A stretch of 64,000 bases of DNA, taken from contig NZ_QPHL01000013.1 in NCBI RefSeq assembly GCF_003335675.1, forward strand, positions 62,001-126,000. The letters are read 5' to 3'. Shown piece after piece: positions 1 through 64,000 of the stretch (the first letter of the stretch is position 1; every line of letters begins with the position of its first letter). Position numbers and translations under genes: made by a program. Below the pieces are notes generated by a model. It was not told the origin of the DNA, ran no database searches, and was given only the letters and a program-made list of their open reading frames with translations. The stretch comes from Winogradskyella sp. KYW1333 (GTDB taxonomy: Bacteria; Bacteroidota; Bacteroidia; Flavobacteriales; Flavobacteriaceae).

Positions 1-23
1 TTCAGAAATTAGTTGATTAACCA

Positions 24-842
24 TCATAGAACTAGAGATTTTTGTCTAAATTCATCTTCTTCGTTAGTAGTTATACCCAATACTTCATGTACATACGCAA
101 ACGTAGATAAGATTTCCGGCTTTCCATCAATAATCGCAACATCATGCTCAAAATGAACGCTTGGCTTGCCATCTTGGGTTACTATTGTCCACCCATCTTT
201 TAATTGCTTGACTTTATGTGTGCCCATATTTATCATAGGTTCTATAGCAACGACCATTCCTTCAATGAATTTTTTTCCCCGGCCTCGTCTACCATAATTT
301 GGCATCTCCGGATCTTCATGCATTTTACGACCTAAACCATGACCTACTAATTCTCTTACTACTCCATAGCCATGAGCTTCGCAATATTGTTGGATTGCAT
401 AACCAACATCACCTACGCGATTTCCAATTTTTAGTTGCCTTATACCTTCGTAAAGTGACTCCTTTGTTATTTTAATGAGTTTTTTAGTTTCTTCTGCAAT
501 ATTACCAATTTCAAAGGTGTAAGCATGGTCGCCATAAAACTCATTCATTAATGCACCACAATCTATAGAAACAATATCACCATCCTCCAGAGGTTTGTCT
601 GTAGGTAATCCATGTACTACTGCTTCGTTAACACTGCAAAGTAGGGTAGAAGGGCAGTCATACAATCCTTTAAAACCAGGTAAAGCACCATGATCTCTAA
701 TAAATTCTTCTGCAATTTTATCGAGATGATTAGTTGTAACTCCTTCCTTTACCTCTTTGGCCAACATACCCAAAGTCTTGGACACAATTAAGGCACTCTG
801 ACGCATCAATTCAATTTCCTCTCTGGTTTTTACAATTATCAT
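24..842 (-). CDS. map: Type I methionine aminopeptidase
   Basis: This enzyme removes the N-terminal methionine from nascent proteins in the cytosol. The 272-residue protein has the pita-bread fold signature residues of M24A: His77, metal ligands Asp94 and Asp105, His168 in VGHGLG, Glu201 and Glu232. There is no N-terminal zinc-finger extension. The length is slightly above the usual 250-265 because of a short C-terminal tail after residue 250. It is transcribed away from the CoA-transferase gene, with its own -7 box about 20 bases upstream of ATG. In many bacteria map sits in a ribosomal-protein cluster, but no ribosomal genes are visible here. Confidence 0.97.
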   Translation of the reverse strand: MIIVKTREEIELMRQSALIVSKTLGMLAKEVKEGVTTNHLDKIAEEFIRDHGALPGFKGLYDCPSTLLCSVNEAVVHGLPTDKPLEDGDIVSIDCGALMNEFYGDHAYTFEIGNIAEETKKLIKITKESLYEGIRQLKIGNRVGDVGYAIQQYCEAHGYGVVRELVGHGLGRKMHEDPEMPNYGRRGRGKKFIEGMVVAIEPMINMGTHKVKQLKDGWTIVTQDGKPSVHFEHDVAIIDGKPEILSTFAYVHEVLGITTNEEDEFRQKSLVL

Positions 843-860
843 AACTCATAAATTAAGTGG

Positions 861-868
861 CAAAGATA
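861..868 (-). promoter_or_regulatory. Putative -7 promoter box for map
   Basis: The minus strand reads TATCTTTG, a perfect match to the Bacteroidota TAnnTTTG box, 18 bases before the map ATG. No well-spaced TTG (-33) is visible. The predicted leader is about a dozen bases. Confidence 0.55.
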
Positions 869-938
869 GGTAATTATGACAATTTTTAAATTTTATAAAA
901 ACATGATAAATCACAGTCTTTTTATATCTTTTGTGAGG

Positions 939-946
939 TAAGTTTG
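939..946 (+). promoter_or_regulatory. Putative -7 promoter box for the CoA-transferase gene
   Basis: TAAGTTTG matches TAnnTTTG perfectly and lies 20 bases before the ATG at 967. No clear -33 TTG is present. Together with the box at 861-868 it forms a divergent promoter region. Confidence 0.5.
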
Positions 947-966
947 TAATCTAAAAAAATAATTCA

Positions 967-2232
967 ATGTATAGAACAGTAAGCGCAGAAGAGGCACTAA
1001 AAGTTGTAAAATCTAATGATAAAGTATACTTACAAGCTGCTGCGGCAGTACCTTCAGTATTGGTAAAAGCATTGGCAGACAGACATGAAGAATTAAGAAA
1101 TGTAGAGATTTGTCAATTGCACACCGAAGGAGAAGCACCATATGCAAATCCCGAATTGGCAGAAAGTTTCCACGTGAATTCTTTTTTTATAGGTAGAAAT
1201 GTACGGCATACACTTCATGCAGGAAATGGGTCTTATACTCCTGTTTTTTTAAGTGAGTTGCCTCTTTTGTTCAAAAGAAATATTATTGATCTGAATGTAG
1301 CATTAATTCACGTTACTATCCCAGATAAACACGGGTATTGTTCCTTAGGGGTATCAGTTGAAGCAACTTTAGCGGCAATTGATAACGCAGATTATGTAAT
1401 TGCACAGGTAAATAAACAAATGCCCAGAACCTTTGGTGATGGTATTATACATGTTACTGAAATTGATTCTCTTGTTGAAGTTGATGAACCGCTTCCGGCG
1501 TTTTCAGTATCCAAACCATCTGTGGTAGAAACTAAAATTGGTGATTTTGTTGCAGAACTTATTGAAGATCGAAGTACCTTACAAATGGGTATAGGGAATA
1601 TACCTAATGCTGTTTTAACAAGATTACGTAATCATAAAGACTTAGGATTGCACACAGAAATGTTTTCTGATGGTGTGATTGATTTAATTTTAGAAGATGT
1701 TATTAATGGTAACCACAAAGGTGTAAATCCAGGTAGAACATTAGCTACATTTTTAATAGGATCAAAACGTTTATATGATTATGTAAATGATAATCCTTTT
1801 GTAGAAATGCGTTCGTCCGATTATGTTAATGATGTTTCTGTGATAAAACAAAACCCAAGAATGGTAGCAATAAATTCTGCGGTTGAAGTGGATGTTACAG
1901 GTCAGGTTTGTGCAGATTCAATTGGTTCAAAAATGTATTCTGGTGTTGGTGGACAAATGGACTTTATTAGAGGTGCATCTCTGAGTGAAGGAGGTAAAGC
2001 AATTATAGCATTACCATCAGTAACAAAACATGGTATTAGTAGAATTGTACCGACATTAAAACCTGGTGCGGGTGTGGTTACAACAAGAGCACATATACAT
2101 TATGTTGTTACAGAATATGGTGTTGCAAATCTTTACGGAAAAACTATAAAGGAACGCGTTAAAGCACTTGTGAATATCTCTCACCCGGACCATAGAGAAG
2201 AAATTGATAGAGCTTATTTTGACTTAGTTTAA
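967..2232 (+). CDS. Acetyl-CoA hydrolase/4-hydroxybutyrate CoA-transferase family protein
   Basis: The 421-residue protein belongs to the acetyl-CoA hydrolase/transferase family (class I CoA-transferases). These move CoA between an acyl-CoA and acetate or another acid through a glutamyl-CoA intermediate. The expected catalytic glutamate is Glu231 in the HTEMFSDG motif, preceded by the glycine-rich GIGNIPNAV loop (208-216). A GVGGQMDF motif lies in the C-terminal domain. The exact substrate (acetate, 4-hydroxybutyrate or another acid) cannot be read from sequence. It is a single-gene unit, and its stop codon directly abuts the end of the convergent HAD gene. Confidence 0.9.
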   Translation: MYRTVSAEEALKVVKSNDKVYLQAAAAVPSVLVKALADRHEELRNVEICQLHTEGEAPYANPELAESFHVNSFFIGRNVRHTLHAGNGSYTPVFLSELPLLFKRNIIDLNVALIHVTIPDKHGYCSLGVSVEATLAAIDNADYVIAQVNKQMPRTFGDGIIHVTEIDSLVEVDEPLPAFSVSKPSVVETKIGDFVAELIEDRSTLQMGIGNIPNAVLTRLRNHKDLGLHTEMFSDGVIDLILEDVINGNHKGVNPGRTLATFLIGSKRLYDYVNDNPFVEMRSSDYVNDVSVIKQNPRMVAINSAVEVDVTGQVCADSIGSKMYSGVGGQMDFIRGASLSEGGKAIIALPSVTKHGISRIVPTLKPGAGVVTTRAHIHYVVTEYGVANLYGKTIKERVKALVNISHPDHREEIDRAYFDLV

Positions 2233-2643
2233 TTATTTAAACCAACCAAATAGACCACCTTTCCGCCTAGATGCTCTAATATCAGGTATCTCATTGGTTA
2301 TCATTTGATATATTTCACCCCAACCAAGGATACCGCCTATATTTCTATCATCAATAAAAAGATCAGCATGGATTTTTCTACTTCGACTATAGTCGTATTT
2401 TTCTTCAGGAAAGCTAGCATTTACAGCATAAAATTCTATTCCGTTTTCTTTACAGAAATCTACTGCTTCTTTTAATTTAGTCCCATTTCTATATGTCCAA
2501 AGAATTAATCTATGACCATCATCTTGTAGCCTTTTAAGAGTTTCGAAAGCGAAAATTCTTGTTTTACCAATTTGAGGGTAGGCATCTTCTACTATGGTAC
2601 CATCAAAATCAATTGCTATTATCAGTCGTTCATTAAAATTCAT
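2233..2643 (-). CDS. Small HAD-superfamily hydrolase (BT0820-like)
   Basis: This 136-residue cytosolic protein begins with the HAD motif I DFDGT (Asp12, Asp14) and has the acidic motif IV LFIDDRN near residue 96. It lacks a large cap domain. The size and motifs resemble the small Bacteroidota HAD proteins typified by BT0820, which are presumed phosphatases with unknown substrate. It is followed in the same direction by nothing closer than the convergent CoA-transferase. The upstream gpmI gene ends 41 bases away, so co-transcription with gpmI is possible. Confidence 0.8.
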   Translation of the reverse strand: MNFNERLIIAIDFDGTIVEDAYPQIGKTRIFAFETLKRLQDDGHRLILWTYRNGTKLKEAVDFCKENGIEFYAVNASFPEEKYDYSRSRKIHADLFIDDRNIGGILGWGEIYQMITNEIPDIRASRRKGGLFGWFK

Positions 2644-2684
2644 TGCTAAATCAATTACAATATAAATATATCAAATTACCACAT

Positions 2685-4202
2685 TTAAACAAGGCTATGC
2701 CTTGTCATTGAGTCTGGTTGGGGAATTCCCAATAATTTTAAGATAGTTGGTGCGATGTCCCCCAAAATACCATCTTTTACTTCCTTCAAATCTTTATCTA
2801 TTAGTATAACCGGAACAGGATTCGTAGTGTGTGCTGTATGAGGTGTTCCGTCAGTATTTACCATGGTTTCACAATTTCCGTGATCTGCGATTAAAATTGT
2901 GGTATAATCATTTTCTAATGCTGATGTAATTACGTCTTTAACACATTCATCAACAGCTTCACAAGCTTTAATTGCCGCTTCCATAACTCCTGTATGACCC
3001 ACCATATCACCATTTGCAAAATTTAAACATATAAAGTCTACATCACCTTTTTCTAATTCTGGTACAAGTGCATCTCTTAGTTCATAAGCACTCATTTCTG
3101 GTTTTAAATCGTATGTGGCAACTTTTGGTGAATTACGTAATATTCTGGTTTCATTTTTAAAAGGTTCTTCTCGTCCACCAGAAAAGAAAAAGGTTACGTG
3201 AGGGTATTTTTCAGTCTCCGCGATTCTAATTTGATTTTTGTTATGCCTATCCAGAATTTCCCCTAAAGTCTCACTCAAATTATCTTTGTCAAATACAATA
3301 TTAATACCTTTAAAATTATCATCATAGTTGGTTAATGTAACATAATGAAGATTTATTTTATGCATATTATATTCGTGAAAATCTTGCTGGGATAAAACTT
3401 GAGTAAGTTGTCTTCCTCTATCGGTTCTAAAATTGAAAAATATAACTACATCGTCTTCTTCGATTTTAGCAGTTGGGTTATCTTGTTCATTATTAATAAC
3501 TATGGGTTTAATAAACTCATCAGTGATGTTTTCTTCATAGCTCTCTCGTATAGTTGAAAGGATATTAGTTGAATTTACCCCTTGTCCATGTACAATAGCA
3601 TCATATGCAAGCTTAACACGTTCCCATCTTTTATCTCTATCCATTGCATAATAACGTCCAGTAACTGTCGCAAGTTTACCAGTTGTTTTTTCTAAGTGAT
3701 CTTCTAAATCTGAAATAAAACCATAACCTGATTTTGGATCAACATCTCTACCATCAGTAAATGCATGAACAAATACATCTTTTAAGCCATAATCATTCGC
3801 TGCATCAATTAATCCAAATAAGTGATTTATGTGAGAATGAACGCCACCATCGCTTACCAAGCCTAGTAAATGAACATTTTTATTATTGAGCTTTGCATAG
3901 CTAAATGCTTCTTTTAATACAGTTTCGTTTTGCAGTGTATTGTTTTCAACAGCAAGGTTTATTTTAACTAAATCTTGATATACAATACGTCCAGCACCTA
4001 AATTCATATGTCCAACCTCGCTATTACCCATTTGACCTTCGGGAAGACCAACATGCAATCCATCAGTTCTTAAACTTGCGTTTGGATATTTTGTATAAAG
4101 TGAATCTATAAATGGTGTTTCGGCATTATCTATAGCAGATACTTTAGGGTCCGGAGATTTACCCCAACCGTCTAATATCATTAAAATAACCTTCTTATTC
4201 AT
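2685..4202 (-). CDS. gpmI: 2,3-bisphosphoglycerate-independent phosphoglycerate mutase
   Basis: This enzyme interconverts 3- and 2-phosphoglycerate in glycolysis and gluconeogenesis without a bisphosphoglycerate cofactor. The 505-residue length is typical of the alkaline-phosphatase-fold enzyme. Visible motifs are the N-terminal metal-site LDGWG (Asp11), the phosphoryl-carrier Ser61 in MGNSEVGH, a GRYYAMDRD segment, and the C-terminal metal-binding ADHGNCE. It has its own promoter, one of the best in the window, at 4223-4251. Confidence 0.97.
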   Translation of the reverse strand: MNKKVILMILDGWGKSPDPKVSAIDNAETPFIDSLYTKYPNASLRTDGLHVGLPEGQMGNSEVGHMNLGAGRIVYQDLVKINLAVENNTLQNETVLKEAFSYAKLNNKNVHLLGLVSDGGVHSHINHLFGLIDAANDYGLKDVFVHAFTDGRDVDPKSGYGFISDLEDHLEKTTGKLATVTGRYYAMDRDKRWERVKLAYDAIVHGQGVNSTNILSTIRESYEENITDEFIKPIVINNEQDNPTAKIEEDDVVIFFNFRTDRGRQLTQVLSQQDFHEYNMHKINLHYVTLTNYDDNFKGINIVFDKDNLSETLGEILDRHNKNQIRIAETEKYPHVTFFFSGGREEPFKNETRILRNSPKVATYDLKPEMSAYELRDALVPELEKGDVDFICLNFANGDMVGHTGVMEAAIKACEAVDECVKDVITSALENDYTTILIADHGNCETMVNTDGTPHTAHTTNPVPVILIDKDLKEVKDGILGDIAPTILKLLGIPQPDSMTRHSLV

Positions 4203-4222
4203 ATCTTTAATATTAAGGATAT

Positions 4223-4251
4223 CAAAGATACTATATCATAGTTGATAACAA
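4223..4251 (-). promoter_or_regulatory. Promoter of gpmI (TTG-N18-TATCTTTG)
   Basis: On the minus strand TTG (4249-4251) is followed after 18 bases by TATCTTTG (4223-4230). This fits the flavobacterial consensus TTG-N17-23-TAnnTTTG without mismatch. The box ends 21 bases from the gpmI ATG. Confidence 0.7.
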
Positions 4252-4552
4252 ATTTCAATCGTAAAATTTTTTATAATCTTCATTTACCCATTCAAATGGT
4301 ACTATAGTTTTTAGAATGTCTTAACATATTTGTTTTAAAACTGTTAATTATCTGTTATATAATGGTTCTAATTGTAACAGACGGTAATTTTAAGCGTTTA
4401 ATAGATGAAAGATATGATTACAAAGAATGTTGTTTTTTTGCTTTAACTGAGTTAATTAAGTAAAAGCAGATATTAATGAAACGGTACAGTTCTTGAAAAA
4501 GTATAAAAATATAAGTGTCTGCTTAAGACAATTATTTGAGTTAGTTAGTTAG
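4252..4552. other. Gene-free stretch with one small hairpin
   Basis: With its flanks, 4203-4567 is the only gap longer than 300 bases. I see no ORF longer than about a dozen codons with a plausible start. A short hairpin TGTCT-gctta-AGACA lies at 4516-4530, just before the stronger hairpin at 4553-4581, and the two share the core GTCT...CTTAAGAC. An unrecognised small RNA on the plus strand is possible, but I find no convincing plus-strand promoter. Confidence 0.4.
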
Positions 4553-4581
4553 AAAATGCGTCTTTACTTAAGACGCATTTT
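4553..4581. terminator. Bidirectional intrinsic terminator after the M48 gene
   Basis: AAAATGCGTCT and AGACGCATTTT form an 11-bp stem around a 7-base loop that contains the stop codon of the M48 protease gene. On the plus strand the stem runs into a T-rich tail. On the minus strand, where the gene is read, the T stretch is shorter. Confidence 0.7.
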
Positions 4582-5335
4582 TGTATTTTTTAATTGACTC
4601 TTTTATGTGTTCAATCCTATTTTCAGGATCTGGGTGTGTGCTTTGAAATTCTGGAACTCTATTTGGCCCAGCTGCGCTTTTTAAAATTTTCATTACACCA
4701 ATCATTTCTTCAGGATTATATCCAGCATCAATCATAAAATGAACTCCCAATTCATCACTTTCCAACTCATCATCTCTACCATTTTTTAAGAGCGTTCCTT
4801 GCCCAATTTGTTGAGCAACAGCACCCATATCTATGGCGCCAGCTCCCACAATCAGGGTTTGCCAATATTTTGAGTCGGTTATTCTTTCGTTAGAATGTTT
4901 TCCCAGTACATGTCCTATTTCATGCCCTAATACACCTGCTAATTGATCTTGATTTTCCAACTTAGAAAATAGGGCATAGGTTATAAAAATTTGACCTCCT
5001 GGTAAGGCAAATGCATTAATTGTTCTCTCGTCGGCTAACAAATGAAATTCATACTTATAAGGTGTATTTTTAGCAATACTGCTTTGTACTAACGTATTAC
5101 CTATATCATCTACAAGCGCTTGATACCTATTGTCTGGGTGCAAACCACCATGTTGTTGTGCCATGCCTGGTGCACTTTGCAGTCCAATAGCAATTTCCTG
5201 TTCTGGAGATAGTGAAATGGCTTGTGTACGTCCAGTATATGGATTAACCTCTTGTTGGTTACAACGACGAACAAAAGCAAAAGCGACAATAGCTAGACCA
5301 ATAATCAATCTAACTTTAAAATGTCCTCTTCTCAT
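4568..5335 (-). CDS. M48 family zinc metalloprotease, membrane-anchored
   Basis: The 255-residue protein has an N-terminal hydrophobic segment (about 8-22) after a basic start, so it is probably exported and membrane-anchored. No proper lipobox precedes Cys25. The zinc site is HEIGH (His138, Glu139, His142), with the third ligand expected at Glu190 in an ExxxD arrangement. This is the minimal M48 form related to periplasmic BepA/YfgC and LoiP proteases, without the TPR domain of BepA. A role in envelope protein quality control is inferred from the family. The gene is monocistronic, with a terminator overlapping its stop. Confidence 0.88.
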   Translation of the reverse strand: MRRGHFKVRLIIGLAIVAFAFVRRCNQQEVNPYTGRTQAISLSPEQEIAIGLQSAPGMAQQHGGLHPDNRYQALVDDIGNTLVQSSIAKNTPYKYEFHLLADERTINAFALPGGQIFITYALFSKLENQDQLAGVLGHEIGHVLGKHSNERITDSKYWQTLIVGAGAIDMGAVAQQIGQGTLLKNGRDDELESDELGVHFMIDAGYNPEEMIGVMKILKSAAGPNRVPEFQSTHPDPENRIEHIKESIKKYKNAS

Positions 5336-5418
5336 ATTAGAATATGTTAGTTGTATTCAATTTACAAAAGTTTGACACAAATTTTATTGAAAAAGTCATC
5401 TTAATTGGCATTAAAATA

Positions 5419-5448
5419 TTGAATTAGTGCGAATATCATTTAATTTTA
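5419..5448 (+). promoter_or_regulatory. Putative promoter of the GNAT gene
   Basis: TTG (5419-5421), a 19-base spacer and TAATTTTA (5441-5448, one mismatch to TAnnTTTG) lie 24 bases upstream of the ATG at 5473. Confidence 0.45.
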
Positions 5449-5472
5449 GCAATACTAAACAATTTATAAAAG

Positions 5473-5898
5473 ATGGATTTTCAGTTTAGCATAATTCCAA
5501 AAAATGAGATCGAATCAGTTGTGCCTTTGATTTATGATTTGAATGAAGCAAAAATATCAACGGAAATTTTACGAGAAAGATTTAATGAAATGATTGAACA
5601 GAATTATGAATGCGCTGGTATTTATTTAGGAAATAACTTAATAGGTGTTTCCGGTCTTTGGTATTGTACAAGGCATTACGCGGGTAAATCTGTAGAGATT
5701 GACCATGTATTTATAAACCCCGAATATAGAGGATCTGGTTTAGGAAAAAAGTTTATGTATTGGATCAATAATTATGCAATGAACAAAGGTTATAAGACTA
5801 TGGAACTAAATACATATGTGCAAAATTATCCTTCGCATAAGTTTTACTATAATGAAGGTTTTGAGATATTAGGATATCATTTTTTGAGAAATTTGTAG
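5473..5898 (+). CDS. GNAT family N-acetyltransferase
   Basis: This 141-residue single-domain protein has the acetyl-CoA-binding motif A as RGSGLGKK at about residues 95-102, preceded by the strand IDHVFINPEY. A C-terminal segment ends in FYYNEGFEILGYHF, typical of motif B. It transfers an acetyl group from acetyl-CoA to an unknown small molecule or protein amine. It has its own promoter and converges on pepE with only 2 bases between the stop codons. The substrate cannot be predicted. Confidence 0.88.
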   Translation: MDFQFSIIPKNEIESVVPLIYDLNEAKISTEILRERFNEMIEQNYECAGIYLGNNLIGVSGLWYCTRHYAGKSVEIDHVFINPEYRGSGLGKKFMYWINNYAMNKGYKTMELNTYVQNYPSHKFYYNEGFEILGYHFLRNL

Positions 5899-5900
5899 AA

Positions 5901-6608
5901 TTATTTTAAAAAGTCTAAATCGCTATTGGTCGCAATTTCATAGGGCTTTTTATGTTGTTCAAATATTATTGCATCTAGATTACCTCGAAGGATAATATAA
6001 TTATTTTTTATTTCTAGCCAACTTCCTTCACGTAAACCAATTACTGGTTGCGTATTGAATGCATGAAACTCTTTTATTCGGGTTTCACGGGTTTCGCCCA
6101 TATGCTTACTACTTAAATCTGGATCCAAGTAATGCGGATTTATATTAAAGGGGACTATGCCTAAAGTTTTGAAACTTGGAGGGTAAAGAATTGGCATATC
6201 ATTAGTAGTATTTATGGTTAAACCACAAATATTGCTGCCAGCACTGGTACCTAAATAAGGTGTGCCATCTTCAATAGCACTTTGTAGACTTACCAAGACA
6301 TTATTACTATATAATTGATTTACTAATACAAATGTATTGCCACCACCTGTGAAAATTCCTTTAGCATTTCTAATTGCATTTTGTGGGTCATTAAATTCGT
6401 GAATGCCCTTTACTTTTTTACCGATTTTTTTGAAGGCAGCATTTGCAATGTTGGTATATTCGTCAAAACTGACGCCACCTGGCCTAGCATATGGAATAAA
6501 TAGAATTTCGTTGCAGTCTGTGAACAATAATTCTAATTCATCAAAAAGGTATTCTAAATAACCGCTACCATGCACAGTAGAAGTACTTGCTATTATTAAA
6601 TCCCTCAA
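5901..6608 (-). CDS. pepE: Dipeptidase E (peptidase family S51)
   Basis: This cytosolic serine peptidase family cleaves Asp-X dipeptides. The 235-residue length matches E. coli PepE (229). The nucleophile is expected at Ser122 in GTSAGSN and the base at His159 in NINPHYLD. A GGGNTF loop at 88-93 lies at the substrate pocket. The start is TTG (6606-6608). It is chosen because MRDLIIAS aligns with the usual first strand of the family and no ATG occurs nearby upstream. The upstream region shows an imperfect box TATCTTAG at 6622-6629. Confidence 0.9.
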   Translation of the reverse strand: MRDLIIASTSTVHGSGYLEYLFDELELLFTDCNEILFIPYARPGGVSFDEYTNIANAAFKKIGKKVKGIHEFNDPQNAIRNAKGIFTGGGNTFVLVNQLYSNNVLVSLQSAIEDGTPYLGTSAGSNICGLTINTTNDMPILYPPSFKTLGIVPFNINPHYLDPDLSSKHMGETRETRIKEFHAFNTQPVIGLREGSWLEIKNNYIILRGNLDAIIFEQHKKPYEIATNSDLDFLK

Positions 6609-6745
6609 TTCTTTTTTTTTACTAAGATAATTAATCTATAATAAAGCTGAAAAAGAAGCTAAATCACATTTAACAAAGAATTACCAACATTTTTTTATGA
6701 GAATTAAAGATTATGTTCGTAATTTAAATTTCTTAATGCTATAAA

Positions 6746-7561
6746 ATGAAGAAAATAATAGTTACGCTTTTTTGTACATTTTCAATAATTGCATTTTCAC
6801 AAGATATTGATCGTATAACTATTAATGGTAGAATTATAGTATCCGCTCAAGATAAGGAGGGTGTGACGGTTTATAATACGTCTTCCAATAAGGGTACTGT
6901 TACAGATGAAATAGGTGAATTTAAAATCGACGTTGCTATTAACGATGTTGTGGAATTTGGAGCACTTCAGTTCAAAGATTTTACGGTTGTTATTTCAGAA
7001 CAAATTTTAGAATCTAAACAAATGACTGTGATTTTGGTAGAGGAGGTGAATAAACTTGACGAAGTTGTGTTATTACCTTTCGGCCTAACCGGAAATTTAA
7101 ATGCTGATTTAGAAAATGTTAGAACCTATAATGTTAGTCTAGATGCTGTATATTTTGGTTTAGACCATATTGAGGATTTTCAGTTTTCAGCAGATTATAA
7201 AACAAAGGCTGAAAATGTTGCGTTTAATGAATACAATCCAAAAGTAGATAATATGCTAAACTTGGTAAATCTTGCAGGATTTTTAGTAAGCCAAGTGGCA
7301 GATATTGATGGTGAAGAAATGACTAATCAAGACAAAGCACTTAACAAAACACCTTTTAAAAACGCTTTAGAGCAATACAGTGTTAATTTTATTCATGTAA
7401 ATTTTGATATTCCTCTTGATGAAATGAATGCTTTTGTTGACTATGTTGAAAATAAAGGTGTTGATGAATCCTTATTAGCAAAAAACAAGGAAGTTCAATT
7501 TTTAGAACGCATAAATCAGCTCAGTCAGTCTTATCTAAAATTTAAAGGTGATAAGAATTAA
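6746..7561 (+). CDS. Secreted protein with carboxypeptidase-like regulatory domain (first of pair)
   Basis: This 271-residue protein has a signal peptide (about 1-19, ending AFSQ). A beta-sandwich domain of the CarboxypepD_reg-like type follows (about 23-100, with TVTDEIGEFKI), and then the NKLDEVV motif (102-108) that normally leads into a TonB-receptor plug. Here no plug or barrel follows. Instead there is LTGNLNADL (114-122) and a 150-residue tail of unknown fold. The next gene is a paralogue with the same layout and overlaps it by 14 bases, so the two are likely translated as a coupled pair. Cell-surface or periplasmic location is inferred. Confidence 0.75.
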   Translation: MKKIIVTLFCTFSIIAFSQDIDRITINGRIIVSAQDKEGVTVYNTSSNKGTVTDEIGEFKIDVAINDVVEFGALQFKDFTVVISEQILESKQMTVILVEEVNKLDEVVLLPFGLTGNLNADLENVRTYNVSLDAVYFGLDHIEDFQFSADYKTKAENVAFNEYNPKVDNMLNLVNLAGFLVSQVADIDGEEMTNQDKALNKTPFKNALEQYSVNFIHVNFDIPLDEMNAFVDYVENKGVDESLLAKNKEVQFLERINQLSQSYLKFKGDKN

Positions 7562-8345
7562 ATTCGGTTTTACATTTTATTTTATTTTATATAGTCTTAT
7601 TGTTTTTGGACAACGCAAAGACTTAAAGGGCAAGCTCATTGCAAATGGCGATGTGGAAGGTATTCATATATTGAATAAAACTGCTCCAAAATATACTGTA
7701 TCAGAAGAGGACGGATCTTTTACTATACCAGCAAAGGTTTATGATACTTTATTTATATCTGGGTTAAAATATGAATCAAAAGAATTTGTAATAACAGACA
7801 CAATTATAATTTCTGGCATATTAAGAATTGCACTAATTGAAAAAATCAATGAGTTAGATGAAGTCATAGTAGGTAAAATATTGACTGGTAGCTTAGAATC
7901 GGACCTTCAAAACTCTGATGCAAAAACAGAAGTGAATTTCTATGATCTTGGAATTCCTGGTTACATAGGTAAACCACTTACAATTAATGAGCGCAAATTG
8001 CATGATGCAGATGCAGGTCCTTGGGGATATGTTGGTTTGGGATTTGGAGTTAATTTTCATAAGCTGTTAAATAAAATAAGTGGTAGGACTAAAAAATTGA
8101 AAAAAATAGTTGATTTAGACGCAAGAGATAATTGTATTGAAAGGCTTAAAAGAGAGTATGAATCAATCATTTTTGAGAATAAATTTTTTGCGGAAAACAT
8201 AAAGACTGAATTTTTTCTTTTTTGTCAGGAGGATGAGGGGTTTTTAGATTTGTGCAATAGGAACAATGATATTGAAGCTATTGAATTCTTAAAATTGAAG
8301 TTAAAAGCCTATAATAACATAAGAAAGTCTTCATCTAATGATTAA
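7548..8345 (+). CDS. Secreted protein with carboxypeptidase-like regulatory domain (second of pair)
   Basis: The 265-residue protein has a hydrophobic signal (about 5-21, ending VFGQ), a CarboxypepD_reg-like domain (about 25-98, with VSEEDGSFTIPA), then NELDEVI (101-107) and LTGSLESDL (112-120). These parallel the motifs of the upstream protein. The C-terminal half is basic and has two Cys in the last 60 residues. The start is GTG at 7548, overlapping the upstream gene by 14 bases. It is the start that preserves the signal peptide. The function is unknown. The motif order suggests a receptor-N-domain-like partner that has lost, or never had, a barrel. Confidence 0.75.
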   Translation: MIRIKFGFTFYFILYSLIVFGQRKDLKGKLIANGDVEGIHILNKTAPKYTVSEEDGSFTIPAKVYDTLFISGLKYESKEFVITDTIIISGILRIALIEKINELDEVIVGKILTGSLESDLQNSDAKTEVNFYDLGIPGYIGKPLTINERKLHDADAGPWGYVGLGFGVNFHKLLNKISGRTKKLKKIVDLDARDNCIERLKREYESIIFENKFFAENIKTEFFLFCQEDEGFLDLCNRNNDIEAIEFLKLKLKAYNNIRKSSSND

Positions 8346-8388
8346 TTTTGGAATAATTTTTTGATTAAGTCATACTAAGCCTTTAACA

Positions 8389-8895
8389 ATGAGCAAAATC
8401 AAATCTCTATTTTTATTACTTGTAGTTCCCCTTTTTCTGTCGAGTGGTTACCTTCATGAGTATTATGTTAGTGTCACCAACATTGAATTTGTTAAAGAGG
8501 AAAAATCAGTTCAAATAATAACTCAAATATTTATTGATGATTTTGAGACCTTGATAAGGGAAAGATTTGATGGTAGGGTAACCTTGGGTGTTGAAAATGA
8601 ATCAGTATTAGTCGAAGAATACATGCAACGTTACTTATCTGACAAATTGAGGGTAACATTAAATGGAATGCCAGTAGAATTCAATTTTATAGGTAAAGAA
8701 TATAAAGACGATATTGCTTATTGTTATCTAGAGATTGTAAATATTTCAGAAGTAAAAAGTATTGAGGTGAAGAATAGGGTTTTGTTTGATGTTTTTACAG
8801 ATCAACAAAATATTGTTCGACTCAAAATTAATGATAAAAACAAGAGTTTTTTATTGATTCCAGACAACGATAATTGCTTGTTAAACTTTAATTAA
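8389..8895 (+). CDS. DUF6702 family secreted protein
   Basis: The 168-residue protein starts with a signal peptide (about 1-21) followed by HEYYVSVTNIEF. The conserved segment IITQIFIDDFETLIRERF (44-61) is characteristic of the flavobacterial DUF6702 family. The mature protein looks like an all-beta periplasmic or surface domain. No catalytic motif is visible. It lies 43 bases after the paired secreted proteins and 66 bases before an M1 metallopeptidase. DUF6702 followed by an M1 peptidase is an arrangement I recall from other Flavobacteriaceae, so the two may work together on the envelope. Confidence 0.75.
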   Translation: MSKIKSLFLLLVVPLFLSSGYLHEYYVSVTNIEFVKEEKSVQIITQIFIDDFETLIRERFDGRVTLGVENESVLVEEYMQRYLSDKLRVTLNGMPVEFNFIGKEYKDDIAYCYLEIVNISEVKSIEVKNRVLFDVFTDQQNIVRLKINDKNKSFLLIPDNDNCLLNFN

Positions 8896-8961
8896 AACAC
8901 TATTAAAGCTAAGTTTATTTAGCTATTTTCGTCATCATTTTTACAAACGACACTAATTTAC

Positions 8962-11256
8962 ATGAAAATTTTAAAGTATTACCTATGCGCTACAATGTTT
9001 ATTTCTGCTAGTGCATTAGCACAAAACGAAATTAAACCAGAACGCAAACCAGGCCACACCAACGAAAATAAATTCAAACAATTATATGATGAATTTTCAA
9101 CACCCAATATGTTTAGAACTGGGAGTGGAGCGCCTGGCCCAGCGTATTACCAGCAACAGGCTGACTATAAAATGGATATTGAAATAGATGATGACAATGC
9201 CAGATTATATGGTGATGAAACTATTACTTATACAAATAATTCGCCAGATGAATTAACGTATCTATGGGTCCAATTAGACCAGAACATGCGTGCTAGAGAT
9301 TCAAAAACACCATTAATTAATAGTACAGGAATTGGTCCTGCAACCTCTTCGTCTCGAGCTGTTAGATCTTATTTAAAAGAGCGTTTCGATGGAGGTTTTA
9401 ATATAGAGCATGTTAAAGATATTAACGGAAACGATTTGCCGTTTATGATTAACCGCACCATGATGCGAGTAGAATTACCTAAATCAATGCAAACTGGAGA
9501 CAAATTTTCATTTCAAATAAAGTGGTGGTACAACATTAATGATCATGTTAGAGATGGTGGCCGTTCAGGTTATGAGTATTTCCCAGAAAATGACAATCGT
9601 ATTTATGTCATATCACAATTCTACCCGAGAATGGCTGTATACAATGATGTTGAAGGATGGCAAAATTCTCAATTCTGGGGAAGAGATGAGTTTGCATTAC
9701 CATTTGGAAATTTTGATGTAAACATTACTGTTCCAGCAGACCATATTTTAGATGGTACAGGTTATTTAACCAATAGAGAGGAAGTATTCACTAAAGAAAT
9801 GATGAAGCGTTACAAGAAGGCGCAAAAATCTTACGATGAGCCTGTTGTTATTGTAACGGAAGACGAAGCAATAGTTACTGAAAAAACTAAGAGTAAGGAT
9901 AAAAAAACTTGGAAGTTGTCAGCACAAATGGTACGTGATTTCGGGTTTGCAACATCGCGTAAATTTCTTTGGGATATGATGGCAGTGAAGTTAGAGACTA
10001 AGGATGTTATGGCTGTGTCTCTTTATTCTAAAGAAGGAAATCCACTTTGGGGGGAATGGTCTACAAAGACAGTAGCGAGTACACTAAAGAGTTATTCACG
10101 TATGACCTTTGATTATCCATACCATAAAGCCATTTCTGCACATGCTCCAATGGGTATGGAGTACCCAATGATAAGTTACAACTTTGGCCGTCCAAATCCA
10201 GATGGAACATATTCAGATCGCACCAAGTTCGGTATGATGAGTGTAATAATCCACGAAGTAGGGCACAACTGGTTCCCTATGATTATTAACAGTGATGAAC
10301 GTCAATGGACATGGATGGATGAAGGTCTTGATACGTTCGTACAGTACATTGCAGAACAAGATTTTGGTGAGTGGTATCCAGACGCACTTTCACCTGGTCA
10401 AACAAAATATCCTTCTAGACGTGGGCCTGCAAAGAATATTGTAAGATATATGGGTGGAGATCAAGATTATATTGCTCCTATAATGACTAAGGGACTTAAT
10501 ACTTATCAGTTTGGTAGTAATGCATATTCTAAACCTGCGACTGGATTGAATATTTTGCGCGAAACAGTGATGGGAAGAGAGCTTTTTGACTATGCATTTA
10601 AAGAATACGCAAATCGTTGGAAATTTAAACACCCGACACCTGAAGATTTCTTCCGTACAATGGAAGATGCGTCAGCGGTAGACTTAGATTGGTTCTGGAG
10701 AGGATGGTTTTATACAACCGACTACACTGATATCGGAATTAAAGAAGTGAAGAGGTACGCCGTAACAAATACACCAAATGAAGAAGGCAAACAACTTGCT
10801 GAACGTTATAGAATGGATCCAAATAGTCTTGTTTATTTCATTGAAGAAGGAAAGGAGGGTTATGAAACAGCTAATAATAGTGCTGGAATCAGTGATTTAC
10901 CAACAGTAAAAGAATATTTGATGGATAACTTCACGCCTGAACAAAGAAATGAAATGAAAACACCACCAAAGTATTTTTATGAAGTAACATTTGATAAACC
11001 AGGAGGATTAGTAATGCCTCTTATAGTTGAGTATACCTATGCAGATGACTCTAAGGAAAAAGTGACATATCCAGCCCAGATATGGAGATTAAATGATAAA
11101 GAAGCCCGTAGGGCAATAGCAAGTGATAAAGAAATTGTTGCTATTACTGTAGATCCAGATTTAGAAACTGCAGATGTAGATACATCAAATAATTCATGGC
11201 CTAGAGAAGTACAACAGAGTGATTTTGATAAATTTAAAAATCAAATTAAAAACTAA
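8962..11256 (+). CDS. M1 family metallopeptidase, secreted
   Basis: The 764-residue protein has a cleavable signal peptide (ending ALAQ near residue 21), the N-terminal M1 saddle domain, and the gluzincin zinc site HEVGH (His431, Glu432, His435) with the third ligand Glu454 at the expected 18-residue spacing. The usual substrate-amino-group motif GxMEN is replaced by GMEYP (398-402), so classical aminopeptidase specificity is uncertain. The enzyme is probably periplasmic or on the cell surface. An intrinsic terminator follows, so this is the last gene of the block starting at 6746. Confidence 0.92.
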   Translation: MKILKYYLCATMFISASALAQNEIKPERKPGHTNENKFKQLYDEFSTPNMFRTGSGAPGPAYYQQQADYKMDIEIDDDNARLYGDETITYTNNSPDELTYLWVQLDQNMRARDSKTPLINSTGIGPATSSSRAVRSYLKERFDGGFNIEHVKDINGNDLPFMINRTMMRVELPKSMQTGDKFSFQIKWWYNINDHVRDGGRSGYEYFPENDNRIYVISQFYPRMAVYNDVEGWQNSQFWGRDEFALPFGNFDVNITVPADHILDGTGYLTNREEVFTKEMMKRYKKAQKSYDEPVVIVTEDEAIVTEKTKSKDKKTWKLSAQMVRDFGFATSRKFLWDMMAVKLETKDVMAVSLYSKEGNPLWGEWSTKTVASTLKSYSRMTFDYPYHKAISAHAPMGMEYPMISYNFGRPNPDGTYSDRTKFGMMSVIIHEVGHNWFPMIINSDERQWTWMDEGLDTFVQYIAEQDFGEWYPDALSPGQTKYPSRRGPAKNIVRYMGGDQDYIAPIMTKGLNTYQFGSNAYSKPATGLNILRETVMGRELFDYAFKEYANRWKFKHPTPEDFFRTMEDASAVDLDWFWRGWFYTTDYTDIGIKEVKRYAVTNTPNEEGKQLAERYRMDPNSLVYFIEEGKEGYETANNSAGISDLPTVKEYLMDNFTPEQRNEMKTPPKYFYEVTFDKPGGLVMPLIVEYTYADDSKEKVTYPAQIWRLNDKEARRAIASDKEIVAITVDPDLETADVDTSNNSWPREVQQSDFDKFKNQIKN

Positions 11257-11274
11257 AGAAATAGTTATAATATT

Positions 11275-11303
11275 AAGCCGACTTTAACGAGTCGGCTTTT
11301 TTT
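11275..11303 (+). terminator. Intrinsic terminator after the M1 peptidase gene
   Basis: AAGCCGACT (11275-11283) pairs with AGTCGGCTT (11290-11298) around a 6-base loop and is followed by a T run. It separates the M1 gene from the downstream tatA-like gene, which therefore needs its own promoter. Confidence 0.85.
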
Positions 11304-11320
11304 ATTACATAAAGTCACTC

Positions 11321-11328
11321 TATATTTG
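11321..11328 (+). promoter_or_regulatory. -7 box immediately before the tatA-like GTG start
   Basis: TATATTTG is a perfect TAnnTTTG box, and the GTG start at 11333 follows its last base by only 4 bases. If transcription starts at the usual distance, the mRNA would be leaderless or nearly so. The same arrangement recurs at 58201. Confidence 0.55.
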
Positions 11329-11332
11329 CAAT

Positions 11333-11623
11333 GTGATACACCAAACTATATTTTTATTTATTGGAGGCACTGAAATAGTTTTTATACTATTTATAGTTGT
11401 ACTGGTATTTGGAGCTGATAAATTACCCGAGATTGCACGAGGTATGGGCAAGGGTATGAGAACTTTAAGAGATGCTACCAATGATATTAAACACGAGGTT
11501 ACTAAAAGTGCCAAGGAAAATAATATCGTAGATACTGATGTTACAAAAAATATAAATGAAGAGCTTAATAAAGTAAAAGACGACCTCGAGGATTTTACAG
11601 GTTCTTTAAAAAGGGACAATTAG
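11333..11623 (+). CDS. Twin-arginine translocase TatA/TatB-family subunit
   Basis: This 96-residue protein has the TatA layout: a single N-terminal membrane helix (about 9-24), the FGADKLPEIARGMGKG hinge and amphipathic helix (about 25-45), then a charged tail. It would form or recruit the Tat pore in the inner membrane. No tatC is adjacent. The start is GTG at 11333. An ATG two bases upstream is useless because it is followed at once by TGA. The length and N-terminus fit the family. Sequence alone does not decide between TatA and a TatB-like role. It converges on the O-methyltransferase gene with no intergenic space. Confidence 0.88.
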   Translation: MIHQTIFLFIGGTEIVFILFIVVLVFGADKLPEIARGMGKGMRTLRDATNDIKHEVTKSAKENNIVDTDVTKNINEELNKVKDDLEDFTGSLKRDN

Positions 11624-12265
11624 TTACTTCTTTCTGCTAATAGTTAAACCATCACGAACTGGAAGTACTACCGTTTCAATTCTAGCATCATTTTTTAGAA
11701 GCTTATTGTATTCCAACACTGCCTTCGTTGAACTATCTTTAGGGTTTAAGGATTCTACTACCTTACCATGCCACAAAACATTGTCAGACAAAATTATACC
11801 ACCTTTATTTAATTTGTCAATTACCAAATGGAAGTAGTTAGAGTAATTTGGTTTATCGGCATCAATAAAAACCAAATCAAACGTATGGTCTAATGTTGGT
11901 ATAATATCAAGGGCATTTCCTAAATATTGTTTTATTTGATTTCCATAGCCCGATTTATCAAAATACTTGCGTTGAAAATCTACTAATTCCTCGTTAATAT
12001 CAATAGTATGTAATTGACCCTCTGTATCCAGTCCTTCCGCAAGACAAATTGTGGAATAACCAGTAAATGTTCCAATCTCTAGGATTGATTTTGACCTAAT
12101 TAATTTTGAAAGTATACTAAGTACTCGACCTTGGTAAGGTCCGCTCAGCATTATCGGTTGTAATACTTTTTGGTAGGTCTCTCTGGTAAGTTGTTGCAGA
12201 ATAATTGGTTCTTCTTCAGTATGATTTACTACATATTTATCTATAGCCTCTGGTAAAAAATGCAT
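11624..12265 (-). CDS. Class I SAM-dependent O-methyltransferase (CCoAOMT-like)
   Basis: The 213-residue cytosolic protein belongs to the O-methyltransferase_3 (caffeoyl-CoA/catechol OMT-like) family. SAM motif I is ILEIGTFTGYSTICLAEG and the metal/substrate region is DLVFIDADKPNY. Members methylate a catechol-type hydroxyl using Mg2+. The start overlaps the ACMSD stop as TAATG, so it is translationally coupled as the last gene of the kynurenine operon. Its substrate might be an ortho-aminophenol intermediate such as 3-hydroxyanthranilate or 3-hydroxykynurenine, but this is inference from position. It may equally be a passenger. Confidence 0.88.
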   Translation of the reverse strand: MHFLPEAIDKYVVNHTEEEPIILQQLTRETYQKVLQPIMLSGPYQGRVLSILSKLIRSKSILEIGTFTGYSTICLAEGLDTEGQLHTIDINEELVDFQRKYFDKSGYGNQIKQYLGNALDIIPTLDHTFDLVFIDADKPNYSNYFHLVIDKLNKGGIILSDNVLWHGKVVESLNPKDSSTKAVLEYNKLLKNDARIETVVLPVRDGLTISRKK

Positions 12266-13350
12266 TAACTTAAAATTCTATTTACTAATGATTTTTTTGC
12301 TTCTTCATCTTCACCAAAAAGCCATTGCAGAACATTATCCTCCCAGATAGCATCGCGTTCAGTCTCATTTATAATATCCCTGTCTATTGCAAGGTCTAGT
12401 ATTTTTCCAGGATAGGATGATTGTTTCTCACTTTCCATTTCTCCTAGTGGATAAGGATCGTCCAAGCCCATTATAACTTGTTTCGAAGTCTGATTTTTTA
12501 TTAATAATTCAAGCGATCCTGTATCATGAACTAATGTATCAAAGAAAATGTTTTTATGGCCAACGGCTTTTCTAGGATGACTTTTTTCCTCAAACAAGTC
12601 TGGTCTGCCATCAAAACCTTGGATTCTTCTACCCAAATTTATTTGTGCTAACTGCCCTCCATGAGCAAAACAAACACGCATGTTTTTATACTTCTCATAA
12701 TAACCATTTAAAGTTAAAAAGTGGTAAGCATCGGCACATTGTGCAAGCATCCAAATGAGATGAAAACGCCAAGATGTATTTTCTAGTTTTATAAATTTTT
12801 CACCATCGTATGGATGTATTTCTACAGCGAGGTTGTATTTGTCAGCAAGTTCGAAAATTGGTTCATTTTCCTCATCGAAAATACAGCGCCATGTTCCAAT
12901 AGTATCCATATAGTGAGTTGGTAAGCACAAAAGACGCATACCTAAAACTTCTACACATCGCTCAATTTCCCAACAAGCACCACGCACAAATCCAGGATGA
13001 ACAACAAACCCACAAGTAAATTTACTTGGATTGTCACGTTGAATCCTAGCATTGAAATCATTTTGAAATCTTAAGGCTTGTTTCATTTCTTCTAAACGAA
13101 GACCGTTTCCATATAATTGAGATAGATTAAGAACTACTGCATGGTCAATTTTAAAATGATCCATCCATGCTAGCTTCTCGTCCAAGAAAAAACTCGAATC
13201 AGTAATTGGTCGATTCCAATCTTTTTGAAGCATAAATTTTCTGTCTTTATCCACCCAAAATATACCTTTATCTTTCATAAAATCAGGGATCTCTTCTGGA
13301 TAAGGAAGAAGATGAGAATGACCGTTTATTCTTAGTTTTCTTTTAGTCAT
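12265..13350 (-). CDS. 2-amino-3-carboxymuconate-6-semialdehyde decarboxylase (ACMSD)
   Basis: This enzyme decarboxylates ACMS, the unstable ring-opened product of 3-hydroxyanthranilate, to 2-aminomuconate semialdehyde. That diverts carbon away from quinolinate. The 361-residue protein is a zinc-dependent amidohydrolase_2 member with GHSH (His11, His13), VEIHPYD, CFAHGG and MGLDDPYPLGE, the expected metal and catalytic positions. It overlaps the dioxygenase gene by 8 bases and the methyltransferase gene by one. The length is somewhat above the 330-340 of Pseudomonas NbaD. Context with 3-hydroxyanthranilate dioxygenase makes the assignment firm. Confidence 0.93.
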   Translation of the reverse strand: MTKRKLRINGHSHLLPYPEEIPDFMKDKGIFWVDKDRKFMLQKDWNRPITDSSFFLDEKLAWMDHFKIDHAVVLNLSQLYGNGLRLEEMKQALRFQNDFNARIQRDNPSKFTCGFVVHPGFVRGACWEIERCVEVLGMRLLCLPTHYMDTIGTWRCIFDEENEPIFELADKYNLAVEIHPYDGEKFIKLENTSWRFHLIWMLAQCADAYHFLTLNGYYEKYKNMRVCFAHGGQLAQINLGRRIQGFDGRPDLFEEKSHPRKAVGHKNIFFDTLVHDTGSLELLIKNQTSKQVIMGLDDPYPLGEMESEKQSSYPGKILDLAIDRDIINETERDAIWEDNVLQWLFGEDEEAKKSLVNRILS

Positions 13351-13879
13351 TTACTTCCACTTTCTTTGGAGGTTGCATAATCTCATCACAATTTGGGCAA
13401 GAGCGTTTATCCTTATCACCGTAGTAATTATCAAAGATACTAGGCATGTCTGTTTCTATATTGTCTAGTGTAAAGTCTTCTTCATACAGTTTTGTTGTAC
13501 AGTTTTCACAAAACCAAAGCAAGGCATCTTTTACACCTTTTTCTCTCGGATATTCAATAACTAGACCCACTGTATTTGCGCCTCGTTGTGGTGAATGTGG
13601 TACTTTTGGTGGAAGTAAGAATATTTCACCTTCTCTAATGTGAATATCCTTAGGAGTGCCTTTGTCAATTACCTTGAGGACAATATCGCCTTCAACTTGA
13701 TAAAAGAATTCTGGGGTTTCATTATAATGATAATCTTTTCTACTATTTGGTCCTCCTACGACCATTACAATAAAATCACCATCTTTCCAGACTACTTTAT
13801 TACCTACAGGTGGTTTTAACAGATGTCTATTTTCTTCAATCCATGCTTTAAAATTAATGGGTGGATATAATTTGCTCAT
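13343..13879 (-). CDS. 3-hydroxyanthranilate 3,4-dioxygenase
   Basis: This cupin-fold non-haem iron enzyme opens the ring of 3-hydroxyanthranilate to give ACMS. The 178-residue protein has iron ligands His51, Glu57 and His95 (HYNETPE and PHSPQR) and the bacterial rubredoxin-like second iron site formed by Cys124, Cys127, Cys161 and Cys164 in two CxxC pairs. It overlaps the ACMSD gene by 8 bases, which suits hand-over of an unstable product. It corresponds to NbaC/HAAO. Confidence 0.96.
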   Translation of the reverse strand: MSKLYPPINFKAWIEENRHLLKPPVGNKVVWKDGDFIVMVVGGPNSRKDYHYNETPEFFYQVEGDIVLKVIDKGTPKDIHIREGEIFLLPPKVPHSPQRGANTVGLVIEYPREKGVKDALLWFCENCTTKLYEEDFTLDNIETDMPSIFDNYYGDKDKRSCPNCDEIMQPPKKVEVND

Positions 13880-13912
13880 ATCTTAATGATTTAATTAGGT
13901 AATTCTATAAAG

Positions 13913-14695
13913 TTACAAACTTTTTGTTCGTCCACCATCAACAGGAAGGTTAATTCCATTAATATAACTTGCTCTTTTACTTACCAAAAAAGTAATGGCA
14001 TCTGCAAGTTCTTCAGGCTTGGCAAATCGTTTAGCAGGAATTGTATTTTTCATAGCATTAGCCGATTCTTCTATTGACTTGCCTGTTTTACCTGATTTGT
14101 TTTTAATAATTTCAGAAAGGCGCTCTGTACTTGTAGCACCAGGTAATACATTATTGACAGTAATACCAAAAGAACCTAATTCGTTAGCCAAAGTTTTACT
14201 CCAATTTGCTACAGCACCTCTAATTGTGTTGCTAACTCCCAAACCGTCTAAAGGTTGTTTAACGGAGGTTGAAATAACATTTATAATCCTTCCGAAACCT
14301 TCATCCTTCATAAACGGAACTAATGTTTGTGCTAACACATGGTTGCATTTTAAATGTTGCGTAAAAGCTTTCTCAAATTCTTCTAAATTTGCACTATAAA
14401 CCGGGCCTCCTGCAGGTCCGCCAGTATTATTGATTAAGATATGGAATCCATGATTTTCAATAATAAAAGCTTTAACCTTTTCTTTTAACTCAATTGGATT
14501 TGAAAAATCTGCAACAATGTAATTGTGTTTGCGTTGCTGAGGTAATTCAGAAAGAGTAGTTTTTAATTTTTCTTCATTTCTTGCTATAAGGGTAATTATT
14601 GCACCTTCATTTGCAAGTGCAATAGCAGTAGCTTTTCCAATTCCGGCTGTGCTTCCACAAACAAGAACATGTTTATTGTTGAGTTCTAAATTCAT
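13913..14695 (-). CDS. Atypical short-chain dehydrogenase/reductase family protein
   Basis: The 260-residue Rossmann protein has the nucleotide-binding loop CGSTAGIG (13-20) instead of TGxxxGIG, and NNTGGPAGG (89-97) where NNAG is usual. The active-site YxxxK is replaced by SNTIR: Ser155 and Arg159 fall where Tyr and Lys should be, 13 residues after Ser142. This matches the BKR-like SDR subgroup known to lack a perfect catalytic tetrad. A hairpin at 14702-14720 lies just upstream of the ATG. It sits inside the kynurenine operon, so a role in the later steps is likely, but its reaction is unknown. Confidence 0.85.
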   Translation of the reverse strand: MNLELNNKHVLVCGSTAGIGKATAIALANEGAIITLIARNEEKLKTTLSELPQQRKHNYIVADFSNPIELKEKVKAFIIENHGFHILINNTGGPAGGPVYSANLEEFEKAFTQHLKCNHVLAQTLVPFMKDEGFGRIINVISTSVKQPLDGLGVSNTIRGAVANWSKTLANELGSFGITVNNVLPGATSTERLSEIIKNKSGKTGKSIEESANAMKNTIPAKRFAKPEELADAITFLVSKRASYINGINLPVDGGRTKSL

Positions 14696-14776
14696 ATTTA
14701 TAATCCACTAAACGTGGGTTTGTTTTTAAGTTAGTATTCTATAAAATTATAATTCCCTAATTAAGCAGGTACTTTA

Positions 14777-16219
14777 CTAATATTTTATACAAACATTTTT
14801 AGGTTCAGTAAAAAAGCGCAACGCTTCAAAACCACCTTCTCTGCCAACACCTGAGGCTTTAACGCCACCAAAAGGTGTTCGTAGATCGCGCATCATCCAT
14901 GTATTTACCCAAACTATTCCCGCTTGTAATTTGTCGCTCATGTGCATTGTCCTTTTTAGGTTATTTGTCCAAAGTGTGGCTGATAAACCATATTTCACTT
15001 TATTGGCCATCTTTAAAACGTCATCTTCAGTTTTAAAAGGCATAATCGTAACAACTGGACCAAAAATTTCTTCTTGATTAACTCTACATTCATCATCGGG
15101 AACTTCTATTACGGTTGGTTTTAAGTAGTAACCATTCTCATATCCTTCAACACTAACCTCTTCACCACCACAAAGGATTATCCCATTTTCATCTCTGGCA
15201 ATTTGTATATATTCTTTTACTTTTTCTAAATGTGGTTTGGAAACCAAAGCACCAATATTAGTTTTAGTGTCAGACGGATGACCAACTTTTAGATTTTTGA
15301 CCTTCTTCACAAAATCTGACTTAAACTGCTCGTAGATGGTGGCTTCAACAAAAATCCTACTGCCACATAAGCAAATTTGACCTTGGTTGGCAAAAGAAGA
15401 TCTTACTGTAGTTTCTAACATTTCTTCATAATTACAATCTGCAAAAATTATATTTGGGTTTTTACCTCCAAGTTCTAAGGATAGTTTTTTAAACATAGGT
15501 GCTGCGACTTTGGCAATATGAGCACCAGTCGCAGTACCACCAGTAAATGAAATAGCTTTAATATCAGGATGTTCAACAATGGCTTGACCAGTTGTTGTCC
15601 CTAATCCATGAACAATATTTAAAACGCCTTTTGGTAAACCTGCTTCATTGCAGATTTCACCTAATAGATTGGCGGTCATTGGAGTTACTTCACTAGGTTT
15701 AGCAACAACACAATTTCCTGTTGCCATCGCAGGTGCAATTTTCCAAGTAAATAGATAGAGTGGGAGATTCCATGGTGAGATACACCCAACAACTCCTATA
15801 GGTTGACGCAAGGTATAGTTAACAGCATTTTGACCTACACTTTCGTGACTTTCACTCGAGAATTGCGTAATAGCATTACCGAAAAATCTAAAATTACTTG
15901 CTGCTCTTGGAATGTCTACTGTTTTAGCTAAAGAAATGGGTTTGCCATTATCCATACTTTCAGCTTTAGCAAACCGATTCAAGTTTTCCTCTAATAATTC
16001 TGAAATCTTAATTAGAACACGACTTCTTTCCTCTAGAGTTGTATTGCTCCAATTATTAAATGCAGATTTAGCAGCTTGATATGCATTTTCTACATCTTCT
16101 TTTGATGAATTTGGTATTTGCCCATAAACTTCACCATTTGAAGGGTCATAGTTTTCAATCCATTCATCCTTAATGGGACTTTCAAATTTACCGTTAATGT
16201 AGTTTTTGATATTGTTCAT
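14777..16219 (-). CDS. Aldehyde dehydrogenase, probable 2-aminomuconate semialdehyde dehydrogenase
   Basis: This NAD-dependent enzyme would oxidise 2-aminomuconate semialdehyde to 2-aminomuconate. The 480-residue protein is a complete ALDH with the ELGGKNP glutamate motif and the catalytic Cys283 in GQICLCGSR. The CLC context is shared with hydroxymuconic and aminomuconic semialdehyde dehydrogenases (NbaE/DmpC/ALDH8A1). The substrate assignment rests on this similarity and on placement with ACMSD and the RidA-type deaminase. Confidence 0.92.
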   Translation of the reverse strand: MNNIKNYINGKFESPIKDEWIENYDPSNGEVYGQIPNSSKEDVENAYQAAKSAFNNWSNTTLEERSRVLIKISELLEENLNRFAKAESMDNGKPISLAKTVDIPRAASNFRFFGNAITQFSSESHESVGQNAVNYTLRQPIGVVGCISPWNLPLYLFTWKIAPAMATGNCVVAKPSEVTPMTANLLGEICNEAGLPKGVLNIVHGLGTTTGQAIVEHPDIKAISFTGGTATGAHIAKVAAPMFKKLSLELGGKNPNIIFADCNYEEMLETTVRSSFANQGQICLCGSRIFVEATIYEQFKSDFVKKVKNLKVGHPSDTKTNIGALVSKPHLEKVKEYIQIARDENGIILCGGEEVSVEGYENGYYLKPTVIEVPDDECRVNQEEIFGPVVTIMPFKTEDDVLKMANKVKYGLSATLWTNNLKRTMHMSDKLQAGIVWVNTWMMRDLRTPFGGVKASGVGREGGFEALRFFTEPKNVCIKY

Positions 16220-16235
16220 AATTATAGTTCACTGC

Positions 16236-17744
16236 CTAAATCTTACTTTGTAATATAGCAATACATGTTTTAATACCTTCTCTGATATTACCAATTCGTA
16301 TGTTTTCATTAGGACTATGTTGATTATTGTCCATATTTACAGTAGGTACAATGATTGCAGGTACATCTAAAGTTTTAACAGCAGATATAATAGGTACAGT
16401 ACCTCCCATAGTTCTTATAGAAATAGGTACCTCTCCAAAAATTTCAGTTAGGTTTTCTCTAAGTGTGGTTCCTAATTTAGAATTTAAGTTTGTTCTAAAA
16501 GCATTTACGCCATTAGACCTTGTAAACTTTACAATTTTAGAGTATTTAAGGCGTTCCTCATCAGTTGGGTCTCTGTCTAAAACAGTATAACCTAAATTTT
16601 CTATATGAGATTTCACTTTATCGAGTTGTACCTTTCCGTCTGTTTCTGCAACCAATCTAACATCAATATTTGCCATTGCTATTTCTGGGATAACCGTTTT
16701 GGGTTTGTTCCCTTTCCAAGACGTTTCAATTTGCCTAACATTTAAAGATGGATACTGCAGTGCCTCTTGGTAATTATTACCAACCTTTTCAGGTTGCTTA
16801 ATACCCAACCTATTGTTCAGAACTTTTGTGTCATCAGGTACGTTATTGAGTATTTGCTGTTCTTCAGAAGAAAAATAAATACCAGAATAAAAATCTTTAA
16901 TGAGAACTTTACCGGTTTCATCTTTCATACTCGAAAGAATACTTGAAAGTGAAAATACAGGATTTGGAACATAGTTCCCGTAATGCCCACTATGCTGTGA
17001 CAGTTTTGCTCCATATGTCGTAATTGTACATGTGGCAATACCACGACAACCAAAGGTCAGTGTTGGCTTATTAGACTCATGTGCAGGCCCATCCATAATA
17101 ATCATCGCATCTGCAGCATAACGCTCTTTATAAGTCTCAATAGTTGATAAAAATGCATTTGATCCATATTCCTCTTCTGGATCGAAGACAATTTTAATAT
17201 TGAATTTCGGAGTTATACCCTCTGTATTTAAGAATTTTAATGCATTTAATAACATCACAATTGGCCCTTTATCATCTGCAGCTGCTCGTGCAAAAATTCG
17301 CCATTCGTTATCAATTCTTTGATTTATAGCGTCCCAGTTTAATGTTTTCCAGTTGCCTTTTTCATCTCTGCTTTTTAGAACTGGTATAAAGGGGTCTTTT
17401 TGATCCCAGTTATTCGCATCTACTGGTTGTCCATCAATATGAAAATAAAATAATACTGTACTAAACTCTGGATTATATTCTTTCTCTAATAAAAGTAGTG
17501 GAAGTGAAGAAGATTCTAATAAACTGACTTTAAAACCAAGTGTTTTGTAATTGTCTGCAACCCAATTTATATTCTTGAGCATTCGGTTTTTATTTTCTGG
17601 AAGGTTAGGAATGCTTACAAAATCTTTATGTTCTTTAATTATTTCCTTTAAATGTTCATCTATTAATTCGTCCCAGTTGGTTTGAGAATTTACAGAAAAG
17701 TTAATTATGAAAACTAGTACAAATAATAGAAATTTAAATTTCAT
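16236..17744 (-). CDS. Secreted M20 family metallopeptidase
   Basis: The 502-residue protein has a signal peptide (about 1-20) and the M20 dizinc residues: His102 in FHIDG, bridging Asp157 in AADDKG, the catalytic pair Glu190-Glu191 in DPEEEYG, and a C-terminal VPTVNMDNNQHSPNE ligand region with His. The family cleaves dipeptides or N-acyl amino acids. It sits between the RidA and ALDH genes with 20- and 16-base gaps, so it is co-transcribed with the kynurenine genes. As an exported peptidase it may release Trp- or kynurenine-containing peptides outside the cytoplasm, which is inference. Confidence 0.9.
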   Translation of the reverse strand: MKFKFLLFVLVFIINFSVNSQTNWDELIDEHLKEIIKEHKDFVSIPNLPENKNRMLKNINWVADNYKTLGFKVSLLESSSLPLLLLEKEYNPEFSTVLFYFHIDGQPVDANNWDQKDPFIPVLKSRDEKGNWKTLNWDAINQRIDNEWRIFARAAADDKGPIVMLLNALKFLNTEGITPKFNIKIVFDPEEEYGSNAFLSTIETYKERYAADAMIIMDGPAHESNKPTLTFGCRGIATCTITTYGAKLSQHSGHYGNYVPNPVFSLSSILSSMKDETGKVLIKDFYSGIYFSSEEQQILNNVPDDTKVLNNRLGIKQPEKVGNNYQEALQYPSLNVRQIETSWKGNKPKTVIPEIAMANIDVRLVAETDGKVQLDKVKSHIENLGYTVLDRDPTDEERLKYSKIVKFTRSNGVNAFRTNLNSKLGTTLRENLTEIFGEVPISIRTMGGTVPIISAVKTLDVPAIIVPTVNMDNNQHSPNENIRIGNIREGIKTCIAILQSKI

Positions 17745-17764
17745 GAAATAAAAGTTTATGTCAA

Positions 17765-18169
17765 TTAAGACTTCTTATAAGCCATTACTTTGATTTCTAC
17801 CACTAAATCTGGGTGTGGTAACTGATGTACTGCAACGGTTGTACGTGCTGGACCAGTTTCTTTGTCAAAAAATTCTGCATAAGCTTTGTTGTAATCCGCA
17901 AAGTCGTTCATGTTTACTAAAAAAGATGTTACATCCACAACATCTTTTAATGAAACACCTTCCTTAACTAAATTACGTTCGATATTTTTTAAAACTTCTT
18001 GTGTTTGTGTATATGCATTGAGTTTTTTGGTACCCATTTCATCAATAATATCCACTCCAGCAATTGAATTATCTGATCTGCGAGAGCTTGTGCCTGAAAC
18101 GAAAATAAAATCACCTACGTGTTTTGTGTGTGGATAAGCTCCTCTTGGTGTTACTGTTTTTTCACTCAT
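17765..18169 (-). CDS. RidA-family protein, probable 2-aminomuconate deaminase
   Basis: This 134-residue YjgF/YER057c/UK114 protein has the catalytic arginine Arg109 in GPARTTVAV. In Pseudomonas the homologue NbaF/AmnD hydrolyses 2-aminomuconate to 4-oxalocrotonate and ammonia. The N-terminal [15 protein letters not shown] stretch resembles that subgroup. It lies 5 bases after the kmo gene, inside the operon. A generic imine-deaminase (RidA) role cannot be excluded from sequence alone, but the neighbours favour the pathway enzyme. Confidence 0.9.
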
Positions 18170-18174
18170 AATAA

Positions 18175-19593
18175 TTAATGTAATCCAGCAATTTTATCAT
18201 CTTCTAAAACTGCCTTAGTTTCATTTTGAATTTTTTCAAGAATCTGATGTAATTCGTCAATGTTAGACTCATCATAAGGTGTATTAATATCCCTATCAAC
18301 TAACATGTTTAAAATGGCTTTGTCTTGAGCTCTTCCTTGTAGCATTGCTTCCCTATAACCAATTTCTTCATTAAAGGTAACTAAACTATATTTTGAAAAA
18401 TAGGTATTCGGAAAATGATTTTCTAACGCCATTTCAATTTTACGTTTTTTCTGAAATAATGGGTTGGCTACATGGTCTTTCATTTCATGAAAATTATCTA
18501 TTGCCAAATCTGCAATTGCATCGGTATCTTTTTTTCTAGTTTTACTAAACTCTGTAAACACCTTTTCCCAATCCCCCTCATGTTTCTCTATGATTGCATC
18601 AAATTCTACCACATCTTCAAATGAAGCATTCATGCCCTGGCCATAAAACGGAACTATAGCATGTGCTGAATCTCCCATTAAAAGTGTATTCCCTTTATAA
18701 TGCCATGGTGTGCACTTAACTGTGCCCAAGGGTGCTGTTGGATTTTCAAAGAAATCTTCAACTAAATTTGGCATTAGTTGCAATGCGTCTGGAAATTCTT
18801 TTTTGAAAAACTCGGTAACGCGTTCGGGAGTTGTTAGATTATTGAAATTGTATTCGCCTTCATCATAACTTAGGAATAGAGTTACAGTAAAACTACCATC
18901 TAAATTTGGTAATGCAATAACCATAAACTCTCCTCTTGGCCAAATATGCAATGCGTTTTTATAAGTTTTGTAGTCTCCATTTTTATCAGGTAAAATGGCC
19001 AGTTCTTTATAACCATGGGTTAGATAGTTCTGCGAGAAGCTAAATAGAAATTTTTTACCTAAATAGTAACTCTTTCTCAATGCTGATCCTGCACCATCCG
19101 TAGCAATTATGCAATCTGCATTTTCAATAAATTCATCTTTAGTGAGATAATCTTTAAAGAGAGCTGTTGTATTTTCAAAATCTACAGACTTACATTTTTT
19201 ATTGAAGTGAATTTTTACGTTTGGATGTTTTTCTGCCTCATCTAAAAGTAGCGCATTTAAGCCACCGCGAGAAATAGAGTTTATATATTCATGTGTGCGA
19301 CCACTATAATTTGAAAGAAAGGTGTTTCCATCTTTGTCATGAAGCATTCTGCCATTCATTGGGATGCATAATTCTTGGACTTTCTTTTCTAGTCCAACCA
19401 GTTTTATACCCTTATTACCTCTATCCGAGAATGCTAAGTTAATGGACCGCCCTGCAGAAATATCTGTTTTACGTAAATCAGGGCGCATCTCGTAAACATT
19501 GACGTTATAGCCTCTTTGTCCCATGCGCAATGCCAGCAGGCTTCCGCAAAGGCCAGCGCCAATGATTAATAAGTTTTGTTGGTTATTTTTCAT
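18175..19593 (-). CDS. kmo: Kynurenine 3-monooxygenase
   Basis: This FAD- and NADPH-dependent enzyme hydroxylates L-kynurenine to 3-hydroxykynurenine. The 472-residue protein begins with the dinucleotide-binding GAGLCG (12-17). It has a DGAGSALR segment and the second FAD motif [20 protein letters not shown], which is typical of aromatic-ring hydroxylases of the KMO type. Its start overlaps the kynureninase gene by 11 bases, implying translational coupling. The C-terminal region after about residue 400 is soluble, unlike the membrane-anchored eukaryotic enzyme. Confidence 0.96.
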
Positions 19594-20860
19594 TTAAAAT
19601 AAATTTCAATCTTTCAACCATGTTATAAATATCTTCATACGAGTTGTAAAGTGGTACAGGTGCACAACGTATTACATCTGGTTCTCTCCAATCGCTTATG
19701 ACACCTGCTTTTGTTAATTTTTGATGTAAGCTTCTGTCGGCATTTTTCACTTGGATAGATAACTGGCAACCACGTTCATTTTCATTAGAAGGTGTAATTA
19801 TCTTAATATTATCATTATTTAATTCGTTCAATAAAAATTCGAAATAAGCAGTTAAATCCTTTGATTTTGTTACCAAATTATCCATTCCTGCTTCTGCAAA
19901 AATATCTAAAGAGGCTTTTATGGCTGCCATTGATAATATAGGTGGATTACTTAATTGCCAGCCCTCTGCACCAGGAAGCATATCAAAATCATCACGCATT
20001 TTAAATCGTGTCGCTTTATTGTGGCTCCACCAACCAGTAAATCTATTAAGGTCTTTGTTGTATGCATGTCTTTCATGAACAAAAACACCACTTAAACTGC
20101 CAGGACCTGAATTTAGATATTTATAACTGCACCAAATTGCAAAGTCAGCTCCAGAGTTATGGAGATCCAAGCTTACATTTCCCGCACCATGGGCACAATC
20201 AAATCCAACAACACAACCATGCCTATGTCCCAAATCAGTGATACGCTTTAGATCAAAGAATTGACCTGTGTAATAATTAACTCCACCGACCATTATCAAA
20301 GCAATTTCATCACCATACCTGTCTAGGATTTTTTCTAGATCCTCATATCTCAGTAATTCCTCTCCTTCTCTCGAATTCCACAATATCAGACCTTCATTAT
20401 CATCATAACCATGATGTCGCAACTGAGATTCAACAGCATATTTGTCTGAAGGAAAAGCATCACCCTCAATCAGTATTTTATATCTTTTTTTAGTTGGCTT
20501 ATAAAAAGAAACCATCATGAGATGCAAGTTTGTAGTTAAGGTATTCATAACCACTACTTCAATTGGTTTTGCGCCAACAATAGATGCCATATTAACTGTT
20601 AGTAACTCATGATAAGATAACCATGGATTTTTTCCATGAATATGGCCTTCGACACCTAACTCAGCCCAGTCTTTTAGCTCTTGATTAATGTAAGATTGAG
20701 TTACTCTAGGTTGCAACCCTAATGAATTTCCACACAGGTAAATGGAATCATTTCCATCATTATGTTTAGGTATGTGAAATTGATTTCTAAAATGAGAAAG
20801 TTTGTCGTTTCTATCGAGTTCAAGAGCAAAGTCTAAACCTGTTTTGAAATTGGTCAACAC
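19583..20860 (-). CDS. kynU: Kynureninase
   Basis: This PLP enzyme cleaves 3-hydroxykynurenine (or kynurenine) to 3-hydroxyanthranilate (or anthranilate) and alanine. The 425-residue protein shows the PLP-binding Lys247 in WCSYKYLNSGPG and Asp221 in GFDCAHGAGN, both diagnostic. It is the first gene of the minus-strand operon that runs to the O-methyltransferase. The start is GTG (20858-20860). No ATG lies closer to the promoter box at 20883-20890. With Kmo next, the preferred substrate is likely 3-hydroxykynurenine. Confidence 0.96.
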   Translation of the reverse strand: MLTNFKTGLDFALELDRNDKLSHFRNQFHIPKHNDGNDSIYLCGNSLGLQPRVTQSYINQELKDWAELGVEGHIHGKNPWLSYHELLTVNMASIVGAKPIEVVVMNTLTTNLHLMMVSFYKPTKKRYKILIEGDAFPSDKYAVESQLRHHGYDDNEGLILWNSREGEELLRYEDLEKILDRYGDEIALIMVGGVNYYTGQFFDLKRITDLGHRHGCVVGFDCAHGAGNVSLDLHNSGADFAIWCSYKYLNSGPGSLSGVFVHERHAYNKDLNRFTGWWSHNKATRFKMRDDFDMLPGAEGWQLSNPPILSMAAIKASLDIFAEAGMDNLVTKSKDLTAYFEFLLNELNNDNIKIITPSNENERGCQLSIQVKNADRSLHQKLTKAGVISDWREPDVIRCAPVPLYNSYEDIYNMVERLKFILNEK

Positions 20861-20882
20861 TAAGAGATTTATCGGTTGTAAA

Positions 20883-20890
20883 CAAAAATA
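20883..20890 (-). promoter_or_regulatory. Putative -7 promoter box of the kynurenine operon
   Basis: The minus strand reads TATTTTTG, a perfect TAnnTTTG match, 22 bases before the kynU GTG. No TTG at the right distance is visible. No operator-like palindrome stands out, so regulation is not apparent. Confidence 0.55.
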
Positions 20891-20964
20891 AGAATTAAAG
20901 CTGAGGCAGTAAAGCTAATTCTTCACTCCTGAAAATTCATTATCTTTAAGGAAAGCGTAAAGTA

Positions 20965-21384
20965 ATGGGAAAGATAAAAGAATATAGCAATGGCGAAGTT
21001 ACGGTTGTTTGGGAAGCCGAAAAATGTATCCATTCTGCCATGTGTGTAAAAGGTTTGCCAAATGTTTTTAAACCAAATGATAGACCTTGGATAAATATTG
21101 ATGTGGCAACATCTGATGACTTGGTTAATACGGTAAAAAAGTGCCCTTCTGGTGCTTTAAGTTTTTACTTGAATGACAAAACAGATATGACATCTCAAAA
21201 ACTTGAAACCCAAGTTGAGATTTTGGAAAATGGTCCATTATTGGTATACGGAACGTTGTATGTTACGCATAAGGACGGTACAAAGGAAACCAAAAATAGA
21301 ACCACAGCATTTTGTAGATGTGGAGCGTCTAAAAATAAACCATATTGTGACGGTGCACATGTGAAGCATGAATTTAGAGGATAA
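20965..21384 (+). CDS. Fer4_19 (YjdI-like) and CDGSH iron-sulfur fusion protein
   Basis: This 139-residue cytosolic protein joins two Fe-S modules. The N-terminal part (about 1-70) is a Fer4_19/YjdI-like mono-cluster domain with Cys21, Cys27 and Cys60 (CIHSAMC...CPSGAL). The C-terminal part (about 85-139) is a CDGSH domain whose 2Fe-2S ligands Cys117, Cys119, Cys128 and His132 are all present (FCRCG...YCDGAH). Such fusions are presumed to act in electron transfer or cluster handling, but the partner is not known. It is divergent from the kynurenine operon, with an imperfect box TATCTTTA at 20941-20948. Confidence 0.88.
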   Translation: MGKIKEYSNGEVTVVWEAEKCIHSAMCVKGLPNVFKPNDRPWINIDVATSDDLVNTVKKCPSGALSFYLNDKTDMTSQKLETQVEILENGPLLVYGTLYVTHKDGTKETKNRTTAFCRCGASKNKPYCDGAHVKHEFRG

Positions 21385-21409
21385 AAAAGCGCTTTGAATT
21401 CAAAGCGCT
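21382..21409 (-). terminator. Strong intrinsic terminator on the minus strand
   Basis: A perfect 22-base palindrome AGCGCTTTGAATTCAAAGCGCT (21388-21409, shown here only to define the stem) is followed on the minus strand by TTTTTT, which overlaps the stop codon of the plus-strand Fe-S gene. It would end minus-strand transcripts coming from the interrupted lipoprotein gene or from the structured segment beside it. There is no T run on the plus strand. Confidence 0.75.
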
Positions 21410-21500
21410 GGTGAAAATATATAGACGCCCTAAGGCGGAAAATGTAAGCTATACGTTTTAAGTCGGAATGACCACGTGAAACTTACATTATAGATCCCAA
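21410..21500. other. Structured intergenic segment, possible 3' UTR element or small RNA
   Basis: Several complementary segments cluster here. CGCC-ctaa-GGCG lies at 21426-21437, and AATGTAAG (21441-21448) is complementary to CTTACATT (21482-21489), enclosing a region with CACGTG. The minus-strand terminator follows at 21388-21409. The segment lies 3' of the interrupted lipoprotein gene. I cannot assign it to a known RNA family by eye. A 3' UTR, a sRNA or chance pairing are all possible. Confidence 0.3.
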
Positions 21501-21527
21501 AAGTAATGCCAAAAATTTAATTCAGTG

Positions 21528-22205
21528 TTACTCTAATGTTATGCTTACGTCAGTAAAGTTTAAATTCCATTTACCATCATCTTTTTTGTGGTTTATGGCA
21601 ATTTTAATTCCACCAAAGTCTTGATAATTTTCAAATCTTGTAGACATATACGGTATGTCAAAATTCTTTGGTCTATATGACCATTCTTTAATTAAAAATT
21701 TTTCATCATAAAAAATATCGTAGGCATCACCAGGTGTGTAGCCACCTTCAGTAGGATAGGTAATAGTTATCATAGCAAGATTTTCTTTACCTAAAGGTGA
21801 TTCTTTTTTAACTGGTTCTGAAATGGAAGCTGTTTTATCCCAAACTAATTGAAAAGGTACTAAAAACCAATATTTATCATTTGTAAATGCTCTATCTGCG
21901 CCCATATGAGTACTATCTACTTTATACCTATTATAACTAACAACCGCGCTACCCATTACCATATTCACGTCATTGATTTTAGGGTTCCATATCCAAGAGC
22001 GACCCTTACCTTTTATGGTATCTCTATCTACTCTAAAAGTGAATCTAACTTCAGAGACTTTATTCCAATTTTCAAAACCATGCGCATTTGCAATTTTTTA
22101 TGCAATGGTTAATTCATTTAGTTCTTCTGCTGTAGATTTTTTTGCTTCGGAATTACAAGAAGTGAATGCGATTAAACAAATTAAGATTACAAAGATGTAT
22201 TTCAT
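21528..22205 (-). pseudogene. Lipoprotein gene interrupted by one in-frame stop codon
   Basis: Reading the minus strand from ATG at 22203-22205 gives a lipoprotein signal peptide (MKYIFVILICLIAFTSC, acylated Cys17) and a continuous reading frame of 226 codons, except that codon 36 (22098-22100) is TAA. The frame resumes directly with KIANAHGFENWNKV and runs to the stop at 21528. The part from 21968 down could still be translated from an internal ATG (146 residues), but that product would lack the signal peptide. The promoter box upstream is intact. The family is unrecognised; it looks like a flavobacterial envelope lipoprotein. The cause may be a recent nonsense mutation or a sequencing error. 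Confidence 0.8.
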
Positions 22206-22219
22206 TTTAAAACTTGTTA

Positions 22220-22238
22220 TAATTTAGATGCAAAATTA
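22220..22238. promoter_or_regulatory. Back-to-back promoter boxes for lipoprotein and methyltransferase genes
   Basis: The minus strand has a perfect TAATTTTG at 22231-22238, 25 bases before the lipoprotein ATG. The plus strand has TAATTTAG (22220-22227, one mismatch), 18 bases before the methyltransferase ATG at 22246. The two boxes are separated by only 3 bases, so the divergent promoters should interfere with each other. Confidence 0.45.
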
Positions 22239-22245
22239 CACAAGG

Positions 22246-23046
22246 ATGGAAGAGCATACTAATTATTTTGAAGTTAATAAGGACACATGGAATAAAAAAG
22301 TTACTATACACGCTCAAAGCGAAATGTATGATATGGAAGCCTTTAAGATGGGTAAAACATCTTTGATGCCTTATGAATTGAAATCTCTTGGAAATGTAGA
22401 AGGAAAATCTTTATTGCATTTACAGTGCCATTTTGGACAAGATACGCTTAGCTGGAGTAGGATGGGAGCACAATGTATAGGTGTTGATTTAAGCGATAAA
22501 GGGATTAAGCTAGCACAAAAATTAAATCAAGAATTGGGTTTGGATGCTGAATTTACATGCTGTAATGTCCTTGACACCTCAAAATATATTGAGCATACAT
22601 TTGATATCGTTTATACAAGTTATGGAGTTATCGGTTGGTTGCCCAATTTAAAGCCCTGGGCAAAGATGATTTATGAACGGTTAGAACCAGGTGGTTTTTT
22701 CTACATTATTGAATTTCATCCCATACTTTGGATGTTTGATTATGTTGATGGTAAAACAGAAATGAAATATCATTATAATCAAGATAGGGTGATTTATGAA
22801 GAATATGAAGGGACTTATGCAGATCAATCTTCAAAAATGCTTAGCAAGGAATACGGATGGAATCATGGTTTAAGCGAAGTAGTTAATGCGCTTATAGAAG
22901 CTGGTTTGAAAATTGACTATCTAAATGAATATGATGAAAGTCCTTATGATATTTTTCCGGATTTAGTGAAACAAAGTAATGGTCTTTATAAAATGAAAGA
23001 TCAACTATTCCCAATGCTTTTTGAGATAAAGGCTACAAAAAAATAA
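22246..23046 (+). CDS. Class I SAM-dependent methyltransferase
   Basis: This 266-residue cytosolic protein begins MEEHTNYFEVNKDTW. SAM motif I appears as LLHLQCHFGQDTL with the acidic GVDLSDKG, then CCNVLD and the post-motif FDIVYTSYGV. The fold is Methyltransf_25/11-like and the substrate is unknown. An in-frame ATG at 22228 lies 18 bases upstream. I prefer 22246 because 22228 would fall at or before the likely transcription start and the N-terminus from 22246 looks like the family's usual one. The gene converges on msrA. Confidence 0.85.
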   Translation: MEEHTNYFEVNKDTWNKKVTIHAQSEMYDMEAFKMGKTSLMPYELKSLGNVEGKSLLHLQCHFGQDTLSWSRMGAQCIGVDLSDKGIKLAQKLNQELGLDAEFTCCNVLDTSKYIEHTFDIVYTSYGVIGWLPNLKPWAKMIYERLEPGGFFYIIEFHPILWMFDYVDGKTEMKYHYNQDRVIYEEYEGTYADQSSKMLSKEYGWNHGLSEVVNALIEAGLKIDYLNEYDESPYDIFPDLVKQSNGLYKMKDQLFPMLFEIKATKK

Positions 23047-23047
23047 T

Positions 23048-23066
23048 GCCTGATTTTTGATCAGGC
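23048..23066. terminator. Hairpin between convergent genes
   Basis: GCCTGAT (23048-23054) and ATCAGGC (23060-23066) form a 7-bp stem with a 5-base loop. A T-rich stretch follows on the minus strand. On the plus strand the tail is weak. Confidence 0.55.
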
Positions 23067-23072
23067 GTTCAA

Positions 23073-23735
23073 TTAATGCTTTGCACTTTCTTTTAATAGT
23101 TCTGGGAATTTCTCCTTAAATCTATTTAATCTTGGTATCGATACTGCTCGTACATATCTTTGATTTGGATTCCTCTTTTCGAAATCTTGATGATAGCCTT
23201 CCGCAATCCAAAATTTCTGAAAAGGATAAACTTCTGCACCGATTTTTGCGTCAAGTCTTTTAGCTAACACCGTTTTTTTATCTAAGATGATTTTCTTTTG
23301 ACCTTCATTCTGGTAGAAAATGATAGATCTATATTGTGATCCTCTATCTGGTCCTTGACCATTAAACTGAGTTGGGTCTTGAGATCCAAAATATACATCA
23401 ACCAAGGTTGAAAAACTTACAATATTAGGATTGTAAATAACTTCTACCGCCTCTGCATGCCCTGTTCTTCCTGTATTACTCAATTCATAGGTTGGATTAT
23501 CAGTAAAACCACCTGCATAACCGCTAATAACTTCGTCAACACCTTTCACGCTTTCATAGATTGCTTCTACACACCAAAAACAACCACTTGCAAAGTAGGC
23601 TTTGGCTAATCCATTTTCTAGAGGTACTTCAATAGGATCTGCATTAATTACAGCTTGTTGTTTTAGATTAGTTTGAGCTTGGTTATGACAGCTAAAACAG
23701 AGTAAAATACTTAATACGATTACTAATTTTTTCAT
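23073..23735 (-). CDS. msrA: Peptide-methionine (S)-S-oxide reductase, lipoprotein form
   Basis: This enzyme reduces methionine-S-sulfoxide in proteins. The 220-residue protein has the GCFWC motif (51-55, catalytic Cys52), then GYAGG and a typical MsrA core. Unlike cytosolic MsrA it starts with a lipoprotein signal peptide, MKKLVIVLSILLCFSC with Cys16, so it should sit in the envelope. An in-frame start 33 bases further upstream exists, but it would spoil the signal peptide and falls inside the promoter box at 23766-23773. No MsrB is adjacent. Confidence 0.95.
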   Translation of the reverse strand: MKKLVIVLSILLCFSCHNQAQTNLKQQAVINADPIEVPLENGLAKAYFASGCFWCVEAIYESVKGVDEVISGYAGGFTDNPTYELSNTGRTGHAEAVEVIYNPNIVSFSTLVDVYFGSQDPTQFNGQGPDRGSQYRSIIFYQNEGQKKIILDKKTVLAKRLDAKIGAEVYPFQKFWIAEGYHQDFEKRNPNQRYVRAVSIPRLNRFKEKFPELLKESAKH

Positions 23736-23765
23736 TTTTGTTATTTCTTTTACTAAATAGACGAA

Positions 23766-23773
23766 CAAAATTA
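23766..23773 (-). promoter_or_regulatory. Putative -7 promoter box of msrA
   Basis: The minus strand reads TAATTTTG, a perfect match, 30 bases before the chosen msrA ATG. This also argues against the longer N-terminus. A TTG lies 14 bases further upstream, closer than the usual 17-23. Confidence 0.5.
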
Positions 23774-23815
23774 ATATTCCTTAAAACCAATTGTTTTAAA
23801 ATTATATTAAATAAA

Positions 23816-23845
23816 AAAAGCCTTTGCATTAATGCAAAGGCTTTT
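23816..23845. terminator. Intrinsic terminator after the CT398-like gene
   Basis: A perfect 30-base palindrome with core GCCTTTGCA-TTAA-related loop-TGCAAAGGC and flanking A/T runs can act in both directions. On the minus strand the T run is long, fitting termination of the gene ending at 23867. Confidence 0.85.
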
Positions 23846-23866
23846 CTAGATTTATAAATACTTAAA

Positions 23867-24652
23867 TTATTTGCTCAATTTTGCAAATATCTTATCCATT
23901 TTTGCTTTTTCCTCTTCAGCTAATTGAGCATCAACCAAGATGCGTCCACTATGCTCATCAGTGATTACTTTTTTCCTTGAAGCAATTTCAACTTGTACCT
24001 GTGGAGGAATAGTAAAGAAAGAGCCACCTGAAGCGCCACGCTCGATAGGTACAACTGCTAATCCGTTTTTTACATTATTTCTTATTCTTAAGTAAGCATT
24101 AACCAAACGATCGTCTATCTTCTTTTGAAAATCCGCTGATTTAACTAATAATGCCTCTTCTTCCTTTTCAGTTTCTTTTAAAATCTCGTTTAATTCTCCT
24201 TTTTTGTGCTTAAGATGAGAATTACGATCTTTTAAACGGTCCTTTGTTTCAGAAATAACTTCTTTCTTCTGTTCTATTTGAACCTTAAATTCTTTGATGT
24301 GTTTTTCAGCCAATTGAATTTCTAGCTCTTGATATTCAATTTCTTTAGTAAGTGAGTTGTATTCTCTGTTATTTCTAACATTTTTTTGTTGCTCACTGTA
24401 CTTTTTCATTAAAGCCTTGGCCTCTTCTATTAGGTTCTTTTTCCCTTTAATCTCGTCATCAATAACAGCTAAACTGTCATTTAATTTTTCTAACCGCTTT
24501 GTAAGCCCTTCAACCTCATCTTCTAAATCTCTGACTTCTAAAGGAAGTTCACCTCTGACATTTTTTATTTCGTCTACTCTAGAGTCAATTAATTGTAAAT
24601 CGTATAATGCTCTTAATCTTTCTTCGACAGAAACTTCAGCTTTTTTTGCCAT
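23867..24652 (-). CDS. CT398-like coiled-coil protein with cysteine-free zinc-ribbon remnant
   Basis: The 261-residue protein is mostly a long coiled coil (about 20-195, rich in Glu and Lys). A C-terminal segment, RGASGGSFFTIPPQ then DEHSGRILVD (about 205-241), corresponds to the C4 zinc ribbon of the CT398/DUF164 family. All four zinc-binding Cys positions are replaced, and the whole protein contains no cysteine. Family members are proposed to bridge nucleic acid, flagellar/secretion or RNA polymerase factors, and the function here is unknown. It follows the Nif3-like gene by 2 bases, a pairing common in Bacteroidota. Confidence 0.85.
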   Translation of the reverse strand: MAKKAEVSVEERLRALYDLQLIDSRVDEIKNVRGELPLEVRDLEDEVEGLTKRLEKLNDSLAVIDDEIKGKKNLIEEAKALMKKYSEQQKNVRNNREYNSLTKEIEYQELEIQLAEKHIKEFKVQIEQKKEVISETKDRLKDRNSHLKHKKGELNEILKETEKEEEALLVKSADFQKKIDDRLVNAYLRIRNNVKNGLAVVPIERGASGGSFFTIPPQVQVEIASRKKVITDEHSGRILVDAQLAEEEKAKMDKIFAKLSK

Positions 24653-24654
24653 AA

Positions 24655-25749
24655 TTATAAATACTTAACCGGATTTGTATTTGTCTTTGATAAAATGATT
24701 GCAAAACTAGTAATTTTTTTCGAGAGATAGTCTACTAAAAACGATTTTGTGAACTGTTCGCTTTCATAATGTCCGATGTCGGCTAATATGATTTCACCCT
24801 CTGCAGTAAAGAAATCGTGATATTTTAAATCTGCAGTTATAAACAAATCCGCACCAGAGGCTTTTGCTGCACCAATTGCAAAACTACCAGAACCTCCTAA
24901 AACTGCAATTTTTTTAATCTGTTTTGATGATAATTTTGAATATCTTATACATGCAGATTTGAATGTGTTTTTCACAAATTCTAAGCATTTAGTCACTTCC
25001 ATTGGCTTACTTAACTCACCAACCATTCCCATACCAGTATTTGCGTCAGTGTTATTAAGCGTGAATATTTCATAAGCTACCTCTTCATATGGGTGCGTAG
25101 TTAAAAGAGCTTTTAAGACTTGTTTTTCGAGATGTTTTTTAAAGATAACAGAAATTGAGGTTTCATCTTCAGAATGAAACTCTCCTTTTTTACCCATTGA
25201 CGGATTAGAATCTTCATTACCTAAATATGTGCCCTTTCCTTCTACATTGAAACTACAAGACTCGTAACTGCCTAAGCTTCCAGCACCAGCATTGAACAAG
25301 GCTTCTCTCAATTCTAATGCTTTTTCTTTTGGCACATAGGTCTGTAATTTTTTAATTGTACCCGTTTGAGGTATAAGAATCCTTTTGTTTTCCAATGCTA
25401 ATTGATCACATATAATAGAATTAACACCTTCTATGGCATTATCTAATGCTGTGTGGATTGAAAAAATTGAAATATTATTCTTGATAGCTTTTATTACAAC
25501 GCGCTCTACATACGATTTTCCAGTAATTTTTTTTAAAGCCTTAAATATGATTGGATGAAAACTAACGATAAGGTTACAGTTGTTTTCAATAGCCTCATCT
25601 ACCACAGCTTCTAGAGTATCTAAAGTGACTAGGATTCCATTAACTTTTTGGTTTTTATCACCAACTAATAATCCTACATTATCAAAATCTTCAGCATAAC
25701 TCAATGGGGCCAAATCATGTAGGTGATTAATAACATCTTGTACTATCAT
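24655..25749 (-). CDS. Nif3-like dinuclear metal-centre hexameric protein
   Basis: The 364-residue protein is a Nif3/GTP cyclohydrolase I type 2 family member with the metal-ligand motif SFHPIIF (His65) and the C-terminal GHYESEQF pair. The length reflects the inserted middle domain (about 125-235) found in many bacterial members such as YqfO. The biochemical role is not settled. It is the first gene of a two-gene operon with the CT398-like coiled-coil protein and has a perfect -7 box upstream. Confidence 0.9.
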   Translation of the reverse strand: MIVQDVINHLHDLAPLSYAEDFDNVGLLVGDKNQKVNGILVTLDTLEAVVDEAIENNCNLIVSFHPIIFKALKKITGKSYVERVVIKAIKNNISIFSIHTALDNAIEGVNSIICDQLALENKRILIPQTGTIKKLQTYVPKEKALELREALFNAGAGSLGSYESCSFNVEGKGTYLGNEDSNPSMGKKGEFHSEDETSISVIFKKHLEKQVLKALLTTHPYEEVAYEIFTLNNTDANTGMGMVGELSKPMEVTKCLEFVKNTFKSACIRYSKLSSKQIKKIAVLGGSGSFAIGAAKASGADLFITADLKYHDFFTAEGEIILADIGHYESEQFTKSFLVDYLSKKITSFAIILSKTNTNPVKYL

Positions 25750-25765
25750 AATTAGTAATTTGTAT

Positions 25766-25773
25766 CAAAAATA
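25766..25773 (-). promoter_or_regulatory. Putative -7 promoter box of the Nif3-like gene
   Basis: The minus strand reads TATTTTTG (perfect TAnnTTTG), 16 bases before ATG. On the other strand an imperfect TATTTTAG at 25777-25784 may serve lpxK, making the promoter regions nearly superimposed. Confidence 0.5.
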
Positions 25774-25789
25774 GCATATTTTAGTGGCA

Positions 25790-26788
25790 ATGAAATTCAT
25801 CCGAATTATATTATTTCCATTAATGCCAATATACTATATCATAACTTGGTTGAGAAACTGGTGTTATGATAATGGTATATTAAAGTCAAAATCTTATAAT
25901 GTACCTATTATATGTGTTGGGAATTTAAGTACTGGAGGTACTGGAAAAACGCCTATGATTGAATTATTAATTTCTTTATTACATAAAAAGAAATCGGTTG
26001 CAACTTTAAGCAGAGGTTATAAGCGCAGTACCGAAGGATTTATTTTAGGTGATGAAAATGCTTCAGCCTCCTTAATTGGTGACGAACCATTTCAGTTTTT
26101 TAAAAAGTTTGATGACATAAAAGTAGCTGTAGATAGTAATAGACAGAATGGTATTTCTAATTTATTGAAATTGTCTTCTCCTCCTGATGTTATTTTACTT
26201 GACGATGCCTATCAGCACAGAAAAGTACGAGCAGGATTAAATATATTGTTGACCTCATTTAGTAAACCATATTATAAAGATTATGTTTTACCAACTGGTA
26301 ACCTTAGGGAACCAAGATCTGGTAAAAATAGAGCTGATATTGTTGTGGTAACAAAATGCAAAATAGGAATAACGGAAACTGACAAAGAGGAATATAAAGA
26401 GCGCTTAAAACTAAAATCTAACCAAAGTATTTTTTTTAGTTATATAGATTATGCTGGGGATGTTATTGGGTTAAAAACTACCTTAAAATTAAATGAACTA
26501 CCAAAATTTACATTGGTAACTGGTATTGCAAATGCTAAACCTTTAGTTGAATATCTTGCTAAACAAGATTTGACATTTGATCATATTGAGTATCCAGATC
26601 ATCACAATTTTAAAACTTCTGAAATTGAAATGTTAAGTCAAAAGGAACTTATATTAACTACAGAAAAAGATTATATGAGATTGTCCGATAATGATAGCCT
26701 TAAAGAAATCCTATTTTATTTACCAATTCAGACGAAAATTGATGGTGTGGATAACTTCAAAAAGGAAATAAAATCATTTATTACTTAG
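25790..26788 (+). CDS. lpxK: Tetraacyldisaccharide 4'-kinase
   Basis: LpxK phosphorylates the 4' position of the lipid A disaccharide at the inner membrane, so the cell makes lipopolysaccharide. The 332-residue protein has an N-terminal hydrophobic membrane-association helix and the Walker A motif GGTGKTP (49-55). It also has DDAYQHRK, TGNLREPRSG and the late TTEKDYMRL motif of the family. I use the ATG at 25790 rather than a GTG two codons earlier. The stop overlaps the 3' end of the convergent histidine kinase gene by 4 bases. Confidence 0.94.
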   Translation: MKFIRIILFPLMPIYYIITWLRNWCYDNGILKSKSYNVPIICVGNLSTGGTGKTPMIELLISLLHKKKSVATLSRGYKRSTEGFILGDENASASLIGDEPFQFFKKFDDIKVAVDSNRQNGISNLLKLSSPPDVILLDDAYQHRKVRAGLNILLTSFSKPYYKDYVLPTGNLREPRSGKNRADIVVVTKCKIGITETDKEEYKERLKLKSNQSIFFSYIDYAGDVIGLKTTLKLNELPKFTLVTGIANAKPLVEYLAKQDLTFDHIEYPDHHNFKTSEIEMLSQKELILTTEKDYMRLSDNDSLKEILFYLPIQTKIDGVDNFKKEIKSFIT

Positions 26789-29022
26789 AAAAAATTTGAA
26801 ACGACTTCTTTACCTGTAAGTACATCATAAAGTTTGTTTTCGAAGTCTTCTTGCTTAAACGGTTTAGAAATAATGTCGTTAAAACCGGCCTCACCAAACT
26901 CATGCATCTTATCTTCAAGCGTTACGGCTGTTAGTGCAAAAATTGTTAATTCTTTATCAAAGGTTCTAATGATTTTTGTTGCTTCTAATCCACTTATTCC
27001 TGGCATATGAATATCCATTAATACAACTTTATAATCAACCGCACGAACTTGTTCCACAGCGTCTTCACCATTATCAACCACATCACAATGTAACCCCATT
27101 TTATTTAGGATCTTTTTTGTGACCATTTGATTTATTTTGTTGTCTTCTACAACAAGAATTTTTACTCCACTTAAATCTAAACCTTCCATTTTACTTGGTT
27201 TTTTGTCGTCTTCAACTTTTTTGATTTTAGACTCTTCAGCAACTTCTAATGGAATTTCAAAAAAGAATGTTGTGCCTTTACCAAGCTCACTCTTCAGATA
27301 AATCTTTCCTTTAAGAATTTGAATAAGTCCTTTTACAATTGATAAACCAAGACCAGTTCCGCCATACTTTCTGTTAATTTGCACAGAACCTTGAGAAAAA
27401 CTTTCAAACATTTGGTCTTGTTTTTCTTTTGTAATACCAATACCATTGTCTTCAATTTCGAAACGCAAATTGCAGATCTTGTCTTTTTGATCTACTTTAT
27501 GCGCTCTTACCCAGATGTCTCCATCTTTTGTGAATTTAATAGCATTACCAAGTAGGTTAATTAAGATTTGGGATATCTTAAGTTGGTCTCCAATGTAGGT
27601 TTCTGGTAGACCGTTATCATATTTAAAATGTAATTTTGTGCCGTTATCATTAGCTGAATTACTGAGAGCCGACATTACATTTTCAATTTTTGTTTTTAGG
27701 TTAAATCTTTCTGGATCTAGTTCAACCTTATTAGCTTCAATTTTATTTATTTGAAGTATATCATTTATAAATGTTAACAAATAATCACCTGAAAATTTGA
27801 GTGATTTTAAATGAGGTACCTGATGTTCTTTTGGATTTTCATCTAACAGCATACTTGTAAGACCTGTAACTGCATACAACGGTGTACGTAACTCATGGGT
27901 TACGGTAGATAAAAAGTTTGCCTTTGTTTTAGATGCAAGTTCTGCTTTTTCTTTTGCAACGATGAGCTCATCATTCTTCTTATGAAGCATGTTATTTGTC
28001 TTGAGCCTTATGTTGTTGTTTTTATAAAGAGACAAGGTTAGTAAAGATAAAATTGTGATTAATGCTATACTAAGAATAGTCGTAATTCTAGTAAAATTAC
28101 TCTCAGCACTTACCTCTATAATTTGTGCTTTTAATTGAGCGTTTTCAGCATTTTTATATGCATTTATATATTTACCAGATATTCCTACACTTAAATTCTC
28201 TCTTTTTATGTGCAATAAAGAATCAGAAAGTTTAATGTGCTGTTTAAGATATAGTAATGAGTTTTTATAGTCTCCATCATTATTATAAATTTCGCTCAAA
28301 GTACTGTAGGCTGTATTAACGTTATCAATAAGGTTGTTTGCTTGTGCAATTTCGAGCCCTTGATTTACTTGAGCGTATGCTATGTCATGACTTCCTAATC
28401 CACATAATACCTTACCAGATTGTATAAATGCACTACTTAATAACCTTTGTTGGTCGTATTTTTTTGCTATTATCGTTGTTCTTTCCAGAAGTGTTTTAGC
28501 ATCTTCATATTGTTCTAAGGCAATATGTGCCTTGGCTTCATTAAGAGTAACTTCTGAAACGTACTCTTCTAATCTTTCTTGCTCAAATAAATTTTTTGCG
28601 GATTTAAAATAATCCAGGGCATTTTCATAATCTTCCTGTGCACTTAAGAAAACTCCTTTAATATTATAACTTACTGCACGATTGCCATAATCATCTATTT
28701 CTCTTTGAATATTAAGTGCGTTGGTTAGCGATACGTTTGCTTGATTGTGCTCATTTACAAGAAATTGAGCTTTGGCAATCTTTGTATAAATAATGCCTTG
28801 ACTAGATTTATCATCAATTTTTATTGCAACATCTAGTGCTTTGTTAAGATTATCAATAGCGTTAAAGTAGTCACCACGATCACTCTCAAGCTTAGCTTGA
28901 TCTTCGTAGTTTTGTTGGCGTAGAGCAAGCATATCCACGTCTTCGACTTCATCTTGTTGTGCGAAAACTAGGCAACAAAAACTTGCTAAAAAAACAAATA
29001 AATAATATTTGATTCGGGACAT
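26785..29022 (-). CDS. TPR-containing hybrid sensor histidine kinase
   Basis: The 745-residue protein has a signal peptide (about 1-22), a periplasmic array of tetratricopeptide repeats (about 30-290), and one membrane helix (about 312-333). A cytosolic HisKA domain carries the phospho-acceptor His376 in HELRTP. The HATPase domain has N, G1 (DNGIGI) and G2 (GGTGLGLSI) boxes, and a C-terminal receiver domain carries Asp670 in MDIHMPG. There is no DNA-binding output domain. The ligand sensed by the TPR region is unknown. It lies 28 bases after gap with a perfect -7 box in that gap, so it can be transcribed alone. Confidence 0.93.
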   Translation of the reverse strand: MSRIKYYLFVFLASFCCLVFAQQDEVEDVDMLALRQQNYEDQAKLESDRGDYFNAIDNLNKALDVAIKIDDKSSQGIIYTKIAKAQFLVNEHNQANVSLTNALNIQREIDDYGNRAVSYNIKGVFLSAQEDYENALDYFKSAKNLFEQERLEEYVSEVTLNEAKAHIALEQYEDAKTLLERTTIIAKKYDQQRLLSSAFIQSGKVLCGLGSHDIAYAQVNQGLEIAQANNLIDNVNTAYSTLSEIYNNDGDYKNSLLYLKQHIKLSDSLLHIKRENLSVGISGKYINAYKNAENAQLKAQIIEVSAESNFTRITTILSIALITILSLLTLSLYKNNNIRLKTNNMLHKKNDELIVAKEKAELASKTKANFLSTVTHELRTPLYAVTGLTSMLLDENPKEHQVPHLKSLKFSGDYLLTFINDILQINKIEANKVELDPERFNLKTKIENVMSALSNSANDNGTKLHFKYDNGLPETYIGDQLKISQILINLLGNAIKFTKDGDIWVRAHKVDQKDKICNLRFEIEDNGIGITKEKQDQMFESFSQGSVQINRKYGGTGLGLSIVKGLIQILKGKIYLKSELGKGTTFFFEIPLEVAEESKIKKVEDDKKPSKMEGLDLSGVKILVVEDNKINQMVTKKILNKMGLHCDVVDNGEDAVEQVRAVDYKVVLMDIHMPGISGLEATKIIRTFDKELTIFALTAVTLEDKMHEFGEAGFNDIISKPFKQEDFENKLYDVLTGKEVVSNFF

Positions 29023-29041
29023 TTCAGCTCTCTTAATTGAA

Positions 29042-29049
29042 CAAATATA
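29042..29049 (-). promoter_or_regulatory. Putative -7 promoter box of the hybrid kinase gene
   Basis: The minus strand reads TATATTTG (perfect), 19 bases before the kinase ATG and directly after the gap stop codon. It allows expression separate from the upstream gap-lipA genes. Confidence 0.5.
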
Positions 29050-29050
29050 A

Positions 29051-30067
29051 TTATTTATTCGACAAAAGTGATGTTTTCTCCGATAAATTGCAAATTAATT
29101 CTAAAATTCTTGAACTGTAACCTGTTTCATTGTCATACCAACCCACTATTTTCAACATGTTCCCAATGACAGAGGTCATCTGAGAATCAAATATGCATGA
29201 ATGGGGATTTCCAACAATGTCAATTGATACAATTGGATCTTCAGTATATTGTAAAATGCCTTTAAGTTTTCCTTTTGCAACATTTTTGAAGAGGTTGTTA
29301 ACTTCGTCTATTGTAGTTAGCTTTTTTACATTAATTGTAATGTCGGTAAGAGAGCCATTAGCGACAGGAACTCTGATACCGCAACCACCAATAACATCTG
29401 ATAAATCAGGAAATATTTTTGTTAATGCTTTTGCTGCACCAGTTGTAGTTGGTACAATTGACTGACTCGCCGCTCTTGCACGTCTTAAATCCCGATGAGG
29501 TTGATCATGAAGGCTTTGGTCCGTAGTATAGGAGTGTACCGTAGTTATATATGCTTGTTTAATTCCAAAATACTCTTTAATAACAGCAATCATTGGAGCA
29601 GCATTGTTTGTTGTACATGAAGCATTTGAAATAATAGTATCATTTGTATCTATACTATTATCATTTATGCCTAAAACAATTGTTTTTATATTGTCTTCTA
29701 TTGGAGGTACAGATAATATAACTCTTTTTGCACCATTATTAATATGTTGCTGTAATACTTCTTCTGATTTAAATTTACCAGTAGATTCAATTACAAAATC
29801 GGGTTTTACTTTAGACCAATCTATATCTCGTGGATGAGAGTGCTGATATAAAGGTATTTGCTGGTCATTAATTATAATGTGATTCTCATTATATGATATA
29901 GTCTCATTAAGAACACCATGAATGCTATCATACTTTAACAGATGACTTAATGTTTTAGCATCTGCCAAATCATTAATTGCAACAATTTTTATTTTGGGAT
30001 TTTGAAGCGCTAACCTAGAAACACGTCTTCCTATTCTACCAAAACCATTTATGGCAATAGCAATCAT
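29051..30067 (-). CDS. gap: Type I glyceraldehyde-3-phosphate dehydrogenase
   Basis: This enzyme oxidises glyceraldehyde-3-phosphate to 1,3-bisphosphoglycerate. The 338-residue protein has the Rossmann GFGRIGR (8-14), the adenosine-binding Asp33 that favours NAD, catalytic Cys151 in ASCTTN and the activating His178. It overlaps the lipA stop codon as TAATG and is therefore translationally coupled to lipoyl synthase, which is an unusual pairing. A second gap elsewhere in the genome is likely, since flavobacteria often have two, but cannot be seen here. Confidence 0.96.
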   Translation of the reverse strand: MIAIAINGFGRIGRRVSRLALQNPKIKIVAINDLADAKTLSHLLKYDSIHGVLNETISYNENHIIINDQQIPLYQHSHPRDIDWSKVKPDFVIESTGKFKSEEVLQQHINNGAKRVILSVPPIEDNIKTIVLGINDNSIDTNDTIISNASCTTNNAAPMIAVIKEYFGIKQAYITTVHSYTTDQSLHDQPHRDLRRARAASQSIVPTTTGAAKALTKIFPDLSDVIGGCGIRVPVANGSLTDITINVKKLTTIDEVNNLFKNVAKGKLKGILQYTEDPIVSIDIVGNPHSCIFDSQMTSVIGNMLKIVGWYDNETGYSSRILELICNLSEKTSLLSNK

Positions 30068-30939
30068 TAATTAATATGTTTCTGAGCTTTATATGAAGAT
30101 CTAACTAGAGCACTGCTTTCTACATGTCTAAACCCAAGACTGCGTCCAATTTCTTCGTATTCTTTAAACTCGTCTGGATTAATGAATCGTTTAACAGGTA
30201 GGTGCTTTTTACTTGGTTGTAGATATTGCCCAATGGTTACGACATCAACATCATTTTCCCTTAAATCATGTAAAGTTTCAATAACTTCTTCTCGCGCTTC
30301 ACCTAGACCTAGCATAATCCCAGATTTAGTTCGTCGCTGACCTTGCTGTTTTAAATATTTTAAAACATCCATGCTACGATCGTATTTTGCTTGTATCCTT
30401 ACTTCGCGAGTAAGGCGTCTTACTGTTTCAATATTATGTGAGACCACTTCTGGTGCAACATCAATGATTCTGTCTATATGACGTTCTATACCTTGAAAGT
30501 CTGGAATAAGAGTCTCAAGGGTAGTTTCTGGATTCATTCTTCTTACGGCTTTAACTGTTTCTGCCCACATAATGCTTCCCATATCCTTTAAATCATCCCT
30601 ATCTACACTTGTTAAAACGGCATGCTTTATTTGCATTATCTTGATAGAACGAGCAACTTTTTCAGGTTCATCCCAATCTACAGTCTCAGGTCGCCCAGTT
30701 TTTACGCCACAAAATCCACAAGAACGTGTACAAATATTCCCTAAGATCATAAATGTCGCTGTTCCTTCTCCCCAACACTCGCCCATATTTGGACAACTAC
30801 CAGAAGTACAAATTGTATTTAATTTGTATTTGTCAACAAGTCCTCTTAATTCGGTATATTTTTTACCAGTTGGTAATTTTACACGAAGCCATTTTGGTTT
30901 TCGCTCTGGTAATATATTTGAAGCAACTTTCGTTTCCAT
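30067..30939 (-). CDS. lipA: Lipoyl synthase
   Basis: This radical-SAM enzyme inserts two sulfur atoms into protein-bound octanoyl groups to make lipoyl cofactors. The 290-residue protein has the auxiliary 4Fe-4S cluster Cys44, Cys49 and Cys55 and the radical-SAM cluster Cys70, Cys74 and Cys77 (CTRSCGFC). The C-terminal RSSYKA serine motif is also present. A weak box TATCTTTA lies at 30960-30967, 20 bases upstream. The gene sits 51 bases after the NRAMP-like gene in the same direction. Confidence 0.97.
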
Positions 30940-30990
30940 GCAATTTCAATTTCAGGAAGTAAAGATACGAAGTAATAAATTAAAATAATC

Positions 30991-32235
30991 TTAAATAGTT
31001 GTTAGGTACCAGATGCTGAATCCTATTAAAAATGCGATTCCAAACCATGATAAGATCCTTAGTTTTAAGTTTGGTTGCCATTCTTTTGGAGTGTGTTTGC
31101 TAGTAATAAGTCTTAAGTTTATTATGGCATAAAATGGAGCTGTAATAAAGGAAAGAATCGTGGCTATTTTAATCAATAATCCCATTTCTGATATAAAAGC
31201 AAAGAAAATAACCAACGTGCCAATTGTGAGAACTAATATCCAAAAGAAATATCCTCTAGGAAAAGATTTTCTAAGTAATAACTCCATACTGTTTGTCATT
31301 GCTCTAGGGGACGCATCCAATGTTGTAATGGTTGTACTAAACATTGTGGTCAATGCTGCAACTCCTATAATTATAAAAGCCCATTTGCCCAGAGTACTCG
31401 TATAAAGATCAATGAGTTGATTTGAAAACACCGAGGCTTTATCACTAAAAGTTTCTCCAGTATTATACATTACAAGGTATCCAAGAGATAAAAATGCAAT
31501 ACCAAGAATAATAGTACCTATATAACCAATATTAAAATCTAATAATGCTGTTTTTGGAGAGAATTTATTCTCGCCTTTCTTTTTTTCTACAGCCCAGATG
31601 GAATGCCAGACCGAAATATCTAATGGAGCAGGCATCCAACCCATAAAGGCGATTAAGAATGCAATTTCTAAAGAGTTTTGTGGCAATACTTGTCTTAAAG
31701 AAATTTCATTTGTGTTTTCTATAAGGGCAAAACCAACCGCAACCAATGTACTTATGGTTAAGATTATAATAATGAATTTAATGAGTTTGTCTAAAGCACT
31801 ATACTTACCAATGAATAGAAAAAGTAGGCAAATACTTAAAATTATCATAGTCCAGATTTGAATACTAGATATACCAAGAGACTGACTATTTAATGCACTG
31901 ATATCACCAAAAAGAGAATTTGCCAGTCCGGCAGTTACGATTGTAACTGCTGTTTGAATTGTAAACATTGTGGCCAAGTTTAAAATAAAGTAGACAATTA
32001 ATATCCCTTTATTCAATTTATAATACCCTTGTAAGAGATTCTCACCAGTTGCGGATGCATACCTGGGACCAAACTGAAAGAATGGGTATTTAAACAAATT
32101 TACTAGCAATAGTGCCCATAATAGACCTAATCCGAAATCAGCACCAGCTCTTGTGGATTGAACCAAGTGTGATACACCAATTGCTGCACCTGCAAATAGT
32201 AGTCCTGGTCCTAATTTTTTAAATGTCTTGAACAT
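30991..32235 (-). CDS. NRAMP-family transporter homologue lacking the canonical metal motifs
   Basis: The 414-residue integral membrane protein has about 11 hydrophobic segments and aligns with NRAMP by its GPGLLFAGAAIG start. The TM1 DPGN motif, which supplies the metal-binding Asp and Asn, is missing; the region reads GAAIGVSHLVQSTRAG. The TM6 MPH motif appears as WMPAPLD. Known NRAMP chemistry therefore cannot be assumed, and the substrate may not be Mn2+ or Fe2+. Its start overlaps the ECF sigma gene stop as TAATG, so the two are translationally coupled. Confidence 0.82.
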   Translation of the reverse strand: MFKTFKKLGPGLLFAGAAIGVSHLVQSTRAGADFGLGLLWALLLVNLFKYPFFQFGPRYASATGENLLQGYYKLNKGILIVYFILNLATMFTIQTAVTIVTAGLANSLFGDISALNSQSLGISSIQIWTMIILSICLLFLFIGKYSALDKLIKFIIIILTISTLVAVGFALIENTNEISLRQVLPQNSLEIAFLIAFMGWMPAPLDISVWHSIWAVEKKKGENKFSPKTALLDFNIGYIGTIILGIAFLSLGYLVMYNTGETFSDKASVFSNQLIDLYTSTLGKWAFIIIGVAALTTMFSTTITTLDASPRAMTNSMELLLRKSFPRGYFFWILVLTIGTLVIFFAFISEMGLLIKIATILSFITAPFYAIINLRLITSKHTPKEWQPNLKLRILSWFGIAFLIGFSIWYLTTI

Positions 32236-32780
32236 TAGCTTTCGGTAATGATTTCAGCCAGTAGTTTTTTGGCTCTTAGAAGTTTTACCTTAACATTATT
32301 CATAGGTTCATTTAACTCTTCTGAAATTTCTTTGTAACTCAATTCTTGAAAATACCTTAAGTTAATTACCTTTTGGTAGTGAGGTTTTAATTTCTTTATA
32401 TCCCTTAAAAGATTAGCCAAATTCTGTTCAGTAATAATTTTATCCTCAGGAGAGGGAGAGTCATCGATAATGTCGAAGTAGCTGTCCTCGTTATCTTTAG
32501 ACGTATTTCTAATAGATTTTTTTTGTGATCTTACTAAATCAATATGGATATTTTTCGAAATGGTAATTAGCCAAGTTTTAAACTTATATTTATCATTGTA
32601 AGTATCAATTTTATCAAAAGCCTTTGAAAAGGTTTGAATGGTAATATCTTCTGCATCATTCTCATTTTTAGTACGCGTTAATTGAAAAGCATAAACATCA
32701 TTCCAAAAGCTATCTAATAAGAAATTAAATGCAATCTGATCTTTTTGCTTTGCTCTATTAATTGCTTCTGTTAATTCCAA
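32235..32780 (-). CDS. RNA polymerase sigma factor, ECF type
   Basis: This 181-residue protein contains sigma-70 region 2 (about 20-90, with DAEDITIQTFSKAF and FKTWLITISKN) and region 4 (about 120-175, with LSYKEISEELNEPMNNVKVKL as the helix-turn-helix). No anti-sigma gene is adjacent. Instead it lies between a glycosyltransferase gene, overlapping by 10 bases, and the NRAMP-like gene, overlapping by one. Its regulon is unknown. Confidence 0.92.
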   Translation of the reverse strand: MELTEAINRAKQKDQIAFNFLLDSFWNDVYAFQLTRTKNENDAEDITIQTFSKAFDKIDTYNDKYKFKTWLITISKNIHIDLVRSQKKSIRNTSKDNEDSYFDIIDDSPSPEDKIITEQNLANLLRDIKKLKPHYQKVINLRYFQELSYKEISEELNEPMNNVKVKLLRAKKLLAEIITES

Positions 32781-33880
32781 TGCCTGGGTTTAGATATGAG
32801 ATTAGCAATAAAGATAAATAATTGGGATATAACTAAAAATAAATCTAAAAGAGGAATGAAGACTATTAGGTCCCTTTCATTTAGTTTAGAAGACGTTAAG
32901 CCGGTACAAACTATTTGAATCAATATTCGAGATAAGAATAAAATAAGTATTAGCCAGTCGTAGTTAAAAATAAAACACATCAGTGATATTATCCAAAACA
33001 TTATTTGACTGAAATAAAATAGACCTAAAAAGAACTTATGTTCAGGTTTGTACAATTTAGCAGTGCTAATATGCCTACGTTTTTGGTTAAACCAATCTAT
33101 AAAACTTGCTTTAGGCTGAGAAATTGTAAAACTGTCCTTAGTGTAGCAAATAGCCGTATTTTGGCTTGTAGCTACTTCATTAATAAATAAATCGTCATCG
33201 CCAGACTTAATATGCATATGTTCCTTAAAACCAGAATTGTTAAAAAACAATTCTTTTCTGTAAGCCATATTTCTTCCAACACCCATATACGGTATCCCTA
33301 ATTTGGTATAAGAGAAATATTGTAAAGCAGTCATTAAAGTTTCAAATCTAATAAGTTTGTTGAGTAGAGAGTATGACTTTTTTGAATAAGCTCCATAGCC
33401 TAAAACGATTGATTTTGTATTTGAAAAGTACCCACTTATATTAGCCAGCCAATCTTCAGAAACTGGAGTGCAATCTGCATCTGTAAAAACTAAGAAATCA
33501 TTTTTTGCCGCCTTGATTCCAAGTGTTAATGCATATTTTTTGTTTCCCCAAAAAACCTCATTCACCTTCACATCCACCAATGAAATATTTTTATGTTTTG
33601 ATTGAAATTCCTTCATGACTTCTAAAGTGTTATCCGAGGAACTATCATTAACCAAAACAATTTCAAAATTCCCATATTTCTGATTTATAATTGAAGGTAG
33701 AGATTCTTTTAGGTTCTCTTCTTCGTTCTTTGCACAAATTATTACTGATAGCGGAAGATTATGTTTTAATTTTTTATCTGTACTTTTTATAGCAAAGGAA
33801 AAAAGAAAGGATAGGTAATAGCCAGCTTGAATACTTAATACCGCAATAAACGCTACAAATAGTATAGTCGTTAAGCTCAT
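32771..33880 (-). CDS. Membrane-bound family 2 glycosyltransferase
   Basis: The 369-residue protein has a GT-A domain with SVIICAKNEEENL (about 44-56), LVNDSSSDNT and the metal-binding DxD in FTDADCTP. It is flanked by an N-terminal membrane helix (about 3-28) and two to three C-terminal helices (about 285-360). A QKRRH segment takes the place of the QxxRW motif of processive enzymes. It probably transfers sugars to a lipid or surface glycan at the inner membrane. It is coupled to the ECF sigma gene by a 10-base overlap. Confidence 0.9.
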   Translation of the reverse strand: MSLTTILFVAFIAVLSIQAGYYLSFLFSFAIKSTDKKLKHNLPLSVIICAKNEEENLKESLPSIINQKYGNFEIVLVNDSSSDNTLEVMKEFQSKHKNISLVDVKVNEVFWGNKKYALTLGIKAAKNDFLVFTDADCTPVSEDWLANISGYFSNTKSIVLGYGAYSKKSYSLLNKLIRFETLMTALQYFSYTKLGIPYMGVGRNMAYRKELFFNNSGFKEHMHIKSGDDDLFINEVATSQNTAICYTKDSFTISQPKASFIDWFNQKRRHISTAKLYKPEHKFFLGLFYFSQIMFWIISLMCFIFNYDWLILILFLSRILIQIVCTGLTSSKLNERDLIVFIPLLDLFLVISQLFIFIANLISKPRHWN

Positions 33881-33886
33881 TAAGTA

Positions 33887-34090
33887 TTAAGAATGTTGAG
33901 GTTCTTTGCAGTCTTTGAATTGGTCTGGTGTTTTACCGCAGAACCCACAGGCTTCACCATCTTGATTAAGCATTGGATTTTGACTTGCACAGGTTCCGGC
34001 AAATTCACCATCTTTTTTTGCCCATATTTTAATTGCAATTCCTGCAACTGCCAAAGCCAATAAACCTAGTGTGAGTAGTAGTAGTTTCAT
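33887..34090 (-). CDS. Small membrane protein with conserved cysteines
   Basis: The 67-residue protein has one N-terminal hydrophobic helix (about 2-23) followed by a short tail with four cysteines in the patterns TCASQNP, ACGFCG and DCKEPQ. The tail most likely faces the periplasm. Similar short proteins occur in flavobacterial genomes as membrane or secreted proteins of unknown function. The CGFC pair could bind a metal or a small cluster or form disulfides. It lies 6 bases upstream of the glycosyltransferase gene and probably heads this operon. A box-like TATCTTTA is present on the minus strand about 25 bases before ATG. Confidence 0.75.
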   Translation of the reverse strand: MKLLLLTLGLLALAVAGIAIKIWAKKDGEFAGTCASQNPMLNQDGEACGFCGKTPDQFKDCKEPQHS

Positions 34091-34214
34091 GTCAAAAACT
34101 TAAATAGGGTATAAAGATACGCTTTTACTTTATTTTTTTAATTAATTTAGAATGTGACTTGTTGAAAAATCAATGTGTCATATTAATATTAATAACTAAC
34201 TAATAGTATCAATT

Positions 34215-34901
34215 ATGAAAAAATTATTCGCTGAGTTCTTTGGAACTTTTTGGCTTGTTTTTGGAGGTTGTGGTAGCGCTATTTTTGCTGCAGGATTTCC
34301 TGAATTAGGAATTGGCTTCGTAGGTGTAGCTCTTGCTTTTGGTTTAACTGTACTAACAATGGCTTATGCCGTAGGGCATATTTCTGGAGGACATTTTAAT
34401 CCAGCTGTTTCTATTGGACTGTGGGCAGGGGGAAAGTTTAATGCTAAGGATTTAATAGGTTATATCATTGCTCAAGTTGTTGGTGCGATTGTAGCTGCCG
34501 CAGTTTTGTATCTAATTGTGTCAGGTAAGTCTGGATTTGAATCTGTAGGAGGATTTGCGTCTAACGGTTACGGCGAGTTATCTCCTGACGGTTATGGATT
34601 GACCTCTGTAATAATAGCGGAAATGGTCCTGACAGCATTTTTCTTATTGGTAATTTTAGGGAGTACAAATGCTAGGGCTCCAAAAGGATTTGCTCCAATA
34701 GCCATTGGTTTGGCATTGACACTTATTCACTTAATAAGTATTCCAATTTCAAATACATCTGTAAATCCTGCAAGATCTTTAAGTCAGGCTCTGTTTTCAG
34801 ATGGAGCACATCTTGCACAAGTATGGGTATTTTGGGTGGCACCAATTGTAGGTGCAATTATTGGCGGAATAATCCATAAGACACTTTTTGAAAAAGAGTA
34901 G
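34215..34901 (+). CDS. aqpZ: Aquaporin Z
   Basis: This inner-membrane water channel of 228 residues has six membrane helices and two half-helix loops. The loops carry NPA at 62-64 (GHFNPAVS) and 184-186 (SVNPARS), with Arg187 as the selectivity-filter arginine. The length and motifs match AqpZ rather than the longer glycerol facilitators. It is monocistronic and closed by a strong terminator. Confidence 0.96.
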
Positions 34902-34906
34902 AAAAC

Positions 34907-34934
34907 AAAAAGGCGCTTAAAAAGCGCCTTTTTT
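34907..34934. terminator. Intrinsic terminator between aqpZ and the anti-sigma gene
   Basis: AAAAAGGCGCTT and AAGCGCCTTTTT form a 12-bp stem with a 3-base loop, with T runs on both strands. It serves the convergent aqpZ and anti-sigma genes. Confidence 0.85.
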
Positions 34935-34951
34935 AATTCTTTAAATTAAGA

Positions 34952-35743
34952 TTAATTATCCTTAAGTGAAATCTCAGCTACTTCGGTATTGTTTTCATTG
35001 GTTTCTTCACCTTTTATACCGATTTTAATACTTAATGCAAGTGCATCTTCCATATAAGGAATTGGTTTCAATTTACGATCAGATTCATCTAGAATACCCA
35101 GGTTTACCATTCTGTCTTGAAGCTCCGCCCAAATTTGGTAGTGTTGTTCTTCAGGCAACTGAGGTAATGTAATAACGTCAATCATAGACGTTTTATCAAC
35201 CGGATTAATATATGCTACTGTTTTTAGGTTTTTAGCTCTTTCATTGCCTGTCAGCACATATTTTTTAGCATCTGGATTATTTAATTTCATTAATAGATCA
35301 GACAGTTCACCAAGTTTATTGTTGTTATTTTCAATATCACTTCTTAAGTCAAAAATTTCATCAATTACAACATTATTTTCATCAAGTAAATTTTGATTTT
35401 TTTGGTATAAAAAGAAGGATGTAACTGCAAATAAAACTGCAGCAGCACTTGCGGCAATACTGTACCATGGAGTTTTCTTATGCTGTACTAATTGTATAAC
35501 CTTAGTTTGGTTTTCTTCATCTAAAGTTTTCAAAATGTCTTTTAGTACGTGTTTAGGAACATCTACAGCACCAGCTTTAGCTATAATTTCTAAATTCTTC
35601 TGAAGCTTATCATATGCTAAAGATGCTTCAGGGTATTTAGCAATAAAGTATTCAACTTCTTGAGTTTCTTTCAGAGAAGTTTCTCCTACTAAATATTTAT
35701 TAAGAAGGTCAGACTTTAAAAATCTATGTAATTCTGTTTCCAT
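34952..35743 (-). CDS. Anti-sigma factor (RskA-like)
   Basis: The 263-residue protein has an N-terminal cytosolic sigma-binding region without the zinc HxxxCxxC motif. One membrane helix follows (about 92-110), then a periplasmic coiled coil (about 112-145) and an anti-sigma-K C-terminal domain (about 150-240, with MIDVITLPQLPEEQHYQIW). It would hold the adjacent ECF sigma factor at the membrane until a signal arrives. It follows the sigma gene by 11 bases. Confidence 0.9.
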   Translation of the reverse strand: METELHRFLKSDLLNKYLVGETSLKETQEVEYFIAKYPEASLAYDKLQKNLEIIAKAGAVDVPKHVLKDILKTLDEENQTKVIQLVQHKKTPWYSIAASAAAVLFAVTSFFLYQKNQNLLDENNVVIDEIFDLRSDIENNNNKLGELSDLLMKLNNPDAKKYVLTGNERAKNLKTVAYINPVDKTSMIDVITLPQLPEEQHYQIWAELQDRMVNLGILDESDRKLKPIPYMEDALALSIKIGIKGEETNENNTEVAEISLKDN

Positions 35744-35754
35744 TTTAAAAAATT

Positions 35755-36288
35755 TTAAGGGTCGTAAACTTTTTTCAATTCACGTAATCCTATTTTTAAT
35801 CTAGATTTAATCGTACCCAAAGGAATGTTTAATTCATCACTTGCCTCTTGTTGTGTCATGCCTTCAAAAAACAAGGCTTTTAGCACAATCTGGTACTTTT
35901 CTTCAAGTCTGCCTACATGCTCTTTTAAATCCAAAACATCTTGGTTTAAATTGCTTGAAGGTAGAATATATACGTTAGAAGTGTTAATTTGGACTTCCTT
36001 GTGATACCTATTGTTAAAACTTCTAAGTTTATCTATGGCTGTATTTCTTGCAATTCTGAATAGCCAGGTAAAGAGTTTTGCTTTGCTAGAATCATATTTT
36101 CTCGCATTTTTCCAAACTTTAACAAATGTCTCCTGCAGTGCGTCTTCAGCAATTTCTTCATTAACGGTAATTTTTAAAATAACACCATAAAGACTGTTTG
36201 AGTAGTGTTCATACAAAAGATTAATGGCTCGCTCGTCCTCTTTTTCTAAAAGCTCTATAATTTTTTGCTCTATTGGTGTAATACTCAA
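35755..36288 (-). CDS. ECF sigma factor paired with an anti-sigma factor (SigK-like)
   Basis: This 177-residue protein has sigma region 2 (AEDALQETFVKVWKNA and KLFTWLFRIARNTAID) and region 4 (GMTQQEASDELNIPLGTIKSRL). The next gene encodes a membrane anti-sigma factor of the RskA type, so this is a complete cell-envelope or redox-responsive switch. The inducing signal is unknown. The start is TTG (36286-36288). No ATG exists between the preceding in-frame stop and region 2. Confidence 0.92.
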   Translation of the reverse strand: MSITPIEQKIIELLEKEDERAINLLYEHYSNSLYGVILKITVNEEIAEDALQETFVKVWKNARKYDSSKAKLFTWLFRIARNTAIDKLRSFNNRYHKEVQINTSNVYILPSSNLNQDVLDLKEHVGRLEEKYQIVLKALFFEGMTQQEASDELNIPLGTIKSRLKIGLRELKKVYDP

Positions 36289-36370
36289 AATGTTAATTTA
36301 TTAAATGAAATATCTAAATTAGTATAATTAACGTAAATATACTTTTAACGCTAATTAAGTTAAAAATATT

Positions 36371-36428
36371 TAGAATAATTTTTTCCTTCATAAAAATTTG
36401 ATTAATAGCATATTAAGAAATTATTCTA
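36371..36428. repeat. 11-bp inverted repeat between sigma and murB genes
   Basis: TAGAATAATTT (36371-36381) is exactly complementary to AAATTATTCTA (36418-36428), with 36 bases between. There is no T run, so a terminator is unlikely. A regulator site for the sigma operon or chance in AT-rich DNA are both possible. Confidence 0.35.
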
Positions 36429-36464
36429 GATTCAAAAGTCACACGTTTGGCTGTGAATTTTGTA

Positions 36465-37478
36465 TTATATAATATTCACCTCAGTCTCAATATTAATTTT
36501 AAAAATACGCTTTACTGTAGCTTTGATTAGTAATGCTAGTTTATGAATATCATCTCCTTTGGCATCGCCATAATTTACCAAAACAAGGGCTTGTTTTTGA
36601 TGTACTCCGTAATTATTAAATCGTTTTCCTTTAAAGCCAGCTTTTTCAATTAGCCAACCTGCTGGAATTTTAATTTCAGTGTCAGAAACTTTGTATGAGG
36701 GAACTTCTGGGAAATTTAGTTTAAGTTCATTAAAATTTTCATTTGAAATAACGGGGTTTTTAAAAAAGCTTCCGCTATTACCTATTTCCTTTGGGTCTGG
36801 TAATTTACTCTGCCTAATATTTATTACAGCATCAGATACGTTTTGTATTGTTGGATCTATTATGCTTGATGAATGCAATTGGTCAAGGATAGCACCATAA
36901 TCTAAATGAAGTTTATGATTTTTCTTCGAGAGTTTTAAATTAACACTTGTGATTATATACTTTCCTTTTAACCGTTGCTTAAAGATAGATTCTCGGTAAT
37001 CGAATTTACATTCTTCGTTAGTGAAGGTCTTTAACTTTTGATTTTTAATATCAATTGCCTCGCAACTAACAAAGGCATCTTTAAGCTCAACACCATAGGC
37101 ACCAATATTTTGAATAGGTGCAGTACCAATATTTCCAGGAATTAATGATAGATTTTCAACACCACCATAGTTTTGCTCTAACGTCCATAGTACAAATTCA
37201 TGCCAGTTTTCACCTGCCATTGCTTTAACCGTTACCCAATTTTCATTTTCTTCAACTATGCTTATTCCTTTAAGATTAATATGGATTACTAAAGCTTCAA
37301 TGTCTTTGGTAAGTAGCATATTGCTTCCTCCACCCAATATGAATAGTTTTTCTTCTTTGTACTTTTCTAAACACTGGGTTAATTCATCAATTGATGAAAT
37401 ATTACAATATGATTTGGCGTTGACATCAATACCAAAAGTATTGTATGGTTTTAATGAAATGTTTTGCTCAATTTTCAT
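36465..37478 (-). CDS. murB: UDP-N-acetylenolpyruvoylglucosamine reductase
   Basis: MurB reduces UDP-GlcNAc-enolpyruvate to UDP-MurNAc with NADPH in peptidoglycan synthesis. The 337-residue, FAD-binding protein is the long type I form, as in E. coli. It has the FAD segment LGGGSNML, PIQNIGAYG, the YRES tyrosine and the catalytic serine in GNSGSFFKNP. The final IETEV glutamate is also present. Its ATG overlaps the stop of the aminotransferase gene as TAATG. Confidence 0.96.
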   Translation of the reverse strand: MKIEQNISLKPYNTFGIDVNAKSYCNISSIDELTQCLEKYKEEKLFILGGGSNMLLTKDIEALVIHINLKGISIVEENENWVTVKAMAGENWHEFVLWTLEQNYGGVENLSLIPGNIGTAPIQNIGAYGVELKDAFVSCEAIDIKNQKLKTFTNEECKFDYRESIFKQRLKGKYIITSVNLKLSKKNHKLHLDYGAILDQLHSSSIIDPTIQNVSDAVINIRQSKLPDPKEIGNSGSFFKNPVISNENFNELKLNFPEVPSYKVSDTEIKIPAGWLIEKAGFKGKRFNNYGVHQKQALVLVNYGDAKGDDIHKLALLIKATVKRIFKINIETEVNII

Positions 37479-38668
37479 TAATCCTTGTATACTTTTAGTG
37501 CTTCTGCTAAAATTTTTACAGCAGTTCTGAGACTTTCTTCATTTAAAACATATGCAATACGAATTTGATTTTGACCAACACCTGGTGTAGAGTAAAATCC
37601 GGCAGCTGGAGCTACCATTACAGTATTATTATTATAGTCGAATGATTGTAGTAGCCAACGTGCAAAGTCGTCAGAATTTTTAACTGGTAATTCCGCAATA
37701 CAATAGAATGCGCCATTCGGTTTTGCTACTGTAACGCCTTCTATTTTTTCAAGTTCACTTGTAAGAATGTTTCGTCGCTTAACATACTCAGTGATTACAT
37801 CATCAAAATAACTCTGAGGCGTATCTAATGCTGCCTCACTTGCTATCTGTGCCAATGTGGGCGGACTCAGTCTTGCCTGTGCAAATTTTAATGCCGTTTT
37901 TATGACGTCTCTGTTTTTTGAAACCAAATAACCAATTCTAGCACCACACATACTATAACGCTTAGAAACAGAATCTACTACAATGGCATGTTCTTCTAAT
38001 CCAGATTCTTGTAGAATAGAATAATGTTCAATACCATCGTAAACAAATTCGCGGTAGACCTCATCAGCAATTAAAAACAAATCATGTTCCTTAACGATAG
38101 AAGCCAATTTTTTAATTTCTTCTTTTGAATAAAGATATCCTGTAGGGTTACCTGGATTACAAATTAAAATTGCTTTGGTATTTGGAGTAATTAGTTTCTC
38201 AAATTCTTCAATTGGAGGTAATGCAAAGTTGTTTTCAATTTTTGATATTACAGGGACTACATTTATACCTGAGGATGTTGAAAAACCATTATAGTTTGCA
38301 TAGAATGGTTCAGGGATAATTATTTCGTCACCTTCGTCCATAATACTTCCAAATGCAAATAACAATGCTTCACTACCTCCTGTTGTTACAATTATGTCAT
38401 TATGCGTAAGGTCAATATTATTGTGTAGATAGTATTTTACAATTTTCTTTCTGTATTCTTCAGACCCTTCAGATCTTGAATATGCTAAAATATCCAATGA
38501 AGATGACTTAATCGCATTCATGGCAATTGTAGGAGTCTTAATATCAGGTTGTCCAATATTCAAATAATAAACCTTTTTTCCCTTTTTAGTGGCTTCTTCG
38601 GCATAGGGTACCAATTTTCTAATTGGTGATTGAGGCATGTTATGTCCTTTTTTCGAAATTTCTGGCAT
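37478..38668 (-). CDS. Class I/II PLP-dependent aminotransferase
   Basis: The 396-residue fold-type I aminotransferase has the CNPGNPTGY loop, DEVYREFVYDG, and the PLP-binding lysine in DSVSKRYSMCGARIG. It carries an N-terminal phosphate loop TGGSEALLFAFG. It resembles aspartate/aromatic aminotransferases of the AspB type, but the amino-acid specificity is not decidable here. It is translationally coupled to murB. Confidence 0.9.
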   Translation of the reverse strand: MPEISKKGHNMPQSPIRKLVPYAEEATKKGKKVYYLNIGQPDIKTPTIAMNAIKSSSLDILAYSRSEGSEEYRKKIVKYYLHNNIDLTHNDIIVTTGGSEALLFAFGSIMDEGDEIIIPEPFYANYNGFSTSSGINVVPVISKIENNFALPPIEEFEKLITPNTKAILICNPGNPTGYLYSKEEIKKLASIVKEHDLFLIADEVYREFVYDGIEHYSILQESGLEEHAIVVDSVSKRYSMCGARIGYLVSKNRDVIKTALKFAQARLSPPTLAQIASEAALDTPQSYFDDVITEYVKRRNILTSELEKIEGVTVAKPNGAFYCIAELPVKNSDDFARWLLQSFDYNNNTVMVAPAAGFYSTPGVGQNQIRIAYVLNEESLRTAVKILAEALKVYKD

Positions 38669-38783
38669 TTACAGATTTTTTAGGTTACAAAGTTCTGAAA
38701 TTTCTTAAAGTTTATTTAAAAAATTACAATTAAAAAATGTCTTAAGTTAAAGATTCGTAACTTAAAATAAAATCACAGCTGTA

Positions 38784-40139
38784 TTGAGGCTTTTTTACTT
38801 TTGTATAAAATTTTTCTTCTTTTCATTTAATATACTTCATTTAAATGCTCAAGATAATTTTATTTTAAATGATGATGTTAGTGAACGCATAAACTTTGAG
38901 TTTATAAGCAATCTTATTATAATTCCTATTGAAGTTAATGGTGTAGAATTGTCCTTTATATTAGATACAGGAGTTAGTAAACCTATTCTTTTCAATTTAT
39001 CTCAAAGAGATTCTATAGACTTAAAAAATGCGAAGACATTTTATTTACATGGCTTAGGTGCAGAAGGTAAACTTAAGGCTCTACGATCTACCCAGAATAC
39101 TTTTAAAATTGGTAATGTTGGTAGTGTCAATCAGGATCTATATGTTGTTTTTGATGAAGCGATAAATTTTACTCCAAGATTAGGAGTACCAGTTCATGGC
39201 ATTATTGGATATGATGTGTTCAAGGATTTCGTGGTAGAAGTTAATTACAGTTCAAAATATTTGAGATTACATAAAGTCAATTCATTTAAACCTAAGAACT
39301 CAAAAAAATGGAAATCAATACCAATGTCAATTCATGGCAGAAAGCCCTTTATTGATACAAAGGTTACAGTAGATAAACAACAACAAGATGTTAAGTTACT
39401 AATTGACACTGGCAGTAGTGACGCATTATGGCTTTTTGAAGATAAATCTTTGGGGTTATTATCTAAGAAAAATATGATTTTTCATGACTATTTAGGGCAA
39501 GGATTAAGTGGCTCAGTTTATGGAAAGCGATCTAAAGTAGAGCAATTTACAATAAGTGATTTTATGCTATCAAAGGCAAATGTTGCATTCCCTGATTCAA
39601 CATCAATAGACAAAACCAAAATTTTTAAAGAAAGAAATGGTAGTTTAGGTGGTGATATTTTAAAACGTTTTAATCTGTTTTTTGACTACAGCAATAGCAG
39701 ATTATACTTGAAGAAGAATAGTTATTTTAAAGATGCATTTACTTATAATAACAGTGGTATTGTCTTAGAACACAACGGTTCTGTTTTTGTTAATGAAGAA
39801 ATTAGGATGCCCTCCTATGATAATTTTGGTGATAATAGAAACGATAATTCAGTGCAGATTAATTTCACGATTAATTATATTATGAAATTGAAACCAGCCT
39901 ATAAAATTGTAGAGTTAAGGGAGTCTTCTAATGCTTATCAATCCGGATTAAGAGTAGGTGATGTTTTAATAAATATTAATAGTAAGCAAGCCTATGATTT
40001 TAAACTACCTGAAATTAACAGAATTCTGCATGGTAAAACAGGTAAGCCAATTAGGTTGCGAATTGAACGGAATGGTCAAAATATGCTATTTAAGTTTAGG
40101 TTAGATGACGCTTTTAAAATAAATGAGCCCTCAAATTGA
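38784..40139 (+). CDS. Secreted retropepsin-like aspartyl protease with PDZ domain
   Basis: This 451-residue protein has a signal peptide (about 1-22, ending LNAQ) and two aspartyl-protease half-domains, each with an active-site DTG: Asp61 in FILDTGVSK and Asp208 in LIDTGSSDALW. A C-terminal PDZ domain follows (about 365-440, with SNAYQSGLRVGDVLININ). The start is TTG at 38784, because no ATG exists before the signal peptide. The two DTG copies in one chain could make an active monomer like pepsin. A periplasmic or surface location is inferred. Confidence 0.87.
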   Translation: MRLFYFCIKFFFFSFNILHLNAQDNFILNDDVSERINFEFISNLIIIPIEVNGVELSFILDTGVSKPILFNLSQRDSIDLKNAKTFYLHGLGAEGKLKALRSTQNTFKIGNVGSVNQDLYVVFDEAINFTPRLGVPVHGIIGYDVFKDFVVEVNYSSKYLRLHKVNSFKPKNSKKWKSIPMSIHGRKPFIDTKVTVDKQQQDVKLLIDTGSSDALWLFEDKSLGLLSKKNMIFHDYLGQGLSGSVYGKRSKVEQFTISDFMLSKANVAFPDSTSIDKTKIFKERNGSLGGDILKRFNLFFDYSNSRLYLKKNSYFKDAFTYNNSGIVLEHNGSVFVNEEIRMPSYDNFGDNRNDNSVQINFTINYIMKLKPAYKIVELRESSNAYQSGLRVGDVLININSKQAYDFKLPEINRILHGKTGKPIRLRIERNGQNMLFKFRLDDAFKINEPSN

Positions 40140-40171
40140 GAGCTCATGTAACTTAATATTTGCTGATTGAC

Positions 40172-40603
40172 TTATTGCTCAATCATACTTTTACTTTTCT
40201 TTTCTAAGACACTCGTTTTACTTGGGTCTACAACCAAACCTTTAATCTTAAGTGCTACGGTAGGTCTTTCTGCATTAGAAATTACTGTAATTGTCTTTCT
40301 AATTGGATTAACTCTGTTAGTGTCATATTTTACTTCAATTTCACCAGTTTCACCTGGCATAATTGGTTCTTTCGGTTTTTTAGGTACTGTACATCCACAA
40401 GTAGACTTAACATTAGATATAATCAATGGAGCATTTCCTGTATTTGTAAATTCAAATACTCTTACACCATCAGCACCCTTTTCAATAGTTCCATAATCAA
40501 TGATTTCTGTTTTAAACTCAATCTTTGCGACTTTTTTGTCTTGAGCATAAAGTCCAAGGCTCATCATTCCTAGAAATAAAACTGCTATTAATTTTTTCAT
40601 CAT
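40172..40603 (-). CDS. DUF1573 domain secreted protein
   Basis: The 143-residue protein has a signal peptide (about 1-21) and one ASH-like beta domain of the DUF1573 type. The signature FTNTGNAPLIISNVKSTCGC carries the paired cysteines. DUF1573 proteins are widespread in Bacteroidota envelopes, with no established function. It is convergent with the aspartyl protease and has a perfect -7 box at 40652-40659, about 50 bases upstream of ATG. Confidence 0.88.
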   Translation of the reverse strand: MMKKLIAVLFLGMMSLGLYAQDKKVAKIEFKTEIIDYGTIEKGADGVRVFEFTNTGNAPLIISNVKSTCGCTVPKKPKEPIMPGETGEIEVKYDTNRVNPIRKTITVISNAERPTVALKIKGLVVDPSKTSVLEKKSKSMIEQ

Positions 40604-40651
40604 TTAAATTTTAAATTGATATTATAAAACTACTTACTTTTTTAATGTCAA

Positions 40652-40659
40652 CAAAATTA
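40652..40659 (-). promoter_or_regulatory. Putative -7 promoter box of the DUF1573 gene
   Basis: The minus strand reads TAATTTTG (perfect), 48 bases before ATG, giving a longer leader than most genes in the window. A small inverted repeat ACAGT-N5-ACTGT lies further upstream at 40684-40698. Confidence 0.45.
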
Positions 40660-40747
40660 ATTAGATGTAATGCATTGTATTTAACAGTATTTCACTGTAT
40701 TGACGCATATATGTACACTAATAGTTTTTCAAAAAAAGAAATATAAG

Positions 40748-40755
40748 TACTTTTG
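40748..40755 (+). promoter_or_regulatory. Putative -7 promoter box of valS
   Basis: TACTTTTG is a perfect TAnnTTTG box, 30 bases before the valS ATG. No -33 TTG at canonical spacing is seen. I see no T-box, as expected for Bacteroidota. Confidence 0.55.
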
Positions 40756-40785
40756 TCAGTTACTTAGCAAAAATAATACCAAAAT

Positions 40786-43416
40786 ATGGAAATCCCATCA
40801 AAATATAATGCATTGTCAGTAGAGAAGAAGTGGTATGACTATTGGATGGAGCACAATTATTTTCATTCTGTTCCAGACGAAAGAGAACCTTATACCATTG
40901 TTATTCCTCCTCCTAATGTAACAGGAATATTACACATGGGCCATATGCTAAATAATACGATTCAGGATGTATTAATTAGACGAGCTAGACTATTGGGTAA
41001 GAATGCATGCTGGGTGCCTGGTACAGATCATGCCTCTATTGCAACAGAAGCAAAAGTAGTAGCTAAACTGAAACATCAAGGTATTGATAAAAATGACCTA
41101 ACTAGAGATGAGTTTTTAAAACATGCCTGGGATTGGACTGAGGAATATGGAGGTGTAATTCTAGAACAATTAAAAAAGTTAGGTTGTTCTTGTGATTGGG
41201 ATAGAACAAAATTTACTATGGACGATGATTTGTCTGAAGCAGTAATAGATGTTTTCATCAATTTATATAACAAAGGACTTATTTATCGAGGATTTAGAAT
41301 GGTAAATTGGGACCCTGAGGCAAAAACTACATTATCAGATGAAGAGGTAGAATATGTTGAAAAACAAGGCTCGTTATATTATTTACAATACAAAGTTGAA
41401 GGAAGTGGCGAAACCCTGACAATTGCAACGACAAGACCAGAAACAATTTTTGGTGATACGGCGATTTGCATTAATCCAAATGATGAAAGATTCACTCACC
41501 TTAAAGGGAAAAAAGCAATTGTTCCAATTTGTAATAGAGTTATACCAATAATTGAAGATGAGTATGTGGATATTGAGTTTGGTACTGGTTGTTTAAAGGT
41601 TACACCAGCACATGATGAAAACGATAAAGTTTTAGGTGATAAACATAATTTAGAGGTAGTTGACATTTTTAATGTTGATGCATCACTTAATAGTTATGGA
41701 TTGCACTATGAAGGCCAAGATAGATTTGTTGTAAGAAAGGCTATTGCAAAGGAGCTAAAAGATTCTGGTCAGTTAGTTAAAACTGAAAATTATATTAATA
41801 AGGTAGGTACATCAGAGCGCACAAAAGCAGTAATTGAACCAAAATTAAGTGATCAGTGGTTTTTAAAAATGACAGATTTGGCAAAACCAGCTATAGATGC
41901 CGTCTTAAAAACAGGAGATGTTAAGTTGTTTCCAAAGAAGTTTGAAAACACATATAGACATTGGATGGAAAATATTCGTGATTGGAATATATCACGTCAG
42001 TTATATTGGGGACAACAAATACCAGCGTACTATTATGGCGACGGAAAAAATGATTTTGTAGTTGCCAAAAATTTGGATGATGCTTATTCTCAAATTAGTG
42101 AGAATGGTATATCTATTAAGAAGGAAGATATACGCCAAGATAATGACGCTTTAGATACGTGGTTTTCTTCCTGGTTATGGCCAATGAGTGTTTTTGACGG
42201 TATTAGAAATCCTGATAATGAGGAAATAAAGTATTATTATCCAACAAATGATTTGGTTACAGGACCAGATATTTTATTTTTCTGGGTTGCACGAATGATT
42301 GTCGCAGGATATGAATTTAAAGGCGAACGTCCTTTTGAGAATGTATATCTCACAGGTTTGGTAAGGGATAAGCAACGTCGTAAAATGTCTAAATCACTTG
42401 GTAATTCACCTGATGCCTTAAAACTTATTGAACAATATGGTGCAGATGGTGTAAGAGTAGGATTATTATTAAGCTCGGCAGCTGGTAATGACTTGTTGTT
42501 CGATGAAGAATTGTGTGACCAAGGAAAGAAATTTGCAAATAAAATTTGGAATGCCTTTAGGTTAATTAAAGGCTGGGAGGTTGATAAGACAATTAGCCAA
42601 CCAAATTCAAGCAAAATTGCTCTCGATTGGTTCGAATCGAAATTTCAAAAAACAATAATTGAAATTGAGGATCACTTTAGTAAATATAGATTAAGTGATG
42701 CACTCATGGCAACTTATAAATTGATTTGGGATGATTTCTGTGGATGGACTTTAGAAATGATCAAGCCAGCCTATAAACAGCCAATTGATGTGGCAACTCT
42801 AGAAAAAGTTATATCAATTTTCGAGGATTTACTTAAAGTTCTTCATCCGTTTATGCCATTCTTAACTGAAGAAATTTGGCAGTATATAGATAAACGATTA
42901 CCAGAACAAGCTCTTATTATATCAAAGTGGCCTGTGAAAACAACAGTTAATGAAGGATTAATTAATGAATTTGATTTCGCTTCTGAAGTTATTTCTGGCA
43001 TTAGAAATATTAGAAAACAAAAGAACATCGCCTTTAAAGAAACCATTGACTGTTTATTAATCAATAATGAGAATAACAATTCAACCTTTGATGAGGTAAT
43101 AATTAAATTGGGTAATCTTAGTAGCTTTAAACTTATAACTGATGCTGTGGAAGGTGCTTTAACCTTTAGGGTAAAATCTAATGAGTACTTCATTCCAATG
43201 GCGGGAAGTATTGATGTTGAAGCTGAGGTAAAAAAACTCACTGAGGAATTAAATTATACTGAGGGATTTTTAAAATCCGTTCAGAAGAAGCTTTCTAATG
43301 AGCGCTTTGTAAATAATGCCCCAGAGCAAGTTGTAGCATCAGAGCGAAAAAAAGAAGCAGACGCTAAAGCTAAAATTGAAACTATTAAGGCGAGCCTAGC
43401 TAATCTGAGTGTATAA
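40786..43416 (+). CDS. valS: Valyl-tRNA synthetase
   Basis: This class I synthetase of 876 residues charges tRNA-Val. Visible elements are the HIGH motif as HMGH (50-53), the CP1 editing domain (about 190-330, with [12 protein letters not shown]), the KMSKS motif (533-537), the anticodon-binding domain, and a C-terminal coiled coil (from about 810) typical of ValRS. It is followed after 9 bases by gntK, so the gluconate genes may be read from the valS promoter. Confidence 0.98.
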
Positions 43417-43425
43417 ATAGTAATA

Positions 43426-43905
43426 ATGATAATAATCGTTTTTGGAGTTAGTGGCTCTGGTAAGTCAACAATTGCGAAAGGCTTGTCAGAGAGATTGCGA
43501 TTACCATATTATGACGCTGATGATTTTCATCCACAAGAAAACATTGATAAAATGTCTGATGGAAAAAGCCTTAACGATGAAGATAGATTACCTTGGTTAT
43601 TATCATTGGCGGATAGCATAAATATCTGGTCACAAAGTGAAGGCGCTGTATTAGCCTGTTCGGCATTAAAAGAACAATATAGAGCTTTACTCAGTACGAA
43701 TTTTAAGACTGAAATTTGTTGGATATTTTTAAAGGGATCAGCTGATTTAATCAAAAAGAGAATGGATCATAGAAAAGGGCATTATATGTCTTCTAAATTA
43801 CTGAATTCTCAATTTGAGGATTTAGAAATACCAGATTACGGTCTTCATGTAGATATTTCTGAACATCCAGATTCAATCATTGATAAAATAATTTCAAATA
43901 TATAA
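43426..43905 (+). CDS. gntK: Gluconokinase
   Basis: The enzyme phosphorylates D-gluconate to 6-phosphogluconate. The 159-residue protein is the small P-loop GntK/IdnK type with Walker A GVSGSGKST (7-15), the substrate loop DADDFHP, and ACSALKEQYR. It is followed 2 bases later by gnd and then a GntP permease, so uptake, phosphorylation and oxidative decarboxylation of gluconate are encoded together. Confidence 0.95.
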   Translation: MIIIVFGVSGSGKSTIAKGLSERLRLPYYDADDFHPQENIDKMSDGKSLNDEDRLPWLLSLADSINIWSQSEGAVLACSALKEQYRALLSTNFKTEICWIFLKGSADLIKKRMDHRKGHYMSSKLLNSQFEDLEIPDYGLHVDISEHPDSIIDKIISNI

Positions 43906-43907
43906 GA

Positions 43908-45311
43908 ATGGAACAATCATTTTTTGGAGTTATTGGTTTAGGTGTAATGGGTCGAAGTCTTGGCCTCAATATTGTAAATAAAGGTTTTAAACTTTCAGTT
44001 TACAATAGAAGTACAGCAGGTGAAGAAACAATGGTTTCTGACTTTATGAAAGATGTTAATTCTCAAAATGAGGTTTTAGGTTTTACTGATTTGACAGAGT
44101 TTGTAAGCTCTTTAGAAAGACCGAGAAAAATTTTAATAATGATAAAGGCTGGTAATGCTATTGATGTAGTTATTGATGAGTTATTGCCGTTATTATCAGA
44201 AGGAGATATTATTATAGATGGCGGTAATTCCTTTTTTATGGATACTAACAGAAGAAAAAAGGAATTAAAAAATAAAGGTGTTAAATTCTTGGGATGTGGT
44301 GTTTCAGGAGGAGAAATAGGAGCCCTAAAAGGGCCATCACTAATGGTTGGTGGAGACAAAAATGCATATGAAATTGTTGCGCCAGTATTAGAAGCAATAG
44401 CTGGTAAGGATAAAAATAATAATCCATGTTGTACTCTGGTTGGAGATGAAGGATCTGGTCATTTTATAAAAATGATTCATAATGGAATTGAATATGTAGA
44501 AATGCAATTGTTAGCAGAAATATATGCGTTACTAAAGGAAGAGTATTCTAACGATGTAATAGCTTCAATCTTAAATCAATGGAATCAAACGGATTTATCG
44601 AGTTATCTTTTAGAAATTACATCTAAGATATTTCTTAAAAAGGAAAACGATGCATACATAATTAACACTATATTAGATAAGGCTGGTAATAAAGGAACTG
44701 GATCCTGGTCCTCTAAAATAGCTTTTGATTTAGGTTCTGTAAACACGATGATGTCATCAGCAGTATTTGCTAGATATATCTCATCATTTAAATCTAAACG
44801 TAGTCAACTATCACAGAATATAAAATCTGAAAATTCTAATAAAAATATTGATTTGAATGATCTTGAGATTGCTTATAGGTTTGCTAGAATAATAAATCAT
44901 CATCAAGGTTTTGAACTCATTAAAAATGGATCTCAATCTTATAATTGGGATTTAGATTTATCTGAGATTGCACGAATCTGGACAAATGGATGTATCATAA
45001 GATCAGATTTTATGGAACGCTCTATTTTTCTTTTAAAAGGTGGTAAAAATTATCTTGATAATGAGGAAGTCATTTCTTTTTTAAAGAATAATGAATCAGG
45101 CATTATTAATATACTTAACACGGGTTTGATAAATCGAATAAGCCTAAATACCTTCTACACAGCTTATGATTATTGGGTGGCAATTACAACCAATAGATTG
45201 CCTGCAAATTTAATACAAGCTCAACGAGATTATTTTGGTGCCCATACGTATCAGAAAATTGGATTTAACGAAAATGAATTTTTTCATACTAATTGGAACA
45301 ATCATGATTGA
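43908..45311 (+). CDS. gnd: 6-phosphogluconate dehydrogenase, decarboxylating
   Basis: This enzyme converts 6-phosphogluconate to ribulose 5-phosphate and CO2 in the pentose phosphate pathway. The 467-residue length is that of the long dimeric Gnd. The N-terminal dinucleotide fold begins GLGVMGRSLG, the substrate signature reads GVSGGEIGALKGPSLM, and the active-site region holds GSGHFIKMIHNGIEY. The C-terminal RDYFGAHTYQ tail is also present. It overlaps the transporter gene by 8 bases. Confidence 0.97.
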   Translation: MEQSFFGVIGLGVMGRSLGLNIVNKGFKLSVYNRSTAGEETMVSDFMKDVNSQNEVLGFTDLTEFVSSLERPRKILIMIKAGNAIDVVIDELLPLLSEGDIIIDGGNSFFMDTNRRKKELKNKGVKFLGCGVSGGEIGALKGPSLMVGGDKNAYEIVAPVLEAIAGKDKNNNPCCTLVGDEGSGHFIKMIHNGIEYVEMQLLAEIYALLKEEYSNDVIASILNQWNQTDLSSYLLEITSKIFLKKENDAYIINTILDKAGNKGTGSWSSKIAFDLGSVNTMMSSAVFARYISSFKSKRSQLSQNIKSENSNKNIDLNDLEIAYRFARIINHHQGFELIKNGSQSYNWDLDLSEIARIWTNGCIIRSDFMERSIFLLKGGKNYLDNEEVISFLKNNESGIINILNTGLINRISLNTFYTAYDYWVAITTNRLPANLIQAQRDYFGAHTYQKIGFNENEFFHTNWNNHD

Positions 45312-46647
45312 CTTTTCACTTTTAGGTGCGGTTATAGTAGGTGTTGTTTTACTTTTGGTTTTAATACTAAGATTTAAAATCCAAGCATTTATTGCTTTAC
45401 TATTAGCAAGTATCACCGTAGGTGTTTTATCTGGAATGCCACCATTATCTATAATAAAAACCATTCAAGAAGGTATGGGTAATACACTTGGATTTGTGGC
45501 TGTTGTAGTTGGTTTAGGTGCCATTTTTGGTGCAATCCTAGAGAATTCTGGTGGTGCTGAAGCGCTCGCTACATATTTACTGAATAAGTTTGGAAAGAAG
45601 TATTCATCTTGGGCATTAATGCTTACAGGCTTCATTGTAGCTATTCCAGTGTTTTTTGATGTTGCCTTTATTATACTAGTTCCAATGATTTATGCACTTC
45701 AACGTAAAACCGGTAAATCATTGTTGCTTTATGGTATTCCGTTGCTCGCAGGTTTGGCAATAACTCATAGTTTTATTCCTCCAACTCCAGGACCCATTGC
45801 TGTAGCAGATATTATAAATGCAGATTTAGGTTGGGTAATATTATTTGGAATTATTGTAGGTTTTCCAACAGCTATTTTCTGTGGGCCTTTATTTGCAAAT
45901 TACATTTCAAAGAAAATAAATGTTGTCGCTCCAGAATTAATAGAGAATAATACATCAAATAAACAATTACCTCCTGTAATTTCAATAATGATTATTATAG
46001 CTATACCTATTGTATTGATAGTTTTGAATACTATTTTGAACAGTCCCATGATAGAGCAAGGTTCAATTTCTCAGACTATTTTAGATTGGATAGGTATGAT
46101 TGGACATCCGTTTAGTGCACTGATTATTGCTAATTTAATTGCATGGTATTTATTAGGAGTAAAAAAAGGATTCACAATATCTCAATTATTAGATATATCA
46201 ACAAAATCTCTTGGTCCAGCTGGCATAATAATATTAATTACTGGAGCAGGTGGAGTCTTTAAGCAAGTATTGGTAAATACAGGCACAGGTACAATGCTTG
46301 CTAACTATTTCGCTGATATGGGTATTAGTATTATTCTATTTGGGTTTTTGTCTGCGGCTATTGTTAGAATTTTACAAGGTTCTGCGACTGTGGCGATGAT
46401 TACAGCTGCTGGTTTAACTGCGCCATTATTGATTAACGATATTTCAGAACCTCAAAAAGCACTCCTAGTTATTTCAATTGCCGCAGGCGCAAGCATAATG
46501 TCTCATGTCAACGATAGCGGTTTTTGGCTGGTTGGGAAATATTTGGGATTAAATGAAAAACAAACCTTTCAAAGTTGGTCAATGATGACAACAATTTTAG
46601 CGATTACAGGATTTTCTTGTGCATTAATCCTATCTTGGTTTGTTTAA
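45304..46647 (+). CDS. GntP family gluconate:H+ symporter
   Basis: The 447-residue inner-membrane permease has about 12 helices and the GntP-family segments IPVFFDVAF, HSFIPPTPGP and a late HVNDSGFWL motif. It should bring gluconate into the cell for GntK. I place the start at the ATG 45304, which overlaps the gnd stop (ATGATTGA). A start at 45235 would add 23 hydrophilic residues inside gnd and is unlikely. No gntR-type regulator is present nearby. Confidence 0.93.
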   Translation: MIDFSLLGAVIVGVVLLLVLILRFKIQAFIALLLASITVGVLSGMPPLSIIKTIQEGMGNTLGFVAVVVGLGAIFGAILENSGGAEALATYLLNKFGKKYSSWALMLTGFIVAIPVFFDVAFIILVPMIYALQRKTGKSLLLYGIPLLAGLAITHSFIPPTPGPIAVADIINADLGWVILFGIIVGFPTAIFCGPLFANYISKKINVVAPELIENNTSNKQLPPVISIMIIIAIPIVLIVLNTILNSPMIEQGSISQTILDWIGMIGHPFSALIIANLIAWYLLGVKKGFTISQLLDISTKSLGPAGIIILITGAGGVFKQVLVNTGTGTMLANYFADMGISIILFGFLSAAIVRILQGSATVAMITAAGLTAPLLINDISEPQKALLVISIAAGASIMSHVNDSGFWLVGKYLGLNEKQTFQSWSMMTTILAITGFSCALILSWFV

Positions 46648-46688
46648 CCAATTTAATAGAATATTATAGATGAGAATCTTATGTGTTT

Positions 46689-47969
46689 TTACCACTCATT
46701 TATTTTATTGCTATCAAGTTTTATAAATATAAATAGTAGAATAGTGAATCCCCAAAGGCCAGAGCCACCGTAACTAAAAAACGGAAGTGGTATACCAACT
46801 GTTGGTATTAAACCCATAACCATACCTGTATTTATGGTAAAATGGACAAAAAGAATGGAAGCAACGCCATATCCATAAACTCTGCTAAATTGGGACTTTT
46901 GTGACTCGGCTAAATATAATATCCTTATAATTAAAGCCACAAACAAAATGACAACAAAACTGCTACCTAAGAAGCCCCATTCTTCACCAACAGTACTAAA
47001 AATATAGTCCGTATGTTGCTCAGGAACAAATTTCCCTGTTGTTCTTGTTCCTTGCAAAAACCCTTTTCCATATGTGCCTCCAGAACTTATGGCTTGTTCA
47101 GACTGAATAAGGTTGTATGCTTCTGCTTTTTTCATACGTTCTAACTTAGCGGGATCTTTCTCTAATCTTAACCAAAGACTTATTCTATTTTGCTGATGTG
47201 GTTTAAGTCCATGCTCATAGAATAATTTAACACCGTAGGCAAAACCTATACTTATTGCTAAAACCAAGATATATTGGATGAGTGACGCTCGCTTCTTTTT
47301 TCTCATAAAATAGCGTACCAATAGAATTACCGTAGCAATTATAGAAGTAACAATTAATCCATATTTTAAGGATAAAATCGCAAGAATTATTAAAGCTAAT
47401 GCTACTATTAAGTAAACCTGCTGTAAACCTTCCCTGTAGAAAACAAAGAAGAATGCTAGATATACTATAGTACTACCTGCGTCATTTTGAAGTAAAATCA
47501 ATATTGCAGGTATAAATATAATAGCAGCAACTCTAATTTGGTCTTTTAGAGTCTCCATGTTAGTTTGTAAGTCGCTAATATATTTTGCTACAGCAAGTGC
47601 GGTAGCAAATTTTGCAAATTCACTAGGCTGAATAGTCATACTGCCTATACCATACCAGGACCGCGCACCATTTACATCTTTACCAAAAATAAACAAGCCA
47701 AGAAGTGATAGGATGGCCACTATATAAATTATGCTTGCAAACCGCTCATAAAACTTGGCTTCAAAGGATAGTATTAGGATAATTAGAAAAAAGGTGAGTC
47801 CAATAAAAACCGTTTGTTTTCCATAGGGTTGTCCCATATCAAAATAGTTGGTAATTTCTCCAACATGCGAGGCAGAGATAATATTAACATAACCAAAAGC
47901 AACCAATAACAGAAATATGATAATGGTTATCCAATCAAATTTAAATCGTCTTTGATTTTCTCTTAGCAT
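46689..47969 (-). CDS. rodA: Rod-shape determining SEDS glycosyltransferase RodA
   Basis: RodA polymerises glycan strands of lateral peptidoglycan together with PBP2. The 426-residue protein has about 10 membrane helices and SEDS signatures including GSMTIQPSEFAKFA and the C-terminal GLIPTVGIPLPFFSYGGSG. The loop with EQHTDYIFSTVGEEWGFLG is characteristic. It is the last gene of the mreB operon, 3 bases after mrdA. Confidence 0.96.
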   Translation of the reverse strand: MLRENQRRFKFDWITIIIFLLLVAFGYVNIISASHVGEITNYFDMGQPYGKQTVFIGLTFFLIILILSFEAKFYERFASIIYIVAILSLLGLFIFGKDVNGARSWYGIGSMTIQPSEFAKFATALAVAKYISDLQTNMETLKDQIRVAAIIFIPAILILLQNDAGSTIVYLAFFFVFYREGLQQVYLIVALALIILAILSLKYGLIVTSIIATVILLVRYFMRKKKRASLIQYILVLAISIGFAYGVKLFYEHGLKPHQQNRISLWLRLEKDPAKLERMKKAEAYNLIQSEQAISSGGTYGKGFLQGTRTTGKFVPEQHTDYIFSTVGEEWGFLGSSFVVILFVALIIRILYLAESQKSQFSRVYGYGVASILFVHFTINTGMVMGLIPTVGIPLPFFSYGGSGLWGFTILLFIFIKLDSNKINEW

Positions 47970-47972
47970 AGA

Positions 47973-49913
47973 TTATTCTTTTGGAATATTTGCTTTAATC
48001 TGCAAAATATTTTGGTATTCTTCAGGCGAAACAGTCTCTAAAGTTGTTTGCCTGTTAATACCGAACGGTTCATCAGAATAAGGCTTGGCATACTCATGTT
48101 TTAATGTATGTCTCAAAACAAAATCTTCCATATCTGTTCTTGAAATCTCACCTTTTATATAGCTTTCAATCATTAAGCTAGCCATTCTACCTGCAAATCG
48201 ACTACCGAAATAACCATTTTCAACAAAAACTGCAATTGCAATTTTTGGATTGTCTTTTGGTGCAAATGCCACAAAAATAGAGTGATCCGTTAATTGTGTC
48301 TTTTCACCATTTATTATTGCAAAATTTTCTGCCGTACCCGTTTTACCGCAGATTTCTATTCCAGGAATTTGAACCCACTTAGCTGTACCCTTATTATAAA
48401 CGTCAAACATACCTTGAACTACAGGTTCAAAATGTTGTTTGTCGATGGTGGTATATTTAGGTGTAGTAAAATTTTCTGGTATTGACTCTCCCTCAATGTC
48501 CTTAATAATATGTGGTGTGTAATAAAACCCTCTATTTCCTATTGCAGCAGCCATATTGGCCAATTGAATAGGAGTTGCAAGTACTTCACCTTGACCAATT
48601 GCATTAGAAATTGTGAATGTGGTATACCATTTACTTTTGCCGTATCCTCTATCATAGGTTTTAGCGGTTGGTACTTTACCTGGTTGACCCACAGATAAGT
48701 CGTTATTAAGATAATTTCCTAGTCCAAAACTTTTTATATGTTTACTCCAGATATCCATTCCTTCAGCAGGACTATCGTATTTATCCATGATCTTTCTATA
48801 AACATTGGCAAAATATGCGTTGCAAGATTCGTAAATGCCTAAATTCATATCAGCTGGACTTCTATGAACGTGGCATCCCATTTTTCTGTTGCCATATCTA
48901 TAGCCTAAGGAACAGGAAAACTTGTCGGTAGTATTTACAACCCCTTCTTGTAATGCAATTAATGCATTGAGTGTTTTAAACGGTGAACCTGGTGGATACA
49001 TCGCTTGTAATCCTCTATCAAAAAGAGGCTTAGCAATACTATCTTTATATAGTTTTGTGAAATTCTTTGACCGATTCCTTCCAACTAAAAGATTTGGATT
49101 GTATGATGGACCTGATACCATTGCAAGTATTTCTCCAGATGCTGGCTCAATGGCTATGATACCACCACGTTTATTCTTCATTAATAGCTCACCATAAGCC
49201 TGCAGTTTTGAGTCTATGGTAATTTTTATGTCCTTTCCAGGAACAGGTAAGGTATCTAAGGTACCATCCTGAAATGGTCCTATATCTTTATTAAATCTAT
49301 CTTTCTGGATAAATTTTATACCCTTAACTCCTCTAAGTGTTTTTTCGTAGGTTTTTTCAACACCTTGTTTGCCAATTAAATCACCCATATTATAATAAGG
49401 CTGTTTGGCTATAATACTTCTATTCACTTCACCAATGTCTCCAAGAACGTTGGCTCCAATTGTAGTTTGATATAACCTTAGGGAACGTTTTTGAATATAA
49501 AAACCTCGGTATTTTCTCATTTTCTCTTGAAGCACCGCATAATCAATTTTTGATAATTGAGCTACGAAAGGAGAAGGTAATCTAGGTGAGTATCTGGTGG
49601 CTCTATCGAGTTTTTTAAAATAGTCTTCTTTAGTGATTTTTAGATGAGTGCAAAATTCTTCAATTTCAATTGAGTCCAAGGGTTCTACGTCTCTTGGAAT
49701 TACCATCACATCGTAGGATGGTTGATTTGCAACTAAAAGCTTTCCGTTTCTGTCATAAACATAACCACGTTTAGGATAATTATATTCTTTTTTAATCGCA
49801 CTGTCCTCAAATACATTATACTCGTAGCCACCATACACTTGCAAGTAAAATAAACGTGCAATGAAAACTATTCCAACCAGGATTACAATTGTTAAGAGTA
49901 GTAGTTTTCTCAT
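47973..49913 (-). CDS. mrdA: Penicillin-binding protein 2 (elongasome transpeptidase)
   Basis: This class B PBP of 646 residues crosslinks lateral peptidoglycan with RodA. It has an N-terminal membrane anchor (about 4-24), a dimerisation/pedestal domain, and the transpeptidase domain. The active-site SxxK is Ser310-Lys313 (GSPFK), followed by SCN and KTG (CGKTGTAEN) motifs. It overlaps mreD by 4 bases and rodA follows by 3 bases. The C-terminal tail after residue about 590 is long but not a recognised domain. Confidence 0.96.
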   Translation of the reverse strand: MRKLLLLTIVILVGIVFIARLFYLQVYGGYEYNVFEDSAIKKEYNYPKRGYVYDRNGKLLVANQPSYDVMVIPRDVEPLDSIEIEEFCTHLKITKEDYFKKLDRATRYSPRLPSPFVAQLSKIDYAVLQEKMRKYRGFYIQKRSLRLYQTTIGANVLGDIGEVNRSIIAKQPYYNMGDLIGKQGVEKTYEKTLRGVKGIKFIQKDRFNKDIGPFQDGTLDTLPVPGKDIKITIDSKLQAYGELLMKNKRGGIIAIEPASGEILAMVSGPSYNPNLLVGRNRSKNFTKLYKDSIAKPLFDRGLQAMYPPGSPFKTLNALIALQEGVVNTTDKFSCSLGYRYGNRKMGCHVHRSPADMNLGIYESCNAYFANVYRKIMDKYDSPAEGMDIWSKHIKSFGLGNYLNNDLSVGQPGKVPTAKTYDRGYGKSKWYTTFTISNAIGQGEVLATPIQLANMAAAIGNRGFYYTPHIIKDIEGESIPENFTTPKYTTIDKQHFEPVVQGMFDVYNKGTAKWVQIPGIEICGKTGTAENFAIINGEKTQLTDHSIFVAFAPKDNPKIAIAVFVENGYFGSRFAGRMASLMIESYIKGEISRTDMEDFVLRHTLKHEYAKPYSDEPFGINRQTTLETVSPEEYQNILQIKANIPKE

Positions 49914-50416
49914 TTTTTGTTCCTACTGAATAAAACTATTATTAATATACTAAGGATTATGGTAAAAATACCTGAGAATAACGTCTTTTTCAGGATTAAA
50001 AGTATATTGGAAATGTTAAATACTTCAAGTGAAAAAAGTATAAAGTGGTGCAATAACGTTCCTAATCCCACATAAGTAATTAGACTACCAATATCTGTAT
50101 TACTAAATTTCACACTTTGATGTTCATATAACATCCCAAATGACATTTTCAATAAGAGTGGCCTAGCATAAGCTAGAGTAACTGCAGCGGCGGCATGTAC
50201 ACCTCCAGAATCTGAAAACATATCAACTAACATGCCTAATAAAAAACTAACTAGAAGTAATACAATTCTACTGTCTCGAATGGGAAACAAAAAAATAAAT
50301 ACTATGTATATATATGGGTTAATATAACCCAGGAAATTAATATTATTACAAACAACCACCTGCACTAGTAGCAATGCAATAAATCTTAGACTAAGTTCAC
50401 CAGAAAAACTAGTCAT
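49910..50416 (-). CDS. mreD: Rod-shape determining protein MreD
   Basis: The 168-residue integral membrane protein has five to six hydrophobic segments. It includes a FPIRDSRIVLL segment and DMFSDSGGVHAAAAV, the MreD signature region. It is weakly conserved but firmly identified by position between mreC (8-base overlap) and mrdA (4-base overlap). Confidence 0.9.
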   Translation of the reverse strand: MTSFSGELSLRFIALLLVQVVVCNNINFLGYINPYIYIVFIFLFPIRDSRIVLLLVSFLLGMLVDMFSDSGGVHAAAAVTLAYARPLLLKMSFGMLYEHQSVKFSNTDIGSLITYVGLGTLLHHFILFSLEVFNISNILLILKKTLFSGIFTIILSILIIVLFSRNKK

Positions 50417-51230
50417 CTACGCTGCTTTCTAAGTTAATAATTTCCTCTTTATCTAAATTATTAATGATATAAACCGTACCTATATTTGTCATATCATTAA
50501 ATAATTTCACTTCAATATTATATGTGTCACCGCTTATGTCAGTTTCAAATTTTTCAATCGTACCAATACCAATTCCTTTTGGAAATATTGCAGACTGACC
50601 ACCTGTTTCTATCGTATCCCCAATTTTAATTGGAGCAAATTTTGAAACATCTACCAATTGAGTCAAATAAGGTGATTTTCCATCCCATTCTAATGAGCCA
50701 AAATGATTAGTAGCTTTAACTTCTGCATTAATTTTACTATTGGTATTTAAAATAGACAAAACAGTAGAATAATTGTTGGAGGTATTATCAATGATACCTA
50801 TAATACCTTTAGGGGATATAACACCAAAATCTTCTTTTATACTATCCTTTTTACCTTTGTTTATTGTTAAGTAATTATTAGTCGATGAATAGCTGTTTTT
50901 GTATACTTCAGCTGTTGTTATTCTATAATTTAGCCTCGATTGTATTTTGTCTAAGGAGCTGGTATCTATCGGTTTATTTAAATTGAATAATTCATTTCTC
51001 AATCTCTTGTTTTCTTCTACTAAAATTTTGTTTTGATCTTTTAGATTGAAATATTTATCTATTGAATTGAACGTACCGTAAACGCCACCTGCCAATGCAC
51101 TGGCAGAATTTATAAACTTACTTCTATGGTAAGAATGAGATTGAATGGTGAGGGCTAGGGAAACACTAAAAAGCAACAAAAACAATAGGAAAGTCTTGTT
51201 TCGTATAACAAAATTGATAATTTGTTGCAT
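50409..51230 (-). CDS. mreC: Rod-shape determining protein MreC
   Basis: MreC activates PBP2/RodA from the periplasm. The 273-residue protein has one N-terminal membrane helix (about 12-29), a coiled coil (about 58-85) and the beta-rich MreC core containing GVISPKGIIGIIDN and VDVSKFAPIKIGDTIETGG. It starts 10 bases after mreB. Confidence 0.94.
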   Translation of the reverse strand: MQQIINFVIRNKTFLLFLLLFSVSLALTIQSHSYHRSKFINSASALAGGVYGTFNSIDKYFNLKDQNKILVEENKRLRNELFNLNKPIDTSSLDKIQSRLNYRITTAEVYKNSYSSTNNYLTINKGKKDSIKEDFGVISPKGIIGIIDNTSNNYSTVLSILNTNSKINAEVKATNHFGSLEWDGKSPYLTQLVDVSKFAPIKIGDTIETGGQSAIFPKGIGIGTIEKFETDISGDTYNIEVKLFNDMTNIGTVYIINNLDKEEIINLESSVDD

Positions 51231-51240
51231 TATTTATCCT

Positions 51241-52269
51241 TTATTTAATCAATACGCTTTTGTATTTAGGTAAGTTTTTAAGCACAATCCCAGTACCTCT
51301 AACGACTGCTCTTAATGGATCTTCTGCTATATAAACCGGTAAATCTGTTTTTTGGGATAAACGCTTGTCAAGACCTCGAAGCATAGATCCTCCACCTGCT
51401 AAATAAATACCAGTATTATAAATATCTGCAGCTAATTCTGGCGGAGTTTGAGATAAAGTCTCCATTACAGAATCTTCAATTCTTAGAATAGATTTATCTA
51501 ATGCCTTTGCAATTTCACGATATGATATTTGAACCTGTTTAGGTTTTCCGGTTAGTAAATCGCGACCTTGAACGCTCATATCTTCAGGAGGCAATTCTAA
51601 ATCTTCTGTGGCTGCACCAATCTGAATCTTTATTTTTTCTGCAGTTCTATCACCAACATATAGGTTATGTTGGGTACGCATATAATAAATAATATCATTT
51701 GTAAAAACATCACCTGCAACCTTTACTGATTTATCACAAACAATCCCGCCTAAAGCTATAACTGCAATTTCAGTTGTTCCACCACCTATATCAACAATCA
51801 TGTTGCCTTTAGGTTGCATAATATCTACGCCAATACCAATTGCGGCAGCCATAGGTTCATGGATAAGGTAAACTTCTTTACCATTAACTCTTTCACATGA
51901 TTCTTTAACCGCACGCATTTCAACCTCTGTAATTCCAGATGGAATACAAACCACCATTCTTAGGGCTGGATTAAAAAACTTCTTTTTTAAAGCTGGGATA
52001 TTTTTAATGAACAAACTTATCATCTGTTCAGAGGCATCAAAATCTGCAATTACTCCATCCTTTAAAGGGCGAATAGTTTTAATGTTTTCGTGGGTTTTAC
52101 CTTGCATCATATTCGCCTCTTTGCCAACAGCGATAATTTTACCACTAATTCGATCTCTGGCAACTATGGAGGGGCTATCTACCACAACTTTATCATTGTG
52201 TATTATAAGTGTATTTGCAGTACCTAAATCTATTGCGATTTCTTCTGTAAGGAAATCAAAAAATCCCAT
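51241..52269 (-). CDS. mreB: Rod-shape determining actin homologue MreB
   Basis: This filament-forming ATPase organises the elongasome at the inner membrane. The 342-residue protein shows the actin-fold phosphate motifs DLGTANT (phosphate 1) and MIVDIGGGTTEIAV (phosphate 2). It also has the adenosine motif TGIYLAGGGSML. An N-terminal MGFFDFLTEEIAIDLG start is typical. It heads the mreBCD-mrdA-rodA operon, and the upstream gene is purH, an order conserved in Bacteroidota. I found no clean TAnnTTTG box in the 111-base gap, so read-through from purH is possible. Confidence 0.97.
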   Translation of the reverse strand: MGFFDFLTEEIAIDLGTANTLIIHNDKVVVDSPSIVARDRISGKIIAVGKEANMMQGKTHENIKTIRPLKDGVIADFDASEQMISLFIKNIPALKKKFFNPALRMVVCIPSGITEVEMRAVKESCERVNGKEVYLIHEPMAAAIGIGVDIMQPKGNMIVDIGGGTTEIAVIALGGIVCDKSVKVAGDVFTNDIIYYMRTQHNLYVGDRTAEKIKIQIGAATEDLELPPEDMSVQGRDLLTGKPKQVQISYREIAKALDKSILRIEDSVMETLSQTPPELAADIYNTGIYLAGGGSMLRGLDKRLSQKTDLPVYIAEDPLRAVVRGTGIVLKNLPKYKSVLIK

Positions 52270-52380
52270 ACGCTATTTAATTATTTGGGTTACTCTTTTA
52301 TCAAGTTTTTTGACTATCTGTAAATGTAATAAATTATACATTATTTCTACGATTTAAGACGTCGATTACGTATTTATTTT

Positions 52381-53910
52381 TTAATGTTTAAAATGACGTG
52401 TTCCGGTAAAGACCATGGCAACATTATTTTCGTTACAATAATTGATGCTTAATTCATCTTTAATTGATCCGCCTGGTTGAATAACAGCTGTAATACCTGC
52501 ATTATCTGCTATTTCTACACAATCTGGAAATGGAAAAAAAGCATCACTTGCCATAACAGCTCCATTTAGATCAAAATTGAATGATTTGGCTTTATGAATA
52601 GCTTGATTTAGTGCATCAACTCGACTTGTTTGTCCAGTTCCACTAGCACAAAGCTGTTTATTTTTTGCCAAAACAATTGTGTTAGATTTGGTATGCTTAC
52701 AGATTTTTGAAGCAAAAATTAAATCTCCGATTTCGTTTTGATTCGGTGAGGTTGAAGTAACTGTTTTTAAATCTTCAATACTGTCTGTTTTGCTATCTCT
52801 TTCTTGAACTAACGCTCCATTAAGACATGTTCTAACTGTACTTTTTGGTAACTCCACATCATTAAGGATTAAAAGGATTCTATTTTTCTTTCCTTTTAAA
52901 ATTTCTAAGGCATCATTACTGAATGATGATGCAATTACAACCTCACAGAATAATTTATGTATTTCTTCGGCCGTTGCTTTGTCAATTCCTGTATTTGAAA
53001 TTAAAATACCACCAAAGGCTGAAACAGGGTCACCTGCCAGTGCATCTATATAAGCTTGATAAACAGTATTTCGTTGCGCAAAACCACAAGCATTGTTATG
53101 CTTTAATATTGCGAATGTTGGTGCCTCACCTTTAAATTCTAAAATTAAATTTACTGCAGCATCAATATCCAAAAGATTATTGTAGCTGAGTTCCTTGCCA
53201 TGAAGCTTTGTGAACATCGCATCAAAGTTACCAAAGAAAAATCCCTTTTGATGAGGGTTTTCACCATAGCGCAATACTTTGCCATTTGTTTCACTGATTT
53301 TTAACGCAGTATGATCATGGTTTTTATTAAAATAATTAAAAATGGCTGTATCATAGTGAGACGACACATTAAATGCTTTAGTGGCAAAATACTGTCTATC
53401 TTCTACTGAAGTTTCACCATTTTTAGTATTAAGTAAATTTAAAAATTCACTGTAGTCTTCAACAGAAGAAACACATGTAACGTCCGCATAGTTTTTGGCT
53501 GCAGCTCTAATTAATGAAATACCACCGATATCTATTTTCTCAATAATATCTTGATTGCTAGCTCCAGAGGCCACTGTTTTTTCAAACGGATAAAGATCAA
53601 CTATCACCAAATCAATTTGAGGGATTTCAAATTCAGCTAATTCTGCAACATCGCCATCATGGTTTTGACGATTTAGAATACCACCAAAAACCTTTGGGTG
53701 TAACGTTTTAACTCTTCCACCTAAAATTGAGGGATAAGATGTTACATCTTCAACAGGGACTACATTTATCCCTAAATCTTTTATAAATTTTTCTGTTCCT
53801 CCGGTTGAATATATCGTTACATTAAGTTCGTCTAATTTTTTAACGATAGGTGCTAATCCATCTTTACTGAATACTGAAATTAGTGCAGATGAAATGGTTT
53901 TGTTGCTCAT
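52381..53910 (-). CDS. purH: Bifunctional AICAR transformylase/IMP cyclohydrolase
   Basis: PurH performs the last two steps of IMP synthesis. The 509-residue protein has the N-terminal MGS-like IMP cyclohydrolase domain (about 1-195, with GGRVKTLHPK) and the C-terminal AICAR transformylase domain (about 196-509, with the catalytic KHNNACG segment and SDAFFPFPD). I start at the ATG 53910. A start 15 codons upstream would lie before the promoter box at 53937-53944 and adds residues not seen in the family. Confidence 0.96.
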   Translation of the reverse strand: MSNKTISSALISVFSKDGLAPIVKKLDELNVTIYSTGGTEKFIKDLGINVVPVEDVTSYPSILGGRVKTLHPKVFGGILNRQNHDGDVAELAEFEIPQIDLVIVDLYPFEKTVASGASNQDIIEKIDIGGISLIRAAAKNYADVTCVSSVEDYSEFLNLLNTKNGETSVEDRQYFATKAFNVSSHYDTAIFNYFNKNHDHTALKISETNGKVLRYGENPHQKGFFFGNFDAMFTKLHGKELSYNNLLDIDAAVNLILEFKGEAPTFAILKHNNACGFAQRNTVYQAYIDALAGDPVSAFGGILISNTGIDKATAEEIHKLFCEVVIASSFSNDALEILKGKKNRILLILNDVELPKSTVRTCLNGALVQERDSKTDSIEDLKTVTSTSPNQNEIGDLIFASKICKHTKSNTIVLAKNKQLCASGTGQTSRVDALNQAIHKAKSFNFDLNGAVMASDAFFPFPDCVEIADNAGITAVIQPGGSIKDELSINYCNENNVAMVFTGTRHFKH

Positions 53911-53936
53911 AGTGGTTTGTTGTAAATTTAATGCGC

Positions 53937-53944
53937 CAAAAATA
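53937..53944 (-). promoter_or_regulatory. Putative -7 promoter box of purH
   Basis: The minus strand reads TATTTTTG (perfect), 26 bases before the chosen ATG. It would exclude the longer N-terminal start. No PurR-type palindrome or purine riboswitch is visible. Confidence 0.5.
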
Positions 53945-54053
53945 CGGATAATCAAAAAGAAATTATTGGTGATTTTGGCAGTTTATTAAAGTTTTTTGTA
54001 ACAATGAATTGTTGAAAACGTCTAATTGATAAATAGAGAAAAAACAACAATCT

Positions 54054-55304
54054 ATGTTAGTCTATCTTAGGGTTTTTAAAGAGAGTTTTTCTTTTGCTTT
54101 AAATGCACTTAGAAATAATAAACTACGCACATTTTTATCGTTGCTTGGAGTAACGGTTGGGATTTTCTCTATTATTGCTGTTTTGGCTGCAGTGGATTCA
54201 CTTGACAAAAACATAAAGGAAAACCTTTCTGGATTAGATAAGAACACAATTTATTTATCAAAATATTCATTTGGTCCAACTGATGTTCCCAGGTGGAAGC
54301 GTGATAACTTTCCGCAAACGGAATACGATGATTATGAGTTTGTAAGGCGAAATATACCTGATATTGAAGAGTCTGCGTATGTAATTTTTGGAGGTAGTGA
54401 AACTATTAGATATCAGGCTGAAACACTCACCAATATAAACATAACTCCAATTTCACATGGCATATATACTATTGATGATTTGAAGGTTGTTCAAGGAAGG
54501 TTTTATTCTGAATTAGAGTCTGATACAGGTGCACCTGTTATAGTGATTGGTTCTAATTTGGCTGAAAATTTGTTTGATAAGGCCAACCCAATAGGTAAGG
54601 TAGTGAGGGTATATGGTAGAAAGTTGACTGTAATTGGTATTTTAAAAAAATATGGAGCAAATTTTGGGGATTCACCAGACGATAAAGGTTTTGTACCAGC
54701 CAATTTTGTAAGACAATTTAGAAATGGTGGTGTAGACGGTTTACCTGGAGCTGTGGTTATAAAACCAAAAAAAGATGTTGATATTGGTGCATTTGAAAGC
54801 GTTTTGAAGCAGAAATTCAGAAATTATCGAGGATTGAAAGCTGATGAAGAAGATGATTTTTTTGTTAATAAACTTTCGGGATTAGTTTCTTTTATAGACG
54901 CAATAATTGCTGGTTTGAATACAGTAGGTTGGGTTATTAGCGGATTCTCATTGTTAGTTGGTGGCTTTGGTATTGCCAATATTATGTTTGTGAGTGTTAA
55001 AGAACGCACCAATTTAATTGGTATTCAAAAATCGCTTGGCGCTAAAAACAGATTCATATTGTTACAGTTTCTATTCGAAGCAACAATTCTTGCTGTAGTT
55101 GGTGGTTTAGTAGGTTTATTCCTAGTGTGGATAATATCGCTCATAATGAATGGATTTGTAGAAGACTTTAAGTTTGTGCTCTCATTTGCAAACATGTTTC
55201 TAGGTTTTGGATTATCTACCTTAATTGGTCTTATATCTGGTGTAATACCGGCTTTTTCAGCATCAAAATTAGATCCTGTGGAAGCCATTAGAACAGGTAT
55301 GTAA
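54054..55304 (+). CDS. MacB/FtsX-type ABC transporter permease (first of tandem pair)
   Basis: The 416-residue inner-membrane protein has the MacB-like periplasmic core domain (about 25-250) after the first helix, and an FtsX domain with three helices at the C-terminus (about 290-410, with GFGIANIMFVSVKERT and PVEAIRTGM). The residues LRTFLSLLGVTVGIFSIIAV begin the first helix. No ATPase gene is adjacent. The partner ATPase must be encoded elsewhere. The next gene is a close paralogue. Confidence 0.93.
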   Translation: MLVYLRVFKESFSFALNALRNNKLRTFLSLLGVTVGIFSIIAVLAAVDSLDKNIKENLSGLDKNTIYLSKYSFGPTDVPRWKRDNFPQTEYDDYEFVRRNIPDIEESAYVIFGGSETIRYQAETLTNINITPISHGIYTIDDLKVVQGRFYSELESDTGAPVIVIGSNLAENLFDKANPIGKVVRVYGRKLTVIGILKKYGANFGDSPDDKGFVPANFVRQFRNGGVDGLPGAVVIKPKKDVDIGAFESVLKQKFRNYRGLKADEEDDFFVNKLSGLVSFIDAIIAGLNTVGWVISGFSLLVGGFGIANIMFVSVKERTNLIGIQKSLGAKNRFILLQFLFEATILAVVGGLVGLFLVWIISLIMNGFVEDFKFVLSFANMFLGFGLSTLIGLISGVIPAFSASKLDPVEAIRTGM

Positions 55305-55383
55305 TTCACAAAAAATATATTTAAGCTTTTAGGAATATCATAATAATTGAAAAGCAACTATCTTTAACCGTTTCAATGTAACC

Positions 55384-56637
55384 ATGCTCGTATATCTACG
55401 TTTATTTAAAGAAAGCTTTTCATTTGCATTTAATGCGCTACGCAACAATAAATTAAGGACATTCCTTTCCTTACTGGGCGTTACAATTGGCATATTTTCT
55501 ATTATTGCTGTATTGGCAGCAGTAGATTCATTAGATAAAAATATTAGAGAATCTCTTAGTGCATTAGATAGTAATACCATGTACTTGGCCAGTTTTTCAT
55601 TTGGCCCAACTGACGTGCCAAGATGGAAAAGGGAGACATTTGATGAGATTTCTTATAATGAGTATAAGTATCTAAAGGCAAATCTTAATGGTGCAGAGCA
55701 TGTTGCTTTTCAATTATTTGTTAGGCGTGAAAACATAAGGTATGAATCTGAACAGGTAAGCAGTATTAATACTGTGGTGGTTTCTAATGAATTCACAGAT
55801 ATCCAAGTTTTGGAATTTGAAAAAGGTAGGTTTTACACTGAATCTGAATCTAATGCTGGTAGGCCAGTTGTGGTTATAGGCTCGGAAATTGCTAAATCCT
55901 TGTTTGGTGATTTTGAACCCATAGGAAAGAAAGTACGGCTGTATGGACAAAAATTTACAGTTATAGGAGTTGTCAAAAAAGAAGGTTCAGGACTTTTTGG
56001 TGATAGTAATGACGAGTCAATATTTCTTCCTGCCAATTATGTAAGAAAACGGTTTGGTGATAACAATAAAAATTTCAGAAATATTATAATCATCAAACCA
56101 GAAAAAGATTCAGATATAGCAGGTTTAAAAGCAGAAGTAGTGCAGTTAATACGAAATCGTAGAGGCTTAAAACCAGATGAAATAGATACGTTTTTTATTA
56201 GTGTTATATCCGGACTACAAGATGCCATTGATGGCATTATTGGCACAATGAATTTAATTGGTTGGATTATTAGTGGGTTCTCCTTGCTGGTTGGTGGTTT
56301 CGGTATTGCCAATATTATGTTTGTTAGTGTAAAAGAGAGAACCAATTTAATAGGTATACAAAAGTCTTTAGGTGCTAAGAATAAGTTTATATTGTTTCAG
56401 TTTTTATTTGAAGCAATAATACTAGCAATTGTTGGTGGTGTAGTTGGTTTGTTTATGGTTTGGATCGGCACGATAATAGGAAACAATCTCTCTGAAGATT
56501 TTGAATTTGTTTTGTCCTTTAGAAATATGCTATTAGGTATTTTAATATCGTCCTTTATAGGTTTGATTTCTGGTTTAATACCAGCGTTATCGGCTTCTAG
56601 ATTAGATCCCGTTGAAGCAATTAGAACAGGAATGTAA
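55384..56637 (+). CDS. MacB/FtsX-type ABC transporter permease (second of tandem pair)
   Basis: The 417-residue protein is clearly a duplicate of the preceding one. The same N-terminal SFGPTDVPRWKR and LGVTIGIFSIIAVLAAVD blocks and the same C-terminal GFGIANIMFVSVKERTN and DPVEAIRTGM blocks recur, while the periplasmic domain (about 80-250) has diverged. The two might form a heterodimer or serve different substrates. A 79-base gap with an imperfect box TATCTTTA separates them. The convergent GAF gene abuts its stop codon. Confidence 0.93.
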   Translation: MLVYLRLFKESFSFAFNALRNNKLRTFLSLLGVTIGIFSIIAVLAAVDSLDKNIRESLSALDSNTMYLASFSFGPTDVPRWKRETFDEISYNEYKYLKANLNGAEHVAFQLFVRRENIRYESEQVSSINTVVVSNEFTDIQVLEFEKGRFYTESESNAGRPVVVIGSEIAKSLFGDFEPIGKKVRLYGQKFTVIGVVKKEGSGLFGDSNDESIFLPANYVRKRFGDNNKNFRNIIIIKPEKDSDIAGLKAEVVQLIRNRRGLKPDEIDTFFISVISGLQDAIDGIIGTMNLIGWIISGFSLLVGGFGIANIMFVSVKERTNLIGIQKSLGAKNKFILFQFLFEAIILAIVGGVVGLFMVWIGTIIGNNLSEDFEFVLSFRNMLLGILISSFIGLISGLIPALSASRLDPVEAIRTGM

Positions 56638-56638
56638 T

Positions 56639-57097
56639 TTAAGCTAAAATATGTGAAACCTCTTCACAAACAAATTCAAGGAAGCGTTCGTCAGCTTCAG
56701 TAAAAGGATCAGGAGTATTAGAATCTATATCTATTTGACCTATGTTTTCACCATTCACAAAAATTGGTACTACAATCTCGGCCTTAACTGTAATACTACA
56801 GGCAATGTAATTATCTTGAGCTGAAACGTCTGGAACAACAAAATTCTGATTGCTTACAGCAACTTGTCCACAAATACCTTTTCCATAAGGAATTATTGTA
56901 TGATCGGTTGGTTCACCAACATAAGGTCCTAATTTCAATTCTTCTTTGTTGCCATTTTTAAAATAAAAACCAACCCAATTATAATGGTCAACATTGGATT
57001 CTAGTAATTCACAAATCTTATGTAATCGTTCATCTAGGGTAATTTCCGATTGATTTATTATTGATTTTACTTCTGGTTTTAAATGAATAAGGTTCAT
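56639..57097 (-). CDS. GAF-domain protein, possible free methionine-(R)-sulfoxide reductase
   Basis: This 152-residue single GAF domain resembles fRMsr (MsrC). It has GICG (Cys76) and YIAC (Cys100) at the positions of E. coli Cys94 and Cys118, and the conserved IGQIDIDS. The position of the third, resolving Cys84 is occupied by a non-Cys residue (near His66). The enzyme may therefore work with a different resolving thiol, or the protein may simply be a GAF ligand-binding domain. It would reduce free methionine sulfoxide, complementing the lipoprotein MsrA encoded in this window. Confidence 0.8.
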   Translation of the reverse strand: MNLIHLKPEVKSIINQSEITLDERLHKICELLESNVDHYNWVGFYFKNGNKEELKLGPYVGEPTDHTIIPYGKGICGQVAVSNQNFVVPDVSAQDNYIACSITVKAEIVVPIFVNGENIGQIDIDSNTPDPFTEADERFLEFVCEEVSHILA

Positions 57098-57185
57098 AAG
57101 TTGAAAAACTTTTGGTAAAAGTATTCAAAATGCACTATTTTGAAATACTGTTTTTATAAATTTAACAACAAACTAACACATCTAA

Positions 57186-57740
57186 TTGTTGAGATCAATT
57201 TTAATTAAATATAAACTTGTAATACGTTTTATGCTAACCTTTGTATTAGTTTATACAGTTCTTACAATTGGGTATAAAATATATCTCAGTAATTCTGACG
57301 GTTTATTGTATTATCCTGACTATGCGACACATATAGTGGCAAATCAAACCGAAAACTTACTAGATGTGATTGGTTATGATACTGAAGTCTTTCCTCATGA
57401 AACTGAGCCTTCAATGAAAGTTGTAATTAACGGAAAGTTTGTGGCACGAATTATTGAAGGTTGCAATGCCATAAGTATAATAGTTTTGTTTTTATCTTTT
57501 GTAATCGCGTTTGCTGATAATTTTAAAACAACATTTTTGTATTGTTTAGCTGGGAGTATAATTATATATGCTTTTAACCTCATAAGAATTGTTATCTTGT
57601 CTGCCTGTTTATACCATTATCCTTGGCGAAGAGAAATTTTACACTCTGTTATTTTTCCAATTGTTATTTATGGAACAGTATTTATTCTATGGATGATTTG
57701 GGTTAATAAATTTGCAAAAAAGAAAAAAGTCAATACCTAG
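57186..57740 (+). CDS. xrtF: Exosortase family protein XrtF
   Basis: XrtF is a multi-pass membrane transpeptidase-like sorting enzyme of Bacteroidota. The 184-residue protein shows the exosortase catalytic triad: Cys93 in IIEGCNAI, Arg134 in FNLIRIV and His153 in ILHSVIF, with six or so helices. Known targets carry a C-terminal sorting tail, but none is recognised nearby. The start is TTG at 57186 or the adjacent TTG at 57189. Both keep the MLRSILIKYK-type N-terminus and no ATG precedes it. Confidence 0.9.
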   Translation: MLRSILIKYKLVIRFMLTFVLVYTVLTIGYKIYLSNSDGLLYYPDYATHIVANQTENLLDVIGYDTEVFPHETEPSMKVVINGKFVARIIEGCNAISIIVLFLSFVIAFADNFKTTFLYCLAGSIIIYAFNLIRIVILSACLYHYPWRREILHSVIFPIVIYGTVFILWMIWVNKFAKKKKVNT

Positions 57741-58161
57741 AGTTGTGAAATATATCATCTTGTTTGTTCTTTTTTTGATACTCGTTTTAATACGTGCTTT
57801 TGAGGATGTTTTATTTTATGATCCATACCTTTCCTTTTTTGAAAATGATTATTTGTATATGGATAGTCCACGTCGTGAAGTGGCTAAACTGGTATTTTTT
57901 ACGAGTTTGAGATATTTGTTAAATACTTTGGTTTCATTAGCAATACTATTTGTAATCTTTAAGTACAAGGGCATTTTAAAGTTTAGTACACTTATTTATA
58001 CACTAGCATACATAGCCTTAATGACATCATTTTTATATTTTGTAATTAATCCTAAGCAAGAAAATTATTATTTATTTTTTAATATAAGACGATTTTTAAT
58101 TCAGCCATTGTTGTTAATACTTCTGTTGCCAGCGTTTTATTATTATAAATTGAATCGTTAA
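57712..58161 (+). CDS. Exosortase F system-associated protein
   Basis: The 149-residue membrane protein has four hydrophobic helices (about 14-27, 66-82, 92-111 and 128-143) and the family segment RAFEDVLFYDPYLSFF. It overlaps xrtF by 29 bases, with a TTG start at 57712, the only start that keeps the first helix and its basic N-terminus. It always accompanies XrtF in flavobacteria and is thought to assist it. Its mechanism is unknown. Confidence 0.87.
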   Translation: MQKRKKSIPRVVKYIILFVLFLILVLIRAFEDVLFYDPYLSFFENDYLYMDSPRREVAKLVFFTSLRYLLNTLVSLAILFVIFKYKGILKFSTLIYTLAYIALMTSFLYFVINPKQENYYLFFNIRRFLIQPLLLILLLPAFYYYKLNR

Positions 58162-58200
58162 GACTAATATAAAACTCATCTCATCTTTTAATTTATTTTG

Positions 58201-58208
58201 TAGGTTTG
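58201..58208 (+). promoter_or_regulatory. -7 box immediately before the HYC_CC_PP GTG start
   Basis: TAGGTTTG is a perfect TAnnTTTG box and the GTG at 58213 follows 4 bases later. The stretch TTTGCAATGTGA is identical to that before the tatA-like gene at 11321, so this too predicts a leaderless or near-leaderless mRNA. Confidence 0.55.
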
Positions 58209-58212
58209 CAAT

Positions 58213-58620
58213 GTGAAAGCAACTGTTTTACATAAGTCCTTTTCTTTATTCCTAGCATTTTTAGTGCTCTTTTCAACATTTTCATTCACTGTTGAGAAAC
58301 ACTATTGTGGTAATCATTTAGTTGACACTGCAATTTTTAGCCAGGCAAAAAAATGTGGTGGTATAGGTGCTGAAGATATTAGTTATGTTAAAAAACCCTG
58401 TTGCAAGGATATCGTAGTTATAATTGAAGGTCAGGATGAATTGACCGTTAAAGACTTTCAATCTATTGAAAAAGATACATATACTACTTTAGTGTCTTAT
58501 GTCCTTAGTTATATGTTTCTGTTTGAGACGGTAGCAAAACCAATAATACCGCACAAGTATTACAAACCTCCCAAAATCATCAAAGACATACATGTTTTAG
58601 ATGAAACTTATCTCATTTGA
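58213..58620 (+). CDS. HYC_CC_PP family secreted protein
   Basis: The 135-residue protein matches the named flavobacterial family by its invariant groups: His30-Tyr31-Cys32, the Cys63-Cys64 pair (KKPCCKD) and the Pro119-Pro120 pair (YYKPP). A signal sequence covers about 1-26. Another Cys is at 48. The function is unknown, but the Cys and His content suggests metal binding. It heads the block with a TonB receptor and an HMA-domain protein. The start is GTG, placed by the signal peptide and by the promoter box at 58201. Confidence 0.85.
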   Translation: MKATVLHKSFSLFLAFLVLFSTFSFTVEKHYCGNHLVDTAIFSQAKKCGGIGAEDISYVKKPCCKDIVVIIEGQDELTVKDFQSIEKDTYTTLVSYVLSYMFLFETVAKPIIPHKYYKPPKIIKDIHVLDETYLI

Positions 58621-58688
58621 TTAAGAAGTAACAACTCAAAAATTAAGAGAGCACTGAATAGTGCATACGTTATTTTTATAATTAAATC

Positions 58689-60926
58689 ATGAAAAAATAT
58701 TTATACATTTTATTTATAAGCATTGGGTTTATAGGTTATTCCCAAGAACAATTAAAAGGGGTTGTTTTAGAAAACAGTAGTTCTAAAGAAGTGCCATTAC
58801 AAGGAGCTAATGTATTCTGGCTCAACTCAACAGTAGGTGCAGTTACGGCTGAAGATGGAACATTTTCATTGCCATATAAGTTTTCCTATAACAAACTTGT
58901 AATAAGTTATGTTGGCTTTAAAACTGATACCGTAATTGTCAGTGAGAACAGATATATAAAGCACGTGTTACAATCATCGGATGAATTAGATGCAGTAACC
59001 GTGACATCACGAAAACAGGCCACTACAAAGTCCTTCTTAAAAGCTACTAACACGTTCACGGTTAGTAGTGAGGAATTATTAAAAGCGGCGTGCTGTAATC
59101 TCTCAGAAAGTTTTGAAACCAACCCATCAATTGATGTCAATTTTGCCGATGCGGTTACGGGCACTAAGCAGATAAAAATGTTAGGGCTCAATTCCCCTTA
59201 TATATTAATTGCAACAGAAAATATCCCAGCAATTCGTGGAGCTTCTCAAGCATATGGATTAAGTTTTATACCAGGAACTTGGGTTGAGAGTATACAGATT
59301 ACCAAAGGTGCAGGAAGTGTGGTGAACGGTTTTGAAAGTATTGCAGGCCAAATTAATGCAGAACTTGTAAAACCAATTACTGACAACAAGTTGTTTGTAA
59401 ATACGTATGCAGGGATTAATGGACGACTAGAATTAAATACCCACATTAATAAAAAAGTATCCGATAGATGGAGTGGTGGATTATATATCCATGGTAATCT
59501 CCGAAATCAAAAGTTTGATAGAAATGATGATTCTTTTTTAGATGTCCCTTTAAAAGAGCAAATTAATATCATGAATAGGTGGCAATACACGAATCCAGTA
59601 AAAGGTGTAGTCAGTTTTATAAATCTTAGATATATTAACGATAACACTCAGTCTGGACAAATTGATTTTGATCCAGGTCGTGACATGGGTACTACAAATT
59701 TTTGGGGAAGCGAGATAGATACAGAACGATTTGAGGTAACTACCAAACTTGGTTATGTTAATCCTGAAATCCCATATCAGAGTTTAGGCTTTCAAACAGC
59801 ATTTAGTCAACATAATCAAGAATCTTATTTTGGGTTAAATGTATACGATATAAAGCATACAAGTTTTTATTCAAATTTGGTATATAACAGTATTATCACA
59901 GATTCAAGGCATAAAATTAAAACGGGACTAACTTTCACCTACGATAATTATGATGAGTTGGTCAATATTGATAATTATGAACGTACAGAGAACTCGTTTG
60001 GAGGCTTCTTTGAATATTCTTATGATGATTTAGATAAGTTGACATTAACTGCTGGTATTAGAGCAGACCAACATAATAGATTTGGATTTTTTATAACACC
60101 AAGATTACATGTTAGGTATACACCTTGGGAAAAATCCGTATTTAGGACTTCAATTGGTAGAGGTATAAAAAGTGCCAATATTTTTGCTGAGACTCAAAAT
60201 ATGTTCTCGAGTTCTAGGCAAATTAATATTCTTGGAATAGGAGGGAAGATTTACGGTTTAGATCCGGAGATTGCATGGAATTATGGTTTTAGCTATTTAC
60301 AAGGATTTAATCTTTTTGAGAGAAAAGCAGATGTTACACTAGATTTTTATAGAACAGATTTTGAAAATCAGGTTATAACTGATTGGGAAAATCCATCTGA
60401 AATAAATTTTTACAATCTAGAAGGTGAAAGTTTTGCAAATAGTTTTCAGTTAGAGTTTAATTATAATGCCTTCGAAAATTTTGATTTCCGAATGGCTTAT
60501 AAGTTTTATGATATTCAAACAGATTATTTAAGTGGTAGGTTAGATAATCCGCTGATCCCCAAACATCGTCTGTTTGCAAATGCATCTTACAAAACGGAGT
60601 TGACCACAAATGGATCGCAATGGAAATTCGATGCAACGTATAACTGGTTGAGCAAACAGCGTTTCCCCAATACTGATGCAAGCGCACCTGAATTTCAATT
60701 AGATGAATATTCACCTACAATTGGAACTTTAAATCTACAAATGACTAAGGTGTTTTCGCCAAGTTTTGAAATTTATATTGGAGGAGAAAATGTAACAAAT
60801 GTGAGACAGTCCAACCCAATTATTAGCCCAGATAACCCATTTGGTTCAAATTTTGATAGTAACTTTGTGTATGGTCCTATTTTTGGAAGCATGTATTATG
60901 CAGGACTTAGATTTAAAATGAATTAA
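58689..60926 (+). CDS. TonB-dependent receptor, probable metal or metal-chelate type
   Basis: The 745-residue outer-membrane protein has a signal peptide (about 1-18, ending GYSQ), a CarboxypepD_reg-like domain (about 22-97), the plug (about 110-225) and a beta-barrel to the C-terminus. The plug begins with an unusual vicinal cysteine pair, Cys135-Cys136, in KAACCNLSESFE. It contains IKMLGLNSPYILIATENIPAIRG in the usual plug loops. No SusD partner is present. Neighbouring Cys-rich and HMA proteins suggest copper or another soft metal as ligand, which is inference. Confidence 0.93.
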   Translation: MKKYLYILFISIGFIGYSQEQLKGVVLENSSSKEVPLQGANVFWLNSTVGAVTAEDGTFSLPYKFSYNKLVISYVGFKTDTVIVSENRYIKHVLQSSDELDAVTVTSRKQATTKSFLKATNTFTVSSEELLKAACCNLSESFETNPSIDVNFADAVTGTKQIKMLGLNSPYILIATENIPAIRGASQAYGLSFIPGTWVESIQITKGAGSVVNGFESIAGQINAELVKPITDNKLFVNTYAGINGRLELNTHINKKVSDRWSGGLYIHGNLRNQKFDRNDDSFLDVPLKEQINIMNRWQYTNPVKGVVSFINLRYINDNTQSGQIDFDPGRDMGTTNFWGSEIDTERFEVTTKLGYVNPEIPYQSLGFQTAFSQHNQESYFGLNVYDIKHTSFYSNLVYNSIITDSRHKIKTGLTFTYDNYDELVNIDNYERTENSFGGFFEYSYDDLDKLTLTAGIRADQHNRFGFFITPRLHVRYTPWEKSVFRTSIGRGIKSANIFAETQNMFSSSRQINILGIGGKIYGLDPEIAWNYGFSYLQGFNLFERKADVTLDFYRTDFENQVITDWENPSEINFYNLEGESFANSFQLEFNYNAFENFDFRMAYKFYDIQTDYLSGRLDNPLIPKHRLFANASYKTELTTNGSQWKFDATYNWLSKQRFPNTDASAPEFQLDEYSPTIGTLNLQMTKVFSPSFEIYIGGENVTNVRQSNPIISPDNPFGSNFDSNFVYGPIFGSMYYAGLRFKMN

Positions 60927-60947
60927 GAAAATTTAAAAAATAAAAAC

Positions 60948-61325
60948 ATGAAAAATATAATAACTCTATTAGCCCTTTGTTTTGGGATGATTGCTTTTTC
61001 TCAAAATAAAAATACAAAGGTGAGTATGGAAGTAGATGGTGTTTGCATGATGTGTAAAGAACGAATCGAAAAAGCTGCAATTAGAACAAAAGGAGTTAAA
61101 TCTGCTGTTTGGAGTGTAGATACACACGAGCTTAAACTTATTTATGATGAGGGTAAAACGAATCTTAAAACAATTGCACAAAAATTAGCTGACGTAGGAC
61201 ACGATACCAAAGAAATTAAAGCAACAGAAGAAGCTTATAATTCTGTGCACCCTTGTTGTAAGTATCGAGACAAAGATGCAGTGAAAGACCATGAGGGAAA
61301 ACTTAAAAAATCTTCAGGAAAATAA
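60948..61325 (+). CDS. Periplasmic heavy-metal-associated (HMA) domain protein
   Basis: This 125-residue protein has a signal peptide (about 1-19, ending AFSQ) and an HMA/CopZ-like ferredoxin fold (about 24-93) with the metal site Cys33-x-x-Cys36 in GVCMMC. A C-terminal extension carries Cys103-Cys104 in HPCCKYRDKD and a charged tail. It would shuttle a soft metal ion in the periplasm. It follows the TonB receptor by 21 bases and is closed by a strong terminator. Confidence 0.9.
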   Translation: MKNIITLLALCFGMIAFSQNKNTKVSMEVDGVCMMCKERIEKAAIRTKGVKSAVWSVDTHELKLIYDEGKTNLKTIAQKLADVGHDTKEIKATEEAYNSVHPCCKYRDKDAVKDHEGKLKKSSGK

Positions 61326-61330
61326 AACAA

Positions 61331-61360
61331 AAAAAGCCTCAACAATTGTTGAGGCTTTTT
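61331..61360. terminator. Bidirectional terminator between HMA and groEL genes
   Basis: A perfect 30-base palindrome whose stem is AAAAAGCCTCAAC/GTTGAGGCTTTTT works on both strands and ends both the metal block and the groESL operon. Confidence 0.88.
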
Positions 61361-61389
61361 ATATATAGTTATGATTTTTCTATATATGA

Positions 61390-63054
<1,665 letters not shown>

Positions 63055-63330
63055 TTAAACAATTGCCAAGATGTCACTCTCGCGCATCATTAAATAGTCT
63101 TTGCCTTCTAATTTAAGTTCGGTTCCTCCATACTTTCCATATAATACAGTGTCACCAACCTTAACAGTTAAAGGTTCGTCTTTTTTGCCGTTTCCAACGG
63201 CAACTACAGTTCCCTTTTGCGGCTTTTCTTTTGCATTATCAGGAATAATAATACCAGAAGCTGTAGTTGTTTCAGCTTCCATTGGTTCTACAAGAACTCG
63301 GTCTGCTAAAGGTTTAATGTTTAAGCCCAT
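63055..63330 (-). CDS. groS: Co-chaperonin GroES
   Basis: This 91-residue lid of the GroEL chamber has the usual [12 protein letters not shown] start, the mobile loop around residues 17-32 ([12 protein letters not shown]) and [15 protein letters not shown]. It heads the groES-groEL operon. No CIRCE inverted repeat is present in the upstream 97 bases, so HrcA control is not indicated. Confidence 0.98.
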
Positions 63331-63410
63331 TCTATTTAAGTTTTTATTAATTAATTATTGTTTTAATGCTAAATAACCGTTCGAAAATTATGCCAAGACA
63401 ATTAGACTGA

Positions 63411-63418
63411 CAAACTTA
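63411..63418 (-). promoter_or_regulatory. Putative -7 promoter box of groES-groEL
   Basis: The minus strand reads TAAGTTTG (perfect), about 80 bases upstream of the groES ATG. This predicts a long leader. It lies just after the secG terminator. Confidence 0.4.
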
Positions 63419-63427
63419 CAGTAATAA

Positions 63428-63454
63428 AAAAGCCAGCTCATTGAGCTGGCTTTT
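63428..63454. terminator. Terminator after secG
   Basis: AAAAGCCAGCTC and GAGCTGGCTTTT form a 12-bp stem with a 3-base loop. On the minus strand, where secG is read, TTTTTTATT follows. Confidence 0.88.
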
Positions 63455-63471
63455 GTTTTCTTATAGTTGCA

Positions 63472-63822
63472 TTACTCGTTGGTAGTGTCACTACCACCAG
63501 AAGTATCATCAGTTGTTGGTGTTGTATTCAATGGAGGAAGTGTAGTATCTTCCGTTGTGTCTAACGCTTTAGACTCCACAGTTGTATTAGACTCCATAGT
63601 TAAGTTTGAAGCTAAAATTAGTACAATTAATGCTGTCGCCAAAAACCAAGTACTTTTATCTAGAAAGTCTCCTGTTTTCTTAACACCACCTAATTGTTGT
63701 GTGCCACCACCTCCAAAAGAAGAGGATAGGCCGCCTCCTTTAGGATTCTGTACCATAATTACTACAACGAGTAGAAACGCTACGATTACGATTAGTACTA
63801 GAAATATTGTAAATGCACTCAT
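63472..63822 (-). CDS. secG: Preprotein translocase subunit SecG
   Basis: The 116-residue inner-membrane protein has two helices (about 4-24 and 56-75) linked by the characteristic QNPKGGGLSSSFGGGG loop. A Thr/Ser/Asp-rich C-terminal tail of about 35 residues is longer than in E. coli and of low complexity. SecG assists the SecYE channel. It starts 1 base after the stop of the partial TPR gene and ends in an intrinsic terminator. Confidence 0.96.
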   Translation of the reverse strand: MSAFTIFLVLIVIVAFLLVVVIMVQNPKGGGLSSSFGGGGTQQLGGVKKTGDFLDKSTWFLATALIVLILASNLTMESNTTVESKALDTTEDTTLPPLNTTPTTDDTSGGSDTTNE

Positions 63823-63823
63823 T

Positions 63824-64000
63824 TTATATATTATTATCCTTTAATTCTACTATTAATTTTATTTGGTCTGCAAAGAAACTACTTTTTTCTGGATATTTCA
63901 AACTTAAAATCTTGTAAGATTGAATGGCTTTATTATAGTTTTTCTGCTCCAAATATATCCTTGCTAAAGTTTCTGTCATTAAACTATCAGAGATATCTTT
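63824..64000 (-). CDS. Tetratricopeptide-repeat protein, 3' end only (partial)
   Basis: The minus strand from the window edge encodes 58 residues plus a stop at 63824-63826. The first part, SLMTETLARIYLEQKNYNKA, followed by SYKILSLKYPEK, is a clear TPR helix pair. The upstream part of the gene lies outside the window. The stop is separated from the secG ATG by one base. A TPR protein just before secG fits the order lptE-TPR-secG-groES-groEL that I recall in related genomes. Confidence 0.85.
   Translation of the reverse strand, partial: KDISDSLMTETLARIYLEQKNYNKAIQSYKILSLKYPEKSSFFADQIKLIVELKDNNI

Follow-up and report, generated by a model that had tools for sequence, protein, structure and literature searches.

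Organization of the locus

The window, a 64,000-nt stretch of the Winogradskyella sp. KYW1333 genome (contig NZ_QPHL01000013.1), carries three adjacent same-strand genes, encoding a small HYC_CC_PP protein (HYC), a TonB-dependent receptor and an HMA protein. The three ORFs agree with an earlier description made from the sequence alone (the sequence-only reading), as does the terminator closing the unit, a hairpin flanked by T runs on both sides that is common to the HMA gene and the convergent groEL gene. An RNA stem between the first two genes was absent from that description. The features, in window coordinates, are:

58201..58208, + strand: TAnnTTTG-type -7 box, TAGGTTTG, 4 nt 5' of the HYC GTG start codon
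58213..58620, + strand: HYC_CC_PP gene, GTG start, 135 aa; proposed metal-sensing leader ORF
58618..58684, + strand: RNA stem, with 5' arm 58618-58632, small inner hairpins, and 3' arm 58669-58684
58689..60926, + strand: TonB-dependent receptor gene of the CC type, 745 aa; CarboxypepD_reg, Plug and TonB barrel
58986..59009, + strand: Ton-box-like segment LDAVTVTS, residues 100-107, from the sequence and alignment A1; the name is putative
59091..59096, + strand: vicinal Cys135-Cys136 where the plug begins, about 30 residues past the Ton-box-like segment
60948..61325, + strand: HMA protein gene, exported-type, 125 aa; CMMC (C33, C36), H85, and tail CC (C103-C104)
61331..61360, bidirectional: terminator-like hairpin with a 13-bp stem in the HMA/groEL interval

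Soft-metal-type cysteines, already remarked upon in all three products, are near-invariant. HYC residues C32, C48, C63 and C64 are each kept in 88/88 sequences, the CxxC and tail CC of the HMA protein in 99/99, and the receptor Cys-Cys, the loss of which would have counted against the sequence-only reading, is fully kept in orthologues (101/101 loci of the window's family, Flavobacteriaceae). Genes and cysteines alike are confirmed as real, and chance would not account for them.

Conservation of the gene cluster

Rare co-occurrence of the three genes would likewise have counted against the sequence-only reading. Their adjacency is not rare: the trio is complete, on one strand, in 95 of the 101 receptor-bearing loci of the family. 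The HMA gene is next downstream of the receptor in 98/101, and is absent beside it in two, one of them from the window's genus. The receptor is missing from 84 of 249 genomes of the family; HYC was found in 237 of the 249 and is present in 159 of the 165 that bear the receptor. HYC is the first gene in 94/97 and 22/24 loci, whereas HMA switches side. The gap 3' of HYC (68 nt in the window) has a median of 82 nt (n=97), as against 14 nt (n=147) for other internal gaps. Because start codons were called simply as those of the longest ORF, a number of gaps and stem arms are misplaced, and some genomes entered the first counts twice; the main HYC and stem counts were repeated on distinct sequences.

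The HYC_CC_PP protein

The HYC protein of the window belongs to NCBIfam NF047658, HYC_CC_PP (110.7 bits, cut-off 28), and carries H30, C32, C48, C63-C64, P119-P120 and a C-terminal I135. A search of open-licence PMC articles for the name 'HYC_CC_PP' found no paper. The CC pair occurs in all 194 distinct HYC proteins and a near-end PP in 179 of them; among these 179, CC and PP are 53-55 residues apart in 150, and exactly 15 residues follow the PP in 145 (as in the window, with PP at 119-120 of 135), some tails being shorter. The last residue is Ile in 160/163 distinct genes. The stop codon is UGA in 153/163, compared with 59/1026 other genes (6%), and with 5/180 receptors and 3/164 HMA genes; UGA is also frequent in MauE genes (23/78). 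Since this codon belongs to the stem described below, its conservation does not independently argue for arrest at that position.

The N-terminus is hydrophobic (Kyte-Doolittle value over 19 residues of at least 1.6 in 172/176). Identity to the window protein ranges from 23 to 66% in alignment A2, against 65-83% for the receptor, and HYC evolves fast outside its motifs. The HYC structure model is poor (64.5) and a PDB structure search with it gave no match at E<=0.001, so a recognisable fold was rejected. Membership of the DUF2946 (CutF-CruR) family was likewise rejected, as the PF11162 profile gave no match at E<=5 among 38 HYC proteins and none at E<=10 across the organism's own genome.

The region upstream of HYC

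The sequence TAnnTTTG is the -7 element of Bacteroidota promoters. A box of this type occurs close to the start of 114/161 HYC genes, compared with 115/1064 other genes (11%), and is found in about 1% of receptor (2/193), HMA (1/178) and MauE (1/87) genes, only the HYC rows having been reduced to distinct sequences. It is also common before one other family (F20, 17/21), which counts against the leader reading favoured below. A sigma-70-type promoter scan of the window found 24 matches, with 25.5 expected from shuffles, and a sigma-70 promoter was rejected on this ground. The candidate for the dedicated promoter that had been proposed is the -7 box TAGGTTTG.

The RNA stem between HYC and the next gene

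In the window, the 5' arm of the stem begins with the UGA stop codon of HYC, and the 3' arm ends 4 nt before the receptor ATG (dG -13.8, z -2.90). Across 167 distinct regions 3' of HYC the mean z is -2.49, and the stop codon is fully paired in 92; control gene pairs have a mean z of -1.09 with the stop codon fully paired in 36/250 (a random sample of 250 from 483 pairs, duplicate genomes counted twice). An alignment-free test indicates that the two arms have changed together: own arms pair at -8.07 and cross-species arms at -4.30 kcal/mol (n=119; 0/2000 permutations), these being related species with redundancy cut at 72% similarity only. The test used 119 out of 158 distinct regions, themselves taken from 180 whose gaps measured 45-150 nt. 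The inner arms alone give -6.2 and -4.4 (0/2000). A small difference is seen for ordinary gene pairs too (-4.45 own, -3.83 cross; 0/2000) and for receptor-HMA pairs (-4.92 and -4.18; 68/2000), and pairs in which HYC is the second gene have no own advantage (-4.02 and -4.27).

Alignment-based measures are weaker. For 17 sequences aligned with MAFFT, RNAalifold returned -0.54 kcal/mol with 3 compensated pairs, a consensus energy near zero because MAFFT misplaces the arms. A pair-count test, with the structure taken from one member of a 13-sequence subset hand-picked for better alignment, was not above shuffles in two of five measures (two-sided-change pairs, 90/500; further pair types, 132/500). 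The stem is also weaker outside the family, where HYC-HMA pairs have a mean z of -0.95 (n=8, duplicate genomes counted). A similar stem was found in 7 of 9 HYC genes that precede CusA efflux genes, one of them in the organism's own genome; the other two (L018 and L035) have no stem at the stop codon. An Rfam search gave six sub-threshold matches, all near the terminator at 61331 and none at the stem, and a known Rfam family was therefore rejected. As in CutF-type systems, the stem-loop is predicted to shield the start of the following gene.

The stem may simply couple translation of the second gene to termination of the first, in a fixed ratio and with no metal sensing; pairing of the stop codon with the start region requires nothing further, yet the invariant Cys/His residues of HYC, its fixed CC-PP spacing and its C-terminal residues would then be left unexplained, and we consider this improbable. 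The sequence-only reading saw in the three genes a joint metal module. One conserved unit, a receptor-HMA pair and nearby copper genes support this, but HYC as a relay protein is not well supported. In a relay formed by all three proteins in the periplasm, HYC would be a membrane-anchored carrier and the stem only translational coupling. Its conserved Cys/His residues behind a hydrophobic N-terminus, and its presence in a metal-efflux island, would suit a carrier. Against this, HYC leads nearly all loci and heads CusA genes too, evolves fast outside its motifs, has no confident fold, and is kept up to its last residue and stop codon, with a co-evolving stem, so that a relay of this kind seems unlikely. 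The heading of two kinds of operon, the fixed spacing from CC through PP to the stop, and the co-evolving, stop-anchored stem fit a cis-acting sensor leader better.

The receptor and the HMA protein

The receptor is a TonB-dependent transporter by its Plug (PF07715, 32.8 bits) and barrel (PF00593, 82.8 bits) matches, both over cut-off. In a phylum-wide fetch, the CC pair was present in all 53 receptors above 350 bits (8 from the window's family) and in none of 7 scoring 194-287, the 350-bit cut having been chosen after the scores were known (next lower score, 287). Two receptors carry the pair as CCTL. The plug site could not be read from an AlphaFold2 model, since most of residues 98-225 fall under pLDDT 50 and the plug is not resolved.

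The HMA protein matches Pfam PF00403 (33.7 bits, cut-off 24.8) and has a CxxC, as expected of an HMA metallochaperone; its best NCBIfam match is MerP, at 29.9 bits and below the cut-off of 92.55. Like the carriers of the MerP/CopZ/Atx1 type it has one HMA domain with CxxC, and is set apart from them by a further conserved CC in its tail and by being linked, or fused, to a TonB receptor. Seven loci carry such fusions, with HMA joined to the N-terminus of the receptor; the fusion proteins have one or two N-terminal HMA-like regions, with GxCxxCK and a CC in the tail. Pfam scans of two of these proteins gave 42.1 bits for HMA in L291 (two stretches), and 23.9 bits in L290, just below the cut-off of 24.8. 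The fusions show that receptor and HMA protein work together as a functional pair.

Copper-related neighbours

An HMA-MauE gene lies within the unit in 48/101 loci, and a Cu-type P-type ATPase gene in 8/101, of which one was scanned (L106) and is above the copper ATPase cut-off. Csp-like proteins occur in 5/101 loci, the single one scanned falling below the Csp1 cut-off, and locus L129 has a multicopper oxidase that is below the copper_res_A cut-off. In the organism's own genome a second HYC heads CusA, with a similar stem, in a metal-efflux island. A PepSY_TM gene is also present in this island.

HMA and CC motifs are also able to bind soft metals other than copper. The substrate may be one of these metals or some chelate, or else the CC may be a structural or redox vicinal pair; the MerP match and the lack of an OprC or CrtA signature in the receptor favour such an alternative, which is nevertheless rather doubtful given that members of copper families are repeatedly found next to the receptor, though in a minority of loci. 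The three genes are a conserved unit that probably handles copper.

Comparison with known systems

CutF and CruR are proteobacterial, DUF2946-containing copper-sensing leader ORFs with demonstrated regulation (PMC9973294, PMC9426467, PMC12914433). In the cutF-cutO system of Rhodobacter capsulatus, the first gene encodes a small exported Cys-motif protein with a C-terminal polyproline, and a short intergenic region with an mRNA stem-loop over the next gene's start precedes copper genes (PMC9973294). The HYC locus has the same layout, with HYC as a candidate for export and downstream genes that are probably for copper. CutF has DUF2946 with CxxxC, whereas HYC has a HYC-C-CC pattern without a DUF2946 match, and the HYC stem, unlike that of CutF, is anchored on its own stop codon. 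The CutF authors list CutF-like proteins of Bacteroidota, naming TonB-like and CusA/CzcA neighbours; their list demands PP within the last 15 residues, while that of HYC is mostly 15 before the end (PMC9973294).

The cruR-bfrG/crtA-PepSY_TM operon of Bordetella pertussis is also headed, ahead of a copper TonB receptor, by a leader ORF with a Cys motif and C-terminal PP. CruR differs from HYC in having DUF2946 with CXXC and RAPP, Rho dependence, and a 162-nt gap, and the CrtA receptors lack conserved Cys, unlike the receptor in the window; over 75% of CrtA loci have a PepSY_TM gene downstream (PMC9426467, PMC12914433). With CC in 101/101 and HMA, not PepSY_TM, next downstream in 98/101, a CrtA-like receptor was rejected. 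OprC of Pseudomonas aeruginosa is likewise a TonB receptor, and has a Cys in its plug that matters for copper, but its CxxxM-HxM site is about 70 residues past the Ton box, compared with about 30 for the CC in the window (PMC8610252). Inspection of the 745-aa receptor by eye found neither motif, and an OprC-like receptor was also rejected. In Bizionia, a different, OprC-like receptor has been proposed for copper uptake (PMC11213822), which counts against the role proposed here for the operon.

Among the uORFs of Bacteroidota, those of secA and secDF, ending in NSP-stop or NAP-stop, resemble HYC in residues conserved up to the stop codon; they are Sec-related, end in Pro, and carry no metal motif mentioned in the accessible part of that report (PMC10987492). 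A search for RAPP/RGPP recovered TonB-related leader ORFs across Gram-negatives, with Bacteroidota among the groups given as having no copper-related ones (PMC12992588). The best reading, by analogy, is that HYC_CC_PP may work like CutF and CruR without similarity to DUF2946.

Proposed mechanism

We favour, with somewhat better than even confidence, a metal operon of Bacteroidota, most likely for copper, in which HYC is a nascent-chain metal-sensor leader controlling a working pair of receptor and HMA protein. The sequences show the leading position of HYC, its promoter-like box, motifs and spacing, and the co-evolving stem; we infer its export, arrest, metal binding and sign of response. The Sec-exported nascent chain would expose H30, C32, C48, C63 and C64 while its C-terminal end is still inside the ribosome, and metal binding would alter the ribosome dwell time at the end of the ORF. 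The stem, with its 5' arm from the stop codon, would close the start region of the next gene, and a ribosome waiting at the end of HYC would open it, allowing translation of the receptor or, in other cases, of MauE-HMA or of CusA, the last in the paralogous operon. As the PP lies 15 residues before the end, a ribosome stalled exactly there would miss the stem (about 48 nt away), and arrest would need to be nearer the stop codon.

For the receptor and HMA protein, the conserved CC, the fusions and the operon are shown by sequence, and we infer the metal, direction of transport and hand-over. Cys135-Cys136 lie in the stretch of the plug which, in BtuB, is unfolded by TonB and presumably drawn into the periplasm (PMC5413942). 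There the HMA protein, tethered to the receptor chain in some species, would accept Cu(I) through thiol exchange and deliver it onward.

Receptor operons and efflux operons share this leader, which speaks against the reading unless both respond with one sign or are wired differently. HYC could be a sensor leader of an operon that answers copper excess, with the sign of CutF (copper prolongs arrest and the genes are on), receptor and HMA protein then serving tolerance or salvage and not starvation-induced uptake. CutF does act with that sign (PMC9973294), CusA of the own genome is preceded by this leader too, and some loci have detoxification-type partners (Cu ATPase, Csp-like protein, multicopper oxidase); but TonB receptors import, and the closest receptor case, the CruR-CrtA operon, is turned off by copper (PMC9426467, PMC12914433). 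A response to excess is a real contender, although we think it will probably not hold.

The sensor-leader reading may extend further. HYC might be a phylum-level family of metal-sensing arrest peptides, with one stop-anchored-stem leader design controlling receptor and CusA operons in one cell, and the receptor a new type of copper TBDT, in which a TonB-extracted plug Cys-Cys hands metal to an HMA domain that is sometimes part of the same polypeptide. This is put forward tentatively, as somewhat more apt to fail than to hold.

If the leader reading is true, a widespread 'hypothetical' protein would be accounted for as a non-DUF2946 leader family that almost all genomes of a large family contain, and a ready genetic test would be at hand. 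The HMA-receptor fusions would make the exit of metal from a TonB receptor into the periplasm directly testable on one polypeptide.

Organization and conservation of the unit

The sequence-only reading had proposed a periplasmic metal-acquisition module, with a relay of copper or another thiophilic metal, from the cysteines of three adjacent genes. These encode a HYC_CC_PP protein (HYC), a CC-type TonB-dependent receptor and an HMA protein, and are arranged in the window as follows.

nt 57186–58161, same strand as HYC and directly upstream: xrtF (exosortase F) and a partner gene, also present in many of the 101 loci compared below
nt 58213–58620, + strand: HYC_CC_PP gene (NF047658), ORF and profile match
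nt 58618–58684, + strand: RNA stem after HYC (-13.8 kcal/mol, z -2.90)
nt 58689–60926, + strand: TonB-dependent receptor with N-terminal CarboxypepD_reg domain, ORF and profile match
nt 60948–61325, + strand: HMA protein, ORF and profile match

Downstream of the HMA gene lies a convergent groEL. A tandem, closely similar gene pair (nt 54054–55304 and 55384–56637; ABC-permease, MacB-like, by eye) is apparently a local duplication.

Within the family (Flavobacteriaceae), HYC occurs in 237 of 249 genomes; 165 carry the receptor (E<=1e-60), and HYC is present in 159 of those. Gene order was compared in 101 loci (100 fetched receptor sites plus the window) which, having been chosen for carrying the receptor, inform on adjacency, not presence: all three genes share one strand in 95, HYC was found in 97, and the receptor is directly followed by HMA in 98. 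The trio is regularly found together, and the cysteines first noticed in the window are near-invariant, with receptor C135-C136 in 101/101 loci, the HMA CxxC plus tail CC in 99/99, and HYC C32, C48, C63 and C64 in 88/88. Two receptor loci (L075, from the genus of the window, and L119) have no adjoining HMA gene.

In a phylum-wide draw, the receptor was detected in 81 of 296 genomes. Sixty regions were taken from this draw: one filler, eight with CC-type receptors of family members, and a phylum set of 51, six of which lacked a CC-type receptor. The remaining 45 include 24 with a recognised HYC and 23 in which HMA is a separate gene. The CC pair, loss of which would have spoken against the proposed module, is kept in all 53 receptors of the phylum-wide fetch scoring >350 bits, and is absent from all seven below (194–287 bits). 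Bizionia is another genus with the unit (L211). One large genus (L325–L329, and many same-family matches of the draw) has receptors mostly without CarboxypepD_reg, the match beginning near residue 80–96; its HYC proteins have a different tail (e.g. YHQYIFYS) and retain the stem, some with stop codons other than UGA.

Fusions of HMA to the receptor

Seven loci (L285, L290, L291, L292, L294, L295, L343) encode receptors of 845–920 aa with one or two N-terminal HMA-like regions, which carry GxCxxCK plus a tail CC like that of the separate HMA protein. Of two scanned, L291 matched Pfam HMA twice and L290 fell just under the cut-off. Receptor and HMA therefore work together, and in the fused chains HMA sits N-terminal to the plug, on its periplasmic side. 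The fusions are the strongest direct support for the suggested hand-over of metal, the transfer step itself being one that we infer.

Beside some fusions (gene at -2 in L291, L292 and L343; at +1 in L295) are lipoprotein-like proteins with repeats such as NPPHGxPxHRCDIxVGxPL, which look like a repeated putative His/Cys metal site.

HYC as a proposed leader ORF

Five sequence features (place, promoter, gap, geometry and RNA stem) separate HYC from its neighbour genes. It is the first gene of the unit in 94/97 family loci and 22/24 loci of the phylum set, and stays first while HMA lies either behind or in front of the receptor. The dedicated promoter proposed earlier would correspond to a TAnnTTTG box, which lies near the start of 114/161 HYC genes, compared with 2/193 receptors, 1/178 HMA genes and 115/1064 other genes; one other family, F20, often has it (17/21). 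In 83 cases the box ends 4 nt before the called HYC start, a spacing that may mean a leaderless mRNA. The median gap to the next gene is 82 nt, against 14 nt between other genes of the unit.

Geometry was counted on 194 distinct HYC proteins, duplicates removed. PP lies near the C-terminal end in 179; among these the CC-to-PP distance is 53–55 residues in 150, and exactly 15 residues follow PP in 145. In the family of the window the last residue is Ile in 160/163 and the stop codon UGA in 153/163, whereas UGA ends 5/180 receptors, 3/164 HMA genes, 23/78 MauE genes and 59/1026 other genes. No similarity to the DUF2946 profile was found (38 HYC proteins at E<=5; the KYW1333 genome at E<=10), and structure models of HYC and receptor were poor. 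Of the proposed relay, the receptor-HMA pair is upheld by the fusions, while the features of HYC fit a leader ORF better than a relay protein.

An RNA stem with matching arms

The region after the HYC stop codon folds better than shuffled sequences (mean z -2.49 for 167 distinct regions; controls -1.09, n=250). The stop codon is fully paired in 92/167 regions versus 36/250 controls, its partner lying mostly 6–16 nt before the called next start. Arm pairing was compared across 119 non-redundant regions: the mean binding energy of a 5' arm is -8.07 kcal/mol with the 3' arm of its own region and -4.30 with arms of other species, and the own value was reached in 0/2000 permutations. With the stop codon and the bases just preceding the start trimmed away, the figures are -6.2 and -4.4 (0/2000). 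The own-versus-cross difference was 0.6 in ordinary gene pairs (also 0/2000), 0.7 in receptor-HMA gaps (68/2000) and nil in gaps between HYC and other genes upstream. In a set of 13 related sequences the share of paired cells is 88.5%, and the covariation score was reached by 1/500 shuffles; two other measures on the same sequences were not above shuffles.

Nine HYC genes with CusA downstream were inspected by eye: in five, the best fold has its start right at the stop codon (L001 from the KYW1333 genome, L024, L029, L030, L040), in two it starts only a few bases away (L033, L044), and no such stem was seen in L018 and L035. Beyond the family of the window, stem folding is weaker. Three distant loci (L307, L322, L332) begin with small Cys-rich proteins that were not identified as HYC; there, an SD-like sequence or the start codon is covered by the 3' arm.

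Copper and known leader systems

Copper is suggested as the metal through guilt by association, from neighbourhoods read for copper families. A Cu-type P-type ATPase gene lies within the unit in 8/101 loci, an HMA-MauE gene in 48/101, a Csp-like protein nearby in 5/101, and a multicopper oxidase in L129. The one ATPase scanned exceeded its copper cut-off; one Csp-like protein and the L129 oxidase fell under those of their copper families. A paralogous HYC of the KYW1333 genome heads a CusA/CzcA-type RND gene, the latter over its cut-off. In that genome (locus L003, C7:60500-80499) this second HYC gene heads a metal island (9652–10095 and 5835–9542) with, by scan, CusA, an F42-family lipoprotein, HMA-MauE, PepSY_TM and an HMA protein, and, by eye, TolC-like, CusB-like, MerTP-like and P-type ATPase genes.

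Two known receptor types were ruled out: the CxxxM-HxM copper motif described for OprC is absent from the window receptor, and CrtA has no conserved Cys, whereas the receptor CC is invariant. In Bizionia a separate receptor with the OprC motif is proposed for copper uptake (PMC11213822).

Copper-sensing leader ORFs are already a known kind. In Rhodobacter CutF, a Cys-motif protein is sensed during export and a stem hides the start of the next gene (PMC9973294); in Bordetella, the leader CruR heads a copper TonB receptor (PMC9426467). CutF-like proteins are listed for Bacteroidota under a rule, PP within the last 15 residues, that most HYC narrowly fail (PMC9973294). Leader peptides encoded ahead of sec genes in Bacteroidota resemble HYC in keeping conserved residues right to the stop codon (PMC10987492). 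A literature search of open-licence PMC found no paper naming HYC_CC_PP and no description of the receptor-HMA unit.

A DUF6660 protein (Cys-rich, ending WHPPQVIS; L003:15967-16287) immediately precedes a TonB receptor that lacks the CC pair (13731–15917), with no stem seen between them. Small Cys-rich proteins ending WQPPKxx precede receptors in L291, L292, L295 and L343, and others ending WQPPRLA or WQPPQLA lie two genes before the receptor in L317 and L321. These may form another family of leaders, in which PP lies ~3 residues short of the C-terminus, as it does in CruR.

Proposed mechanism

By analogy, HYC most likely works as a CutF-type sensing leader ORF. By the CutF authors' reckoning the tunnel takes up about 30 residues and the membrane 17 (PMC9973294); with CC 54 residues before PP, the cysteines of nascent HYC would just reach the periplasm during export. 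With the 5' arm covered by a ribosome that pauses close to the HYC stop codon, the start of the next gene would become accessible. Since PP lies ~48 nt upstream of the stem, an arrest able to open the stem would be expected at the stop codon or close to it. Conservation of the C-terminal residues and of UGA is consistent with this, yet UGA itself forms part of the stem.

Receptor CC135-136 lies ~30 residues behind a Ton-box-like segment, inside the stretch matching the roughly 50 residues of BtuB that TonB unfolds and, according to the authors, presumably pulls into the periplasm (PMC5413942). Metal held at this pair could pass to the HMA domain.

One leader type heads both receptor and efflux operons, so either both would be switched on by copper, the receptor operon then being a copper response rather than one to starvation, or the two are wired differently.
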